Notes under the pieces: generated by a model
The model's database searches: none
Seen by the model: the letters and a program-made list of their open reading frames with translations, nothing else
What the model was told of the DNA's origin: nothing
Program-made: the position numbers and the translations under genes
Assembly: GCA_950295325.1 (NCBI GenBank)
Contig: OX485806.1
Location: forward strand, 45,131,169 to 45,195,168
Source of the DNA: Polytrichum commune
Lineage: Eukaryota; Streptophyta; Polytrichopsida; Polytrichales; Polytrichaceae
Direction of reading: 5' to 3'
Length of the DNA stretch: 64,000 bases
Shown here: positions 1-64,000 of the stretch, piece by piece
How the letters are laid out: each line of letters opens with the position of its first letter
Numbering within the stretch: position 1 is the stretch's first letter

Positions 1-1385
1 TTAATGTAGTGAATTAATGATTGGTCGAGGTACAATTTACTATCTAAAATGGCACATGCAGGCTATGTTGGTTGCCCTCCATGCGGGCCTAAGGTGACAT
101 CGGGATACTCAAAATAACTCTTGAAGTGTTTGTACACAAGTTTAAAATGTTGGTTACGCTCAAGATATCACCCTTACAAAATACCAAATTACAGTATTTC
201 ATTTGGGAATAAAACATAGTCATGAGCGTAAACAAAAACCAAAATTTGGAACAAAAAGTTGAATACAAATCTTCATTCACAACCGACAATGTCATAGTGT
301 GAAAAACATATCATGTTTCTTCCACCTCCCACATTCTAAAGTGAGTATATTTTGAAACTCCATAGCACATAAAAATATTGTAGCAACATGAAATTTGCAA
401 AAATTTCTTCAATCGTTTGTATTAAATGCTACATGCATCATATTAGTGCAATAATGAAATTCAAACTATCTATCCTAGAATTTCTATCTAGCAAAAGATT
501 TAATCTGTACCACAATTGTTGAATTATAGCTAATTAAAAAATGATAACATGAAGGCCATAGGTTATAACACCCATATTTTAGATTTTTTCAATAATAGAT
601 TAGATTGGACAATATTCCAACTCTACATTTTATTTTTAATCTTTTCTTTAATGAAATGGTTGAAATATGTTAGGTTGCATTGGTGACATTGTTCCATGTG
701 GGTTGTCAATGTTGGTTGTAACCTATACATATAGATAAAGGCAAAATGGGAGTAACTTATCACTTTCTTCGTTGTATGCAATCCTTGTGTATTGTGCTCC
801 ATCATTTTACGCTGGTTTCTTTGCCTTCTTCTTTCATGTTCCAACATTGACAAGGCTAGACCTCAACACTTCCACTAAGTTGTCTTGGTTGTAACTCTCA
901 CATGCACTAGTAGATAACATGGCTAAAAAAAACCGCAGTCGTTTTCTCATTGCGGTTCTTTTGACCACTATTTTTTCACATGGTCCACCAAATGCAAAAT
1001 CAAGCTACACTTGACGTTTCCATTGACTACCGGGTGGAAATACACATTTCTTCCACATTCGTTCGGAGTGGCCATGGCTTGCATATTGTAGAATCTAAAG
1101 CAGAAGTCACTGCTTTGGAACAACTCAGTTCAATTATTTCAAGAGAGATACATAGTACTTATATCGGAAGAACCCTAACCATCTGAGGTAACCCTAAGGT
1201 AAATGGTAACCCTAAGTGGTCTATACAGAATTACAGAAGTAACCTACGTGTGTGTGCATAGGGTTTCAACACCCTTCTTGCACACAACGTCCTTTGAGCT
1301 TTCGGGGACAGTGAGTGCAATGGATCTGAAACTAAAGGAGATAACGTTTATAAGGTTGTGGTTTTTAATGCTATAGATTTTTCTG
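1..1385. other. Gene-free AT-rich sequence
   Basis: No reading frame longer than about 80 codons and no recognisable protein motif is seen on either strand. A small hairpin lies near 927-960 (arms AACCGCA and TGCGGTT). The rest looks like decayed intergenic DNA. Confidence 0.5.
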
Positions 1386-2020
1386 ATGATACTCAAGCGA
1401 GGCATCTTGTTATTGATAAAGTTGATTGAAAGTCGTGTCTTTGAGGAGACTGGGCAATCTCTGAATGAATTTGTGGGAGGAAGAGAAATCAAAAGGGCGA
1501 CGTTGTTGCCCCCTCTAAGTGATGAGTTGGTGCTTTCCCAAATTTGGCCTTGCTTTCATCAGAGAGTGAATCGTGCTTGGAAAGAAGGTGTATGTACAAC
1601 ACCATAGTGGGCAGCTTTGGACATGGTTCGGGTGGACACTCCAAGTTTCATTCGTCATCTTCCAAAGTATCGCGAACGTCGCCCTTGATTGCGAGATCAT
1701 GTTGAGAGTGAATTGGAGTCATTTAAGTCACTCTTCACAAAACGCCCAACTGATTTTGAGATTCGGTCGGAGGCTAGAAAACTAGAGATTGAACAATTGA
1801 ATTTTTTGCGATTAGTGGGAGCAGTTTTGACAGGTGGAAGGAGGGGTCTAAGAATCAATTGTGTACTGGAAGGATAGAGAATTATGCTCCTGAGTATTTT
1901 CTAGACTACTATTAGAGTGACTTAGTTTGGGAAGAGGAGGAGATTTTTTATGAGACAGATGCTACGAGTTCTAAAGGTTCAATGATAGCTTATTTTCCTT
2001 GTCATTCAATAGGGTCATGA
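1386..2020 (+). pseudogene. F-box-like protein fragment, degenerate
   Basis: One frame runs from 1386 to 1877 with two in-frame stops (TAG at 1605, TGA at 1686), then a shift into a second frame from about 1877 to TGA at 2018-2020. The first part has a Leu/Pro-rich opening (LPPLSDELVLSQIWP) followed by HQRVNRAWKEGV. That arrangement resembles an F-box helix pair with its conserved trailing Trp. Next come charged helical segments and, in the second frame, an acidic tail (WEEEEIFYETDATSS) ending in a hydrophobic YFPCHS motif. The continuity of plausible protein across the lesions shows a formerly coding region. The F-box reading is an inference from the opening motif only, and the C-terminal half is not recognised. 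It ends at or within a few bases of the oppositely oriented copia fragment. Confidence 0.4.
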
Positions 2021-2388
2021 TGACTGAGAAGATAGTTGTTTGCGAAGATGGAGTTTTTTTCTGCAATCTTCGATGTTAATCCTCCCTAGTAAATTTGTAA
2101 GAAGATCTGCTGGTTGTTCTTGAGAAGAGATGTATTCTACTCTGATAGTGTTATCTTCTACTTTCTGACGGGTGAAGTGGTAATCTATTTCAAAATGTTT
2201 TGATTTTTCTTGAAAAAAAAGATTGTAGCTAAGTTTGATGCTACTCTGATTTGTCACAGTAGAGGTTGGTTGGTTTGTTATCCAAAATTTTGAGTTCTTG
2301 TAACAACCTTCTAATCCAGATAGCTTCACATGAACATTGAGCTAGGGCTCTGTACTTGGATTCACAGGAGGATGTAGGGGTATGTCGT
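2015..2388 (-). pseudogene. Ty1/copia retrotransposon RNase H C-terminus, frameshifted
   Basis: Read on the minus strand, the first frame (2388 to about 2250) gives SSCESKYRALAQCSCEAIWI and then RRLLQEL, followed by a CDKS motif. This is the usual copia RNase H stretch with the catalytic Glu-containing ESEYxALA block and the late CDN motif. A single frameshift near 2245-2255 moves to the next frame. That frame reads SIKLSYN, KSKHFEIDYHFTRQKV and then a PADLLTN segment, the terminal block of copia Pol. The remaining integrase, reverse transcriptase and LTRs are absent, so this is an isolated 3' fragment. It lies tail to tail with the F-box-like fragment, and the junction falls near 2015-2020. 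Family assignment is firm because several ordered motifs are present. Confidence 0.8.
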
Positions 2389-2589
2389 GGCCCGGGTTTT
2401 CTTGATTTTCCAATTATCCTTGTTTTTAGGTTAAAAGAATAGTACGGACGTAGGAAAATAGGATGGGTGGAGTAAATGGTAGGCATAATGTAGGTTAGTT
2501 CTTTAGAAGAGAAAAGAAAAATAAAAATCCTTAAAGTAGTTAAAAACCCCAATTTAAGTTATGTTAGAAATCCCACTTCGGGTAGTGGA

Positions 2590-2712
2590 AATGGGGGAAA
2601 GAGGAAAAATATGAGACTTTGGCGAGTTAGGAGAGAGGCAACTTACGAGAGGAAAGCGGCAACTTGGCCAAGAGAGGCAGCTTGAGAAAAGAAAACGGCA
2701 ACCTGGGAGAAG
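2590..2712. repeat. Short purine-rich degenerate repeat
   Basis: The block GGCAACTT/GGCAACCT/GGCAGCTT preceded by GAGAG or AAAGC recurs four to five times at roughly 20-30-bp spacing just ahead of the GC-rich ORF at 2719. It may be a repeated leader segment of a retroelement. Confidence 0.35.
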
Positions 2713-2718
2713 GGATAT

Positions 2719-3204
2719 GTGGTGGAAATTCAAGGTGCCGCGGTAGGAGGTGGAAACCAACATGTGGAAGAGGTGGACCAAGTGGAAGATATCACGGCGA
2801 TCACGGCGCTCACGGCCCCGCTGGTTTCCGCCACTGAGGTGGTGGTTCCCATTGCCACCCCAGTTTCTTCCACGGTTGGGGAGGAAACCCTAGATGATTG
2901 CCACGTGGCCGAGGTAACACCACCAAGCCCTGCCATGGCCTTCCAGATGGTTGCCCGGGATCCGCCGCCGCTTGCACTACTTGCTCCGGGATTTCCGCCG
3001 GACAGCCAACTATCCGCACCACTGGCGCTGGACGTTGCGGAGACGGTGGACCACGTGGGAGTGATTCTCGGGCCCGATGGACACGAGGTGTCAGTGTCAC
3101 CACCACGTGCTCCATCTTTGGCAACGGACAGAGTGGACCGGCGCGAGAAGCGAAAGTAGAATAAGAAGGAAGCCAAGCTGAAGAAGTGGAAGGATAGGGA
3201 GTAG
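2719..3204 (+). CDS. GC-rich hypothetical ORF, possible retroelement accessory ORF
   Basis: An ATG-initiated frame of 146 codons runs to a TAG at 3157. The same frame continues after that stop with a strongly basic segment (KKEAKLKKWKDRE) to a second stop at 3202-3204, so the first TAG may be a lesion. The protein is Val/Thr/Pro-rich with no domain I recognise. The block is far richer in G and C than its surroundings and includes several CCACGTGG-type E-boxes, so it may have a separate origin. The opposite strand is also open for about 190 codons (3305 to 2730). High GC makes chance open frames common, so I cannot exclude that neither is real. No function is proposed. Confidence 0.25.
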
Positions 3205-3599
3205 ATTTTAGTTAGGATTCCATTTTGGGTTGTTTTGGGCAAGTAGTTAGTTGGCCCCGAGTTGTGGGCTTTGTCAATTTCTTTGTTTAGGTTCCGACCT
3301 CTCAATAAGATGGATTGTCATGACTGCCACGTGGCCCGCGATTTCCAGCATGGAAACCATGGCATGTGGGTGTTAGTTTGGTTTAAGAGGGAGCACTTCG
3401 GTGGTTTTCTCATCATTTTGCAATGCAAGTGTTCTTTTGTTCAATTCAGACCTTATGTTTTACTCCACCTTCGGTTTGAGTTGAGTCTTAAGTCCATGTG
3501 TAATGCAAGTGGTCCCTCCTTTCCGTACTTGAGGTTTCCGAGTTTTCTTGCAACCCCACATGGTTGATTTGGACAAGTTTTCCTCTAGTGTCGTAACCT
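3205..3599. other. Non-coding sequence downstream of the GC-rich ORF
   Basis: T-rich sequence without a supported ORF. It contains another CCACGTGG-type motif near 3328 and could be the 3' untranslated end of the element carrying the GC-rich ORF. No terminal repeat was identified. Confidence 0.3.
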
Positions 3600-5099
3600 C
3601 ACATGTAGGCCTTATACTCTACAATGATAGGAATAATTTCAATAGGAATCTTTTTATCTTGCATTTTTCTTTTTGCATAAATGTGGTCACCTTCTCTAAC
3701 AACAGGTTCATGGTGTGTTGATAACATTAATATATGGTTTTTTTGTCAACCCAAGATACTATGCTAATGGATCGTGACTTGTGCATCCGCCATACTATTG
3801 TCCCCTAGGGGCTTTGCCTAAGTTTTCCTTTGCTCTAAGAACCTTCGGCAATCCAATCCTATCCAACCTAATTATGTCAGTTGCATAGATACCCATAGTA
3901 ATTAATTGGATTAAAAAGGTGTAGATGTAAGAAAATTGTTTGTTACGTCCATGTGTCCCAAATCCTCCAACCCCTTCACCATATGCTTCATTATTTTTAG
4001 TCCAACTTATGATTCCCCTTTGTTTGGAGTTTCTACACCTAGCATTCATTTGTTTTTTCCATAGTAAGTATCAAAGTTATAAACTAACCATACCTCGGCA
4101 TCCACAAGTGCCCATCTTCAATCCCCATTTTATCAGTTTTGAAAGCATATATTGTTGCACATGACAATAAATTCCCTAGTATCACACCATCATCTCATCC
4201 AATATTACTTGCTCATGTAGATTCCACTGCTTTTGACAAGTGTCCCGCATGACATCAATCAACCAACGCACCTTATACACTTTGTCATAATCGGGTGAGG
4301 TTTTATTCATGACCTCCTCCTCATGCTTTATAAAATGAAAACATCTAATTAAGCACTCAAAACATGCACGTGCCATGGACCCCAAAATTGTGGAACAATA
4401 ATAATAAGAAATCTTTACTCCAATATGATCACACGCTAGGATTCCTTTTTAAACCCATTAGAATATGCATGTCTAAGAATGCCTTAGACTCTTCAATTTC
4501 TATGCAAACCCAAGCAGACCATTTTTTGTTGGATGAATTCAAGTGGTAGGGATGCCATTATTGAGCCATTGGCCTTCCTATTGGTCTCACATACAATTTT
4601 CCTCAAAACATCATAACTCCAAAAAATAGTGAACGTGGCCTTCATACTAGGCACATCTCTAAATTTTTTTGCAACCTGAGCTTAGGGCTTCTGAAAGTTT
4701 TCACCCTAGGCATGTATGTAGAGAAATTATGCTCCCAGGTAACCTCCCCAAACATTTTTCATAACAGGATTTTTCTTCTTTCTTTCTTCTTGTTGGTCAT
4801 CACCATCTTCATCCAAAAAAATAAGAAGGAACCTTAATTGGATCTACATTATGTGGACCAAACAACTGTGAGGGGATTTGGTTGCGGCCCTCTATTGTGT
4901 GTAAAATTATTTGTTCAAAATCACAACCATCTACAATTGGGACACTGCCTGCATTACTATTGCTCAATGAAGATTGTCTTTGGTGGGGTCTACTGTCAAG
5001 ATTTGGGGTTAACTCAGAATCCCTTATGCATGTGTCTTCCTCATAGCAATATGGCTTGCAAGTGGTTCCAACCTCAGTTTGATGTACCTGGTGCACCAC
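3600..5099 (-). pseudogene. piggyBac-type transposase (DDE_Tnp_1_7), heavily degraded
   Basis: The motif order of piggyBac transposases is visible on the minus strand across several frames. A hydrophilic N-terminal part lies at about 5099-4810. Near 4500-4430 is FLDMHILMGLKRNP followed by SYWSKD, which matches the conserved helix ending in a Trp. At about 4250-4185 is KVYKVRWLIDVM followed by LDEMMV, the catalytic Asp block. Next comes QQYMLSKLIKWGLK, then VDAEVWLVYNFDTYYGK, then TNNFLTSTPF, matching the DNFFTS block. Last are RLDRIGLPKVLRAKENLGK and an INTPV segment. At least four frameshifts and several stops separate these pieces, so the gene is dead. PiggyBac enzymes excise precisely at TTAA. 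I could not place the terminal repeats. Confidence 0.8.
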
Positions 5100-5577
5100 C
5101 CTAGCAAATGTATGAAGTAATTAGGATTGGATGTAAAATCACATCACACTTTTTTGGGAAAATACATGAATTACATGTGTTGTCCAATTATTTGTCTGAC
5201 ATCATAATGCGGTCATGTTTGAGACATTCCATGTTCATGAAGAAATAATTATAGGTGTGTGACGAATTCAAGATTTTGTTTATGTGGCATTATCACAAAT
5301 TGAATATTGGTAGTATACCCAAAAGTGTGACTTGCTCTTGAGGCCCTCCCTTGTCTTCATGGTCCTGACCACCTCTAGGGCGTTTTGTCCATCTAGGTTT
5401 GTGAACCCTTTGAGTGGTCCACCACTCTGCGGGATCACTTTTAGTTAGAATGTTAGCATTAAAAGTTAGAATTGATAGGGAATTTAGGAAAAATTAGTTC
5501 ATTTAGCATTTAGCCTAGAAGAAGGAAGGTCAAAATGAAACTAAGTAGTGCTAGAAGATAGCAAAGTAGAAAAAATG
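5100..5577. other. Gene-free stretch next to the piggyBac remnant
   Basis: No supported reading frame. It probably includes the flank of the piggyBac element and the start of the next LTR-like block. No terminal inverted repeat was found. Confidence 0.3.
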
Positions 5578-5680
5578 TGCTAGCTAGTAAAAACAACTAG
5601 CTAAGCAAATATTAGTAGATGCTAGTTATTAAGCAAATGTTAGTAGATGCTAGCTAAGCAAGTGTTAGTTTATTAGTTAG
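5578..5680. repeat. Short tandem repeat around GCTAGCTAAGCAAATGTTAGT
   Basis: Three imperfect copies of an AAGCAAATGTTAGTAGATGC-type unit start near 5604, 5631 and 5658 (about 27-bp period), with related GCTAGCTA segments before them. Confidence 0.6.
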
Positions 5681-5689
5681 TGTGAGGCA

Positions 5690-6140
5690 CACAAGACTAT
5701 TGGAGGTGTTTTACGTAAGAAGATAAAATCGGCGTGAAGAATTTTGAAGACAAAAAAGAAAGAGAGCAAGGGGGATACTTGCCCACTTGCCCCCTTGCCA
5801 ACTCGATGGCGGAAAAATTAGAAAGATTTCTAAAGGTTTTTTGTCGGAGCCACCTCGGCGAGAGGGTGGCAACCTCAACCGGGAAAACCCCCGAGCCAAA
5901 ATTTCGGGAAAGGGTTTGAAAAATGGATCCGGTGGAGGAGGGGTCCAACCCTTTTGTGAGAGGGTTTAAAAACCCCTCCTTCCACCTTGTAGCACTCTCT
6001 CTTTCTCTAGTTTTTGGGCGAAGCCCTGCTTCAATGTAGTTAGGAAAAAATCCTTTAGCATGTATTCTCAATGGTCTAAAAGAAAGGCTTGACAACCTCC
6101 TCTACTCTCTCTCCTAGTTAGAATGTGTGTTTATTAACAC
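5690..6140 (+). promoter_or_regulatory. LTR- or promoter-like block
   Basis: A moderately GC-rich block with a TTTAAAAA box at about 5966, followed by CT-rich sequence with a CACTCTCTCTTTCTC run. This resembles the promoter and R region of a plant LTR. Short open frames on both strands here carry no recognisable domain. The LTR ends could not be fixed. Confidence 0.3.
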
Positions 6141-6469
6141 ACCAACAAAATGATTCCTTCTTTTGTAGAGGTAGGTTGGATGGTAGAGTTTTGAGTAGAG
6201 GCATTATAGACCTCATCTGCCAATGCCCTGAAGGCTTAGTTCAAAAGCTAGAACAAGATACTTATCATTTTTCTCTTAGAGAGATTTCCTATAGCTATCC
6301 ATAGCCGTTTCCCATTTGTGATTTGGTTGAGATGACAATTAGTTATGGATTTTCAAAGATGGAGTAAAAAAACTGGGTGGTCTTGTGGGTAGCGGCTGCT
6401 GGATCAGACCTGCGAGCCCAATAGGAATTTTAATTCCAAGAAATTATATTTTTCCCAAGTAGAACTTTT

Positions 6470-6900
6470 GTGTAGCTTTCCAAAATGGCTTAGAACATTT
6501 GATTTGAGCATGATTTGAATGAGATATGAATTGTGCAAGATGGGACACATAGTTTGAGAACTTTTGGTTGACTGCTGCATTACAGAGGACCTGCTGGGTT
6601 CACTTCGGCTTACCTTTCTAATCACATATTTTTATCAAATACACCTTTTCAATATCTCTCCAGGGTCATATAGAACGTTTGATTTGACTAAGATTTGAAT
6701 TAGATATGAATTGTTGAAGGCGAGATACATAGTTTAAGCCTTCTTGATTGACTGCTGTGTTACAAGGAGTCCGCTGAATTTCTATTAGCTTAACCTGCTG
6801 ATGTCATAATTTTTTCTAGTTAGAGCTTGTTCATAGCTTTCCAATGGTATAAGGAAAGCCTAGATCCAAGTAGTAAGGAATGTGCTATGAATTCTTGAAG
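6470..6900 (+). repeat. About 180-bp degenerate tandem triplication
   Basis: The segment GAACRTTTGATTTGA...GATATGAATTG recurs at about 6494 and 6673, followed each time by GACTGCTG and a CTGCTGG/CCGCTGA motif. A more diverged third copy begins near 6850 (GCTATGAATTCTTGAAG). Spacing is about 178-187 bp. Units like this are common in untranslated parts of plant LTR elements. Confidence 0.5.
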
Positions 6901-9143
6901 TTAGAAGGTAGATAGGTGGGTTGGAAGGGTCGGTTGAATCGACCTCACACTTCCAACCCTCATAACTTTTGCATTTCTTATTCGATTAGAGTGATTTTTA
7001 GATCATTGGAAAGATAATTTGGTGCACTAAGTATAAATATTATGCTTAGGATTAAATTACAGGGCAGAATAACACTTTATATTTTAATTGTTAACTAAGG
7101 TACGCTTACTACCAAACTAGTTACAAAGAAGGAGGCAAGGTCGACGCTCGGAAAGTGGAGCAAGGAAGGAGGTAGCGGCTCGGCCTACATCAAGCCCAAA
7201 TCAACCGAGGAAAATTGAGGTAAATTAACTAACCTTAAGCCTTCCATTTAGGATTTGAGGGAGCACGGCTAAGGTACGCATCTCTAAATCCACTCACCTA
7301 TCTCGTAAGGTCAAGTGGCTTGACCACTTGACCGCCAAGGGAGTACCCAATTCCATTGTTTTCGGGGCCCTTGGTATGTTTTGTGGTAGTAGCTTCATTT
7401 ATTAGCAAGTTTCGTGTGTGGTAAGTCGGATTAATCACCGACACGACCACTCTGAATGTTGTTGGTGGAAAGGTGGGGTTAATGACCCGCGAATCCACTA
7501 TTATGTTGTTGGCCCCATAGATTGGGAGTAATGGCCCCAATTTATGAAGATTGCGCAACAGGTTGAACCTACAGGTCGCCCGTCACCCTGGTCCCATTGA
7601 GTTGCATTTCGTGGTCTATCCAGTGTAAACACATTTAACAATCAAAACATACAAAATAAATCGTAAACCCTTGTTGGCAAGAGACCCGAGGTAAGGGGTG
7701 ATGCCTAATATGTTAATGTAGTGAGTTAGGACGTGCAAACAAAAGTAAGTAATTAAGAAGGAATTTGTGTGAAGGGTGGGACTTAGGCCAAGTTCCCCCG
7801 CTTAGAAAACTAAATAGAACTAAATAAAGAAATAGGAAGAATTGAATGGTCCATCAAATTGTCGTTATTCCGTTCGTTGAGTTAGGGTGGTATGAGTCAC
7901 ACCCGGTTGGGTGTATCAGAACCATCCCAATTCACAAATTAGAATTGCCTTGGTTTCAAGGCTGGTGCGTCTGCGCGTAGAATAGGTTGTAGGTTAAGGT
8001 TAGAACTAGATATGAAATTGGTTAGTGGAGTTTAAAGCCACACTAGTAAAAAACTAAGGCCTAACCTCCGGAGGTACTACGACGCATATTTAATCTCCCT
8101 TAAAAATCTAACTACTCACGTTATACACCTATCATCCGGGTTCGGCTTGGGCGCCTGCAAATGCAGGCCACCTTCACCGAAGGGCTTGTGTGATACTTTT
8201 AGGCTCCCTCGAAAGGGGGTGGCCCAAAAGTACCACAAGGTTTGCATCCATCTTCTCCGTAATTCATCTACTTAGGCAACACAGTTTTCCTTTTTGGCCT
8301 TCTTTGCTGAACTTGTGTCTTCAATGACTGAAGTTTGCTTCATGTACTAGTATTCATAACACCATATAAAACATTAGGATATCCAATCACATGTAAATCA
8401 AGTTAGCATACACCATGCCATGTCTTAATTCTACAACAAATTTAGCATTGGTTAAAAATTGCACTCAAATGACGCCTCAATATGGAAAATGAAAATGGGT
8501 ATGATTCTTTTCAAGGGATAGTTCTTGGAGATTAGAATATATTATGGTAAATCAATTTGCACAAAAATCTTGAAAAGTGCACATTTGAACACAAAATAAA
8601 GCTCCAAGTAAATTTTTCATTGCTTTGGAATTAATACGAGCTCCAAAAGACACCAAGAAAATGGTGCCGTGCATGGATTGCATGCACTAGCCATCTCAGA
8701 TTAATATACAGAACAATGTGTAATGTCGACATTTTAGCATGTGGCAACCTACTTGCACATATTATTGTTGTAAAGAGAGTAACGAAAACAAACTACACAG
8801 TTCCGTGGCAATTGTGCCTTCACAATGAAGTTGCCTTTTTGCCTTTGCAAATCACCATCAGGCAAAAATCCATTTAAACTTTTAAAAAATTCATTTAATT
8901 TCTCCGCATTCCACACACAGTAAATAATGGAGATGATACAGTTTGTTATTGCCAGTGTGGTATTATACATGCTCAAAGTATTGTGCTACGTCAATAAATT
9001 AGCGTGGGCTAATTTTATTGCACCATTTGCATGAAGTCATTAGGATGGGTAGTTGGACTATGACATAGTCATAATGTAAATTTTGGAAGGGGTTCACCAT
9101 GGACTTACTTCAATGAGAGCCTACTGCTGCCACGAAGCCAAGG
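6901..9143. other. Non-coding, probable retroelement UTR debris
   Basis: No convincing coding frame. The stretch at 7140-8280 is mixed-composition sequence with hairpins (for example GCCTGCAAATGCAGGC near 8151) and phrases typical of retroelement untranslated DNA, but no terminal repeats or protein motifs. From 8300 on it is plain AT-rich DNA. Confidence 0.35.
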
Positions 9144-9450
9144 CTATGTGACAAACAAACTATCCCCAGTTTGATCTTTGATGCACGGTGCCATGGATGA
9201 TGTAACCTGAGGTGTCTTCACTCTTGAAGTTGTGATTTGCTCTCCATGGAGTGGAAGATGGGTTGTTGTCTCCTCTGCCAATCCAGGAGCGGCATTTTGG
9301 AGCACTATTGAGGTTCTCACTGCAGACTCCAGAGGAAAGATCAGGGTTGCCATGGGAGATAGAGCAGGCATCAATGACATTGTAGGTTGGAAACTCTTGG
9401 AGGTAGGCGTGTACATAGAATTGGGAGACAATGGCAATCCAAAATCTTGA
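9144..9450 (-). CDS. Hypothetical Ser/Thr/Pro-rich ORF
   Basis: A minus-strand frame of about 97 codons is open from 9437 and the opposite strand is also open over most of this length. The predicted protein is rich in Ser, Thr, Pro and Met with no recognised domain, and codon use is not obviously different from flanking DNA. It could be an exon of an unrecognised gene or a chance frame, and the evidence is weak. Confidence 0.15.
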
Positions 9451-12400
9451 CCAAAAAATTTACAATTTTTTTACATATAACACGCCAAAAATTGCAGCCC
9501 AAAAAAACACATCAATTGACTCGCACAATTTAGAATTTGGCATGCATAGTAAGACTTGAAAAAAAAAACACACGTTAGGAATTGAAATGGCACATACTAC
9601 TAGGGACGTGACATCAAGCTGACTTGTTAACATAAATTGTAGATGTCAATTTAGTTGTAAATGACATTCAATCTTGTTTTTGAAAATGTCATGTGACACT
9701 TTGGATTCGAAGTTACACGTGAAATGAAATTGGCCAAACAGACACACTGCTTCACAGTACCCTTGAGAGCCCCTAACCACAGTATTGAATGCCAGGACCC
9801 TACTGACACATGAATTCATTGAAATAGCATTTGTTTGAGGGCCTGGCCACATATGACTTCACACTACACTTGATGGCCCCTGAGCACAATACATGATTTT
9901 GTAAGTGTCTTGGGATAGCCTCTGAACAATTTTTTTTCATCTCTTACACTTTCATGGCCACTGCTCTCACTAGAGGAAATATTATTGTTTAGCGTCATGA
10001 AACTCCTTTGGAAGTGATGTGGTCTGAGTTTCTAGAGAGGTGTCCAAAGCCTCTTATTTAGTGCCTTCATTGTGACACTATTTAGTTCCTCTCCAATTGT
10101 TTGTCATGTAGTACCATATTTATCAAGGCTTTACTGTGACTAAAGTCATCTCTACCACATGTCTCCATATTCTGGAGTCCTTTTTGTTGTTATGTACTTG
10201 TATGCTAATTGCATGGGTGGCTTTAGTGGATTTATCCTTTGACTTGATTGAATGTATCCTTGTAAGTTATTTGCATGGGTGGTTTGCGATGCCCAACTAG
10301 AGCGTTTCCGAATACTCCATGTTGATGTCTCATCCTATAGGAAGTGTAAGAAAGGTTTCGCTACGGAATTATACCATATCCATGACCTCAGGTGGAAGAG
10401 CGAGGCATTTGACATAAAAATGTGGGTGTAATGTGTAAAGTTAATCTATGTGGCGCCAACTTGCATGGCAGGGCATGCATGATTAAGCTCATTGTATATG
10501 CTATATAAACTGATCTGTTAAATAAAGTGTTCTACTTCCATTATAACAGTCCTAGAACATGGAGAATTAATATTACCTTGGCACAAATGTCAAGCATGCA
10601 TGAGCTTGGAATCGTAGGAAGTCTTTGAAATTGTACCGCGGTGATTGAGCAGTTCACGAAAAAGATGCTGAACAGATCACATGCAATTCTGCTCGTTAAA
10701 ATTGACACAATCTGGCCAAATCCAATGGCATTGAATGTACAATGGTAGCGACAGCAAAACCAATATGCAGTAAAAATTGGGTTGTGCTTACTTCATTTCA
10801 CATAGTGAAAATAAGTGGGAAGTCCATGAATTACTGACAGTGTAGTCAATATAAAAAGTGAAACAGTATAACCTCTGAAAGTGTCATAAATATATTGGAG
10901 AGGTAAATATGGTCTGAGAGACGTGGTCCAATGGAAAGGGGTTTTGCCCAAAAAATTTAATGTAATCCTAGCATTATCGACAGTGATACTATTAGTTAAT
11001 GCCACAAGTTACCAACACTTAAACTACACTGCGATGTAGTTTCGAAGAACAACACTAACAATCACCCAGTCACCATTTAGCGTCGAAATTGCTGTAGCTA
11101 AATGTGTGTTTCCTCTAGTGTCTAGGCTATTGGCTATCAGACTGTCATGGCCATGGCCCTTATTGGCTACTGATCAGCGTTGGTATTTCGATCATGTGGC
11201 CTACCAGATGCAGACTTCCTAGCCCCAAGTTATCATAGCAGAAGTACGAGTGTCAAAGGTACAGAGAATGTTCTAAGTAATGGCTGCACTTGGCCTCATA
11301 GGGGTACAGAAGGCTTCAGAGTGAGCTCTATCACAGCTGGGATGATTGCAATTTGAAAATTATGCAAACAGACTTGAAGAAGTATCAAAATACTAGCACA
11401 GCGGTAGATTCAGCCAAACAAGTTCATGCATTACTTTGGCACTAGCAGTCGAAAGAAAAGTGAAACTAAGACGGATGCATTGCAGTTGAATTTTTTGAGG
11501 AACTTCAAGACGTCATGACTTGATGAGCATGCAGGAACTCTTCAGTAGCGAAAGCGAGAGAAGTCCTTGATTGAAAAATCCACACTCTGAACACAAAAGT
11601 GAAAATCAGATTGTTTGGGGAAAAAAGAGGGACTCGTCACTTGCATTGACACATTGAGAAGTGGTGTGAAAGAGGGCAACTTTTACGGAAATGCTTACGG
11701 CCGTTGTTGGAGCTAATCGGACAATGAGTTCAAGGTGGAAAAGATGGGTCTGGCCACATGTTCCATCGTATTTTGTCGTAGATAGAATCACTTATGGCCT
11801 CTTGTTCTCCTTCTCCATGTTGGGACCCCCACCCAACGATTCTTGCCACATTCCAGTAGAATAAGTAACAAACTGTGACCGGCATGAGAGGTGTGCCACG
11901 GCCACATGCAAAGTGAGCATGTGGTAAGCTAAAAAGGTGCTCTACATTCAAGAGGCGAATGGGAGCAATAACTGGCATGGCTCTTCATTTGCTTTTTAAA
12001 CATGATGAGCCCATACCCTAATGAGATGTAAGAGGCGTGGAACTGTTTCAGGAAATTGAGTATGTTGGACATATTCAATTGGTAGGCACTTATGGAAAGA
12101 GAAGAGAGGTGTGATTTCAAACAAGAGCTTCATGTTTGTTATGAAGGTTTCTTGAGTGTGGAGCTCAAGCTTCGCATGGGGAATCCTTCATTGAATGGTG
12201 TGGTTGTTAAATTTTTTTTTTGAGAGGCAATATCAATTGACATGATCATGGTAAGCTATGGATTCTTGCGCTCAAATTTTGAAGAGCAAGTGAATTGAAT
12301 TAAATGTGATATCTTGAGCTTGTGGTGTAATTTTTCCTCCAAAAGCTTAGTGAGATATCTTTGGCAGTGAATGAAGGATACTCAAGTTTGTGGAAATTAT

Positions 12401-12479
12401 TCCATGACATTTTGCCCCACCAATCAAATGCAGTGATCAATATTTTCCGTCATTTTCAAATTTCTTAGTTCGGTGTGGA
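9451..12479. other. Three kilobases without supported genes
   Basis: AT-rich sequence with only short scattered frames. No repeat, transposase motif or terminal inverted repeat was recognised. Confidence 0.4.
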
Positions 12480-12690
12480 GGCGCCGTCGAACTCTCCTAT
12501 GTTGAGTTGGGGCGGGAGAGCGATGTGGGGTCAATGGCAAGAAGGCCGCGGGGCTTGCCACCTGCCCCCATCCTTAATGGCAGGATGTACGTGGTTGGGC
12601 TCCATGCCAAGGCTGGCAGCCAGCCACGCTAGCCCCTAGCCTTGCTTTTTAAGCCCACCAAGCCAGGGGCAGAGTGGTGTGAGCCCCAAA
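12480..12690. other. GC-rich block, unidentified
   Basis: An abrupt GC-rich island (GGCGCCG, GGGGCGGG, CCGCGGGGCTTGCC) in AT-rich surroundings, with no coherent frame. Possible element terminus or relic LTR. Confidence 0.25.
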
Positions 12691-13079
12691 GTCGCATTCA
12701 CATGCTAATTAATCTTAAAACAATGTCTCTTGGGAATAAAAAGAAAATGAAAAAGGTGAGAACCACCCAAAATATGTCAAAAATGAATTAAAGTTATAAT
12801 GGGATAAGCTCAAGTGGAAGGCGGAATCAAAAACAATGAAAGGTCAAGGGGAAAGGGTCAAACTCGTTTTTTTTCCGGGCGGCCCCCAAGATGCTGGGCA
12901 GTGCGACAAAAAAAAGGAATTCGGAAGGGTCTTGGGAGGTAGGGAAAGAGATTCTCATTAAGGAAAGAAGGGGAAAAAAGGAGGAGCAGAGTAAAGGGAA
13001 GCAGGCGGAAGCCCTGCCCTACTACGATGAAAATTGAGGGAGAACAGGGAAGAGAAGGGAAAAAAAACAAAAAAACGGA

Positions 13080-14520
13080 TGCACTACTGTTGAGTAGATT
13101 TTTGTCTAGTAAAAGGAAGCTAATGCGACTCTGTTGAGAATCCGATAGCAGTTGATGGGGGAGTGCTCAAGCATGGGGATTGAGGGTGTTGTCGCACATA
13201 CTTGACGTAGATCTAGCAATTGTGGAGTGGGGGTAGATCCCACGGTGACAAGGAGCAAACGAACCGTCATCGGAGGGCACAAAAATTTGATGAGGTTGTC
13301 GGAAAGAAGTGTTAAAAGTGAGATCCATGAGGGTGATGATCGCGAGCCGATCTTAGAAAAAAACTTGGGAAAAAACCGAATGCACATAGTGAGGACGTGA
13401 CCCAATTGAGTGATAGATGAGTCGCATGCTGGTTTAAGTGAAGGTTGAGGAGGAGATATGAGATGTTTGTTGTGCTGCTTGGGTGCATGAAAAGTTGGTT
13501 CCCAGTGATTCCGGAAGGTGGTGTCTGCTGGACCTATCCCGAAGTCGGCAATTTAGATTGGTGGTATAATGACAGCCCATGGCGCGGTGATGTTCTGCTG
13601 TTGTCGCATGTTGTTCAACCTGCAGTCGAGAGCGGAGGAACTATGGAAGAAGTGCAGACTAGCAGTCATAAAGGGCGAAAATTCAAGACTACATTAGATT
13701 GTCGGCTACCGGAATTTCCACCATCCATCTTCCTCACTGTGTTTTCCACGTGCAGTTGGCTATGTGAGAATAGCATCCAAAATAATGCTTTTGCATGATT
13801 GTTGATGTTGTTGGCGGTTCGTGTGTATGGTCGGTTGGTTGGTAGTATGGTTGTGGGGTTGAGTAGCCTACATCAAAGTCAACCACAGTAAAACCAACTT
13901 CTGAAGAGGACGTTTCGGTGAGGAGGAATGAAAAAAATAAAATATGGGTGAAGCATTTTGGCCTGGGTAAGTGGACCGAGCTAGTGTGCACCGTTGTTGA
14001 AGCGGGTGCACATCGCGTAATGAATGATTGCAAGCTTGAGGAACAAAGATTCGGCATAAGGGGGTCACCATGAATGCTACATAGTGGGTCTTAGGGCCAT
14101 TGTTGTTGATATTGGTTGCCGTAACGAGCAGCAAATTGTCGTAGGAATGTAACCGCTGAAAGGGTTGATGGGATAGGAGGAAAAATTATATTGTTGTGTG
14201 ATAGGGAAGACGTGAATGACAGTAGTGAGTTAGCAATCATGGTACTATATTGGCGCATTTGAGGCCAAGGATCGGGGGGGTCGCACGAAAACTTGGTGTT
14301 GGGAGGCAAGTGGTCTGCAATGGGTTCGAAAAAAAAGAGGGGTTGTGATTCGGAGTCGGGGGATTGGTGTGGGCAACATAGTGTAGCGAAGGGCAGAGGT
14401 GCGGAGAGGTGTTTTCGGTCAATTTTATTCTCTCTCTTTCCCTCGTTATTGGGTTTGCCATTGCCTTGGTGAACTACATCCAAGGCCCTTAGTGTACCGC
14501 CGAAGGTGATCCTCAAGGGG
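13080..14520. other. Region of overlapping uninterpretable open frames
   Basis: Several frames of 70-140 codons are open on both strands (for example 13445-13798 on plus, and 13405-13106 and 14516-14091 on minus). The plus frame has many Trp and Cys residues (LDWWYNDSPWRG) and looks somewhat protein-like, but no domain was recognised and the frames do not join into one model. Base composition is more GC-rich than the flanks. It may be a decayed element, and I assign no function. Confidence 0.2.
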
Positions 14521-15162
14521 TGGTTGACACTTTACTCCACTATTTTGGGTTAGCTCAATTTTTTAGTTGCTTTGCTAATACGTTGTTCCCTAATTTGGAC
14601 AACATTGTTGGTGAATTTGTTGGGTCAATTCTATGTCTTGCGAGCATGGGCTTTGTAGGTGGTTCAACAAGCTTGAACAACAAAAGGCTATGTGTGATCC
14701 ATGTCTCGTATGGTCAGAGGAGGGTCATATTGTGGAATTGAGGTTTCAGTGAGAAGACAACAATCATGGCTTCAATGATCATGTTAATGCTTCAATTTTT
14801 TTTGTAGTGTTGCTGTGGTTTGTATCCACATTGTGATTAATTGGAATGTATTCTGCATCCCCATGGGTGCTATAAAACTTTGAAGAGGATGGCCACGCCT
14901 CATACCCACTAGGATGGATTAGTATCAATTGTGTCGACCTTGCATCATGAATTGAAAAAAGTTGGAAAGGGGGAAATTGGCTACAAAATTGAAGGTTGAA
15001 GGCTTCATGCTTTGTGTTAACTGGGTGCTGAGATTGATGGCCACGACTCGGAAGGCTAAGCTGCCTCCTTTCTTTCTTTTCCTCCTTTTTGGTGGTTGTT
15101 GTCTGGATGGAGAGTTGCAACGGCCAAGGAAACTCAGCCTCTGGAGGCAACATTGTGTTCTA

Positions 15163-15348
15163 GGCTCTAGAAAGGGGAGCGGAATTGAGGTACAAACGTT
15201 CCTTGGCTACTTCGAACTGTGCAATGTTGAAGACATTGACAACAAGCAAGTAGAGAAGCATTGAATCTAGAGCTACAAACACCACCAAGAGGAAGAGGAT
15301 CAACACCGAGCAATGGAACAACGAAGAAGAAGAGGAGCTCTCGGCCAT
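15163..15348 (-). CDS. Small hydrophobic ORF, possible single-pass membrane peptide
   Basis: A 61-codon minus-strand frame starts at an ATG in a good plant context (CCATGGCC). After a Ser run it has one or two long hydrophobic segments (about residues 12-26 and 29-42: LILFLLVVFVALDSM, then LLYLLVVNVFNI). This could be a signal anchor, but hydrophobic frames arise easily from T-rich codons in this composition. There is no family match, no supported partner exon and no conserved neighbour. I keep it only as a candidate. Confidence 0.2.
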
Positions 15349-15439
15349 GGAGCTCGGCCGCGGAATTAGGCTCCCCTTCCCACGGCTTTACACACAAGAC
15401 GCGCGGTTATAGGTCCCACTACCCACGGCAATGGGTGCC

Positions 15440-17160
15440 CAACGGGTTTTTGAAGGAGAACTTAGGAATTAAGAAGAAATGCTACTACATTAGCATTGAG
15501 GAATTAGTATTAGGCATTATGAAATATATTAGGACATATAGAAAATAGGATTTTGAGATTCAAAGACCATTAAAGAGGCAACATGGGAGGAATGAAAGAT
15601 TTTGAGGATTAATGACTATGAGGCATAATAATGGAGTATATAGGAATGTAGTAGAATATGATTAGGGAATATATTAGAATGTAGGAGAAGACATGATTAT
15701 GGGGAATATAGCATGAAGAATTTTGAGGAAAACATGATCATGAATTATAGATGAATTTTAGATTCTTATGATACAAAAACATTATGAAGATGCATTATGA
15801 GCATATAGGACAAGGATAGATTCTACTAGGATGATTAAATACAAATCATTGGAATCAAGCAAATGTGAAGACTTGATTACATTCTCAAAAGGAAGTACAA
15901 TGTAGCCACTACAAGGATTTAGTAGAATCTTAAGACTTGAACATTCAAATGGTAAAACGGTTATAACCGTTTAGGATAGATATTATCTACACATATCAAA
16001 GATAGTTAGTATCTAGGAAAGTGGAAGTTAATTGCCACTCTTAGTATAGATTTTGGATAGGAAGGAAAGACTATATAAGGGAAGCAATTTAGGAGATCTA
16101 TACCTCATTTTCTACACAACGAAGTTATTTTAAATTTGAGTGTCAAAAACACTTGAGTTTCTTGTACCTCTCCACTCGGAGCTCTTTTGCAATACAATAT
16201 ATTTTCCCACAAATGTGTGTGTGACATTTCTATCTCTCTCTCAAATTGTCTTACAAGTTGTCAAGCGGTACTTGGAACTTGAGTGAGTGAGCAACCGAGA
16301 GTAGAGTAGATTGAGTAGACTCTTTTGAGAAAGAACTCAAAAGATAGTGCGAGGGTGAGAACAAAGCGCTCAAGACAAATTGAAGAATCAATGGAACTTT
16401 GAGAGATATTGAATTGAGAAAACGATTGTTAAACTTGAGTGAAAGAAACAAGATTATCTCTCAAAGCGGAACTTATCATTGATCTCCTCAAAAGGGAATT
16501 ATAATTATTCATGTGATTAATTGATTGAAGAAATATATACAAGTTATGATTTGAGCAAAATTACTTAACTCCTTCAAAAGAGGAGGAGCTTATTATTATA
16601 AACTACATAATCGACTTATACATATTATACCACATATTGATTGATTGAACTTATGATTGACAAGAATGATGAAGACATTAATTCACATCAAAGTTTGAAT
16701 ACATATGAATGAAGTAATATTGATATAAGATAATCTACTTACTACAATTGTTATTGAAGCTTCTTACTTTAAGATTCTTTGTGAGTTGTTGGATGTCATT
16801 ACAATTTGAAGGATTATCTATTCAAGAAAAGATTTCTCTCTCTCTTGAGCAAAACTCAAGAGAGATAGGTTTACTTCTCGTCATCAAGAAACACTTTGAA
16901 GTTAAACGTGACATTGCAAAACAATCAATGATGTGTTCATGAAATTATAACCACTATATATATACATGTCAAGTTACAATATTATAGGTAGTAACACTTG
17001 AGCTTAAAAAGGAAGACTCAAGAATATTAGATCTTCCTCATCGTTATAAGATTATTATCAATTGTGTAATTGATGTGTATGAACTACAAAACTTAATGAT
17101 TCATAGAACTTATTGAAACTATATGCTATTGTTACACCTCTTGAAGCTTTCTTAAATCTA
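15440..17160 (+). promoter_or_regulatory. LTR/leader-like region with TATA box
   Basis: A TATA box (CTATATAAGG, 16071-16080) is followed by sequence typical of an LTR R region, including TTTGCAATACAATAT near 16188. A long leader of GAG-rich, TTGAGAGA-type sequence follows. The block looks like a solo LTR or the 5' end of a copia-type element whose coding part is missing. Terminal TG..CA ends and a primer-binding site were not fixed. No gene is supported within it. Confidence 0.4.
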
Positions 17161-17780
17161 AAGGTTCTTATTGTCAATGATGCCTTACATTGAGAACAAG
17201 AACTAAGATAATGAGATTGTGTTCACTCCGATAATGTATTCATACCATAAGGAGAAGAGAGGAGTTATTAAATTGAGGACCGAACATATTAATGAGGCAC
17301 GGTAGTTCTCAAGCGAATATAAATTTACGTGATGAGCATCGTGAGTCTTCTTAGCTAATTTTGCAAAGGAACGACCCACGGCGCCCATCATGCAACACCG
17401 GCGTGAGGAAGCTCATCATCAGTCCGCGTGGGTGACGGAGGTAGATAGGTGCAGGTCATGCAACTGGGTCGGAGTGGACGAGAGGGAGTTTGGTGGCAGC
17501 GGGGTGGACATTGGGATTGTATTAGGGACCTCAATGCTGTAAGCAGTGGGAGCATACTAAGGGGTTGGGTAGTGGTGGCTCAATCATGTGGGAGCCCAAT
17601 ATTCTACGGAAATACGGAAATACGGATCCATTTTCCATATTTTACCCTGCTCGTATGAGGACAATAGGGTCTCTTAGGATAAATTAATTGTACTAGGAAA
17701 TAGGGCGTTCTAAATCCGCCTCGCACGATAAAAATGATAAAAAGGGGTACTATTACCGGTCCGGCAAATTGGACTAGGAA
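17161..17780. other. Mixed non-coding DNA before the gag-like element
   Basis: A 62-codon minus frame (17391-17203) is open but unrecognised. The tandem tract ACGGAAATACGGAAATACGG lies near 17603. Nothing else is supported. Confidence 0.25.
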
Positions 17781-18224
17781 GACCGTTTGATTATGGTCCG
17801 GACCAAGTAACGGTTACGCCACGTTTACCCAACGGTCCGGAAGTGGAGAGCCGGCTGGTAACGACGGTTACAACGGACTTGTGGCGGTTGGGGGAAACCG
17901 TTGGTAAATCATCGGAAGACGGTTGGCAACCGTTTTCCGTTAAAACGAACGGTAACAGGGGAAGGAAGAGGGAGGATGGATATTTAAGGGTCCCTTCCTT
18001 CTCCTCCCCACTTTTTCGCAAGAGGAAAATTTGTTGAGAGAACGAGTGGTGAGGTTGTTTTTTTTTTTCTATCGAGCCGCCAGCAGTGGGATTGTTGGGA
18101 CTCCGCAATTTCTAGTTACCGGCAGTTGGCTTGCCGAGACTCCGTAGCAATTAAGCGGAAAAGAGGGAAACCGGAGGGGAGAGAATTTCCGTAGTTGTGA
18201 CAGAGGTTGAGACAAGAAAGGAAA
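17780..18224 (+). promoter_or_regulatory. Promoter and leader of gag-like element copy 1
   Basis: Between 17800 and 17965 the sequence has an unusually dense run of AACGGTT, AACCGTT, CCGTTAAAACG and GGCGGTT motifs on both strands, which match the plant MYB core CNGTTR. A TATTTAAGGG box follows at 17981-17990, then a CT-rich initiator-like tract and a leader containing a CAGCAGTGGGATTGTTGGGACTCCG block. The same order (MYB-like cluster, weak TATA, leader with CAGCAATTGGATTGCTGAGA, then ATGCCGGAAG) is found ahead of copy 2. It is therefore probably the element's own promoter, possibly the U3/R part of an LTR. Confidence 0.45.
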
Positions 18225-20247
18225 ATGCCGGAAGCACGGGAAGAGGATCGGAGGGAACCCATCCCGATTCCGCTCAAAGCCCTCATCCCTGCAATTCCGA
18301 GGGAGGACGGGGAGCTGCAGGAGCTAGCGGAGGATCTCCGGGTTATGGGTTGCGAGGGTTTTCTCCGCAAACCCTAGAACCTCCGAGCGGAAGATACCCT
18401 CCGGGAATTCAAGTTCGAGAGAGGGAATCAGTGGCTAGGAACTAAAAGGAGGGATCCGGATAGTTGGACTCCGAAAGTCTGGAATAGGGTTTACGGGTTT
18501 CCGAGAGGAATTGCAGAGGGATGGGCCGGCCGCCGCGATGGCCTGTTCACCGGAAAGTTTAGAGGAGACGCGGACCCGAAGGACGGCTTTCACCCCGGGA
18601 ACTGCCAGAACCTTAGAGAGCGGAGGGTATTAGAGTTCCTCATGCCCATCCTTAACCCGGACAAGCCTAAGCGGATCAGCCTTACCATGGCTAACACCTT
18701 GTTCGGTGCTATGTCCGGAGTCCGGCCCGTGAATTGGGGGTTGATAATCACGAGGTAGTAGGGCGGGCCCTTCCCAATGTAGGCCGGAAACCCTCCTTCC
18801 TCTGCCCCTTCATTCTGCACCTCTATCAGCACTTTGACTGCATCACGGCCGAAGAGGAGGACATGCTGACTATAGCGGCGGACGAGGTCACCTACAAGCT
18901 CCATCCGGAAGTCGGAGACATCGAGACAGAAACCTCAAGCGACCCCATCATTCCGGAAGCGCCTCCCTCTTCACCCGGCAGTCCGCCGCCGACCCTCCAG
19001 AGACTCCAACCTCTCTTCTCCCTCATTATCATCCGGAAGCCGGACCCAGCCGGGAGACCACTTGGCGGAACGTGGATCTCTCCGCTTGGGACTTTCCGGA
19101 AAATCCCTTCAAGCGGGTCCAGGAGGGGCTGGAGGATCTGCAGAACCAGTACTTCCGGCTGGAACACATCGCCCGGGGAGCGAACCAGGCCTTGGACAAC
19201 TGCGGACCCGGAAATATTCTCCGGGAGTTGGCGAAGAGGGCGGACAGGAAGGAGCTCGAGCAAGCCAAGACGGAAAACGCTCACCTCACCGCGCAGGTAG
19301 CGGCCATGACTCAGGAGCTGAGTCAAAAGAGTGAGGAAATCCGGAAGTACCACGCGGAGCAGGCAGTGGTCTTCAGCCGGATCCGGGAGCTGGTGGGGCA
19401 TCCGGCAGAGATCGTCAACAAGGCGCATCTCTACGACCGGATGATGGAGTCCGGAGAACCGGCTTCCGCTAGGCAGGCCCTCCCCATCCTCATGAAATAC
19501 TCACGGACGATGAAGGATCTCCTGGCGGAAATCCAGAAGGTGGTTCCGCCAAGCGGAACACCCCGGCGGGTACTCTATCCGGGTCCGCCTGGGTCACCAA
19601 CCGGAACCCTCTACGAGGTAGTTGGTGAAGTCGCCCTGGTCCAGAATCCGCCAACGGCTGCAGGACCCAGCCAACAGGGAGGCGGCTCTCGGCCTGCCAG
19701 TTCCAGAAGAGCTCCGGAAAGGATCCGCTCTCCCCAAGTGAGGCGGAAGAGCACCGGGTCTGTTAGATCCGGACGAGGCCAATCCCCTGTTCCGTGGACA
19801 TCGGATTGGTCCCGAACTCCGGACAGAGCTCGGACCCCTATAAGGCACCGAACTCCGGATCAAGAGGCGACTCCGAGTAGGGGTAAGGCCCCTATGACCC
19901 AAGCCTCGCCGTCGTCTCCTCCGACCTGCCAAATGGTGAACACATTCCCTCCGCCACCCTCAAGGGCGGCCTCCACCAGGGATCCGCGGACTACCTCGAT
20001 CTCGGGCGGACAGAATCCGGAACAACGCACCGGAAGCGATCCTTCCCCCATCCGGAGCGTTCGGAAGGGAAGTACAGTTTCCGAAACACCACGGACAGAA
20101 GGAGCAGGGGATTCGGAGGACGAGATTGCCCCTTCTCCAAACATGAGGAGGATGCTTACGCGACTACAGAAGGCATCACCGGGAGGGGGCTCATCCGCCG
20201 TCAGCGGCCTCGGCGGTGCTTCTAGAATGGACAACACAGCTATGTGA
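18225..20247 (+). pseudogene. Retroelement gag-like protein, copy 1
   Basis: The frame opens at ATG 18225 (MPEAREEDRREPIPIPLK). It has a stop near 18375, then reads on in frame through REFKFERGNQW, KDGFHPGNCQN, FLMPILNPDKPKR and MANTLFGAM to a double stop near 18754. It resumes in a second frame with SFLCPFILHLYQHFDC and EEEDMLTIAADEVTYKL. After a further shift it runs uninterrupted from 19072 to TGA 20245-20247. That last part begins with AWDFPENPFKRVQE and DLQNQYFRLEH, has a coiled coil (ELEQAKTENAHLTAQVAAMT and onward) and then a long Ser/Pro/Arg-rich disordered tail. Two-copy conservation, the N-terminal Trp/His motifs and the coiled coil suggest a structural gag or nucleic-acid-binding ORF of a plant retroelement. 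No zinc knuckle or protease is visible. Alternatively it is an accessory ORF of a DNA transposon. Confidence 0.55.
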
Positions 20248-20480
20248 GCATAGAGCGGAGAGCAGAGAGGAAGTAAAAATAGTAAAATGCTTAGACTAAA
20301 TTTAGAAATGTTTTCAAAAAGATTCGGATATACCCAAAATATTCCAGATTCTCCCAAAAATAGTAAAAATTTGTGACCTATTTCCGTGAAATGTTTAGGT
20401 CATAAATTAAATAAAAATACCCTGAATTTGAAATGGTCTCATTGAGTTTGGAAACCGTGAAGTGCTAAAATGATAGGAAA
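20226..20480 (+). repeat. 3' end of gag-like element (repeat R1, plus copy)
   Basis: The last codons (GGACAACACAGCTATGTGA), the AGAGCGGAGAGCAGAGAGG tract and the following AT-rich 200 bp recur in inverted orientation at 45360-45620 and, more diverged, at 34430-34575. A 45-bp piece is also inside the palindrome array at 24854-24898. This defines a repeated 3' segment of the element: C-terminal codons, GAGCGG tract, then an AT-rich tail with CCTATTTCCGTGAAATG. Confidence 0.6.
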
Positions 20481-20935
20481 GTTGTGATATAATAGATAAG
20501 TAAATGATAAAAACCAATGTTGATCCCAAGAAAAAATAAATGAAAAAGTTTTTTTGAGATTGGTATAATTGAAGAATGAGTTAATCAAAATACAAAGGGC
20601 GACCAACTTGCTTCGTTTTTATTTCATCACTTTTGTCTTTGTCTTATGTGTGAGTCAACTCTAGAGCTTGGACTCCAACAATTATTGTTTGTGGTCGAAG
20701 AGATTATCTTGAGCTGAATATATATATGAGGACATAATTTAGACTCATACCCAATATGAATGTAGAGACACACGCACACAATGGGAGAGGAGAGAGACAT
20801 GTTTGTTGGCCTAGGATGGGAGAAGGAGATTAGAAGTATAGGAGATCCCCATGTTCCCTTTAATTCATCGCCGGAACATGACATAGATGTTGCAAATCGA
20901 TATAGAGATATACACACGTACTTAATTACCTCCTC
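20481..20935. other. AT-rich non-coding DNA
   Basis: No supported coding frame or repeat. Confidence 0.35.
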
Positions 20936-22500
20936 TTCCCATTGAACTCAGCACTGAGGCACCTTCGGTATTCATGCCACGCCATAATTTTACTTACAAG
21001 CATTAAAAAATGCCTTTCTCCCGCGTGAAATATATTCACACCTTCACTAGTTGAGTTCCAAACACACCACCCTATCAACACATTCCCACAAGTTCTTTCC
21101 CAACATAATACAACACAATGCTAACTCCTACGCTACACCTAAGCTGGCCTCCTTAATTAATTATCCAATGCTCTAGCATGTTAAGTGGATGCCTAAACCC
21201 AAACTCCCAGAACCTCAACTGCCGCCCTTCAATCCTGGTCTTCCGACCAGCAACTCCAGTACTCTGCCTAGGTACAGAGTAGTGTTGATCTGCATCAATT
21301 GCACTCACCCTCGAAGAGGCCCAGTTCACCTAGGGCGCCCACCAAATGCAGACAGCAGCTTTGCTGGGAAAATGCCTCTCTACCTCCCCGAATCCTCTTG
21401 GTAGCTCCAAGCCCAGCTCCTTGTTGTCTTCCCCTCGCCTCGAACGGCTTCACCTCTGCCTCAGTATACACCCAAGGGATAAACTCCCGTCCCCTGTTGC
21501 TGCATTCTCAGAAGAGCCCAGGCATGCTTCAACTCACTGCGGCGAAATGCCCAGAGGTGAATTGCTCCTCCGAATTAACCACCTTTTCAGAGGGAGAGCC
21601 TTGCGCAGATGCACTGGACCAGGGCGATCTCCCTCCCAAAATTCATTTATTTAGCTCTCAACACCTTCACAACTGCGTGGGATTAATGCCATGATTGTTA
21701 CCTTAAGCAGCTGGAATTCAACATGAATAAATGTCGATCTGGCCCTCCTCCATTTCTTCGACACACAAGTCTTAATTTCTCCGCCCAGCTTGGCCACTGG
21801 AGGAAAGAGCCTCCCGACAGAGCTGCAACCGCAATACCTCACAGCGATTCCTGACCCTCCGTTGGCCTTTGCAGACCTTTCCCTCACAAGCAACCAGCTC
21901 CTTGTCGCCACTTTGATTGCAGCGATTCCGCCACTTAATCTGGCAGGGTTTTCACCCTCTGTGTAGCAGGCCACCGTCCAAACACCTTAGATCGAGATTG
22001 GCACTTCCGAATTCAGGAGTTGGAGATTGTAATTCGCACCTGCCCAGTCTACGACAAACACAACTAGCGCCTTGCTGGCCTCGTATGGTGAATGCTAAAA
22101 CCCGAATCAAAAATCTAGCAGGGGCTCTGCCCCACTGTCGCCGCTCCTTGTTTTTGGTGTTCGGTGAAGCGAGAGAAAATGAGAGAGGAGGCCCCTGGAC
22201 TTGCCGGACCTCTTTCCTGGGCACCCCAAAAATCTAGATGCCTCGTCCCTTCAAAACAAGACCCCCTTCCTTAAACAGGCAGACCTCGAATCCAAACCAA
22301 CAATATTTTTTAAGCCCGACACCCATAATCCTAACCTAAATCCCTTGACTTTAAGCGTCACATAAAATCTAATTGACTAATTACTTGTTGTTGGCCTTCT
22401 CCCTTACATTTCACACAGTCTCACATAAAACTTAAATCCCCTTAACTTTTAGAACTCTAGAACTCTCTAGATTCTATCTAATTCAATCAAAACACTATTG
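20936..22500. other. C-rich block with shadow frames
   Basis: C- and CT-rich on the plus strand with several overlapping frames of 90-130 codons in all directions. None shows a recognisable domain. A similar CT-rich block occurs at 61500-62400, with comparable phrases (GGCGAGGTCAGAGAG versus GGTGAAGCGAGAGAA). The two may be diverged LTRs of one element family, but I could not align them confidently by eye. Confidence 0.3.
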
Positions 22501-22506
22501 CACCCG

Positions 22507-23204
22507 TTAAAATGTTATAAACGTTAAATTGAAATGTGGGCACCATATTGGGCTCACATAACTGGCGACATCAGGGGATGGATCCAAAATCTCTTTCTGC
22601 AAGAAAATTGTCGCTTGCAGATCCCCGCCAGGTTGCATGCGCTTAACCAAGTCGACCCCACTACCAGGGCTAACCTCCGACATCTTGAAAACAAAAACTT
22701 TGTCCGTCTCGTCACCCTGGCCTGGGAATTGATTATGCTGGACATAGGCCCAAGTGTTGACACCTCTAAGCTTGGCGATGCCATCCATAACTCCCAACCT
22801 ACGTAAGTATTTGAAGGGTGTAATCTTGTTTCGGAGGTGGGGGGAATTCAACTCCTTGCACCGATCAAAAATGGGCTAAGTTCTTCCAACGAAAGAAGTT
22901 GATGAGGGTCACTATCATTACGAAGGAGGAACTCACCCACAAGATTTTTGCTGGCTTCAAGAACAATTTTGGTATGAGTGGATTGGGGCGTTCTCTTGAC
23001 GTGCTCCTCGATGAAGACGTCGATGCGCTTGCGGCTATCTCTCCAGTTGCCAACCTTGACGGGGTGCCGATGGTAGCCCAGATGAATACATGCACGCTGA
23101 GTGGTGTCACTGCCGCGGACGTAGAAGATTTTGGCGTGGCATAGAGCAATGCAACTGGGAGGCTCCTTACAGATCCTACACACTAGGGTGGAGAAGGTAG
23201 GCAC
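22507..23204 (-). pseudogene. Transposase-like N-terminal fragment
   Basis: Two adjoining minus frames, 23204-22848 and 22851-22507, read as one protein interrupted by a frameshift near 22850. The first has a Cys-rich opening (LVCRICKEPPSCIALCHAK), then FYVRGSDTTQRACIHLGYH followed by RHPVKVGNWRDSRKRID. This HLGxHxHPV arrangement recalls the zinc-binding N-terminal region of plant Mutator-type transposases. The second has KYLRRLGVMDGIAKLRGV, a WAYVQ.NQFPGQGDE segment and VFKMSEVSPGSG. The fragment stops at the edge of the CT-rich block, so that block may have interrupted or replaced the catalytic part. The protein looks genuine because motifs and composition continue across the frameshift. 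The family name is tentative. Confidence 0.5.
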
Positions 23205-23470
23205 GGGACCACCAATGGGAAAGGACTCTTTGGTGAATCCATCAAATTCAGTATCATTGACTCAGGAGGTACAATGAAAACGTTGGAGGTAGTCGCAATG
23301 ACGATTATGGCACTCGAGGTGGCCAACTCAGGTGGATGAACAAAAAGCAAAGGCTAAGTCATTGCTAATGTTGGTGGTTTGGATTTTGGTCCAGACATGG
23401 CTGTCGTAGCGTTTGTCCATGCCGTCCATTGACCCGATTCCGAGAGGGTGGTGGAGGGGTAGGATTTTGC

Positions 23471-23692
23471 TGTGGGACCTAGTTTTGAATGGGCATAACT
23501 TCCTCAATACTTTCGTGAATGTTGCAAGTGAGTAGTCCATTGACATCTACAAGAAATGTAGATGAAGATGGAGTGGTCGTTTGTTAGAATCAAAGATTGT
23601 ATGAGGAAGTTATGATGGTCTGAAGTTTGTACGGGCTTCTAGGCCTACCGGCTAAGGGAAAATGTATACTTGGCCCCAACTCTTGGTAGGGA
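23471..23692 (-). repeat. LTR-like spacer segment, first copy of a 546-bp duplication
   Basis: The segment from TGTGGGACCTAG to TTGGTAGGGACC is repeated almost exactly at 24017-24240, an offset of 546 bp. Its reverse complement is clearly related to 41276-41490, an LTR-like block that has a TATA box on its plus strand. The copies inside array A are therefore minus-oriented pieces of the same retroelement sequence. Confidence 0.7.
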
Positions 23693-24016
23693 CCCTCTCG
23701 GTTCCGAGAGGGTGGTGGAGGGGTAGGATCCCCACATCAAATTTTGCTTTGCGACCTAGGTTTGATGTATGTGTGATGTTTTTGTATGTGTAGATGATAT
23801 GTCACATAGACACCCTCTCGGAACCGAGAGGGTGGTGGAGGTGTAGGATCCCCACATCACATTTTGCTTTGGGACCTAGGTTTGATGTATGCGTGAGATT
23901 TTTGTTTGGGTATATGATATAGGAGAGTATATGTTTGTGTATATGATATGTCACATAGACACCCTCTCGGAACCGAGAGGGTGGTGGAGGGGTAGTATCC
24001 CCACATCAAATTTTGC

Positions 24017-24240
24017 TGTGGGACCTAGTTTTGAATGGGCATAACTTGCTCAATACTTTCGTGAATGTTGCAAGTGAGTAGTCCATTGACATCTACAAGA
24101 AATGTAGATGAAGATGGAGTGGCCGTTTGTTAGAATCAAAGATTGTATGAGGAAGTTATGATGGTCTGAAGTTTGTACGGGCTTCTAGGCCTACCGGCTA
24201 AGGGAAAATGTATACTTGGCCCCAACTCTTGGTAGGGACC
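24017..24240 (-). repeat. LTR-like spacer segment, second copy
   Basis: Nearly identical to 23471-23692, with a few differences such as TCCTCAATAC versus TGCTCAATAC. It is bounded by palindromes on both sides, so the duplicated module is palindrome plus LTR fragment. The right-hand palindrome has a damaged left arm. Confidence 0.7.
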
Positions 24241-24853
24241 CTTGTTAGGGTTCCGAGAGGGTGGTGGAGGGGTAGGATCCCCACACTTGATTTTGATCAT
24301 TTGAGCTAGGTTGCTTGTATGTGTTGAATGATTATTGGTGCAGATAATATGTGCAAGTTAAGGAGTCTGGTAGTATAAGGAGGCCAAATCTTGATTAGTT
24401 AGGTTAGGTTGAAAATAATTTCAAGTTAAGAGGTTGGGACATATAGAGACATATATAGGATCTTCACACCTGATTTTGATTGTTGAGGCCGAGAAGCTAT
24501 TATGTAGAAAATGTTTGTAATCCTTGATTTAGTTACAAGGTAGGGGATTGGGTGCGCCTTAGACCCTCTCGGTTCCGAGAGGGTGGTAGGGATAGTATAT
24601 GTGAACCTGATTTTAGAATGTTAAGGCCGAGATGCAGGTATGTGTTCCATGTTTGAAACTCGTTCAACTAGTTAAGAGGTAGGGGGTTGGGTGCAACTAA
24701 GACCCTCTTGGATCCGAGAGGGTGGTAGGATAGTATATGTGGGTTATATTTCTGATTGTTAAGGCCGAGATGTTGGTATGTATTCCATGTTTGAAACTCG
24801 TTCAACTAGTTAAGAGGTGGGGGTTGGGTGCAACTTAGACCCTCTCGGTTCCG

Positions 24854-24898
24854 GGACAACACTCCTATGTGAGCGGTGAGCGGAGATTTAAAGAGCGG
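24854..24898 (+). repeat. 45-bp gag 3'-end fragment inside a palindrome
   Basis: The palindrome starting at 24839 is split after its CCG. A 45-bp insert reading GGACAACACTCCTATGTGA and continuing with GCGGTGAGCGGAG separates it from the closing AGAGGGT at 24899. The insert matches the last codons and GAGCGG tract of the gag-like ORF (20226 onward and 45617). Confidence 0.65.
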
Positions 24899-25788
24899 AG
24901 AGGGTCTAAGTGGCGGTTGTTTGGACCAAATTTTGACTTGAATGGGTTGTAATATAGATGTGTATATATCTGGAATAGATAAATTCATATGTTGAAATCC
25001 TTTTGAGTTGCACTAGGATCCGACCCTCTCGGAACCGAGAGGGTCTAGGTGGCGGTTAATTGGACCAGATTTTGACAAGAATGAGTTGTAATATGGATGT
25101 GTATGTATGTGGACTACATAGACTCATATGTTGAAATTCTTTTGGAATGCACTAGGATTCGACCCTCTCGGAACCGAGAGGGTCTAGGTGGCGGTCGATT
25201 GGACCAGATTTTGACAAGAATGAGTTGTAATATGGATGTGTATGTATGTGGACTACATAGACTCATATGTTGAAATTCTTTTGGAATGCATTAGGATTCG
25301 ACCCTCTCGGAACCGAGAGGGTCTAGGTGGCGGTCGATTGGACCAGATTTTGACAAGAATGAGTTGTAATATGGATGTGTATGTATGTGGACTACATAGA
25401 CTCATATGTTGAAATTCTTTTGGAATGCACTAGGATCCGACCCTCTCGGAACCGAGAGGGTCTAGGTGGACCAACTTTTGACAAGATTGAGGTGCCTTGT
25501 GTATGTGTATGTATGTGGACTAGGTAGGTTCCTTTGTAGAAATTGTTTGAGTATGCCCTAGAGTTCGACCCTCTCGGAACCGAGAGGGCGTAGGTGGTGG
25601 TTGTTTGGACCAGATTTTGACTTGAATGGGTTGTAATATGGATGTAAATGTTTGTGGACTAGCTAGGTCCATATGTTGAAATTCTTTGGGAATGCACTAG
25701 GATCCAACCCTCTCGGAACCGACAGGGTCTAGCTGACGGTTGTTTAAACCTAATTGTGCAAAATCTGGTGCTTCATTACTACACCAAA

Positions 25789-27387
25789 ACCCTCTCGGTT
25801 CCGAGAGGGTGAAATTCTAGCCCCAAAACAAACCAGTTGAACCTAAGAACAAACTAGTTGGAACTATCCACACATACAAGCTAACAACCTTATTGTGCAA
25901 AATCTGGTGCTTCATTACTACACCAAGACCCTCTCGGTTCCGAGAGGGTGAAAATCTACACCACAAACAAACTAGTTGAACCTAACGACCAACTAGTCGA
26001 ACCTATCCACACATACAAGGTAACAACCTTAATGTGCAAAATCTAGTCCTATATTACTACACGGAGACCCTCTCGGTTCCGGGAGGGTGAAATTCTAGAC
26101 CACAAACAAACTACTTGAACCTAACGACCAACTAGTTGAACCTATCCACACATACAAGCTAACAACCTTATTGTGCAAAATATGGTGCTTCATTACTACA
26201 CCAAGACCCTCTCGGTTCCGAGAGGGTGAAAATCTAGACCACAAACAAACTACTTAAACCTAACGACCAACTAGTTGAACCCATCCACACATACAAGCTT
26301 TCAACCTTAATGAGCAAAATATGGTGCTTCATTACTACACAAAGACCCTCTCGGAATCGAGAGGGTGAAATTATAGCCCCAAAACAAACCAGTTGCACCT
26401 AACGACCAACTACTTGAACCTATCCACACATACAAGCTAACAACCTTAATGTGCAAAATCTGGTCCAATATTACTACACAATGACCCGAGAGGGTAAAAT
26501 TCTAGACCAAAAACAAACCAGTTGAACATAAGAACAGACTAGTTGGACCTATCCACACATACAAGCAAACAACCTTATTGTGCAATACCTGGTCCTATAT
26601 TTCTATCCTAAGACCCTCTCGGTTCCGAGAAGGTGGAATTCCAACACACATACAAGCTTTCAACCTAAATATGCAAATTTTGGTCCTATATTACTCCTTG
26701 AAGAACCTCACGGTACCGACAGGTTGAAAATCCAGCCCAAAAACAACCCCGTTGAACATATGAACCACCAAGTTCAACCTATGTCCACAAACAACCTTTC
26801 AACCTTAATGTTCAAAATCTCTTGCTTCATTACTACACAAAGACCCTCTCGGTTCCGAGAGGGTGAAATTCTGGAACACAAACAACTAGTTGGACCTAAC
26901 GACGAACTAGTGCACCTCTCCACACAAACAAGCTAACAACCTTTATGTGCAGAATCTGGTCCCATATTTCTATCCTAAGACCCTCTCGGTTCCGAGAGGG
27001 TGAAATTCTAGCCCACAAACAAACTAGTTGAACCTAACGACCAACTACTTCAACGTAACCAAACAATGAAGCTATGAACCTTCAAAAATAAAATCTAATC
27101 CTTGACACCTATACTAAGACCCTCTCGGAACCGAGAGGGTCTAATTCCAGCCACCAAGCACACTAGTTGAGCCTAACAACCAACTTGTTGAACCTATCCA
27201 CACATACAATCTAACAACCTTAATGTGCAAAATTTGGTGCTTCATTACTACACGAACACCCTCTCGGTTCCGAGAGGGTGAAATTCCAGCCGTAGAACAA
27301 ACCAGTTCAACCTAACAACTAACACCCTTAGTGTGCAGAATGTAGACCTTTACTTCTATCCAAAGACCCTCTCGGTTCCGAGAGGGT
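25789..27387. repeat. Internally inverted block of array A
   Basis: In this block the palindrome centre is nearly always TT. The spacer (CACACATACAAGCTAACAACC, TGTGCAAAATCTGGTGC) is the reverse complement, in diverged form, of the spacer in the flanking blocks (ACCAGATTTTGAC, GTATGTGGACTAG). A run of about a dozen units is therefore inverted within the array. The switch points lie near 25750 and between 27390 and 27500. Confidence 0.75.
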
Positions 27388-27689
27388 GAAATCCTTGCCC
27401 ACAACAAACTAGTTGAACCTATGAACCACCTAGTTGAATCTATCCAAACATACAAGCATTCAAACTTAATGTGCAAAATCAATTCTTATATTTCTATCCT
27501 TAGACCCTCTAGGAACCGAGAGGGTGTAGGTGGCGGTTGTTTGGACCAGATTGTGGGAATTATGTATGTGGACTAGGTAGGTACTTAGGTTGAAATTTTT
27601 TTGTGTGTGCATTAGAGGGAGACCCTCTCGGAACCGAGAGGGTCAAGGTGGTGATAGTATGGACCAAATTTTGCCAAGTGTAGGGCGGC

Positions 27690-28332
27690 CTCATGGAGTG
27701 CACTATTCATTAAAACCAAGTATCACGTGCGTGCATGCCCCTTATTAAAATACCCCTGTATACATTTTATTTTTGCTAAAATCAAGCAATATACTTACAA
27801 ATCTCATTGCTTCAAAATACATTTCCATACGTACACAAGGGTCCAAAACCAAATACAGAAATTGTATATAACATGTGTACAAATGTTTGGAAATGCAAAA
27901 ATATGGCCCTATTATATGTATACTATCAAATCATGGATTTTTAGTTATAAAGTCGTTAAAGACTTTTTCATCACTTGGATGAAGTTCGTACGTGTCTGTT
28001 TCAACATCATACGTCAAATTGGCCAAAGCAATAACCGTATCCAATTCTACCATAATATGATCTGTGAGATCATAACTCCAAATAAGGTTGTTACTTAGTG
28101 GATGAAAAAACGCATGATTCTTGGTCTAGGTCTAACTTGAACACGTAAACGCATAAACCCGTACTTTACATATATTTTTCTATAGCCTTATCTCCAGCCT
28201 CATGTACATCTACTTCCTGCTTAATAGCAATATGTCTCTTGTACGTACATTTTGTACATGCTTGTTCTAAATAATACCCCATTTGTGCACGCACGTGTAT
28301 ATTTACAGTACTTGAACAGTGCACTCCCTGGA
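27690..28332. mobile_element. TIR element with 8-bp target duplication, inserted in array A
   Basis: The target duplication AGGGCGGC flanks it at 27682-27689 and 28333-28340. Uninterrupted array units read TTAGGGCGGCTTG at this point, so the insertion site is certain. The ends are CTCATGGAGTGCACTATTCA and, in reverse complement, TCCAGGGAGTGCACTGTTCA. Imperfect similarity extends inward to an ACGTGCGTGCA motif at both ends. 8-bp duplications and CA.GG-type ends fit the hAT superfamily. Inside, on the minus strand at about 28098-27946, is a remnant coding WSYDLTDHIMVELDTVIALA and YELHPSDEKVFNDFI, which is the same protein as in the element at 55684-56391. Confidence 0.85.
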
Positions 28333-30705
28333 AGGGCGGCTTGTGTATGTGAATGTATGTGGACTAGGTAGCTACTTAGGTTGAAATTTTTTGTGTCTGC
28401 ACTAGAGTGAGACCCTCTCGGAACCGAGAGGGTCTAGGTGGTGATAGTATGGACCAGATTTTGGGAATTATGAATGTGGACTAGGTAGGTACTTAGGTTG
28501 ATATTTTCTTGTGTGTGCACTAGAGTGAGACCCTCTCGGAACCGAGAGGGTCTAGGTGGTGATAGTATTGACCAGATTTTGACAAGTTTAGGGCAGCTTG
28601 TGTATGTGAATGTATGTGGACTAGGTAGCTACTTAGGTTGAAATTTTTTGTGTCTGCACTAGAGTGAGACCCTCTCGGAACCGAGAGGGTCTAGGTGGTG
28701 AAAGTATGGACCAGATTTTGGGAATTATGAATGTGCACTAGGTAGATACTTAGGTTGATATTTTCTTGTGTGTGCACTAGAGTGAGACCCTCTCGGAACC
28801 GAGAGGGTCTAGGTGGTGAAAGTATGGACCAGATTTTGGGAATTATGAATGTGCACTAGGTAGATACTTAGGTTGATATTTTCTTGTGTGTGCACTAGAG
28901 TGAGACCCTCTCGGAACCGAGAGGGTCTAGGTGGTGATAGTGTTGAACAGATTTTGGGAATTATGTATGTGGACTAGGTAGGCACTTAGGTGGAAATTTT
29001 TTGTGTGTGCACTAGAATGAGACCCTCTCGGAACCGAGAGGGTCTAGGTGGTGATAGTATGGACAAGATTTTGGGAATTATGAATGTGGACTAGGTAGGT
29101 ACTTATGGTGAAATTTTTTGGTGTGTGCACTAGAGTGAGACCCTCTCGGAATCGAGAGGGTCTAGGTGGTGATAGTATTGACCAGATTTTGACAAGTTTA
29201 GGGCGGCTTGTGTATGTGAATGTATGTGGACTAGGTAGGTACTTAGGTTGAATTTTTTTTTGTGTGCACTAGAGTGAGACCCTCTCGGAACCGAGAGGGT
29301 CTAGGTGGTGATAGTATTGGCCAGATTTTGACAAGTTCAGGGTGGCTTGTGTATGTGAATGTATGTGGACTCCCAAGGGACTTCGGTTGAAATTGTTTGG
29401 GTGTGCACTAGAGTGAGACCCTCTCGGAACCAAGAGGGTCTAGGTGGTGATAGTATGGACTAGATTTTGACAAGTTTAGGGTGGCTTGTGTATGTGAATG
29501 TATGTGGACTAGGTATGTTCTTAGGTTGAAAATGTTTGTTTGTGCACTAGAGTGAGACCCTCTTGGAACCGAGAGGGTCTTAGTGGCGAATGTATGGACC
29601 AGATTTTGACAATTGTGAGGTTCCGTGTGTACGTGTATGTATGTGGATTAGCTAGGTTCATATCTTGAAATTCTTTTGGAATGCACTAGGATCCGACCCT
29701 CTCGGTTCCGAGAGGGTCTAGGTGGCGGTTGTTTGGACCAGATTTTGACTAGAATTGGGTGCCTTGTCTATGTGTATGCATGTGGACTAGATAGAACCAT
29801 ATGTTGAAATTCTTTGGAAATGCACTAGGATCCGAGCCTCTCGGTTCCGAGAGGGTCTAGGTGGCGGTTGTTTGGACCAGATTTTGACAATAATAGGTTG
29901 TAATACGGATGTGTATGTATGTGGACTGGGTAAGTTCATATGTTGAAATTCTTCTGGAATGCACTAGTGTCCGACCCTCTCGGTTCCGAGAGGGTCTATG
30001 TGGCGGTTGTTTGGACCAGATTTTGACAATAATGGGTTGTAATATGGATGTGTATGTATGTGGACTAGGTAAGTTCATACGTTGAAATTCTTCTGGAATG
30101 CACTAGTGGCCGACCCTCTCGGAACCGAGAGGGTCTAGGGTGCAATTGTTTGGACCAGATTTTGACTAGAATTGGGTGCCTTGTCTATGTGTATGCATGT
30201 GGACTAGATAGAATCATATGTTGAAATTCTTTGGAAATGCACTAGAATCCGACCCTCTCGGCACCGAGAGGGTCTAGTGTGCGGTAGTTTGGACAAGATT
30301 TTGACTTAAATGAGGTTCCTTGTGTATGCGTATGTATGTGGTCTAGCTATATTCATATGTTGAAATTCTTTGTGTATGCACTAGAATCCGACCCTCTCGG
30401 GACCGAGAGGGTGTTGCTTGCAGTATTTTGGACCAGATTTTGACTAGAATGAGGTGCCTTTTCAATGTGTATGTATGTGCACTAGTTAGGTTCATATGTT
30501 GAAATTTTATTGGAATGCACTAGAGTCCGACCCTCTTGGAACCGAGAGGGTCTTCCTTGCGGTATTTTTGACTAGATTTTGACTAGAATGAGGTTCCTTT
30601 TGTATGTGTATGTGTGTGGACTAGCTAGATTCATATGTTGAAATTCTTTGTGTATGCACTAGAATCCAACCTTTTCGGACTACGTTTATGTTTGTGTTAT
30701 CTTAG

Positions 30706-33110
30706 TTTGAGAAAGGGGTTGAGGGTGAGATCGCCTCATTTGAAAATGAATGCTTCATCGACATTGACTGGGTTTCTATGGAAGATCTTTTCCAACCTGT
30801 TTATTTTGTCGAGCATTGAAGGCTCATTTTGTGAAACAAGGCTTGTAGAGTATATTTTGATGACAAGGGTGTCTTAAAGTTCACCAAAGGGCTCGATCTC
30901 ATGGAGTTCGAGGAAGGCCCCTTAGCTATCAAGCGTGTTGCTTACCGGTAATCATTTTTTCTTTTTCTTTTGTCCTTCATATCTTCGTTTCTTTTCACTC
31001 CATTTCTTTGTTCTAATTTTCTTCACTTTGTAGGTACATTCACCATGAGCTTGTCGTAAAGAATGCTCTTCCTTCTTCGTCCTTGACGTCTTTCCTTGAC
31101 GAGTGGATCGATGACAACTCAAATCTTAGTGTATACACGCCCATGCAACTTGAAAAATTTCCACGCGTGCATTTAGTCGCTGGTGGTTGGTGCTTGGATT
31201 GTTCTCGTGGATTTGTTCATGACGTAGAAGAACCCCTCTACAATAGCCTCACTTCCTCTGTCCTGAGGTAATTGAATTGGAGGAAGAGCCGGAAAAAGAT
31301 GAGAATCCGGCTCCTCCCACCAATGACAAAGAGGTTGCACCGGTGAAGGCCAAGGCCAAGGCCAAGGCCAAGGCCAAGGGTAAGAGGGTGGCATCTAGTT
31401 AAGTGTCCACTCGTTCAACGCATTCCAACTACGACAGTTGTCGGAAGTCCAATGGCAACTCCTTCTGCCCCTTCTCGGGACCATGTTCCAGCTCTTTCCC
31501 ATAGCGGTGTCACCATTTCCTCCGTGCCATGCAAGAGGAAGGCCGTCGCTCCAGATACCTCCGCAACTTCTCTCTCTTTGATTAAAAATGTCCACATGGG
31601 GAGCTCATAGAGGATCTCATGCGGTCCAAGGTTCCCCCTCCGGCTTACCGCCGTATCCAAGAATTCCTTACTAAGGTTTGTGGGACATTCTATTGTTTTC
31701 TCGTTCATTCATTCTAATTCAACAATTATTTTCTTATATTTTCCTTTGGATTTTGGATTTGCAAATTGGAGCGGGTCGTACTCGTCCTAATAGCAAGCCT
31801 AAGGTGCATACAGGGCTTGATCTACTCCTCGCAGATATGCCGGAGAACCTTTGTGTGTCTGGCATCTTGTCATCATCGTCCGATGTTCCTATATGGAACA
31901 AGCGTTCTTCGACTTATTTTGAGGTTCTCTTTACCTTTGCTAACGCCAACCTTCATGACGACGACATTCTTGTCTTTGCACATGCCGCTGATCCTGACGT
32001 GTCTAGATCCATACATAACTGGGCACATACAGAGGACTTCTACGTTGCCGAAGACTGGTTTGGCATGAATGACCTCGATCTCCAATCGCATACTAATCCA
32101 CCCGAGTTGGTAATTTCTTTCTTGCCTCATCATTTTGTATTATTATCTTCTTTTCCTTGCATTTTTGTATTCCTAATTCTACCCTTCTCATTTCTTGCAG
32201 ACTCGCAAGTTCTTCATCAAGGTGCTCGTGCGTAATGATTCTGTTTTGAATGTCCGGACCTCGACCTTCAAAGACATGGGTTACAATCTCAAGAGAGATG
32301 GTTGGCTCAATAGCTTCCCCGATTCGAAGAACTAGTCGGTGAGGGAAGACGGAGTGCCTTGGAGAGGTGCTCGTCAAAAGCGCCCTAAGTTATTTTCCAT
32401 CATTTTCTCCGCCCTCACTGACAATGACGACATTATCATGGATTGGCAATGTGGCCTTAGATTGTTTTTCTTTTTCTTGTTTCTCATGACTTTGTTCTTT
32501 GTTGTTTTTTTTTACTTGTTTCATTTCCCATTAATTCCCTTATGCTCACCTTCTCGTATTTCGTTCTTCTAGGAGGTTCCGTCATTGCATGTTGATCCAT
32601 TCAACGCCATATTATGGCGCTTGAGTCGGATATCGATATCTTCAAGTCCATCATCTTCCCTATGCGTGAGACTGAGCAAGAACACACTTATCAGCATGCT
32701 GCCCCACAACGAGGATTGGTTTTTGCTCCTCCTCCCCGGAAGATGGTGAAGCGCAATTTTAATTTGTTATGTGCGTAAGTTTGTTCTTGGCTTCTTACTT
32801 GCTTGCTTGCATTTCTATCTTCTCGATTCCAGATTTTTGGCATGTGTTAATTTTTTTTGTTTTCTCGTTCTATATTTTCAAAGTTCATATTGAGAGCCCG
32901 ATTGGTGTTCTTAATGCGGACATGTTTGCAACCCCTTCGACGACGTTTGAGCTCCCTTCGTATGCTGCTGACCTTCCCCATCTTTTGGCGGAAGCGTCGT
33001 CCCCACCTCCTAGTCACACCCGCCCTTTCAACAAACTAGTTTTGGATTTCCTAGACATAGAGGCCGAGCAGGGCGAGGATAGTGATAGACATGGTAGTCC
33101 AAGTTTTTGA
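30706..33110 (+). pseudogene. N6/N4 DNA methyltransferase-like gene, intron-containing, broken
   Basis: Exons can be followed with good splice sites: 30706-30947, intron 30948-31033, then 31034 onward with a Lys/Ala linker (KAKAKAKAKAKG). Another donor (AAG|GTTTGT) lies at 31675. The exon from about 31772 to 32109 is followed by an intron at 32110-32200. The exon from 32201 is followed by further exons to TGA at 33108. The 31.8-kb exon has GLDLLLADMPENL at the place of the catalytic D-P-P-Y motif IV, then DDDILVFAHAADPDV. The next exon has WRGARQKRPKLFSIIFSAL followed by NDDIIMDWQCG, then GSVIAC and RHIMALESDID. This matches the permuted order (catalytic motif before the AdoMet-binding G-motif) of the beta-type N6_N4 methylase family. 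In-frame stops at 32332 and 32593 and frameshifts near 31262 and 31400-31600 show it is dead. The altered DMPE motif also suggests loss of catalysis. Confidence 0.65.
31349..31381 (+). repeat. Hexanucleotide repeat (AAGGCC)n
   Basis: Five to six tandem AAGGCC units code for the Lys-Ala linker of the methyltransferase-like gene. It is a likely hotspot for length change. Confidence 0.8.
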
Positions 33111-33322
33111 CTACGCCTCGTGCGTTTATGTTTGAGTTTTTTTATAAGTTCATTTGTGGAATTTTCATGTGCCTTTTGCAAACCACATTCAACTCCTTCT
33201 TCATCTTATGTTGTCGTTTGTTTTCAATTGCTCTTGAAGGTTGAAGGCTTGTATTAATTTTGTACATATGTTCAACTACTTGGTTGATAGATTCAACTAC
33301 TTTGTTGTTTGGCTGAAATTTG

Positions 33323-33720
33323 ACCCTCTCGGAACCGAGTGGGTCTTAGTGTAGGAATCAAGGACGAGATTTAAGATAGGTTCGGGTGGATGGGGTTGTA
33401 TCTTTTTTGGTTAGGTTGATATTTCTCAAGTTAAGGTGTTGGGCAATGTAGGGACCCTGTTGGTTCCGAGAGACTATATGTGTGAACCGCATTCTCAACT
33501 TTGATTCATATGATGAATCTTTTTGTTTTTTGGATGCTCTCACTTCGGAAGTGAGACTAGATGCGTAGGCCAGATTCTCAACTTTGATTCATATTAAGAA
33601 TGTTTCTGTTTTTTTGGATGCTCTCACTTCCGAGAGCCTAGATGGATAGGCCACATTCTCAACTTTGATTCATATGTTGAATATTTGTGTTTTTTGGAGG
33701 GCTCTCACTTCGGAAGTGAG
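33323..33720. repeat. Array tail with altered palindrome
   Basis: A near-perfect family-1 palindrome starts at 33323 and a damaged one near 33454. Three following units, with spacer TCTCAACTTTGATTCATAT at about 33493, 33569 and 33655, carry a different dyad instead. At 33539 and 33701 it is TCTCACTT-CGG-AAGTGAGA, and the copy near 33621 is a hybrid. The sequence after the dyad (CTAGATGGGCAGG) corresponds to CTAGGTGG in the main array, so the units are homologous although the palindrome itself has changed. Confidence 0.7.
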
Positions 33721-34429
33721 ACTAGATGGGCAGGCCAGATTCTCATTTAGGCCACATTTATTTGGATTCTCATTTTTTAACTGGATACACATTTTTGTAA
33801 CTCTTGAGTTTGACACCTAACTTCACCTACATTTTCTCGGCCAATCAAATATTTTGTAAAACATTCCGCTCCTTCATCAGAAGGTCTAAGAATACTTGGA
33901 AAGAATACCCTAGCTACTTGGGGCAATGTATCACTTTGGACAAAATCATTTAAGAACACTTAAGTACATTTAAGGGCTACTTCACACACGAGCCAAGAGC
34001 TGTGACCATGAATTGTGAGAGCCCACGAGAAGGTGTCCAAAGGCCGTCCCAAGACACCTCCAAAATTATGTAGTGTGGTCACGGATTTTCAAGTCTAGTA
34101 TGAAGCCATATGTGACCAGGCCCTCATTCAAATGCTATTTCAATGGATTTCTATTCATGTGAGTCTTCACACATGATAAAAACAAAATAAATCAACGGTT
34201 GTGAATATTCAAAATGATAGGGTCTTTTGATTTTGTGTTAGGCCTACCTCCCAAAGGTGGATTCTTATGTTGTTGTTCGATTTCAATTGATGACATCAGC
34301 CCTAATTTAATATGAAACCATTTGAAACCTAGACTATAAGATCTTTGATAACAAATACATTCTTCCACGCCTTTAGGTTCTACTTGTTTCTCGAACCAAG
34401 ATGCGTTATAATCTCCACGGGAATGGGGT
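33721..34429. other. Non-coding with one minor minus frame
   Basis: A 60-codon minus frame (33959-33777, with LPQVARVFFPSILRPSDEG) looks somewhat protein-like but belongs to no family I recognise. It may be a relic exon. Otherwise nothing is supported. Confidence 0.2.
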
Positions 34430-34575
34430 GCCTTTCCAACAAATTGAATTCACTCTATCTATAAATTCCACGGAAATAGGCACCGCTTGTCCTAAAATTA
34501 TCCAACAAAGTCAAAATTTTCTGCTCTCCAATCTCCGCTCTCCGCTCTCTGCTCTACGCTCACACTACTAAGTTT
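34430..34575 (-). repeat. Repeat R1, diverged inverted copy
   Basis: TTCCACGGAAATAGG and the tract CTCCGCTCTCCGCTCTCTGC correspond in reverse complement to the 3' segment of the gag-like element at 20226-20480. Confidence 0.5.
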
Positions 34576-36528
34576 CGCATTCGAAGGAGGGAGCAGCTTA
34601 GAAGAAGCACCGCTCTTCTTAGCTTAGGACGGTAGTTAGATTAGTTAGGCAGAATAGAGATAGGAAGATAGGACTTAGGAGTTTTGGGAAGTTGAGGAAT
34701 AAAATTCTCCCTTGGATTTTGTCAGCGGAAAATCGGGATCTTGATCCGGGAAATCCGGGAGGATGGAACCAGTTAGGGTTTTTTTAGGGGCCGCCGCCTT
34801 CAGATAAGGGATTTTGGGCCTCTACTTAAGGCTGAATAAGGAGCTGGATAGGGGTTCCTTCTCCATTGTTGTACTTTGATTGCTCCAACTCTAATATACT
34901 CCTTGATTTCTCACTCCTTGACTTTCCTTGATTGATTTTGTGTACGAATGATTCGGAGATCGTTAGCGGAGGAGAGAGAGCATGAGGGGATAGGAGTTCC
35001 GGATAGGACATGGGAGAAGAGACCCGGATCAGATCTAGTGCCTTGCGAATCCTCTCTGTGGGTAGTGGGAGGGAGACCTCACTATTCCGGATGGTTGACT
35101 AACGTCTAGGTGGGATAGCCGCTGGGAGGATAAGGTGAGATCCGGAAGGGATCCGGACTTGCGCCGTCCGAGCTTCTAAAGAGGTCCCACCGCCCTTAGA
35201 CGGACCAATCATGAAAGTGGTACGGATCGCCCAGTTAGCTCAGATTTAGTAGAGCCCAAGGTAGTGGTAGCCGGATCAATCTGTTAGGAGGAGGAGGGAA
35301 GTACAGGAACAGTTAGAATTCCGGGTCGGAGGCCATCTCCGGAGTGTAGTGGGAAGGGGACCTCATTGTTCCGAATGTCTGGGTAACGTCTAGGTGAGAT
35401 AGCCGTGGGGAGGACTGGGTAAAGATCCGGAAGGGATCCGGTCTTGCGCCAATTTGATCTTCTGAAGAGGTCTCACTGCTTTTGGACGGGACAATCCGGA
35501 AAGTGGTACAGATCACCCACTTATCCCCTCGAGTCAAATCTCCGGGTGGAATCCGGAATACTCCAGTCGTTGTAGTCCTAAGATATAATCCGGATTTCCC
35601 TGTGTGACCTACCAAGACGGATTTGGCCAATCCGGATTGGTTGAAAGGGAATATCCAAATCCCAATCTTATAAGGGACGTCTTCACCGGAAGAAACCAAC
35701 TATTCTAGAGGGTAGAACGTAAAGGGGTAAATCTGGACCATAGGGGTGAGTAAGTATTATAATTAGGACCTAAAGATACAATCCGGAAAGGCAAACTCCG
35801 GAAGAGGAAGAGTTTCCAAAAGACCGGAAAGCCGGAAACCGGGGTTTCCGGAAATTCGGCTAAGGAGTGGAAGATAAGTGGGTACGGGGAGTTCTCGACC
35901 TCCTACACTTCACAAAATCCCTGGACAATACTAGGGTCATCCGGACAAAACCGGATTAGGCACTTAAAAACGCCAATCCGGATATTTTGGTGTTCGTGTG
36001 TTCCCACAAATCACATACGTGAGCAATAGCGCAAAGCAAGTAGGCTTAGTGATTCATTGATGTGGGAGCCGGTAAATGCCCGGAAGTCCGGATTAACAGC
36101 CAAACCGGTCTTTAGAATAGGAATAGGTAGTCTATTTTGGTTAGGTTAAGGGAATTTAGGATAGCTTAGCCGTTTTAGGAAATCACTTTTTGCACGTCCG
36201 TCCAATCGCAATAATATGGTTAAAACGGCCCTCTTAGCCTAGCCGGAACCGTACCGAAAATACCGTTAAATAACTGCTTGCTCCGAAGCAACCGGAATGA
36301 TGGCAGTTGTACGGGAATAGGGCGGTTACCGTAAACGGTTACCCTAGGCGGTTACGGGCCGAACTCGAGGAGGACGGGCCCACTTAAAGGAAATCAGCCC
36401 TCCCCTTGAGTCATTTGCGTAGTGCAACTGTGCCGAGAGAAAGAATGGTGAAGTGTTTTCTTTTTGTCGAATCATCAGCAATTGGATTGCTGAGATTATG
36501 CTTTAGGACGGATAGGAATTAATGCACA
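34576..36528 (+). promoter_or_regulatory. Upstream region of gag-like copy 2, TCCGGA-rich, with internal duplication
   Basis: No gene is supported. TCCGGA and CCGGAA recur throughout, as in the gag-like coding regions. A ~285-bp direct duplication is visible. GTAGTGGGAGGGAGACCTCA followed by AACGTCTAGGTGGGATAGCC (from about 35061) matches GTAGTGGGAAGGGGACCTCA followed by AACGTCTAGGTGAGATAGCC (from about 35346). Each copy ends in a GTGGTAC(A/G)GATC.CCC motif. Near 36190-36360 there is a cluster of MYB-core motifs (CGGTTACCGTAAACGGTTAC) followed by a leader like that of copy 1. The whole may be an LTR. Confidence 0.45.
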
Positions 36529-37780
36529 ATGCCGGAAGTGCGGGAGGATGAGGATCTTGTTCCGATTCCTCTTAAAAATGTAGCGCCTGCCATTCCGACT
36601 CGGGAATCAGAGCTGAATGAGCTGATAAAGGACCTCACCTGGATGGATGCGAGGGCCTTCTGGCGAAGCCCTGGAATTTGCGGAGCGAGGCCACATTGAG
36701 GGAATTTTTGTCGGAGAGAGGGAATCAGTGGGAGAGGACAATGCGGCTGGTTCCGAAACAGTGGACTGCAGAAGCTTGGGTTGATGTCTATGGGTTCGCA
36801 CCGAGGAGGGGCGAAGGGTGGGCAAACCGGAAGGATACCTATTTTGTACGGAAATTCAGAACGGAGCATGATCCGAAGGATGGGTTCCATCCGGGAGATT
36901 GTCGAAAGCCTAGGGAGCGTAGGGTAATAGAATTTCTCCTCCCTATTCTCTACCCGGAGAAGCCCAAGAGATTGAGCATCACCATGGCCAATACCATCTT
37001 CGGAACACGGCCGGTCAAGTGGGGGCGACTCATCTAGGAATTGGGGGAGAAGTCGATCCTCCACATCAGAAAGAAACCCTCTCCCCTCTCCTGTACATTC
37101 TGCATCTCTATCAGCAGAATGGGTGCGTTAAGGAAGAAGAGGAGGATGCCTTAACAATTGCAGAGGACGAGGTCGTCTATAAACTTGGGCTGGAGGTTGA
37201 GTTGACAGAAGCCGGAACAGAAGAGTCATTGAGCAACCATGTCGTCCCTGAGCCGCCTCCTGTCGCACCCACCCCCGAAGCAAGAAGAGCGGCCACTCCT
37301 CAGCCCCGAACCGAAGTTGGCCCAAGCAGGGAGCCGCACTGGAGGGACATTGACCTGTCCTCCTTCGAATATCCGGAGACCCCCTTCAAGCGAGTCCGGG
37401 AGGAGCTGACCCACCTCCAGAATCATTATTTCTGGCTAGAGCATATTACCTTGGGCGTAAGCAGGGCATTGGATAACTGCGGAACCGGAAATATCCTTCG
37501 GGAACTGGCTAAGAAGACGGACACGTCAAAAGTGGACACACTGGAGACTGAGAAGGCACAATTGGCCGCGCAGATGGCACCATTGACTCTGGAGCTTGCG
37601 CACAAGAGCGAGGAAGTCCGCCGCTACTAGGTGGAGTAGAAACTGGTACTGGACCGGGTCCGGGAGCTGGTCGGATATCCGGGAGAGACCGTCAACAAAA
37701 CCCACCTATACGACAAACTCGTGGAAACGGCGAATCCCTCCTCAGCCCGGCACACCTTGCAGATTTTGGTTAAGTACTCC
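36529..37780 (+). pseudogene. Retroelement gag-like protein, copy 2 (5' part)
   Basis: ATG at 36529 opens MPEVREDEDLVPIPLK, the counterpart of the copy 1 start. After a frameshift near 36680 it reads TLREFLSERGNQWE, DPKDGFHPGDCRKPRERR, FLLPILYPEKPKR and MANTIFGTRP. A second shift near 37025 leads to YILHLYQQNGC, EEEDALTIAEDEVVYKL, PETPFKRVREELTHLQ and the coiled-coil segment KVDTLETEKAQLAAQMAPL, to a stop at 37630. The frame then continues as VRELVGYPGETVNKTHLYD up to a MITE at 37781. Motif order and spacing follow copy 1, with substitutions favouring similar residues, so both descend from a functional protein. The Ser/Pro-rich C-terminal half of copy 1 is missing. Confidence 0.55.
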
Positions 37781-38343
37781 CACGGGTAGGTCACTTAGTG
37801 CATTTTAAAAACGACGTGCGGCATAATATAGAGAGGATTAAAATCATTTGAAATTAAAATTATAAAGGAATTCCAAATAATGAAGGGGCCATTAAATGTA
37901 GACAATCCCATTATAAGTAAGTTAGATGGACATAAAATGTGGGCCATTATTTTTTTGTAAAATTAATATAGGGGCTGAAGATAAGGATCCTAGAAGGTAT
38001 GTTTAGTATGTTTTCTATGGTCTCCTATGTGTTTTCTTCATAACTTTGTTTGCAATGATATTATTGTTTGCACCCTTCTTTGTTTCCATGGTTTCCCTTA
38101 ACACTTGTCAATGCGTTAGGAAGTAGATTAGCTTTTATTACTTAAAAAGAATATAGAGTACAAAAAATTGGAGTGACTTGGACAATATAAGTAATGGAAG
38201 GGTGCAAACAAATGGGCCATTTTTGAAATTTAAGTAATTATAGGGAGGCTTTAATTCAACCCTTGAAGGTAAATAGCCCCAAAACAAAAAAAACCCCTAG
38301 CCGCACGTGGTGCACAAAAATGCCTTAGAGTGACCTACCCGTG
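37781..38343. mobile_element. hAT-type MITE, 563 bp, with 8-bp target duplication
   Basis: Ends are CACGGGTAGGTCACTTAGTG and, in reverse complement, CACGGGTAGGTCACTCTAAG. Further matching sequence reaches GACGTGCGGC and CCACGTGCGGC. The 8-bp duplication AGTACTCC is at 37773-37780 and 38344-38351. Removing the element and one duplicate joins the gag-like codons into KYSRSMIDLL, which aligns with KYSRTMKDLL in copy 1, so the insertion is proven by the paralog. CA..GGG ends and an 8-bp duplication indicate hAT. No transposase is inside. Confidence 0.9.
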
Positions 38344-38390
38344 AGTACTCCAGGTCAATGATAGACTTGTTGAAGGAAATTTAGAAGCTC
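38344..38390 (+). pseudogene. Gag-like copy 2, remnant beyond the MITE
   Basis: Codons for SMIDLLKEI continue the copy 2 frame past the MITE and then meet an in-frame TAG. Similarity to copy 1 ends about 38390, just before the direct repeat that borders array B. Confidence 0.6.
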
Positions 38391-38403
38391 CTGCCCTTGC
38401 GCT

Positions 38404-38505
38404 GTTGCAACCCTTGCTAGTCTCCTTAGCAATTTTGCCAATTTTCCTTTCTAGCAAAGGTTACGAGCGCAAATCCTTCGCATTCCACCATACTAATGGT
38501 TCATA
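38404..38505 (+). repeat. Direct repeat bordering array B, left copy
   Basis: GTTGCAACCCTTGCTAG and onward through CCAATTTTCCTTTCTAGCAA and GGTTACGAGCGC to ACTAATGGTT recurs at 40850-40947 on the other side of array B, in the same orientation. Confidence 0.8.
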
Positions 38506-38519
38506 CTATCACCACCTAG

Positions 38520-40753
38520 ACCCTCTTGGTTCCGAGAGGGTTTCACTCTAGTGCACACCCAAACAATTTCAACCGAAGTCCCTTGGGAGTCCACATACAT
38601 TCACATACACAAGCCACCCTGAATTTGTCAAAATCTGGCCAATACTATCACCACCTACACCCTCTCGGTTCCGAGAGGGTTTCACTCTAGTGCACACACA
38701 AAAAATTTCAACCTAAGTACCTACCTAGTCCACATACATTCACATACACAAGCCGCCCTAAACTTGTCAAAATCTGGTCAATACTATCACCACCTAGACC
38801 CTCTCGATTCCGAGAGGGTCTCACTCTAGTGCACACACCAAAAACTTCCACCATAAGTACCTACCTAGTCCACATTCATAATTCCCAAAATCTCGTCCAT
38901 ACTATCACCACCTAGACCCTCTCGGTTCTGAGAGGGTCTCACTCTAGTGCACACACAAAAAATTTCCACCTAAGTGCCTAGCTACCTAGTCCACATACAT
39001 AATTCCCAAAATCTGTTCAATACTATCACCACCTAGACCCTATCGGTTCCGAGAGGGTCTCACTCTAGTGCACACACATAAAATTTCAACCTAAGTACCT
39101 ACCTAGTCCACATACATTCACATACACAAGCCGCCCTAAACTTGGCAAAATTTGGTCCATACTATCACCACCTTGACCCTCTCCATTCCGAGATGGTCTC
39201 CCTCTAATGCACACAAAAAAAAATTCAACCTAAGTACCTACATAGTCCACATACATTCACATACACAAACCGCCTTAACCTTGTCAAAATTTGGTCAATA
39301 CGATCACCACCTAGACCCTCTCAGTTCCGAGAGGGTCTCATTCTAGTGCACACACAAAAAATTTCAACCTGAGTACCTACCTAGTCCACATACATAATTC
39401 CCAAAATCTAGTCAATACTATCACCACCTAGACCCTCTCGGTTCCGAGAGGGTCTCACTCTAGTGCACACACATAAAATTTCAACCTAAGTACCTATCTA
39501 GTCCACATACATTCACATACACAAGCCGCCCTAAACTTGGCAAAATTTGGTCCATACTATCACCACCTTGACCCTCTCCGTTCCGAGAGGGTCTCCCTCT
39601 ATTGCACACACAAAAAATTTCAACCTAAGTACCTACCTAGTCCACATACATTCACATATAGAAGCCGCCCTAAACTTGGCAAAATTTTGTCCATACTATC
39701 ATCACCTTGACCCTCTCCATTCAGAGATGGTCTCACTCTAATGCACACACATAAGATTTCAACCTAACAACCTACCTAGTCCACATTCATAATTCTCAAA
39801 ATTTGTTCAATACTATCACCACCTAGACCCTCTCGGTTCCGAGAGGATGTCACTCTAGTGCACACACAAAAATTTCAACCTAGGTACCTACCTAGTCCAC
39901 ATACATTCACATACACAAGCCGCCCTAAACTTGTCGAAATCTGGTCAATACTATCACCACCTAGACCCTCTCGGTTCCGAGAGGGTCTCACTATAGTGCA
40001 CACACATAAGATTTCAACCTAAGTGCCTACCTAGTCCACATACATAATTCTAAAAATCTCTTCAATACTATCACCACCTAGACCCTCTCGGTTCCGAGAG
40101 GGTCTCACTCTAGTGCACACACAAAAAATTTCAACCTAAGTACCTACCTAGTCCACATACATTCACATACACAAGCCGCCCTAAACTTGGCAAAATTTTG
40201 TCCATACTATCATCACCTTGACCCTCTCAGTTCCGAGAGGGTCTCACTCTAGTGCACACACAAAAAATTTCAACCTGAGTACCTACCTAGTCCACATACA
40301 TAATTCCCAAAATCTGTTCAATACTATCACCACCTAGACCCTCTCGGTTCCGAGAGGGTCTCACTCTAGTGCACACACATAGAATTTCAACCTAAGTACC
40401 TGCCTAGTCCCCATACATTCACATACACAGTCCGCCCTAAACTTGGCAAAATTTTGTCCATACTTTCACCACCTTGACCCTCTCGGTTCCGAGAGGGTCT
40501 CCCTCTAATGCACACACAAAAAATTCAACCTAAGTACCTACCTAGTCTACATACATAATTCCCAAAATCTGTTCAATACTATCACCACCTAGAGCCTCTC
40601 GGAACCGAGAGGGTCTCACTCTAGTGCACACACATAAAATTTCAACCTAAGTACCTACCTAGTCCACATACATTCACATACACATGCCGCCCTAAACTTG
40701 GCAAAATTTGGACCATACTATCACCACCTAGACCCTTTCGATTCCGATAAGGT
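38520..40753. repeat. Palindrome satellite array B
   Basis: Eighteen units of the family-1 palindrome, almost all with a TT centre, start at 38520, 38659, 38798, 38916, 39037, 39176, 39315, 39432, 39571, 39710, 39827, 39965, 40082, 40221, 40338, 40477, 40593 and 40732. Spacing alternates between 138-139 and 116-121 bp. The short units lack a ~21-bp piece (between CATACATTCACATACACAAG and CCGCCCTAAACTTG). Spacer sequence is the reverse complement of the 28412-29588 part of array A, so the two arrays form a long-range inverted repeat. The unit at 40593 has an AA centre in an otherwise TT array. Confidence 0.95.
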
Positions 40754-40849
40754 CTCATTCTAGTGCACACCAAAAAATTTCGTCATAAGTACCTACCTAG
40801 TCCACATTCATAATTCAAAATTTGGTTTCTCCGGGTTGTCTCCCTATCT

Positions 40850-40947
40850 GTCGCAACCCTTGCTAGCCCCTTAGCAATCTTGCCAATTTTCCTTTCTAGC
40901 AAAGGTTACGAGCGCTAACCCTTCGCATACCGCCATGCTAATGGTTA
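40850..40947 (+). repeat. Direct repeat bordering array B, right copy
   Basis: Matches 38404-38505 over about 95 bp with a few differences (TAGCCCCTTAGC versus TAGTCTCCTTAGC). Confidence 0.8.
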
Positions 40948-40999
40948 GCTCCTCCTACCCCGGACCTTATAGTTCATAGGAGGGAACCAGCCCTCCTAT

Positions 41000-41880
41000 T
41001 TTGCTTTTGGGACTCACCCCTTAATCGGTAACCCATTCCTAGATGTGGACCTCCATCCATGGAAGTACAATCCTATGTTGATCATCACGTTGCCGTAGCA
41101 ACACTACAACAACCCGAAGCGTACTTGGCAACTATGGCCTCACATTGGGCCAATGCCCATGGAGGCCGTGACGTTTGGCCTCGGGTGGGTGAGGCCACAC
41201 CACCTCACCCATATAAGCCCCTAAGACTCTACGCGGGGCCCCTACCCCACTGTCAAGAGACCTCTTGTCTCTCTACCAAGAGTTGGGGCCAAGTAGACAT
41301 TTTCCCTTAGCTGTTGGGCCTAGAACCCCCCCAGCAGCTTCAGACCATCATAACTTCGTTGTATGATGTCAAATGCTAACAAGCGACCACTCCATCTTCG
41401 TCTACGCTTCACGTAGATGCCGATGGACTCCTGAATTGCCCCATTTAGGCAAGTATTGAGGAGGTTATGCCTGTTTGAACCTTAGCAGTCCCAGGAATCA
41501 CACCCAGGCACTGCTGTACCAGGGCGCTGTCCCGGGACAGCGCCCCACTCAAATGGTCATAACTCCTAGCTCACACCTGCAATTGAGGTCTTCTTGAGCG
41601 TTCTAGAATCACCATGCCATGAGCTATGCATAGCTCTTGGCCTTACCCTCATGCCTCCTAGTCTCCGTGGGTGGGAGGCGTTCCCAACGCCCGGGGCCCT
41701 CACCCACACTAAGATCACTTGGGCCCTCTCACCAACGGCGCCACAAGTCCCGGGTGTCACTCCGGGGTCCCCCTTGTGCCCGTGGTGTTTCGGGCACTCC
41801 TCATGGAGAGGTGCGCGACACTCACCCCCACTAAAAATGCTTAACCGGATGTTTTTGTCGATCATGTGTTCCAACAATTT
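41000..41880 (+). promoter_or_regulatory. LTR-like block downstream of array B
   Basis: GC-rich sequence with a TATA box (ATATAAGCCC at 41211), then CT-rich sequence. The segment CAAGAGTTGGGGCCAAGTAG through CATCATAACTTC to CGTAGATGCC corresponds in reverse complement to 23471-23692. Several open frames on both strands at 41566-41902 carry no domain and are treated as chance. I read this as an LTR or its U3/R part that belongs to the same element as the arrays. Confidence 0.45.
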
Positions 41881-44800
41881 ACATTGCTTGCAATCCAAGT
41901 AATTAATGTGTATGACTCAAGTGTTTGTGAATGTTTGCACGTTCTTAATAAAAGGGTGTGTTGCACACCACTCTCCGCACACTACATTGGAATGAAGATG
42001 CATGTGTATGTGGTAGCTTAATGCGTGTGAAAAAGAATTTCGCACCCGGACTAGGACGCATTTAAGGGGGGAAAGGATTCTTGCTCATAGGTGGGCCCAC
42101 CGCACTTCTGCACCCTTGGCAACAATTCATGATTTGAGCTGGAGATAAATCCAAGGTGTGCATTCTCACTATCTATACATTGAAATTATCATTGCCTCCA
42201 CCTCTTGGTGATCTTACTCATTGAATGGGAACATAAAATGTACAAGGCTTCATGACATAACAATTAATATCAACGACTTGTAAATTATATTACACCCAAA
42301 AACAATTCATGAAATGAATTGTAGGAAAGAAAATTGTTATGTTGTTCACCAACTATGAAGTCATCAAACCTCTCCCAAGGTAAGATTCCATAGTTTATAG
42401 TGTTGTAACGATTGTTTCCGAAGATAACTTGTTGAGTCCACTAGAGGTGCCCAAATGCCAATGGGTTTTTTAGTGGGTGTGGAGTCAATTCTTGTAATTT
42501 CATTATCAAGTTTGCATGCACAGTTTTAAAGCAACCGGATCAAAGTGGCATCTTTGTCATTTGTTTCGTAGTTGGTTTTGAAGTCGATAAAGTTCATTAT
42601 CTTGTAATGAGAATTATAAGTTTTTTGTGCAAACTACAACCTATTTCCGGCTATGTTTTGATAAACTGTGTTGGAACCACAAAACTCAACATATTAATGT
42701 GTTATGTGCATGTGGAAATATGTTATTAATTCAACAAGTCCGTGTTATTAAACCAATTGGATTAACTAACCGATTAAAGACTCACAAAACTCATAGATGA
42801 TGACTTAGTCAAATTGGTACAAAATAATCATGGGTCTATATTGATATAAATGGAAGATTGTGGTGAATCAACATAATCATCAAACAAAGAAAACTTTCAT
42901 AACATCGCATCAACTATTAGCACATGATCGAGTTAGGTGCAATCATAAATACTCATGCACAACCTACAAATCATGTGAGTGTAGGCATAGAATAAGAGAG
43001 TGTTTACACTAAGCTATAAAATATTGGCATCACATGCTTAGAGAGGAAGACCACTTGATTACATGCACTATTTATATGAAATAATTGTGCACATTAACAA
43101 ATTCATATTCGTTAATTTAGTTGCATAACACATTTTTGGATTTCGATCTAAATCTTGCGCAAAACACATTTATGGGTTTCGATATAGTGTATAATACATT
43201 CCACATATTCCGGGGCATAATACATTAGCAAAGTTCATTTGCACAACACATTAATAGATCTCGTTAGGATAACACATTGATAGATGTAGTGCACACCAAG
43301 GAAATGGGAGAATGGAATATTTCCAATGTCCAAGGAAGGTCCGTGGCTTGAAGGATGACTAACGTCGTTGGAACGGATTCCATCCATGGTTCCATACGGT
43401 CAAGCAAGCTACATGCAACAACGTGGGCATGACCAATATATTTTGGTTTGGGCATTGACGTGTGGACCAAGGGTGGCGGGTTTTTAGGCGGACAAAGCTT
43501 GATAAAGGTGGTTTAGCATTTAGTCACCTCACCCACCCCAATGAGATATGCCATTCCCCTTTTGGGTTGTGTTCATTTTATTTTAGTTTTGGCACCTAGT
43601 GGATGGCTCATGGAAAACCCTACCAACTCAAGGTATGCCAAACACTAAAAAAATTCTCACACTTGGAATATGAGGTTTTGTTAAAAAACATTTGTCCACA
43701 TGGTAGTGAGGACCACCCTTCACCAGTAGATACATCTCATCCACGTAGATTGTCACCTATTGGATTGCAAATTCCATTAGAATATTAGGTGATGACACAG
43801 TTTGGGTTGTATGAGCACTTAAGAGTTAATTCAACCCTCAATTTGTATAGGTCAACTAACCTAAAACATTTGTAGACATTAATATGTGGGATGTTTAATT
43901 GTCTCAGAAGGTAAGATGTTGAAGTTCACTAGGGTAATGGATCAAATAGAGTTATTAATTTGTTGAGACCCGTACAGATTTATTCCATCCATTGACAAAC
44001 CCAATCTGGCATGGCAATGGTCATACACCAAGAATGGCCATATTTCCTTTGTATGCTTATCCATTGTATCCCCCCACCCCCCGCGTCCCTATTTTGACCA
44101 TCTGAAGTGCGTTACATGTTAAGGTAGAGGGTGCTTAAACCAACACTTTAAGCCATTGTGGGTACATGTGGCCATGTTACGGGAGGGGGGGGGGGAATAG
44201 TGGATCATATTAGCATTTCAACCCAAAATAGCCTCAAAGAAAAGAAAAAAAATTCAATGGAAGTATAATATTTTATGAATTGTCAAAGTCAAAACTAGTA
44301 GCTTCCTAATTCCACTAGCTAGGCCAAACGAATAAAGTGAGTGAGGAACCCAAAGATTAGCTCATTTATTATATAATGTCAACCTTTACCAAATACATAC
44401 TTAGCCTACCTTATACCGTGAACCAAGCTTATACTCTCATTAAGCCCCACCATGTAAGGCCTTAAACCAACCCAAATCTAATCATGAGCCGAGCTTAATG
44501 GATGCGTGCCGAGACCCTGGCCTACCAAGTCTACCAACCAAGCCCTAGACTTTAACTACTATACCTACATGACATATCCCAACCCCCTTGGCTTTGTGGG
44601 CCTACTTCCTTGGCAACAACCTTGACCTTGGTTACCAACCTACGTTTTCACCATTGGTTATTATTAGTACAAAATACGGTTAACTTACTACAATTGGTAA
44701 TTGCAATTACCCATTTAGATTTTTAATGTGTTTAGACTTTCATTAAGGTAGATGGGTTTTAAATGGTTATTTTCTAATAACCGTTTTATTCTAATTGTGT

Positions 44801-45359
44801 AAGATGAAATTATATAAAACATATAAATTAATTTAGCGTATATTCTCTTGTAGTTCAACTTGAAATTGGTGACCCCGTTGCTAGCCACTCTTTACGAGGG
44901 GCTCGAGATAATGCACCCAAACAAGCTTTTGCAATGGACATAAATTTTCACTAGTTTTTTTTTTCCATAGTCCTCCACGTGCAATTTTCTGGGTTCAACT
45001 TTAAGAGTGAATGCATTGTATCACAACATGGGGCCCAGTATGCCCCTCTAGCAAGAGGTTTATTAGCCCTTATTGCCTCGTGCAATTAGACCCCAATTTC
45101 AATGCATCATTTAGTTGGCCACATTACTCCATGTTTTTTTGCATGTACCTAAGCCCTCGTTTTTTTCTCCTTTGTTTTTTTTTTCCTTTTGATTTTTATT
45201 AATTTCAAGGTCAATATTTAAAAAAAAATTCCCCCTCTTGATACCTCCTTATGTCTCTCTTGATTTTATTCTAAAGCGGCAATGTATTCATCATCAGTCA
45301 TAATTATAGACTTTGAATAATCTTTAAATGGTGTGCCACGATTCTGTCAAAGAATCGAC
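41881..45359. other. Gene-poor AT-rich interval
   Basis: No transposase or other protein motif was recognised on either strand. Minor features are a degenerate minisatellite at 43120-43290, a pure G run at 44185-44195 and T-rich tracts near 45170-45230. Confidence 0.4.
43120..43290. repeat. Degenerate ~36-bp minisatellite
   Basis: GCATAACACATTTTTGGATT, GCAAAACACATTTATGGG, ATAATACATTCC, GCATAATACATTAGC, CACAACACATTAATAGATC and ATAACACATTGATAG follow one another at intervals of roughly 25-40 bp, with TTTCGAT or CTCGTT after several copies. Confidence 0.55.
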
Positions 45360-45620
45360 ACCATTTATAATTTTCCTATCATTCAAGCACTTCACGGTTT
45401 CCAAACTTAATGAGACCATTTCAAATTCAGGGCCTTTTTTAATTTTAGGACCTATACATTCCACGGAAATAGGTCCAATTTTTTTTATAATTTTTAGAAG
45501 ATGCTAGAATATTTTGAGTATATTCAACTTTTTTTAATAACTATTTCTAAATTTGGTCTATAAAGTTTGTTATTTTTACTTCCTCTCCGCTCTCCGCTCA
45601 CCGTTCACATAGGAGTGTCG
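45360..45620 (-). repeat. Repeat R1, inverted copy
   Basis: Reverse complement of the gag-like 3' end: GGACGACACTCCTATGTGA, the GAGCGGAGAGCGGAGAGGAAG tract, CCTATTTCCGTGGAATG and the AT-rich tail to CACGGTTTCCAAACTTAATG. The terminal codons would read DDTPM-stop, comparable to DNTAM-stop at 20247. It abuts the pogo-like transposase remnant. Confidence 0.7.
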
Positions 45621-46235
45621 TCCACTTTTGTTAGAAATGCCATACATTTGACCAACGTGGTGTAAGAAGTGGTTAATTCACTCGTTGAACAATGTTCCCG
45701 TCATCTACATTTTTTTTTGCATGGCCATACAAACTCCCTCCTCACACTTAATTATGAAGTTTTGCCTAAATGACATACCCTTAAATATATAAAAATTAAG
45801 AATGCTAGAACCGGAGGCATCAATGCACGACTATACAAACAACCATTCTTTCTCATCCGGAGTGACAATATGCACACTTCATATCCTTTTTTTGATTAAA
45901 ACATGTCCCCCGTCATTCTTCCATACTTGGGCCCTGAACTCATCATAGTTCCAAATTTAAGTGTCTAGATATTTGTGCCTTGTGTACGTATTCAATAAAT
46001 TATCATATAAAGATGCAACATTCTTAGGGCATAAACCCTTTGTCTTGCACTGCTCCAATCCTTGTGCCACTCCAAGTGTCAAGGTTGGATTCCTTAGTTT
46101 GAACCATTTTACCCACCCTGGACTGGGAATGCCTTTATCACTATATTCGGTAATTGGAGATTTTTTGATGATTTTGAGACTTTTTAAGGACGCAATTTTG
46201 AAATGTGGACCAATAATGACAACATAAGAATCCCA
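45621..46235 (-). pseudogene. Pogo/Tigger-type DDE_1 transposase, truncated
   Basis: A single minus frame with a few stops contains WVKWFKLRNPTLTLGVAQGL followed by EQCKTKGLCP, NVASLYDNLLNTY and IWNYDEFRAQV. Next come VHIVTPDEKEWLFV, CIDASGSSILNFYIFKG and FLHHVGQMYGIS. This order is that of the Tc5/CENP-B-type HTH end and the first part of the DDE_1 catalytic domain (IWNxDExGxQ carries the first catalytic Asp). The N-terminal DNA-binding domain is missing and the 3' part is cut off where repeat R1 begins (about 45620), so R1 probably inserted into it. The family call is confident. Confidence 0.8.
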
Positions 46236-46517
46236 AATATATAGTTTTGTATATAATTATCATACATAACTGAATGAAAGTGGAAACAAATATGAAGCAT
46301 ACATGAAAATATTTGCGTATGAAATGAGAAATTGATGCTGATGGAAGGGAATATGAGGAGAACGATTGCAAATTGAATCTATTCAATGGATTTTAAATAC
46401 AAATATAATGGAAATACCATCAATGTCTTGAAGAAATTCAAATATAATAGAGAACCAAGCACCATGTTCTACCCCTACACACATTTACATCTAAAGTAGA
46501 CGTTTCTAGTCCCATTA

Positions 46518-47225
46518 TTATTTTTTTGCAGCTATTTTGGCGGCCTCCATGGCTCCGAAAATCTCCGGCCCACGACTGTATCCTTGTTTGTTGATTGGAC
46601 CGGAATATGTGTCGTTCTTCCTTATTTCCGGACGCGCTCCCGAATTGTACGAGGTGGTATTGTAAGTAGAATATGAGGGGGTTTGTAAGAAGGAACGTCT
46701 TGCACTTCTCCGGAGGGCCAGACAACGATCGGACTCGGAAGATGCGGCCTTGAGGGCGTGCCTTTCCAATGACAAAGTCGAAGAGGGTTGGCCACCAAGC
46801 GAGCGGTGAGCCACCTGCGAAACAATGCCATAGGAAGATAAGAATAAGAATGGAGTGGGGAAAATAATGAGGGCGATTTGGGATGGGCGCTTGTAAACCT
46901 CTCAGCACGTGGAGACAAGAGAAAAACAACGATGAAAAAGGGTTTAAGGGACAAAGAAAGGCACCTTGGATTTGGTGACGTCGATCCCGGGGACGATGGG
47001 CACGGCGGGGGCGTCGAGGAGAGCATGCGAATCCGGTTGAATTGCGGTACAGTTGAGTAATTTGGGGGAAGCATGGCAAGGAGGGCCAACGATCGCGGAC
47101 AGGTTTGTAGGAGGAGGAACAAAGACGACGGGGGAGGGGTCGCACCGGGGAGCTTCCATGTGGAGACACCGGCTCGGCCCACGACGAGCGATGGCGTCCT
47201 CCCTCAAGGGTGACACATGCCCCAA
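46518..47225 (-). CDS. Putative two-exon gene, unknown function
   Basis: Exon 1 runs 47225-46965 and ends GATGTCACCAAATCCAAG at a standard donor (AAG|GTGCCT). The intron is 46964-46815 (150 bp) with acceptor TTTCGCAG. Exon 2 runs 46814-46518 and keeps phase 0. The spliced product is 185 residues if the ATG at 47225 is used, or 163 from the ATG at 47159 (MEAPRCDPSP), which has a comparable context. The N-terminal half is Pro-rich (VVFVPPPTNL, VPIVPGIDVTKSK). The C-terminal half has a Ser/Arg segment and an Asn/Tyr-rich stretch (YSTYNTTSYNSGARPEIRKN) ending MEAAKIAAKK. No domain is recognised. Local GC is higher than the surroundings and no lesions are needed, unlike every other coding region in the window. 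A rival 329-codon unspliced frame overlaps it. Confidence 0.4.
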
Positions 47226-47429
47226 ACGAACGAGCGTTCACTTCTCCTTGGAGAGGGGGGAGGGTGACGGGGCATACGCGCGGGCGACAACTCTGGGGGG
47301 CGGGCTGTTGACAACACCGTTGTTGATGTCGACGTCCCAGGAGTAGTCCACAGCCGAGGCTGCATCTCGGGGAGTTCACTAGACATGTATATATGTATAC
47401 ACGTGCGTGACAAGGGTATTTATTCAAGG

Positions 47430-48350
47430 CGTATTTAATTATCCATCCTTAATTTTTTGTACCATATTATTATATAATTTTCAAATTTCTTGTTTTTCAA
47501 ATGACCCTATAATTACTTTTAAATTTGATGAAGCTCTAATTTTAAGCTAGGTATGTTCATTATAATTATTTGATTTTGCTCCAAATGGTTTAAGAGCATT
47601 CAAAGTACTAAATCACCAAAATCCAAGGCACAACAAGGTTTTACATTAAGAGTGTTCATAAACAGTTTCAAACAACAAAATCAGCCCATGTTCCTCAATC
47701 AAGTTACACCTACAATTAAACACAACGATACTGAGTGTAAAAAAACAATTACAACACCAACAACAAAGCAAGCAAAAATAGGGTCCATGCAATAATGTAG
47801 AAGGGTATAGAGTCAATACTACAACATCCTGCTTGAAGCAGACAGACACAAGACCAACCAAAACTCCTCTAATTTATCTTGAGAAATTGTTTCTAGCATT
47901 TAAAAATACTAGCAAAACTGTTCATAGCAAATGAAAGATGTCATGTTCATCTTGCAAAACAATTCCTAGCTTTTAAGAACACTAGTATATAATCAACAAA
48001 TAATGCATGCCTTTAATCCTAAACCCAGGAATCCGTCATCCGCCCTCATCAATCTTTCATCCCATTTTCTCAACTGAATCGACGTAGTTTTTCATCCAAA
48101 ATCGTCCCGCCTCTGAACACAAAGGACACCCTATTCCTTAAATCCTACGGTATATTTTTACAAATATTTAAAAAATATTCTTTATTTGTATCAAACCTAA
48201 ATTATTTATAATACAAATTTAATCATACATACTCACCTATATTACTTCTAAGAAAATTCTAAGTTTTTCCTTTTGTGAATATAAATTACCCCATATTTTC
48301 CCGCACGTTGTTTTTTAATATTATCGCAGTAAACTCCCCAAGGGCTGCAT
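47430..48350. other. AT-rich non-coding interval
   Basis: Nothing is supported on either strand. This is the 5' flank of the two-exon gene and could hold its promoter, but no clear TATA box was singled out. Confidence 0.35.
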
Positions 48351-48689
48351 CCACCACCGAGAAGTGGTAGAGGGAGGGGATCTGGGAACCCGTCACGTCG
48401 CGGGAAGGGGAGCTTGGGGACGAGGGGGGACGGGAAAGGCCGTCAAGGAGAGGGGTGTCACATAGGGGGGCAAACTATGCGCAACAACAAAAAAGACACC
48501 CAGATATGGAGCAAGCATTAGATATGTAAACCACATGGACACAACCACATGCACGGAGATATTTCAAATGAATTTATTAAATTTTGTGAGCCTCATGATG
48601 CTCTTATATACATTATCGTGGGGGCTTAGTCCCGCATTGCCGATGGGGTTGGACCTAACAAAAAAAGGGATGCTACCGGCGTGGAGCAC

Positions 48690-49317
48690 AAGCCTTCTAA
48701 GGTATGGACCAAAATTGTGTCGTTCCTATCGTCGGTCCACGGGTCGGGGAAGATAACATTGCCCGGGGCGTTCAAACCGCTCTTGGATGGGCTATCATCG
48801 ATGAGGAGGGTGTTTTCCGGAGTTGGCCACCACCCGTGGGGTACCCCCTGCAGCCAGGGGATGCCTCGCCACAGTCAAAACCTGAGGACCTTGAGGAACT
48901 GTTGTCCTCCGCCGAACTTGGAAACCGGCAGACCCTTTCGTCGAGTAATTCATTTCATTCCTCTTGCCCAAGGACAAGGCAAGGGCTCAGGGGATCACAG
49001 AATAGGAAGTCGACGATGGGCTCCGTGTTCTTCATGACCATGGAGTTCCACACAATGACGTGAGCTAAGTCGAGCACCTTGTGAAAGAAGTCCCACAAGC
49101 CGGGACGGGCGCGGGCAACCTTGCGGTTTATGAGGGTGTCAAGCTCACCGTCAAAGTCCCTTTCGTCGGGGTGACAGAAGGGACGCGTGGGGACCTTTGG
49201 GATGTGTTTGGTGTGACACAACACCCCGTTGAGGTCAAAAATGACGAACGGTTTGTTTTGGGTCTGAGGTCCACTGGTCGAGGGGTTGCGACCTATCTCC
49301 AGGGGGTCCTGTGATTA
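48690..49317 (-). pseudogene. FCP1/NIF phosphatase-like domain, frameshifted
   Basis: An acceptor-like AATCACAG precedes the frame starting about 49317. It contains NKPFVIFDLNGVLCHTKHIP, then ARARPGLWDFF and LDLAHVIVWNSMVMKNTEPI to a TGA at about 48955. A frameshift then leads to FGGGQQFLKVLR and ENTLLIDDSPSKSGL, then APGNVIFPDPWTDDRNDT. This is the complete motif series of the NLI-interacting-factor/FCP1 HAD domain: hydrophobic-DxDxT motif, RPGL, VxVW(T/S)S, and xLLIDDSP followed by (I/F)P.W. The nucleophile motif here reads DLNGVL, so the second Asp is Asn, which would be expected to abolish phosphatase activity. It lies downstream of the ParB-like gene on the same strand and may be its 3' part or a separate gene. 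Confidence 0.7.
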
Positions 49318-49444
49318 ACAATTTGACTAGTTTAATGATATGATCCAATAAAGAATTTTGCATAAAACATGAAGACGATGCATTATGGAAAAAGACGAAA
49401 GACGAGAACAAGATTGTAAGGAGAATGTGCTAAAGGGTACATTT

Positions 49445-52400
49445 GCGAACGCTCGTTCGTGAATGAAGGCCAGAAATGGCGAGGTGCATAATTCACGAAT
49501 GCTTGTTCGTGAAAGAAGGCCAACAGTGACCAAGCGCATCATTCACGAACGTTCGTTCGTGAATGATCCTTATAGTACATTTACGAACGGAGTCGCGTGA
49601 AGGAGATGGACGCGGGGTCACATCCTTTTACGAGCATCCGTTCGTGAACGAGGCAGAATTGCACAAGCAAGCAAACCTGCATGAACATACACAATACAAG
49701 AAATGCGAGACGATACAAAGTGTGTGCGATTCGATGCAAAACTCATTTCATAATATGAATTCCGTAAAAATTTACAGTTTGTCTCATATGATAATCTATC
49801 ACACAGGTTCCTAAGGCAAGAGGATGCCGTGTCCTACAAAACTGATCGACCTAAGGTAGTTCGCAAAAATGGGCTCTCAGAGGTCTCGGATGTCGATGCA
49901 GACAACGCGCCAAAAACACAACGCAGGTGGTTAGAGATGTTACTAACGCACGTTTGTCAATGCATGTGGTATTCTCAGAGATGAGGCAAAGAGTCAATCA
50001 TATACGAACGCGCGTTCGTGAACATCAAGGCTATGAGTGAGGCAATAATAACAAAAAAATTCACAAAAGAATAATACATGCCGGTTGCCTAAGATTGAAA
50101 GTTGTAGCATGCAGTGTTTACGAACGAGCATTCGTCAAAAATGTTGGGAGATGGCTGACCATGGCAGCGTACATAAATTTGCTGCCCCCAAAGACGTTGT
50201 TGACAATCTTGCCATTCATTGCCAAACCCTGCAATATGGAGAAGCAGAACTCCATCCTCAACTCCAGCACTGGGAAGACGATGTACAATGTCGCCTGGAA
50301 GAGATCATTTGGAGGGGGGTGAAAGATGCTGTAGATCTTCTTGAACGTGTTGATTGCCTTGATGAGTGTTTGCCCATTCCTAAGCGCATTGTACGTCAAG
50401 AAGATGAGGCTCACCGCTCCCACCTGTTTGTTGCCCCTCGCCTCGTTGATGGCCACAATCCCTTCCGTCTTCGCGGGAACGTATAGGCTGTGGAAGATGT
50501 TGTACTCGAACTTGATCGTGTTCTCGTACAAATCGGTGACGACGAAGAGTTTGTCCTGCTCCACAATCCACAGCCATACGTCTGGTGCCCTCATAGCTGG
50601 CGATTTGTGCTCCATGAATTTTGCCATGAAGGGGTTGTGAAAAGGCTCCCCCGTCGCCCCTGTCTTGAGGCACCTGGGATCCCCCTGAAATTGAGGACCG
50701 CAAAGGGACAACCCCTTTGGTCCTCCCTGACCTCGGCCCTGCTCATGGTGCCATCCCACTTGGAAAACGTGGTCCTCTCCAGCCCCGTTGTCACCACACA
50801 AAATCTTGCCACGCCCTCGAATGTGGCGTTCCTCTTCCTCTCCAAGAAGGAGCACATCGCTCCATACTGCGCATCGAGGCACCGTTGATGTTGTACAACG
50901 CCTTGAACTCCTTCCATTTCGCCTAGTTAACATCGCCGTTGGCATGGAAGAGGTGCATCTCAAGCAAGAGTCCACTAATCTCCCGCATGGCAGCGGTCTT
51001 CAGCTTCCTGTGGTTGCACCACTCTTTGATTGAGTACGTGCCGGGCTTGTGCTTTGGTCTCTTCAAAAATATCTTGGGATAAAGGATGGTCCTTCCCACG
51101 GTGTTCCCAAGAATGTGCACTGCACAACGCTGCAATTCTCACTCTGTCAGTCCTTACAGGGCCCTGAAAATTTCCCTTAGTAGAGGCGGGGTTTCTTCGC
51201 TCTTATCATTGCTGTACTTCTCTTCAATGTCGGGGTTCACTAGATCACCCGAGCTGTGAGCGTCAAAAAACTGGGTCCACAACTCCCAGGTGTCTCTGTT
51301 GCAGCAAATCAGACGGAGCTCACCTTTGAGCTCCATAACTGATTTGGTGCTCGTGGGCTTCATGTCGATGGAGGAGAACTTGTCCACCATCGCATCACAG
51401 AACGCCTGCAACATACATACAAGGATGTCAATGTTCAATATCAAATATGAAAGCACGTTCGCAAGTTGGCAACTTTTCAAAATTTTGAGTGCAACATATA
51501 CTTTATGAACGCTCGTTCGTAAACTCACCTTCCATTGTGGAGATTGGATCTTTGCGTTCTCCCTCTCTTTTGGCAGGCATCCATGCGCGACCCACACATC
51601 TCTGGCCGCCACTATATTCTCCGCCCACGAGGCCTCGAATGCCTTGATCTTGTTTCCATAATTCAAAAATGTAGATATTTTCCGGAGTTTGTCCCAGTAG
51701 AGCAGGTTCACCTTGAGCTCGTGTTAGAAGTTATCGTCCTTGAGGATGATTTGTGACGCCTCCAGACTGTGTTGTCCATCGATAATCCAGAACTCTTCAT
51801 TCCAGATTCGGGACCAATCCTTCTCATTGGGACGGGACGACATGCCCTTTGGCATTACGCAGACGGTCTGCCTATCAAACTTCACGTTGTTCATGAGGTT
51901 ATTTATTTGCCACTTCACGCCCCTGCTCTCACGAGACCTAACCACCCACTTGTTGGGGGATTTCTTGCACTTGAAGCAGTCCACGTTGAAAATGAAGTGG
52001 CGTCCCATGGGCCAGCAATCCTTTGAGTAGTTGTTGAAGTCTCTCAAGATTTTTGTCATTTTTGCAGCGTCCGGATTTTCTCCCTTCTTCAAAAGGGTTG
52101 GCATCACTGGCGGCGAATTCACCTCAGCGCCCTCTGTCACTCCATACTTCTCCATGTCATCCCTCGACCTCTTGGCCCTTCGGTCAACCTGCTCCCTGAA
52201 GGCACTGGCCTGGGAGCACTTCTGGAACCTCTTGCCCTCGAACCAGATGGTTTTCTTGGACTCTTCTTTCTTTTATTGGCCTCAACGGCCACACTGTTGA
52301 ACTTCGAAATATTTAAAGTGAGGGCGGTTAACTTCCTCGCCGTCCAGTGTTGGCTCAGGGCGTACTTGGTGAAAAGAGCATCCATATTGAAATGTTTCGC

Positions 52401-53262
52401 ATCGGAGGCGACATTATTGCTTGCATAAACGTAGGAGAATGGGTGCAAGAGGTAATTCAATAGGAGGTTGATATAGTCTTTGTTGTACAAAGTCTCCTTG
52501 GGCCTCTACGGACTCTATCTCCCAATTCTTTGTCTGCACCCATTGATATGGTTGGTCTGCCTTTGTTTGCAGCTCATAACCTCAACGCAACGCAAATAAA
52601 CCTTCTTCGGTCTTCTTTGGGATTGCCGTCCACTCTGCCATGACTTCCTCTTTTGGGACATAATTGTCGTTCCCATTGGTATTCGAAACACCTTCTGGAA
52701 GGCGTTCCACAAGCACTGCGAACAAATCGACAACGTTTCTACTTGCTTTAGCCATCTGCATCATACCAAAGCATATTAGAATCGTTTTTACGAACGTTCG
52801 TTCGTAAGCAACAACGCTGCCCAAAAAACTAAAAACATCATGGCATTGTTGGACATACGAAGTTTTGTATGTGCTTTATGCATGTCAAAAATACTTGACA
52901 GACTAATTTTCACATTCGTTCACATCTTTTATGAACGCGCATTCGTAAATGCAGATGCCTTGTTAGGTGGTATTTTTGTACATAACTTTACGAACGTGCG
53001 TTTTTTAAATCATGCGCTAAACTAGAACCTACTTGGTTAAATTTATTTTCTTCATGTAATTGGGTTAATTGACATATGATATAAATTACCGTATATACGA
53101 ATGCTCGTTTGTATATATAGCCCTCTATTTTGTTCACATTTTTACGAACGCACGTTCATAAACATATAGTCCTGGGGTTTGTGCGTATCTTTACGAACGC
53201 GCGTTCGTAAAAAAAGGGTATATTATGCGTTGTATAGGTATTTATGAACACTTGTTCGTAAA
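49445..53262. repeat. Palindrome family 2 (ACGAAC..GTTCGT), about 15 dispersed copies
   Basis: The full form TTTACGAACGC plus its mirror GCGTTCGTAAA is perfect over 22 bp at 53190-53211. Other copies lie at about 49445, 49495, 49541, 49628, 50003, 50117, 51503, 52787, 52928, 52987, 53092, 53141 and 53241, with a weak one near 49578. They are confined to this 3.8-kb interval and fall in introns, in the intergenic gap before the FCP1-like domain and in the gap between two divergent genes. None lies in the better preserved coding blocks. Confidence 0.9.
50118..52824 (-). pseudogene. Multi-exon gene with ParB-like DGQHS motif, broken
   Basis: Coding starts at ATG 52755, just after an acceptor-like TGATGCAG (MAKASRNVVDLFAVLVERLP). 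It continues through KDYINLLLNYLLHPFSYVYA and a frameshift near 52265 to WFEGKRFQKCSQASAFREQV. Then come CWPMGRHFIFNVDCFKCKKS, WVVRSRESRGVKWQINNLM and EEFWIIDGQHSLEASQIIL at about 51789-51730. An intron at 51528-51406 (AAG|GTGAGT..TTGCAG) separates SPQWK from AFCDAMVDKFSSIDM. Later parts include GKTIL-like ILGNTVGRTILYPKIFLKRP and, after more shifts, DVWLWIVEQDKLFVVTDLYE. The helix, then strand, then IIDGQHSLEAS arrangement resembles the ParB/sulfiredoxin-type nucleic-acid-binding fold (IIDGxHRxxA). The rest is unrecognised. Stops at 51726, 51154 and 50925 and several frameshifts mark it as a pseudogene. Confidence 0.5.
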
Positions 53263-53438
53263 TGAGCTTGTTGTTTGTTTATATATAATATTATTATAGT
53301 GTCCATACATATACGGATACGTATACATACAAATATGTATATAGGTATGGCAAGGGATTGCTTGCTGTGTCTCAACAATGCTTGTGATTGACTTATATTT
53401 GTGGTCATTCCATGGTGGTTTGTTTAGGTGGGTTGGCG

Positions 53439-53960
53439 ATGGATATGGGAGATAGTGCATTTGAGTTGTCGACGAATGACATGAACATGGAAGATGATAT
53501 GGCCACTATAGTTCATCCTAGATCAAGATGCAAGAGGAAGAGGCCATTTAAAACCAGTTAGCAAGACCATGCATGTGAAGAAGGAAACCAAGAGAACTAC
53601 ATGAAACCTATGAAGGCAACACAACTGACAGCAAAAGACAAGTCGGTGGTCATCAATGCTCTTTAGGAGCTAGTTGGCAATTCTCAACGGGCTTTTGATA
53701 TTATTGTCAGGACACTTTAGAAGCACGTTGACAGGCCTGATCGGTACGCAATAAGAAAATGATTGTATGTTAAAAGCTGCAAGAAGATTTGGGTGCACCT
53801 GGATGACTAAGGGTTTTTGGAGGGATGTTGCTACCAACATGCTGAGAGTAGGAATGTTATACGAATAGCAATTTGTGAGCATGGCGTGAATGCGGCTCTT
53901 ATGGAATTGTCAAAAAATTGGCAAAGCTACACTATGAACAATTCAAGAAGGTGAAATAAA
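53439..53960 (+). pseudogene. Unrecognised gene fragment divergent from the ParB-like gene
   Basis: From ATG 53439 (preceded by a TTGTTTAG|G acceptor-like site) the frame gives an acidic N-terminus with alternating Met/Asp (MNMEDDMATIV) and a basic patch CKRKRPFK that resembles a nuclear localisation signal. After in-frame stops it continues in the same frame with LTAKDKSVVINAL, FDIIVRTL, KIWVHLDD and IAICEHGVNAALMELSKNW. Six or so stops, most of the TAG/TAA single-base type, interrupt an otherwise protein-like frame. No domain is identified. The head-to-head gap to the ParB-like gene is about 680 bp and contains seven family-2 palindromes, so the two may have belonged to the same element. 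Confidence 0.35.
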
Positions 53961-55683
53961 TTGCAAGAAATGCTACTACTGTACACATCTAAAAATAGAA
54001 AATCCACAAATTTGGGCAACTTGGAGCGAAGGGTGCTATGAACAAATTTGTAGGCACTGTGATAACTGAAATGGTGGTGACATTAAGATGAATGTTTGCA
54101 ATATGAATGTAGTTGGTTAACATCTCTCATAAGTTGAGTTAAGGTCACTTACCTGTTGATTTTGTCTAGCAATCATTGAATGTGCTAGTTGGAATTAAAA
54201 GGAGAGGTTGGTAGTATTGGAAGGGTAAACTGTCCATTATAATATGTGAAATTCATATAAGTATATCATGACATAGAATTTTTGCCATAACATTACTCAA
54301 ATACTAGTGTCTATTCCGTGGCCCCTTTGGACCCTTAATGCAGATTCGATTATTTGTTGGTGGGATGCCAACATCTTCAACTAGTCAGTCAGAATTTGGG
54401 GTTGGGCCGGGCCTTGTCCCTAAGGGCGGGACAGACAAGCGTTTGCGCCCTTGCCGCCCGCCCTCAACCTCCTGCCGGCCCCTAACTCGCTGCCCGCTAC
54501 GCTCGCCTGCCTTGCTGCAGCTGGGGCCCTCCACCAGGCCGGGGTCGGGCCAGGCTCGCCCCTGAAGGCGGGACAGACAAGGGCTTGCACCTTTGCTGCT
54601 CGCTCTCAACCTCTGCCTGTCTCTCAAGCCCCCCTTCCCTGGCGGTCCACGTCCACCAACTGCAGCCGGGGCCCTTCACCAGGTTAGGCTCGGGTTCTTG
54701 AACCACAGGCCAATTATGGGTTCGAAAAAAAACCAATTGCTTTTCCGACATTTTTTTCGGATCTGTTCTCTCAAGCCCCCTCTCATCCTCACTTCTTTCC
54801 TATCTCCCCCTTCTCTCACCTTCATTGATTGTGATTCACATTTAGTATAGAGATGTCTATAGTTAGTTACAATCTTGGTGTATATGTTGTAGTATTAGAG
54901 AGGTTTTTTTGTACATGTTTTTATTTTGTAACATTGGTTGTTAGCGTTTTGTAAGGGTTTAGCATTTTATAATATAGGGTTTGTCAAAATTAAGGGTTAA
55001 CTAGATGAATATAAGTATTGAGATGTTAATGTATATATTATAATGTTAGAAAATTTTATTTGTACATGTTTTTGATTTTATAACATTGGTTGTAAATTTT
55101 TTTAATGCACATCGTATATTCTTTTTTTCCATTATAGTTGTTAAATTTAAGATCTTTGATTTAAGATTCACAAACAACGACTAGAATTTGTAAAGATTAA
55201 GGATTAACTTTATGTACCCTATGTATTGTTTTAAAATGTGTGTGTGTGTGTGGATCGGGGGGGTTTGATTACACAACTTACATGAATATGCGATGTCAAA
55301 TATAGAGGATGATAGACAATTTTTCCATGATGATTATTTCAATCTATCGGATTTTGAAGATGATATGTGTAAATTGGTGGAAGTAGAAAAAATTCTTCAA
55401 AATGTTTATGAAGATGATGATACAAGTGTTGACACTTCAACAATCCAAGAAACATACTTCTAATCATTGGATTTGGAGTCGGATTCTGATGAAAATGATA
55501 GAGGTGATGAAATATTGGGCACTTGGGAGGATTTGAAAGGTATTGGTCAAGAACATATTGACATTAGAGCACCAAATTCTACTCATGAATTTCTTCATAT
55601 ATGTTAGAAAATATTCATATTGAGACATTTTCAAAGTATGTGCACTCTATCCTTGATTCCCTGAAACTTATGATTGGTTGGTT

Positions 55684-56391
55684 CTTGGGGGTGCACCTTT
55701 CATTAAAACCTAGAATCACGTGCGTTCACTGCATACTCTAAAAACCCCCTATATACAAGTTATTTTTTGTGAAATGAAGTAATACACATACAATTGCAAC
55801 AATAAATACACAAGTGACAATATGTATACACAAAAGAACATCCATTCATATGTAGTCATTAACATAAGTATACAAATATACTTTTGAACAATAATCAATC
55901 CCTATAATATGTATAACAAAATATCCTAGCTTTCATCAACAAAGTCGTTGAAATTTTTGTCATCTCCCGGATGTAACTCATAAACATTTGATTCACCAAT
56001 ATATGTCATTGTAGCCAATGCAATTATTGTCTCTAAGTCTATCATCAAATGATCAGTAAGATCATATGTCCACTTGTTGTTAGCCCTTTTTTTATACCAA
56101 CATAAACCAATCTCCACGTTTGATGGACGGTCCATCAAGTCAATTGGATCCCTATACTCCACCCAACGATTACCAAATGATTTCCAAACGATTTCATCCA
56201 ATATATAGTATAGTAACAGTACCATACAAATACAAATATTGTATACTTTTTAAAGGCCTTCCATATATGTACGTAATTATAAATTATAACATGTATACCA
56301 TATGTATACGTAATACGGCAAGGTCCAAATCAATACCCCTCCTGTGCACTCACGTATACTCATACATGTTTAGTACAGTGCACCCCCCGAG
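55684..56391. mobile_element. TIR element with 8-bp target duplication, nested in the MULE
   Basis: GGTTGGTT is duplicated at 55676-55683 and 56392-56399. The ends are CTTGGGGGTGCACCTTTCAT and, in reverse complement, CTCGGGGGGTGCACTGTACT. They match the element at 27690-28332, including the internal ATCACGTGCGT motif. It interrupts the MULE transposase between the acidic N-terminus and the ESWRLIVQ block. Confidence 0.85.
55926..56225 (-). CDS. Small conserved ORF of the nested TIR element, WWE-like
   Basis: A 99-codon frame on the minus strand contains KSFGNRWVEYRDPIDL, GLCWYKKRANNKWTYDLTDH, LETIIALATM and YELHPGDDKNFNDFVDES. The relative at 28098-27946 keeps YDLTDH, IALA, TY, YELHP, DEK and FNDF while differing elsewhere, which suggests selection on protein. 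The pattern of two Trp, W.YD, an (I/L)E.A helix and a final Y.L..xxxxFxDF resembles the WWE domain, which binds poly- or iso-ADP-ribose in ubiquitin ligases and PARPs. That identity is tentative. It has no stops here, but the relative is broken. It is not a transposase, so the element would move in trans and carry a captured gene piece. Confidence 0.4.
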   Translation of the reverse strand: MVLLLYYILDEIVWKSFGNRWVEYRDPIDLMDRPSNVEIGLCWYKKRANNKWTYDLTDHLMIDLETIIALATMTYIGESNVYELHPGDDKNFNDFVDES

Positions 56392-57714
56392 GGTTGGTTA
56401 CAAGGCAATTTTTTTCCTATCTTTCATCAAATTTATGAAGCAAATGTAATTTTTTTGTCCTCTTTCAAATTTATATGGGCGTTCCATAAGTAGTAATGTA
56501 GAATTTCATACCATTGAGCGGTGGAAGAAACTACAAGGAAAATTGAAAGTGATAAAGGGAGTTTACGGATTTGCATTGTCACCTTTGAATGATACAAATG
56601 GTAGATAAATTCCTTCAATAGAGAGTTGGCGTTTAATTGTACAAAAATGTCATGTTGATAGTAATGGTGAACATTTATCGTTAACTTTAACAATGAATGC
56701 AATTCATACATAATAGAGGATTGATATTAATGTGAGAGGTATTTATGTATCTTTCAATCGCAATTGTGTGAATTCTTATGAAATATGCCAAGAGGTTAAG
56801 ATTTGGGATGAAATTATTATGATTTTCCAAGACATTTAAAATCTCATTCTTGATACACTTTGCAGTAAATATATTGTTCTTAGAAGATGTTATAAACATC
56901 GAGAGAGAAAAAAATCAAATTGTGATATTGTACCATTGTCATCGGCCTGGAAATAAAGACCATACTCATAAAAAATTCAATGATATTAGGTCTTAAAAAA
57001 TTTATTCTAGAAGAGATATGACATCTAGATTGGAAAATTGTGAATTTCAAATCAAAGTAATGAATACGAGGGAAACAAAAACATCTACTTCATTGATCGA
57101 AGGCCAATTCCAAGTCACTATATATGTGCACACTAAGCATAGTGGACATACCCTTGGATCTGATGGAGATAGTTTTTTCCTTCCCGTCCACCCATATGTC
57201 ATATCTTGGGCTATGGAGAACTAAAATAAATGCATTCTGCAAGAGCTCTAAAAGCTACATCAAAGCGAGTACGAGAGTTATTTTCTCAAAGTGTTGGAAA
57301 GCTAGAACGGATAACTTATCAATTTCACATCATTAAGAAAGAAGAAAAACGTTTGCATATTCTATGAGAGTACATGGTATGTCAATTATTTAAACATGCA
57401 TATTTTTAATAATCATTTTTTATTTGTTTAAATAAATTATTATATTTATTTTGTTTATTAAATAAATTTATATATATTGTTATTTTTATGAATTTTCTTT
57501 GCAATGATGATTGGAATGCTGCTCAAATTGAAATTATAAGGTTGCAAGAACAAGAAAATGTTATCTATTGCCAACCGTATACACCAACGGATGAAGATCC
57601 TCAAAGGAGGCCTTTTGTGGTTGTTATTCAAACGACCTAACATCATTGGATTTTCGATAAGCACGGTCTTTGGTTCCATCCCAATGAAAACGGTACAATC
57701 TTACAATTTGATTT

Positions 57715-58100
57715 TTTGGTCTCGACGTTTATAATGTTTTATAAAAATAGTGTGTTTAATGCAAAATGCATCAAGATTGACATTTTAAATGTCTTGGAAA
57801 ATCGTAATAATCTCATCCAAAATCTTAACTTCCTGACATATTTTACAAACATTCAAACATTTTGCAAATAAAAAATATATGAATATCTTCTAAATTGATA
57901 TCGGTATTCCATTGTATACAAATTGCATTTATTGTTGAAGTTAACAATAAATATTCACCATTACTATTAACATGACATTTTTGTACAATTAAACGCCAAC
58001 TCTCTATTTGAAGAACTTGTCTACTCTTTGTGTTATTCAAATGTGATCTTCCTCTATCACATTCAACTTTTCTTATAGTTTTTTCCACTTCTAAATGGTA
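57715..58100 (-). repeat. Inverted copy of the transposase middle region
   Basis: Reverse complement of 56484-56899: it codes on minus for IESWRLIVQKCHVNSNGEYL, matching IESWRLIVQKCHVDSNGEHL, followed by the AAATGTCTTGGAAAATC block. Continuing outward it jumps to the terminal arm, skipping the counterpart of about 55150-56480. The right arm of the MULE is thus an extended inverted copy carrying an internal deletion. Confidence 0.75.
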
Positions 58101-58876
58101 TGAATTTCCAAATTACTTCTTATGAAAACACACACTACAACGGAAAAGAAGAATATACGATGTGCATGAAAAAATAATTACAACAAATGTCATAGAATCA
58201 AAAACATGTACAAAGAAACCTCTCCAACATTATAAAATATACATCAACATTGTAACTAACCATATACATCTCAATACTTATATCTATCAAGTTAATCCTT
58301 AATTTTGACAACTTCTATATTATAAAATCCTAAACCTTTGCAAAACCTTAACAACCAATGTTACAAAATGAAAAGCATGTACAAAGAAACCTCTTTAATA
58401 CTACAACATATACACCAAGATTGTAACTAACTATAGACATCTCTATACTAAATGTGAATCACAATCAATGGCACTTACAAGTTGTAATGAAAACCCCCTT
58501 GAGTATGCAAGAATGTTCAATCAATGAAGGTGAGAGGAGGAGATAGGAGAGAAGTGAGGATGAGAGGGGGCTTGAGAGAACAGGTCCGGAAAATGTGCCA
58601 AAAAGGCACTTGGTTTCTTTTCGGACCCATAATTCAGGGTTCAGGACCCTGGCCTCGGCTTAGTGGAAGGCCCCGGCTACAGCAAGGCGGGCAGGCCCAC
58701 GGGTAGGGGGGGCAGCTAGAGGGTGGGGGCAATGGACAAGGGGGTAAGCTAGCAGGCGAGGACAGCGGGCAGGCCCACAAACGGCAATTTAGGGGCAGGC
58801 TAGAGGTCGAGGGCAGGTAGTAGGGACACAAACCCTTGTTTGTCCCGCTCTTAGGGGCGAGGGGGGCTGACCCACC

Positions 58877-59570
58877 ATACCACCGCTTGTTCCTATCGGC
58901 ACTAATTTGTAATTGCCTAGCCTGTGATTAGTAGGCCTCAAGTTATTTATTTAGCCCTATTGAGTGTATAACCAGGGTGTTTTTAGGTGCTAAAATGTAC
59001 ATCTAGCTGGATCCAGCTACACCTTCTCCAATGAAATGAGATTCGTTTTAGGTCCATTAAGTCAAAAGATCAATGAGGGCCGTTTCACACTATGGCCAAG
59101 AGGCCATCAATTTCCACCAATCATATTGCAAGAAACCAAGAATTCGGCCTTTCGACCCTTCACACTAAAGGCCAAAGTTCAAAAGCCATCACAATTTAAA
59201 ATGTCTACATGGCAATATTTTTTGACCAAGGCGACTGTTACACACCTCTCGTCGGTTGGCAATTGGTTTCACGACAACAATCTCTCAGAGTAAGGAATTG
59301 AAAAAAACACAATTTATTTCTTTATGAGACCTTTAAATACATTCTGAGACCAAGTAAGTTTTGGTCAAAGAAGCTCTACCACCCGACTATAGGAGAGAGA
59401 GCTAACAACCAAAAAACCCCTCTCTCCTCCCCCAAACTTCCTCTTATGCCAAAGGCACTACTTTTACTTTCTATCTTTACATATAGTAAAAATATTCTAT
59501 TCATAGCTCTATCTAGTAGTTCTACTATGAATCTATTTTCTATTTTTGGCTCTTCTCAAACCTTCTTCAA
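58877..59570. other. Non-coding flank of the MULE
   Basis: An 85-codon plus frame at 59036-59293 is open without a recognised domain. Otherwise it is AT-rich DNA. Confidence 0.25.
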
Positions 59571-59930
59571 GTTGGAATTGTTTAACTCCAACTTAGTTTA
59601 TCCATTCCATCTTCTAGTTGGAACTGTCTTATTCCAACTAATTCATTCAATCTTCTAATTGGAACTGTCTAATTCCAACTAGCTTTATCTATTCATTGAG
59701 AGTTGTCTAACTCCAATGAATAACATTCATCTTTCCAAATATGGAGTGGTCTAACTCCCGTGCACCTCATCGAGAGAGTTGTCTAACTCACGTGCATATG
59801 TTCTCAATTGGAATAGTCTAATTCCAATGCACTAAATGCGGAGCTGTCTAACTCCAGTGCACATGTTCTCAATTTGGAGTTGTCTTACTCCTATCCATTC
59901 ATCTTCAATTGAGAGTTGTCTAGCTCTTAT
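59571..59930 (+). repeat. Hairpin minisatellite, ten units (family 4)
   Basis: A 22-nt hairpin of the form TTGGAGTT-GTC-TAACTCCAA recurs ten times, at about 59571, 59617, 59658, 59694, 59741, 59772, 59807, 59838, 59874 and 59909. Spacing is 30-48 bp. The GTCTAA loop is nearly constant while stems vary in step: GGAATTG..ACTCC, GGAACTG..ATTCC, GAGTTG..AACTC, GGAATAG..ATTCC. The unit near 59691-59721 has an extended 8-bp outer stem (ATTCATTG/CAATGAAT). Confidence 0.85.
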
Positions 59931-61499
59931 CTTTCTCTGCTTACACACTGGCACATGCAGTTAGAATATTCCTTAATAATTCTAGTTACATTACAGCGAC
60001 GGACTCTCGAAGGAAGTTTGGTGACATGAATGGAAACCTAAACTATGGTTGAGATCTCGTTAAATGTTTTTCATAAAAATATAAAAATTTGACAAGATCT
60101 TGGCCGTTAGATTGGAAGGGTTGTTTTGGGTAGCATATAAAGTGGGATGCTCTTTCTTCCTTTGGCCTTTGGAGGCTTCACACTATGCCCAGCCAAAGGC
60201 TCCAATTTCTATATTTTGTTGGTTATTTTCAACCCATTTCTTTGGTCCCTCAACAAAGTTTGGCCATTAAATCCTATGGCCTCTCAACTTGGATAGCCAT
60301 AGTATGAAGTGGCTCTAAGAATCAACCTTGTTATCCTCACACTCATGTGGGACCACTACCTCCCAACCATGGTTTGGAGCTGATGACATCTATGACACAT
60401 ATATTGTTCCAATGGGTATTAGTTTAAGCATAGTTAGTCATTAGGAGTCTAGTTGCTAGGAGCCTAGTCTAGTCGTTAGGAGCTTAGAAAGTCATTAGGA
60501 AACCAGGCAACACACTGGGTGACTTGTTGGAAAACCTGCCATAGCCACTAGGATGGGTGGCGTGCCCCACCCAAGCCCATTACCCTCAAGTGAAGATACC
60601 TCATCAGCATAGTAATGTTATCACATGAACCTATGAAACCTATAATTGTTGACCTGAAAGGACCCAATATATTTCCTCATTGTAAATAGGCATAACATTA
60701 CTTAGCGTGCAAGTCTCATTCTGTGGGCCATTAGAATATAACAATGGAATGCTCAAAAAACCATGAAAGGGAGATTCAAATTCAAATTGAACCCCCAACA
60801 TTTGATTGTTCTATTCTGAGGGCCCATATTGTGTGAGTAATATTATGATAACTAAGTCGTGTTGTAATATTCGCGTTCAAGAGGTATAGGTCTGATTGTT
60901 TCATACTGATACAAACATGTACTCCATCAACCTTTATGGTGTTACGTGCAAACTATACTTAGTTCCAAATTCCAGTTGTTAATGGCGAACACTAAACCTC
61001 CTTCTACGAACTTTCAGGGGGAGGTGGATAGGGACTGGGATAGTTTTCCAACCAAAAATTGCTACCCGCTCCGCCTGTCAACCCTAAACCCCACCCTTAA
61101 TGCGTCCGAGTCCAGGTGGAATCTAAGCCTAACATGTGTTCAACTCCTATAGCAGGTTTGATCAATCAAGAACCATGCCAGTCCCACTGAAGGCATTTAT
61201 AAATCTTTTACCTTTATTTAGAGATCACAAGGTAATCAGTGTTTAACAACACTCTAACACCTTGTGATCGTTCCAGACCCACTCAATGTCATAACATAAT
61301 ACACAACAATCCCTATCTACGTCATTCCACACCCATAACCCACTAATGCTTCACTAATCTAATCAACTTCACTAATTCCACTAATTAACCTAATCAAACT
61401 CCTAATTCCACCCATTTATTAATCATGGCCTTATCAACCCTAGATGCCCCACCATGTAGGCTCAAAGCCTAGCTAGGTTAGGAACCTTCAGAAATTATT
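59931..61499. other. Non-coding interval
   Basis: No supported coding frame. A TAGGAGCCTAGTCTAGTCG-type direct repeat of about 25 bp lies near 60441-60500 (three GTCATTAGGA/GTCGTTAGGA units). Confidence 0.35.
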
Positions 61500-62400
61500 A
61501 GCAGCAGGTAATTCTACGTTGTTTCTCCTTCGCTCCTGCCTGTCAAGCCCGTCAAAGTAGTCTGCACCGAACTAGTGCCAGCCGACCTTCCTGGTTCGGC
61601 TCCTTGGAGGTCTGTTGGCTTCGACAGTCTGGCCTTAGCCTGATGCATTCGCCACATTGCCTACCGCCTTGCTTCAGATGGTGAAGCCTCAACCATAAGT
61701 TGGCTGCTTGCATTCAACTCGGTCAAGCTCAACCGTATCTCCCTCACAATTTCGGCACTCTGCCGACTCTGCAATTCACACTCTGTGCGCTCTTCCCAGC
61801 GGTAGAGTTCCTGCTTCCCTCTGCTTCCACTTACCTCTTAATCGTCACCTAAATTCTTACAGCTTGTATTCCCTAGACGCATTTTTACTCAGTCCTCAAT
61901 CCTCAATCCACCAACCCACTGCAGGGTGATTCTCTGACTCTCCTCACAGTAGTTAAATTCCTCCTCAACCGCATTCCCTTCACACACATTCCTCAGCGCT
62001 TCTTCTGTTGTCGAAATCCTCCCTCACTGCCTCAATTCAATACCAACCATGCCACCCAGCTTGGCCGAACTTCCATCTGCGGCATTCTCGCCTTAATCAC
62101 CCAATCCTCCTTGAAGCAGCCAGAGCTCGCTCCTGGCTCCGGCCGCTGCCTCCAAGTGTTCGGCGAGGTCAGAGAGAGTTCGAGAGAGAGTCCTATCTCG
62201 AAAACAGGGGATTCTCCTTCGCTCCTGATCCGAATTTGCCGCATCTCATCCAAGGGCGAACGGTTGCAGGCCCTCAATGGCTTGCCCTTGAGCCTAAAAC
62301 GAACATCTGGCTGCCTTAAAAGAGCAATTAATTCTAAGCCTAACTCAGCCTATCTTGCTGCCTTGAACACACATTAACCAAACTAAAACTACCTTCAACT
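61500..62400. other. CT-rich block, possible LTR, no gene supported
   Basis: C- and T-rich on plus, with several overlapping frames of 70-100 codons in all directions and no recognisable domain. It is similar in composition and some phrases to 20936-22500. The sequence CTGCAATTCACACTCTGTGC and scattered CTCAATCCTCAATCC tracts are noted. Confidence 0.3.
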
Positions 62401-62589
62401 AATACAACACTAGCAAAAACTCAACCCAGCTCTTAAGGAACTTACTTTAACTCCTGCCCACTTAACACTCTTTTTAAGTTTTAAAATAATGCAACAAAAA
62501 ACCAAAGCCTAAGTTTTACACATTTAGGAGGTTAACCACAATTTGGGCCCCCAGTTTGGGCTCATACCGCCCAAGTTCAAAAAAAAATT

Positions 62590-63525
62590 ACCTTTGCATT
62601 CTTTAAGGCCATTGGTCCATATAATCCATATTGAGTGCACTTCATATTCAAGGTCTAAAATCCAATATATATATGTTCATTTCCATTAAGTAAATAAGCA
62701 ATTGATTGGGATTTCATTTTTGAGGTGAAACTGTGAATGAAGCATGTAATAACATTACAAAACCCTCATTAGCATTAAGGTTATAATTTGTGTAACTTAC
62801 CATTGAAAGGGTCTTTGTCAATCTTAAATGGAACTAAAATTAATGTTTTATTTTGGGAATATTTATTTTATAATATTTAAGTTAACACCTTCTATTTTCA
62901 CAAGTATTTATACACATTCAAATTAATAGAGTGGGATTGAATGTAATTAGGTACAATCAATCCTAATTAATCCTAATTAAGCCCAATTTAATTAAAAAGT
63001 ATGCTTACCAAACTAATTAAGCCTAATGAATTATAAAATGCACTTTCTGGAATCAATCATGATTTAATTCAGATGAGTGATGTGCTTAATTAAAAATTTC
63101 AAGGCTTCATGTTGCTTAGTTAGGCTAAAAGCACCTATTTGCACTTAATTGGGCTTAATTAGTTTGAATGTGTATGAATACTTTGTGAAAGTAGAAGGTA
63201 TTGACTAAATTATTATAAAATAAACATACTAAAAATAAAAACACTAATTTTAGTTCCATTTTAAATTGACAAAAACTCTTTCAATGGTAAGTCACAAAAA
63301 TTATAACCTCAATGCTAATGAGAGTTTTGTAATTTTTTGACTTCCAAGTTAATTACATGGTTTATTGATAATTCCATTTCGAAATGAAATCCCAATCAAT
63401 TGCTTATTTACTTAATAAATGTGAACATATAGATATTGGATTTTGAACCTCAAAGATGAAATGGACTCAATATGGGTTTTATGGACAAGTGACCTTCAAG
63501 AATGCAAGGGTTTCGTTCTCATGAG
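62590..63525. mobile_element. Foldback element with ~340-bp inverted arms
   Basis: The left arm (about 62593-62930) and right arm (about 63163-63517) are inverted copies, starting CCTTTGCATTCTTTAAGG and, in reverse complement, CCCTTGCATTCTTGAAGG. They share AAGTAAATAAGCAATTGATT, GGGATTTCATTT and ACTTACCATTGAAAG to ACACATTCAAA. A ~230-bp AT-rich centre with repeated TAATTAAGCC motifs separates them. It has no coding capacity and no clear target duplication. It is a MITE or foldback relic, superfamily unassigned. Confidence 0.75.
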
Positions 63526-64000
63526 TTGGATCTTAGTTATTAAGGTTGCAAATTGTGATTATGTAGATAAGTATGGCAAGCTGTAGCCCAATAGACTTCT
63601 GATTTGGACTTTGAATGTATAGTTTTCAGGACAGTGCCCAAGGTTAGTTTAATTTTGTTTTAAAAATTTGGTTAAATAAATGAGGCAATGATGCCATCAA
63701 CATGAAATGTTAAGTTGAAGAACAGTACGGGAAATGGACTCCATGCTTTAAATGATTACATCAATTCTCAATACAAAGGAAGTCTACCCTGTAGCCAATG
63801 TTTGGGGAAAACCAGTGGTTCTTTACAAATAAAGCGATCGGTTTGGACAAAAAACCGGATATGGAAGAGTGTAGTCAGATGGGCATCCGATCCATCAAGG
63901 GAGGGCACCCGATATTGACGGGTATTCATTTTGAATCCCCGGATAATACATGGTTTCAATGTGTAAGTCTCCGGATATTAACCGTCCCCTTGAGGGTATC
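63526..64000. other. Window end, no gene supported
   Basis: Short frames on both strands near 63715-63959 show no recognised domain. Confidence 0.3.

Follow-up and report, generated by a model that had tools for sequence, protein, structure and literature searches.

VANC proteins of the VANDAL transposons bind motifs packed in noncoding tandem repeats, and these motifs differ between families (PMC5735166, PMC10398659). The motif multiplies via tandem repeats; the origin of a new symmetric motif is not among the subjects described in the part of that work dealing with motif expansion (PMC5735166). The repeats of Galileo are likewise described as adding transposase sites (PMC4079207). At issue is the way in which a transposon comes to alter the private sites that its proteins recognise. 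Template switching in yeast flips a 2-bp spacer AA<->TT where it separates inverted arms of 11 bp, and quasi-palindromes show both arm homogenisation and spacer inversion, the inversions being reported only with arms >9 bp (PMC8604942). The locus described here, within a window of 64,000 nucleotides (the whole stretch of DNA analysed), combines motif arrays with AA and TT forms of a dyad centre.

Dyad arrays and their relatives in the window

The sequence-only reading had described two large arrays built around a perfect 22-bp dyad with more than 60 copies. Both arrays were found (Table 1), and the dyad, ACCCTCTCGG-NN-CCGAGAGGGT, occurred far above chance, with 58 copies at up to three mismatches, 33 of them exact, compared with 0 in 100 shuffles. 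It consists of a 10-bp arm, a 2-bp centre and a second 10-bp arm. Because of this centre, the site amounts to a 20-bp palindrome split by 2 bp rather than a perfect 22-bp dyad; a search with abutting arms gave 0 matches. The count of more than 60 holds with degraded copies included (65 sites at up to six mismatches, spanning 23,428-40,753) and not otherwise. Dyads usually followed one another at 139 or 117/118 bp, forming dense short motifs in tandem repeats as in VANDAL/VANC systems, and the dyad can form a perfect hairpin. The arrays are likely noncoding, judging from the lack of ORFs and an apparent intron. The right array is flanked by 100-bp direct repeats (38,402-38,501 and 40,848-40,946, 91% identity), and other repeats lie between the two arrays, together with a pseudogene and a small array of related units. 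The MITE-like insertion in block A2, which we take to be hAT-like from the length of its 8-bp duplication, has a similar stretch at 55,688-56,072.

Table 1. Coordinates of the arrays and associated features in the window
Feature	Position	Strand	Remarks
Left array	23,432-30,678		blocks W, X, A1, B, A2
Blocks W and X of left array	23,432-24,850	+	units of 120, 149, ~139 and ~240-280 bp; several dyads broken
Block A1 of left array	24,898-25,742	+	139-bp units
Block B of left array, inverted	25,747-27,500	-	arms ~2-3%, spacers ~50% diverged from A1 and A2
Block A2 of left array	27,504-30,678	+	139- and 117/118-bp units; pseudogene lies downstream
MITE-like insertion inside block A2	27,690-28,332	.	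flanking duplication 8 bp, AGGGCGGC
Pseudogene, multi-exon	30,691-33,107	+	stops, frameshifts; last exons weakly methyltransferase-like
Lone near-canonical dyad 3' of pseudogene	33,323-33,344	+	
S array, four related units S1-S4	33,450-33,770	+	
Right array R, related to A2 but inverted	38,503-40,830	-	18 dyads
Inverted homologue of long W spacer (23,492-23,692)	41,270-41,471	-	80.7% over 202 columns
Perfect 24-bp dyad GGGCGCTGTCCC/GGGACAGCGCCC	41,522-41,545	.	
Second element	49,442-53,262	-	17 dyads of its own type

Related units carried a different perfect dyad at two places, 33.5 and 41.5 kb. Unit S1 had a degraded canonical dyad and S3 a mixed one, and S2 and S4 had the perfect dyad TCTCACTTC-G-GAAGTGAGA (33,538-33,556 and 33,703-33,721). 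The 24-bp dyad at 41.5 kb lay at about the position of the canonical dyad in the homologous left unit. The second element differs from the first and has a 10-2-10 dyad of its own, TTTACGAACG-NN-CGTTCGTAAA, for which up to six mismatches were allowed (17 copies vs. 0-3 in ten shuffles). Eight of these dyads were located at one end, seven at the other and two in an apparent GT..AG intron (~51,406-51,528). Majority identity over 16 sites was 0.88 in the arms, which had also served to select the sites, 0.62 and 0.44 in the centre, and 0.42 in the flanks. The dyad at 50,117 overlapped the tail of an unconfirmed ORF.

Divergence of arms, spacers and centres

Units were aligned for 52 of the 65 sites, sites at block ends or with spacers shorter than 85 or longer than 130 bp being left out, and significance was assessed by permutation over alignment columns. 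Arms and spacers diverged by 0.021 and 0.526 for A1 x B, 0.026 and 0.509 for A2 x B, 0.022 and 0.227 for B x B, 0.029 and 0.227 for A2 x A2, and 0.025 and 0.255 for A1 x A2 (p = 0.0002 in each case). The difference was also found for A1 x A1 (0.020 vs. 0.146, p = 0.003) and A2 x R (0.069 vs. 0.206, p = 0.0008). Among the 31 units of A1, B and A2, none of the 97 spacer windows of 20 columns matched the conservation of the arms (0.847 vs. 0.987). Within the right array (R x R), however, arms and spacers diverged by 0.100 and 0.109 (p = 0.42), indicating no preferential conservation. The proposal that the dyad is conserved beyond its spacer, to be judged by aligning the units, is thus borne out by unequal rates in the left array (arms 2-3%, spacers ~50%); extended to both large arrays it was too wide, because arms and spacers drifted alike within the right array.

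Since the unit filter had dropped some degraded left copies, arms were recounted on 42 left and 18 right copies, excluding four left copies: one truncated (23,428), one at a breakpoint (24,839) and two broken by indels (near 24,237 and 26,481). Mismatches in all undeleted copies amounted to 16/840 on the left and 20/360 on the right (Fisher p = 0.0013), and the arms were perfect in 29 of the 42 left and 6 of the 18 right copies. Spacer divergence from the consensus was 0.069 in the right array, not above that in the left (0.078-0.133). With the same unit constrained in one array and unconstrained in the other, the locus has a built-in control for selection on repeats.

The 2-bp centre varied more freely than the arms and switched between AA and TT with few intermediates. 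The 65 sites comprised AA 49, TT 12, and AT, TA, CA and GA once each; the 57 copies with up to one mismatch comprised AA 46, TT 8, and AT, CA and GA once each. From this distribution, the flips are likely the spacer inversion expected of template switching between hairpin arms, and conversion between inverted units may be an alternative source of the two forms. The replacement of one dyad by another fits hairpin template switching as well: from S3 to S2 and S4, a mutated arm may have been copied onto its partner, a direction suggested by the sequences of one four-unit array. Changes confined to one arm had mostly gone uncorrected in the left array.

The pseudogene family and readings of the dyad

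The pseudogene is likely transposon-borne. Its family weakly resembles DNA adenine/N4-cytosine methyltransferases, with all matches below curated cut-offs: PF01555 in seven of nine relatives (best E 0.017), DpnA (E 0.015 and 0.0086) and CcrM (E 0.009-0.03). Other sub-threshold names in the relatives were INTS15 (E 0.0008, P0126) and DUF1179 (4 of 10). Pfam returned 0 families for the joined last exons, no protein domain in the pseudogene passed a curated cut-off, and neither structure model was usable. The likeness to beta-class N6/N4 methyltransferases (DpnA, CcrM, PF01555) covers the SAM-binding part, where the motif order is presumably that expected of this class. Beta-class DNA amino-methyltransferases carry a catalytic DPPY motif, whereas the exon alignment of this family had AD[VIM]PEN (ADxPEN) at that place and contained no DPPY-type motif. 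Pfam listed neither DUF1985 nor DUF287, whether for pieces of the gene, for its joined last exons or for 10 relatives; other copies of the element could differ in encoded domains because the gene here is broken. Among possible dyad-binding proteins, the family next to the array counts as a candidate and nothing more.

On the sequence evidence, we consider it somewhat more probable than its opposite that the arrays make up the noncoding portion of an element which is broken, DNA-transposon-like and likely from a plant, and that the dyad is the putative site of a dimeric, probably element-encoded protein. The dyads are likely docking sites for a paired protein because they stayed nearly unchanged in the left array while the intervening DNA drifted. 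The arm constraint there fits the bound protein proposed earlier, a dimer that would contact two 10-bp half-sites and leave the 2-bp centre freer to vary; the right array lacks this constraint. The protein would have occupied a cluster of many sites 5' of the gene and would have had its own element as target, on the model of anti-silencing by VANC or excision by TNPA. Expansion of the right array likely took place outside that role, so that its sites would have decayed like spacers. Against this reading stand the unconstrained right array, four left copies broken by indels or a breakpoint, and a broken gene with no domain above its curated cut-off; element ends and a target duplication were not found. 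Replication likely switches template between the hairpin arms, which would flip the centre and occasionally yield a new perfect dyad from an arm that had mutated. Because a dyad may be rewritten in this way, an element could acquire another private site within a few steps, and that site would already be symmetric.

Hairpin-templated correction during replication could by itself keep dyads symmetric and apparently conserved, with no need for a bound protein. The AA<->TT flips, the S1/S3/S2 series and the yeast precedent of arm homogenisation with spacer inversion are consistent with it. However, correction makes arms alike, not identical in sequence across units with 50% diverged spacers; it should also act in the right array, yet 12 of 18 dyads there have imperfect arms, and the left-array changes noted above were mostly left uncorrected. 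We therefore regard it as unlikely. The earlier suggestion of hairpin copying thus accounts for flips and dyad replacement, and it does not alone preserve sequence, because the right array shows no arm conservation. Recent tandem expansion of an ordinary satellite, with the dyad kept by chance or local conversion, describes the right array, where higher-order copies accompany the similar rates. The left blocks kept their arms despite 50% diverged spacers and no spacer stretch did likewise, which makes this explanation very improbable for the locus; for the left array it is refuted by arm conservation, unless conversion tracts were just 22 bp long.

Transcribed dyads might instead form RNA hairpins, as a small-RNA source or processing signal, with pairing under selection. 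Perfect 10-bp arms and a 2-bp loop would allow this, but RNA hairpins are poorly served by a loop of 2 nt, changes in one arm are as a rule uncompensated in the left array, and Rfam gave no family at gathering score, so that we give this explanation hardly any weight. A structural role as hairpin or cruciform had also been among the earlier suggestions. The arrays could also be subterminal repeats of a CACTA-type transposon serving a TNPA-like excision protein, which would be one form of the binding-site reading. The presence of both direct and inverted arrays agrees with this, as does a 202-bp inverted repeat close to their outer edges, and CACTA subterminal repeats are described as differing between families and as TNPA-like protein sites (PMC2613891). 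However, no CACTA...TAGTG pair at 20-24 and 40.8-44.5 kb had both similar ends and equal 3-bp flanks: the sole pair with equal flanks (22,910/42,471) matched at 8 of 15 end bases, and five pairs matching at 10-11 of 15 had unequal flanks. Pfam detected no transposase domain, including TNP2-type, in the subset of ORFs scanned, and of the two arrays it is the one upstream of the gene that is conserved, the far one being unconserved. A CACTA origin is accordingly doubtful.

Returning to the putatively protein-bound dyad, a long shot would be a family of plant mobile elements, each with a 10-2-10 dyad private to it and with its own putative binder, derived from a methyltransferase and catalytically altered, to read that dyad; new dyads would arise by single hairpin template switches, and specificity would jump rather than drift. 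According to a review, DNA methylases are absent from the transposons of land plants (PMC6338049); this would be contradicted if the gene did prove related to methyltransferases and its host to be a land plant.

Comparison with known systems

A close likeness in layout is to VANDAL21 and VANDAL6 with VANC in Arabidopsis, which share a dense short motif, noncoding repeats that expand and contract, and variation of the motif between related elements; the VANC21 motif, however, is the 9-bp YAGTATTAY in one orientation with no dyad, VANC proteins have the DUF1985 and DUF287 absent from the Pfam results here, and the motif descriptions consulted mention neither flipping nor dyad replacement (PMC5735166, PMC10398659). 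CACTA elements (En/Spm, Tgm) similarly have family-private direct and inverted repeats near their ends, described as proposed protein sites (PMC2613891, PMC8978399); this locus has no CACTA ends, units of 117-139 bp with a far better conserved dyad, and one conserved array. The foldback-like Tetris and Galileo have inverted, internally repetitive ends able to become satellite-like arrays, whereas no ends, duplication or transposase were found here and a dyad-centred unit is not part of their description in the sections concerned (PMC4079207). The CENP-B box of centromeric satellites is also a short protein-binding motif within a tandem unit, binding at our locus being putative; it is a 17-bp, non-palindromic site of mammals, unlike these 2-7 kb arrays around a gene (PMC8122249). 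The flips resemble those at yeast SPO75, where arms of 11 bp enclose a 2-bp spacer that changes between AA and TT and arms are homogenised, although the yeast cases described are single gene loci and dozens of arrayed copies are involved here (PMC8604942).

Arm conservation in the dyad arrays

The canonical dyad, a 22-bp site of two 10-bp arms and a 2-bp centre (ACCCTCTCGG-NN-CCGAGAGGGT; a 10-2-10 layout), was found in two arrays at 58 sites with ≤3 mismatches, compared to 0 in 100 shuffles, and at 65 sites in the window with ≤6 mismatches. The sequence-only reading held that the palindrome is better conserved than its spacer across both large arrays, and this was borne out in the left array. 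With 52 units aligned and the columns permuted, arms and spacers differed by 0.021 and 0.526 between blocks A1 and B, 0.026 and 0.509 between A2 and B, 0.022 and 0.227 within B, 0.029 and 0.227 within A2 (p = 0.0002 each), and 0.020 and 0.146 within A1 (p = 0.003). Among 97 spacer windows (20 columns each; blocks A1, B and A2, 31 units in all), none matched the arm conservation. In the right array, however, the permutation test showed no preferential arm conservation (0.100 for arms versus 0.109 for spacers, p = 0.42); of its 97 spacer windows, 42 were as conserved as the arms or more. Because unit selection had lost degraded left copies, mismatches were recounted over all undeleted copies, giving 16 of 840 arm positions on the left versus 20 of 360 on the right (Fisher p = 0.0013). 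Divergence of the spacers from the consensus was 0.069 on the right and 0.078 to 0.133 in the left blocks; right spacers are not more diverged, and therefore age does not explain the difference in the arms. The arm constraint is confined to the left array.

Features of the locus and of the second element (window positions)
Feature	Position	Description
Left array	23,432-30,678	five blocks in mosaic: W, X, A1, B (inverted) and A2
MITE-like insertion	27690-28332	interrupts block A2; flanked by 8-bp duplication AGGGCGGC
Pseudogene	30,691-33,107	between left and right arrays
Small related array (S)	33.45-33.77 kb	between left and right arrays
Gag-like ORF	36.6-37.6 kb	between left and right arrays
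Right array (R)	38,503-40,830	A2 relative in inverted orientation, arranged as higher-order copies
Gene of second element		minus strand; between the dyad clusters; holds apparent intron

The outermost right unit, at 41,270-41,471, is homologous in inverted orientation (80.7%) to a long W spacer, and on this basis 23.4-41.5 kb was probably one element containing insertions. Direct repeats of 100 bp (91%) border the right array at 38402-38501 and 40848-40946, as if it had been inserted or duplicated together with them. In 23432-40753, the offset of several inter-dyad spacings from the usual 139 bp was close to a whole number of helical turns (-10, -11, -21/22 and -31), which could hint at binding on a single DNA face; others (-48; W units differing by 29) did not fit.

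The MITE-like insertion was partly similar to 55688-56072 (67%). Gag-like ORF regions at 18378-20244 and 36621-37627 formed a single unnamed family (65% DNA identity); for the former, public protein sets contain relatives with identity of up to 91%. Left of the array, minus-strand reading frames at 22507-23261 looked transposase-like, with only zf-Tnp_2 (E 0.32) from Pfam. The likely plant origin is read from introns, the style of the repeats and a copia-like fragment, the last not confirmed by Pfam. An inverted repeat of ~0.9 kb (75.6%) at 62590-63511 matched itself in reverse.

Probable centre flips and dyad replacement

Comparison of the flanks of six representatives showed no obvious similarity of W and X to the rest beyond the 22 bp; part of the 3' flank was still common to A1 and A2, and to a lesser degree to B and to the 33,323 copy. 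The centre varied more freely than the arms. In the array's own orientation, the 65 sites comprised 49 AA, 12 TT and one each of AT, TA, CA and GA, and the 57 sites with ≤1 mismatch comprised 46 AA, 8 TT and one each of AT, CA and GA. A change from AA to TT should take two steps by substitution, with intermediates expected, and one by centre inversion. A yeast study describes template switching between inverted-repeat arms that inverts the centre, including AA<->TT at a site with 11-bp arms, and in its account this occurred only with arms >9 bp (PMC8604942). The eight well-kept TT sites lay in W, X, B (two), A2 (three, neighbouring) and R, and this spread makes several independent flips likely, as judged from array position rather than from a tree. 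Conversion between inverted units is a possible alternative route.

The S array has a spacer common to its four units. The canonical dyad of S1 is degraded; S3 pairs a new left arm, CTCTCACTTC, with TTCCGAGAG, the old right arm; S2 and S4 have the new left arm with its exact reverse complement over nine bases, forming a perfect 9-1-9 dyad. This order, seen in four units and read in a presumed direction, would be expected if a mutated arm were copied onto its partner; a 3-bp insertion plus one substitution would give the same result. Another perfect 24-bp dyad (GGGCGCTGTCCC/GGGACAGCGCCC) at 41,522-41,545 lay at about the canonical-dyad position of the homologous left unit; when the window was shuffled ten times by a Markov model, perfect dyads with arms of at least 10 arose twice.

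The second element and the gene between the arrays

A second element (49,442-53,262) contained a different dyad, TTTACGAACG-NN-CGTTCGTAAA, at 17 sites with ≤6 mismatches (0-3 in ten shuffles): eight at one end, seven at the opposite end, and two, one of them weak, in the apparent GT...AG intron. Majority identity over the 16 sites with ≤5 mismatches was 0.88 in the arms, by which the sites were picked, and 0.62 and 0.44 in the centre and 0.42 in the flanks, which played no part in picking. The dyad at 50,117 overlapped the tail of an unconfirmed ORF. That two differing adjacent elements each have their own 10-2-10 dyad argues that this layout is more likely a common design than an accident.

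Relatives of the pseudogene were unnamed proteins from public sources (21 in one search and 53, one repeated, in another). Its last exons, reading ...DDIIMDWQCG.. GGS.IAC..IQRHI.ALESD..., matched DpnA (E 0.015; profile 0.0086) and CcrM (E 0.03 and 0.009), and Pfam N6_N4_Mtase matched seven of nine family members (best E 0.017); these matches coincided in place and were all below curated cut-offs. A yeast phosphatase and an N4-cytosine methyltransferase both appeared at E 0.11, and a Pfam scan of the joined last exons gave no family. With the translated intron included, DUF1179 was found in 4 of 10 relatives and N6_N4_Mtase in 1 of 10; the N-terminal part of one relative matched INTS15 (E 0.0008), also below cut-off. 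The exon with the would-be catalytic stretch, AD[VIM]PEN, had no match in the PDB. With low certainty, the gene is read as methyltransferase-like and likely inactive.

Proposed working and known systems

We lean slightly towards the dyad arrays being binding sites, at this one locus, for a dimeric, probably element-encoded protein. Such a protein would have bound the dyads of the dense array upstream of the gene, and the hairpin nature of the dyad would offer a means of site renewal by arm-to-arm copying. A wider scheme seems improbable to us: a mobile-element family in which each member has a private 10-2-10 dyad and its own altered, methyltransferase-derived binder, with new dyads arising by single hairpin template switches. 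One review describes transposons bearing DNA methylases as absent from land plants, as far as its statement goes (PMC6338049).

VANC proteins are described as binding short motifs packed in noncoding tandem repeats, the motifs varying between related families (PMC5735166), and CACTA subterminal repeats as binding sites of TNPA-like proteins (PMC2613891). The VANC domains DUF1985 and DUF287 were absent from the sequences scanned, and CACTA ends from the flanks searched. In their proposed working, the dyad arrays would resemble the target repeats of VANC and TNPA-like proteins, a likeness put forward with no claim to membership in either class.

Follow-up and report, generated by a model that had tools for sequence, protein, structure and literature searches.

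A 64,000-nt stretch of the Polytrichum commune genome (hereafter the window) contains, at 30703-33110, a spliced gene of which the decayed 3' portion is left; in its C-terminal half, the gene is homologous to the permuted (beta-class) N6/N4 DNA methyltransferases. It is part of a multicopy DNA transposon with terminal inverted repeats, 14-23 kb in length, and within this family the copy in the window is dead and truncated. The association between the gene and arrays of short palindromes is strong, and a putative action of the protein on the palindromes is plausible. The reading that we prefer, tentatively and at somewhat less than even chances, is that a putative element-encoded DNA-binding protein acts on the arrays of its own element, probably countering silencing like VANC.

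The earlier note had described a spliced gene lying between two palindromes. Exon-like blocks are indeed present at 30706-33110 on the plus strand, but they represent a pseudogene: in-frame stops interrupt it, and it is truncated, as counterparts of exons 1-5 of fuller relatives were not found in the window copy. The homologue of exon 6 (30706-30948; 48% identity to the exon of the fuller relative L008, E 7e-21) is followed by an exon-like block homologous to exon 7 (31035-31679), which includes a GGWCLD block and a basic linker. Exon 8 (31765-32109) carries the methylase domain, with DMPEN where motif IV, the catalytic D-P-P-Y, would stand. Exon 9 (32201-32455; PWRGARQKRPKLFSIIFSALTDNDDIIMDWQCG) and exon 10 (32575-32775; GGSVIAC.SIQRHIMALESD, the remainder of motif I with the SAM-site glycines) contain one in-frame stop each, and the C-terminal tail corresponds to an exon 11 homologue at 32881-33110, placed by eye against L008 4148-4370. 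Some exon borders keep their splice sites and others are altered as judged by eye, the acceptor of exon 8 being AA and the donor of exon 9 being lost. The order of motifs in the window gene, from the D-x-P motif through PWRGARQKRP to IIMDWQCGGGSVIAC, is that of permuted N6_N4 methylases.

The palindrome at 30669 is severed at its dyad centre, as previously described: at 30668-30678, on the plus strand, the mutated left arm AACCTTTTCGG alone is left, and the sequence departs from the array at the dyad centre. The 120 bp spanning this junction align end to end in six of the seven near relatives retrieved (L001-L006, 88-99% identity), and the seventh, L007, begins at exon 8 and so does not include it. 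Since the border is common to L001-L006, and since the array of fuller relatives lies upstream of the first exon, insertion of the gene into a palindrome was rejected. The junction is best read, from these alignments, as an old deletion border where exons 1-5 were lost and the array was joined to exon 6; what had appeared to be a precise placement of the gene is this common border. The next palindrome downstream is where it was said to be, at 33323 (33322-33345), but calling it intact is slightly too strong because its arms mismatch at one position.

In the window, CTCGGNNCCGAG occurs 41 times, compared with 0.01 expected from shuffles, and all occurrences lie at 23.7-40.6 kb. The palindrome is lineage-specific, with the core CTCGG-NN-CCGAG, in place of which the arrays may carry its half site CCGAGAGG. 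Tandem arrays bearing palindromes extend over 23410-27640, with orientation switches within them, and a 118/139-bp tandem array on the plus strand occupies 28339-30679, its units carrying GACCCTCTCGGNNCCGAGAGGGTC (many mutated) and mostly CCAGATTTTG. Perfect palindrome units number 22 of 60 in the window, 25 of 84 in L011/L014 and 16 of 22 in L013/L008, and the unit length varies across the family (118, 139, 96, 127 and 307 bp). Genome-wide, 850 and 2137 exact palindrome copies were counted, and none of the reversed pattern. CpG decay was compared in seven pairs as a possible sign of hypomethylated arrays; transitions at CpG occurred at 0.9-1.6 times the rate of other C/G sites in six of them, and at 4.6 times in the remaining pair, which is short (4 of 36 sites).

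The whole transposon copy, old and decayed, spans about 20229-34578 on the plus strand, with its left terminal inverted repeat at 20229-20275 (plus strand) and its right one at 34515-34578 (minus strand). These ends (left GGACAACAC..TATGTGAGCATAGAGCGGAGAG, right CTCTACGCTCACACTACTAAGTTTC) match those of sister copies bounded by 10-bp target duplications; at the ends of the window copy (CTTCTAGAAT on the left, ATTCGAAGGA on the right) no target duplication was seen by eye. An exact 10-bp duplication was found in 14 of the 15 copies tested, and 12 of these 14 elements contain a listed gene copy. Thirteen right ends were first retrieved, and four of them (L045, L052, L055 and L056), which have no left partner among the matches listed, stand outside the duplication count. 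A 9-bp duplication, read from one copy, was superseded by 10 bp when the 15 copies were compared. Mutator-like transposons generate target-site duplications of 9-11 bp, a range that the 10-bp duplication fits. Meanwhile, the element family has a second conserved gene, a putative transposase, of which a remnant is found in the window at 22588-23261 on the minus strand; by tblastn it is 65-73% identical to its minus-strand counterpart in L013. That L013 gene yielded no Pfam family, and when five MULE-region ORFs of this genome were made into a small HMM, the second gene gave no match to it. An assignment to MULEs by transposase was dropped. The L013 second gene has one premature stop, which is absent from three sister copies. 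The methylase-like gene itself forms a family of 150 scored copies (out of 1002 candidates) present on every one of the seven large contigs, and many of these copies have open frames. The proposal that an intron-containing gene of a plant genome belongs to the palindrome-bearing element has been borne out.

The HMM search proposed earlier gave no result for the window exons themselves (no Pfam family for four proteins), which by itself would have refuted the earlier note, and therefore relatives were searched instead; there, distant relatives from this genome and profiles returned the relationship. The 577-aa ORFs of L028 and L029 pass the PF01555 cut-off of 26.7 bits (32.4 and 35.3 bits, respectively), L008 stays below it at 12.6 bits, and L010 has no match to PF01555. 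An HMM of 18 family copies matches L028 and L029 over the length of the domain, with best-domain scores of 44.8 and 48.4 bits. A profile, A2, combining four family rows and four distant relatives matches PDB chains of a DpnA-like enzyme (7e-9) and of CcrM (5e-7), and also those of MboIIA and of a cytosine-N4 methylase; L028 has a PADLOC MTase_II match (3e-9). The permuted order, with motif IV before motif I, is present in the family, CcrM being aligned over profile positions 3-216. Kinship with the permuted N6_N4 methylases holds on motif order, on the PF01555 matches of relatives and on the PDB profile matches.

Motif IV reads D-x-P-E-N in 14 of 18 family copies, and neither P-P-Y nor any canonical (D/N/S)-P-P-(Y/F/W) form occurs in the 18. 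Conservation extends to the SAM-site glycines (D-W-Q-C-G-x-G-G-S, then ESD). Values of dN/dS were printed for 24 preselected pairs out of 120 possible; in exons 8-10 they were 0.08-0.19 for the 15 between-lineage pairs, and the finite between-lineage values for exons 2-7a were 0.07-0.30, several pairs being saturated. The methylase domain is under strong purifying selection between lineages despite D-x-P-E-N. By these counts, D-x-P-E-N is the usual motif form of an amplified family and not decay confined to the window copy, contrary to what had been supposed. The distant relatives nearest to a canonical motif or profile are L028, whose DIPYG is closest to the canonical motif, and L029 (DIPDG); neither has a palindrome within about 2.6-3.3 kb on either side, which goes against the expectation that intact D-P-P-Y paralogues would be found among the palindromes.

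The fuller copy L008 has about eleven predicted exons, including an extra conserved N-terminal half. No Pfam family was found in its exons 2-7a, and no recognised DNA-binding domain in the parts scanned. A ParB-like N-terminal half, a lead from WEGNHRLTAW, was dropped on finding no Pfam, relevant PDB, PADLOC or viral match. A viral origin was also rejected: 74 stretches of a viral collection match a profile A2 pattern, and one (L037) matches by tblastn at 21% identity. The latter is ordinary phage DNA whose architecture is not similar; its three methylase-like ORFs read D-P-P-Y or S-P-P-Y by eye.

Among the 26 copies with enough sequence read, which are not a random sample, 18 have palindromes upstream of the gene and two more have half-site arrays there, the expectation being near 0. 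On contig C1, three of the four listed window-type clusters have a gene copy no more than 15 kb away, and none of 200000 random placements matched this. The upstream palindrome is single in L005, L023 and L025, and the pairing is not universal, because the upstream sequence of L028, L029, L007, L017, L021 and L026 contains no palindrome and not more than one half site. In L080, six palindromes are situated between gene exons, and in L013+L008, the one copy read end to end, the palindromes occupy the stretch from 6.6 to 10.0 kb of a total of about 15 kb, with several kb left on either side of them. The palindrome arms differ by protein clade (CCTCTCGG versus GGCCTCGG). The exception is L020, which has an exon 8 of L008 type (93%) and palindromes with other arms (5/5); since its exons 5-7 (54-64%) are not of L008 type while exon 8 is, this copy may be a mosaic. 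The CTCGG/CCGAG core recurs in lineages that share only 41-65% identity with L008 in exon 8, and their units differ in length and in the sequences printed.

According to the preferred reading, the accessory protein would bind the palindromes of its own element, recognizing DNA through the methylase fold together with the N-terminal half, and by analogy with VANC we infer for it an anti-silencing role, in which the bound protein, as a self-targeted factor, would protect its element from silencing, most likely by displacing or antagonising host cytosine methylation. With glutamate in place of the aromatic residue of motif IV, the protein has probably lost its own capacity for methyl transfer, or has it in altered form. 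Dense clustered sites would confer specificity, as for VANC proteins in Arabidopsis. Somewhat less probable is the wider claim that sequence-specific transposon-encoded anti-silencing was invented independently a second time in plants, a captured bacterial-type methyltransferase having lost its ordinary catalytic motif and turned into a reader or blocker of the element's palindrome arrays, evolving together with its target.

The arrays might instead be binding sites of a protein that assembles the element ends for transposition, with no silencing role. Accessory genes of this kind are common in plant transposons, and gene and arrays are linked in one mobile unit with intact ends; however, we find such a cofactor unlikely, given that the L013+L008 palindromes are several kb from both ends, that array lengths vary greatly and that the six L080 palindromes lie between exons. 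An active unusual methyltransferase, writing N6-methyladenine or N4-methylcytosine at or near the palindromes and so marking the element epigenetically, would agree with the conserved motif order and SAM-site glycines, the purifying selection on the domain and the D-I-P-Y-G kept in L028, and symmetric methylation suits palindromic targets. It nevertheless seems quite unlikely: most copies have glutamate where the SPPY, DPPY, NPPY and DPPW forms given in PMC8885841 have Y, F or W, another residue stands for the first proline of P-P, and L028 and L029 are without palindromes.

Less probable still is the lack of any functional link, the arrays being satellites grown by slippage and hitch-hiking with the gene. 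Free variation in unit length (96 to 307 bp), the many mutated units and the 6 of 26 copies with neither palindromes nor half-site arrays upstream would fit such satellites, whereas the core that recurs across lineages 41-65% identical to L008 in exon 8 would not. As for the ordinary capture of a host methylase fragment, by chance, in a Pack-type element, its simple form is already refuted and we consider it very improbable: the truncated pseudogene of the window is what it would produce, but the family of 150 scored copies on seven large contigs with many open frames, the purifying selection and the gene copy inside 12 of 14 duplication-bounded elements all speak against it.

If the protein binds the arrays, an anti-silencing strategy aimed at the element itself, as described for one group of Arabidopsis transposons, would have arisen a second time, in a different plant lineage and from very different material, and natural pairs of protein clade and palindrome type would be at hand, with their co-evolution readable from many copies. 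Plant transposon epigenetics would also gain a bacterial amino-methyltransferase fold whose non-canonical motif is conserved.

In its layout, the moss element resembles the self-targeting anti-silencing transposons of Arabidopsis, with an apparently unrelated protein. VANC proteins are a family with the DUF1985 domain and are not known to be methyltransferase relatives; no Pfam family, DUF1985 included, was found in L008 exons 2-7a. Like VANDAL elements, the moss element is a DNA transposon with an accessory gene and with short motifs tandemly arrayed in non-coding regions. For VANDAL elements, motif arrays are described in non-coding DNA, introns included (PMC5735166), and related elements carry related but different motifs, as in the moss; binding and demethylation by VANC are demonstrated there for the motif YAGTATTAY (PMC5735166, PMC10398659). 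That motif is of another kind than the moss palindrome, the moss protein is a putative factor whereas VANC activity is shown, and the accessory domain of the moss element descends from a bacterial-type DNA methylase. With the bacterial and phage beta-class N6/N4 methyltransferases (CcrM, DpnA-like, MboIIA; PF01555), the moss family shares the order of motif IV, a TQKP-like block (WRGAREKRP in the moss family) and motif I, and its profile matches their solved structures; in contrast to them, the moss gene is multi-exon, lies inside a eukaryotic transposon, and has an extra N-terminal half and D-x-P-E-N. DIRS-type retrotransposons also carry an N6-adenine-methylase-like domain, but they are retrotransposons with a different methylase group and are not known to carry palindrome arrays. 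Finally, N4CMT of bdelloid rotifers, described as a host gene with catalytic SPPY that is involved in silencing transposons, is likewise a bacterial amino-methyltransferase acquired by a eukaryote and linked to transposons and tandem repeats (PMC8885841), whereas the moss gene lacks the canonical motif and is the transposon's own.

The P. commune genome comprises 408 Mb with seven large contigs, and the window lies on contig C4 (45131169-45195168). The palindromes of the earlier note are confirmed: CTCGGNNCCGAG occurs 41 times within it versus 0.01 expected, in tandem units of 118/139 bp. The spliced gene reported between palindromes was likewise recovered, as a gene-like stretch at 30703-33110; its supposed methylase identity found no match when the window exons were searched with Pfam HMMs (zero families). 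This copy is without the first five exons present in fuller relatives and carries in-frame stops and some altered splice sites (judged by eye), and is therefore a pseudogene. It lies in a TIR DNA transposon (hereafter the element) whose ends, at 20229 and 34578, are similar to those of sister copies, and in which sequence comparison places a remnant of a second gene at 22588-23261. No target duplication of its own is visible at the ends of this copy. Downstream of the gene and before the right end, three 81-bp repeats (33490-33745) carry a different palindrome, CTCACTTCGGAAGTGAG, and are not found at the matching place in L006, another locus of this genome. Beyond the right end (38503-40816) there is another, inverted palindrome array, probably a fragment of another element copy.

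The element is mobile. Sister copies of locus L008, whose accessory gene has about eleven predicted exons, have the right end ..GAGTTTCCC and the left end GGACGACAC.. in common, and flanks were paired from the best 40 of 394 and the best 40 of 326 end matches, giving 15 copies about 15-23 kb long. An identical 10-bp target duplication flanks 14 of the 15, the remaining copy (C1:28.03M) having none. Gene copies, taken from the best 150 of 1002 candidates, are enclosed in 12 of these 14 elements; the two without one are C1:2.25M and C3:14.05M, where a gene copy may rank below the best 150. The second gene, on the left side and the opposite strand, encodes a putative transposase that is 94-99% identical in three further copies (L058, L081 and L082). 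The duplication length falls within the range of the Mutator group and suggests that the element belongs there, but transposase homology gave no support for this, the second gene matching neither any Pfam family nor a local MULE HMM. Upstream of the array of locus L010, a 700-aa ORF with DUF7869 (L015, 936-3035; 137 bits) may be part of a different transposon.

Relatives of the central window exon were sought genome-wide by DNA search (best 40 of 133 candidates scored) and by protein search (best 150 of 1002 scored). Of nine exons searched, all nine occur free of stops in L022 and eight in L024. Window-type copies crowd on C4, with 33 among the best 40 of 133 DNA matches and 32 at 41.9-59.0 Mb; our guess is that this region (41.5-59 Mb, with the window at 45.1 Mb) is non-recombining or pericentromeric. 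An inverted copy of the exon at 31760-32110 is found at a distance of 38 kb, slightly beyond the window (C4:45125095-45125445), and its 100% identity suggests a recent local inverted duplication. A repeat of ~970 bp, with copies 92-93% identical, occurs in the window (40849-41823), in L009 (1651-2623 and 5767-6742), where it breaks the accessory gene twice, and in L012 (3640-4609), between exons 9 and 10; the palindrome GGGCGCTGTCCCGGGACAGCGCCC of L012 and L022 seems to lie inside it. Elsewhere, C5:1.75-1.85 Mb holds a large tandem cluster of fourteen equal-scoring light-harvesting genes in about 95 kb. One light-harvesting protein of the genome scores 480 and 478 bits against the Physcomitrium PDB chains 8htu_U and 7xqp_a and at most 447 bits against the remaining chains of ordinary length among 60 of 77 matches, with a single long chain, 9vfj_2 (620 residues), at 547; this fits a moss.

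The methylase exons of L008 scored 12.6 bits against PF01555 (E 0.14) and gave weak methylase matches in PHROG (best 0.0023). In the whole genome, PF01555 exceeded the cut-off at five places, three on the small contigs C10/C12, the other two being the chromosomal loci L028 and L029 (C1:9662150 and C4:44111740). The strong matches on C10 and C12 (98.5 and 68 bits) likely reflect bacterial contamination of the assembly. At L028 and L029 lie ORFs of 577 aa that contain D-I-P-Y-G or D-I-P-D-G, plus I-L-D-L-(S/F)-V-G-T-G, and score 32.4 and 35.3 bits against PF01555 in hmmscan (cut-off 26.7). An HMM of 18 family copies, including that of the window, covers the domain of both in the same motif order, with best-domain scores of 44.8 and 48.4 bits (E 8e-12 and 7e-13 for a set search size of 20000). 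A profile of four family rows and the distant relatives L028-L031, run against 177635 PDB sequences, matched DpnA-like adenine methylases (7.4e-9), CcrM (4.5e-7, over profile 3-216), MboIIA (8.7e-4) and a cytosine-N4 methylase (0.001). Arginine and other methylases make up the lowest-ranking matches, at E about 1. From these PF01555, family HMM and PDB matches, the accessory-gene domain is, on sequence comparison, a beta-class methylase by descent.

Known forms of the catalytic motif are described as SPPY, DPPY, NPPY and DPPW/DPPF (PMC8885841). P-P-Y occurs in none of the 18 family copies, several of which are near-identical, and 14 have D-x-P-E-N at this site; L030 and L031 have DLPEG and DIPEN. 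The motif I glycines are retained. Between lineages, dN/dS over the three methylase exons is 0.08-0.19 (15 preselected pairs), so the altered domain is kept by selection. Among copies of the window clade the ratio rises to 0.41-0.72 (5 pairs), in line with decay; four other close pairs gave 0.33-0.37 in three and 1.21, at dS 0.017, in one.

The gene is associated with palindrome arrays. Thirty family loci were read and 26 counted, L009, L016, L030 and L031 (<800 bp upstream) being set aside; among these loci, a chosen, non-random set weighted towards close relatives of the window, CTCGGNNCCGAG lies upstream of the first detected exon in 18, as a single site in L005, L023 and L025. Two have arrays of the half-site CCGAGAGG instead (L010, 35 sites; L027, 160), and six have neither upstream (L007, L017, L021, L026, L028 and L029). 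Markov shuffles gave an upstream expectation of 0.00 palindromes and no more than 0.40 half-sites. Exact genome counts are 850 for the window palindrome and 2137 for the L008-type palindrome, against 0 for the reversed control patterns of both. Positions were compared on C1 for the first 50 sites listed of each palindrome. Three of the four window-type clusters (48 sites) lie <15 kb from one of 17 gene copies (from the best 150 of 1002), which none of 200000 random placements equalled, the 15 kb limit having been chosen after the data were seen. Four of six L008-type groups, two of which are only 6.5 kb apart, lie no more than about 4 kb from a family gene or an element end; the other two are farther away. 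Also near family genes, a 101-bp tandem array with GGCCAGATTTTC and without the CCGAGAG core (upstream of L026, at L044 1-503, and at L010 6141-6501) is perhaps a further target type.

The palindrome arms tend to follow the protein clade. CCTCTCGG arms occur in the window clade, L024 (5/8) and L025, GGTCTCGG arms in L012, and GGCCTCGG arms in the L008 clade (21/21 in L008, 41/51 in L011); in L080, whose exon 8 is about 41% identical, eleven palindromes surround or separate the exons, and four of them carry GGCCTCGG arms. A second word, CCAGATTTT, is present in most copies of the window clade and in L025, and CCAGATTT occurs 157 times in the L027 arrays; this second word was not seen in the five L008-clade loci, L023 or L024. 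The exception to the arm pattern is L020 (C1:24603700-24608100), with an L008-type exon 8 (93%) beside CCTCTCGG palindromes and exons 5-7 that, at 54-64%, are unlike L008, which suggests a mosaic. As a natural experiment, L020 could show which half of the protein pairs with the palindrome.

In a literature search, judged by title and abstract start and mostly without subscription papers, nothing described a methylase gene carried by Mutator-like or moss transposons, or anti-silencing in mosses, which is weak evidence of absence. VANC offers the nearest precedent. Arabidopsis VANC21 is described as binding YAGTATTAY motifs, tandem in the non-coding parts of VANDAL21, including introns, and as causing methylation loss, and the related VANC6 as acting on different motifs (PMC5735166, PMC10398659). 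The accessory protein would similarly bind the palindrome arrays of its own element and counter its silencing, and methyl transfer would be lost, the catalytic site being changed. Here a conserved protein shares one mobile unit with arrays of a clade-typical palindrome, and the most likely reading proposed is VANC logic built with an unrelated protein.
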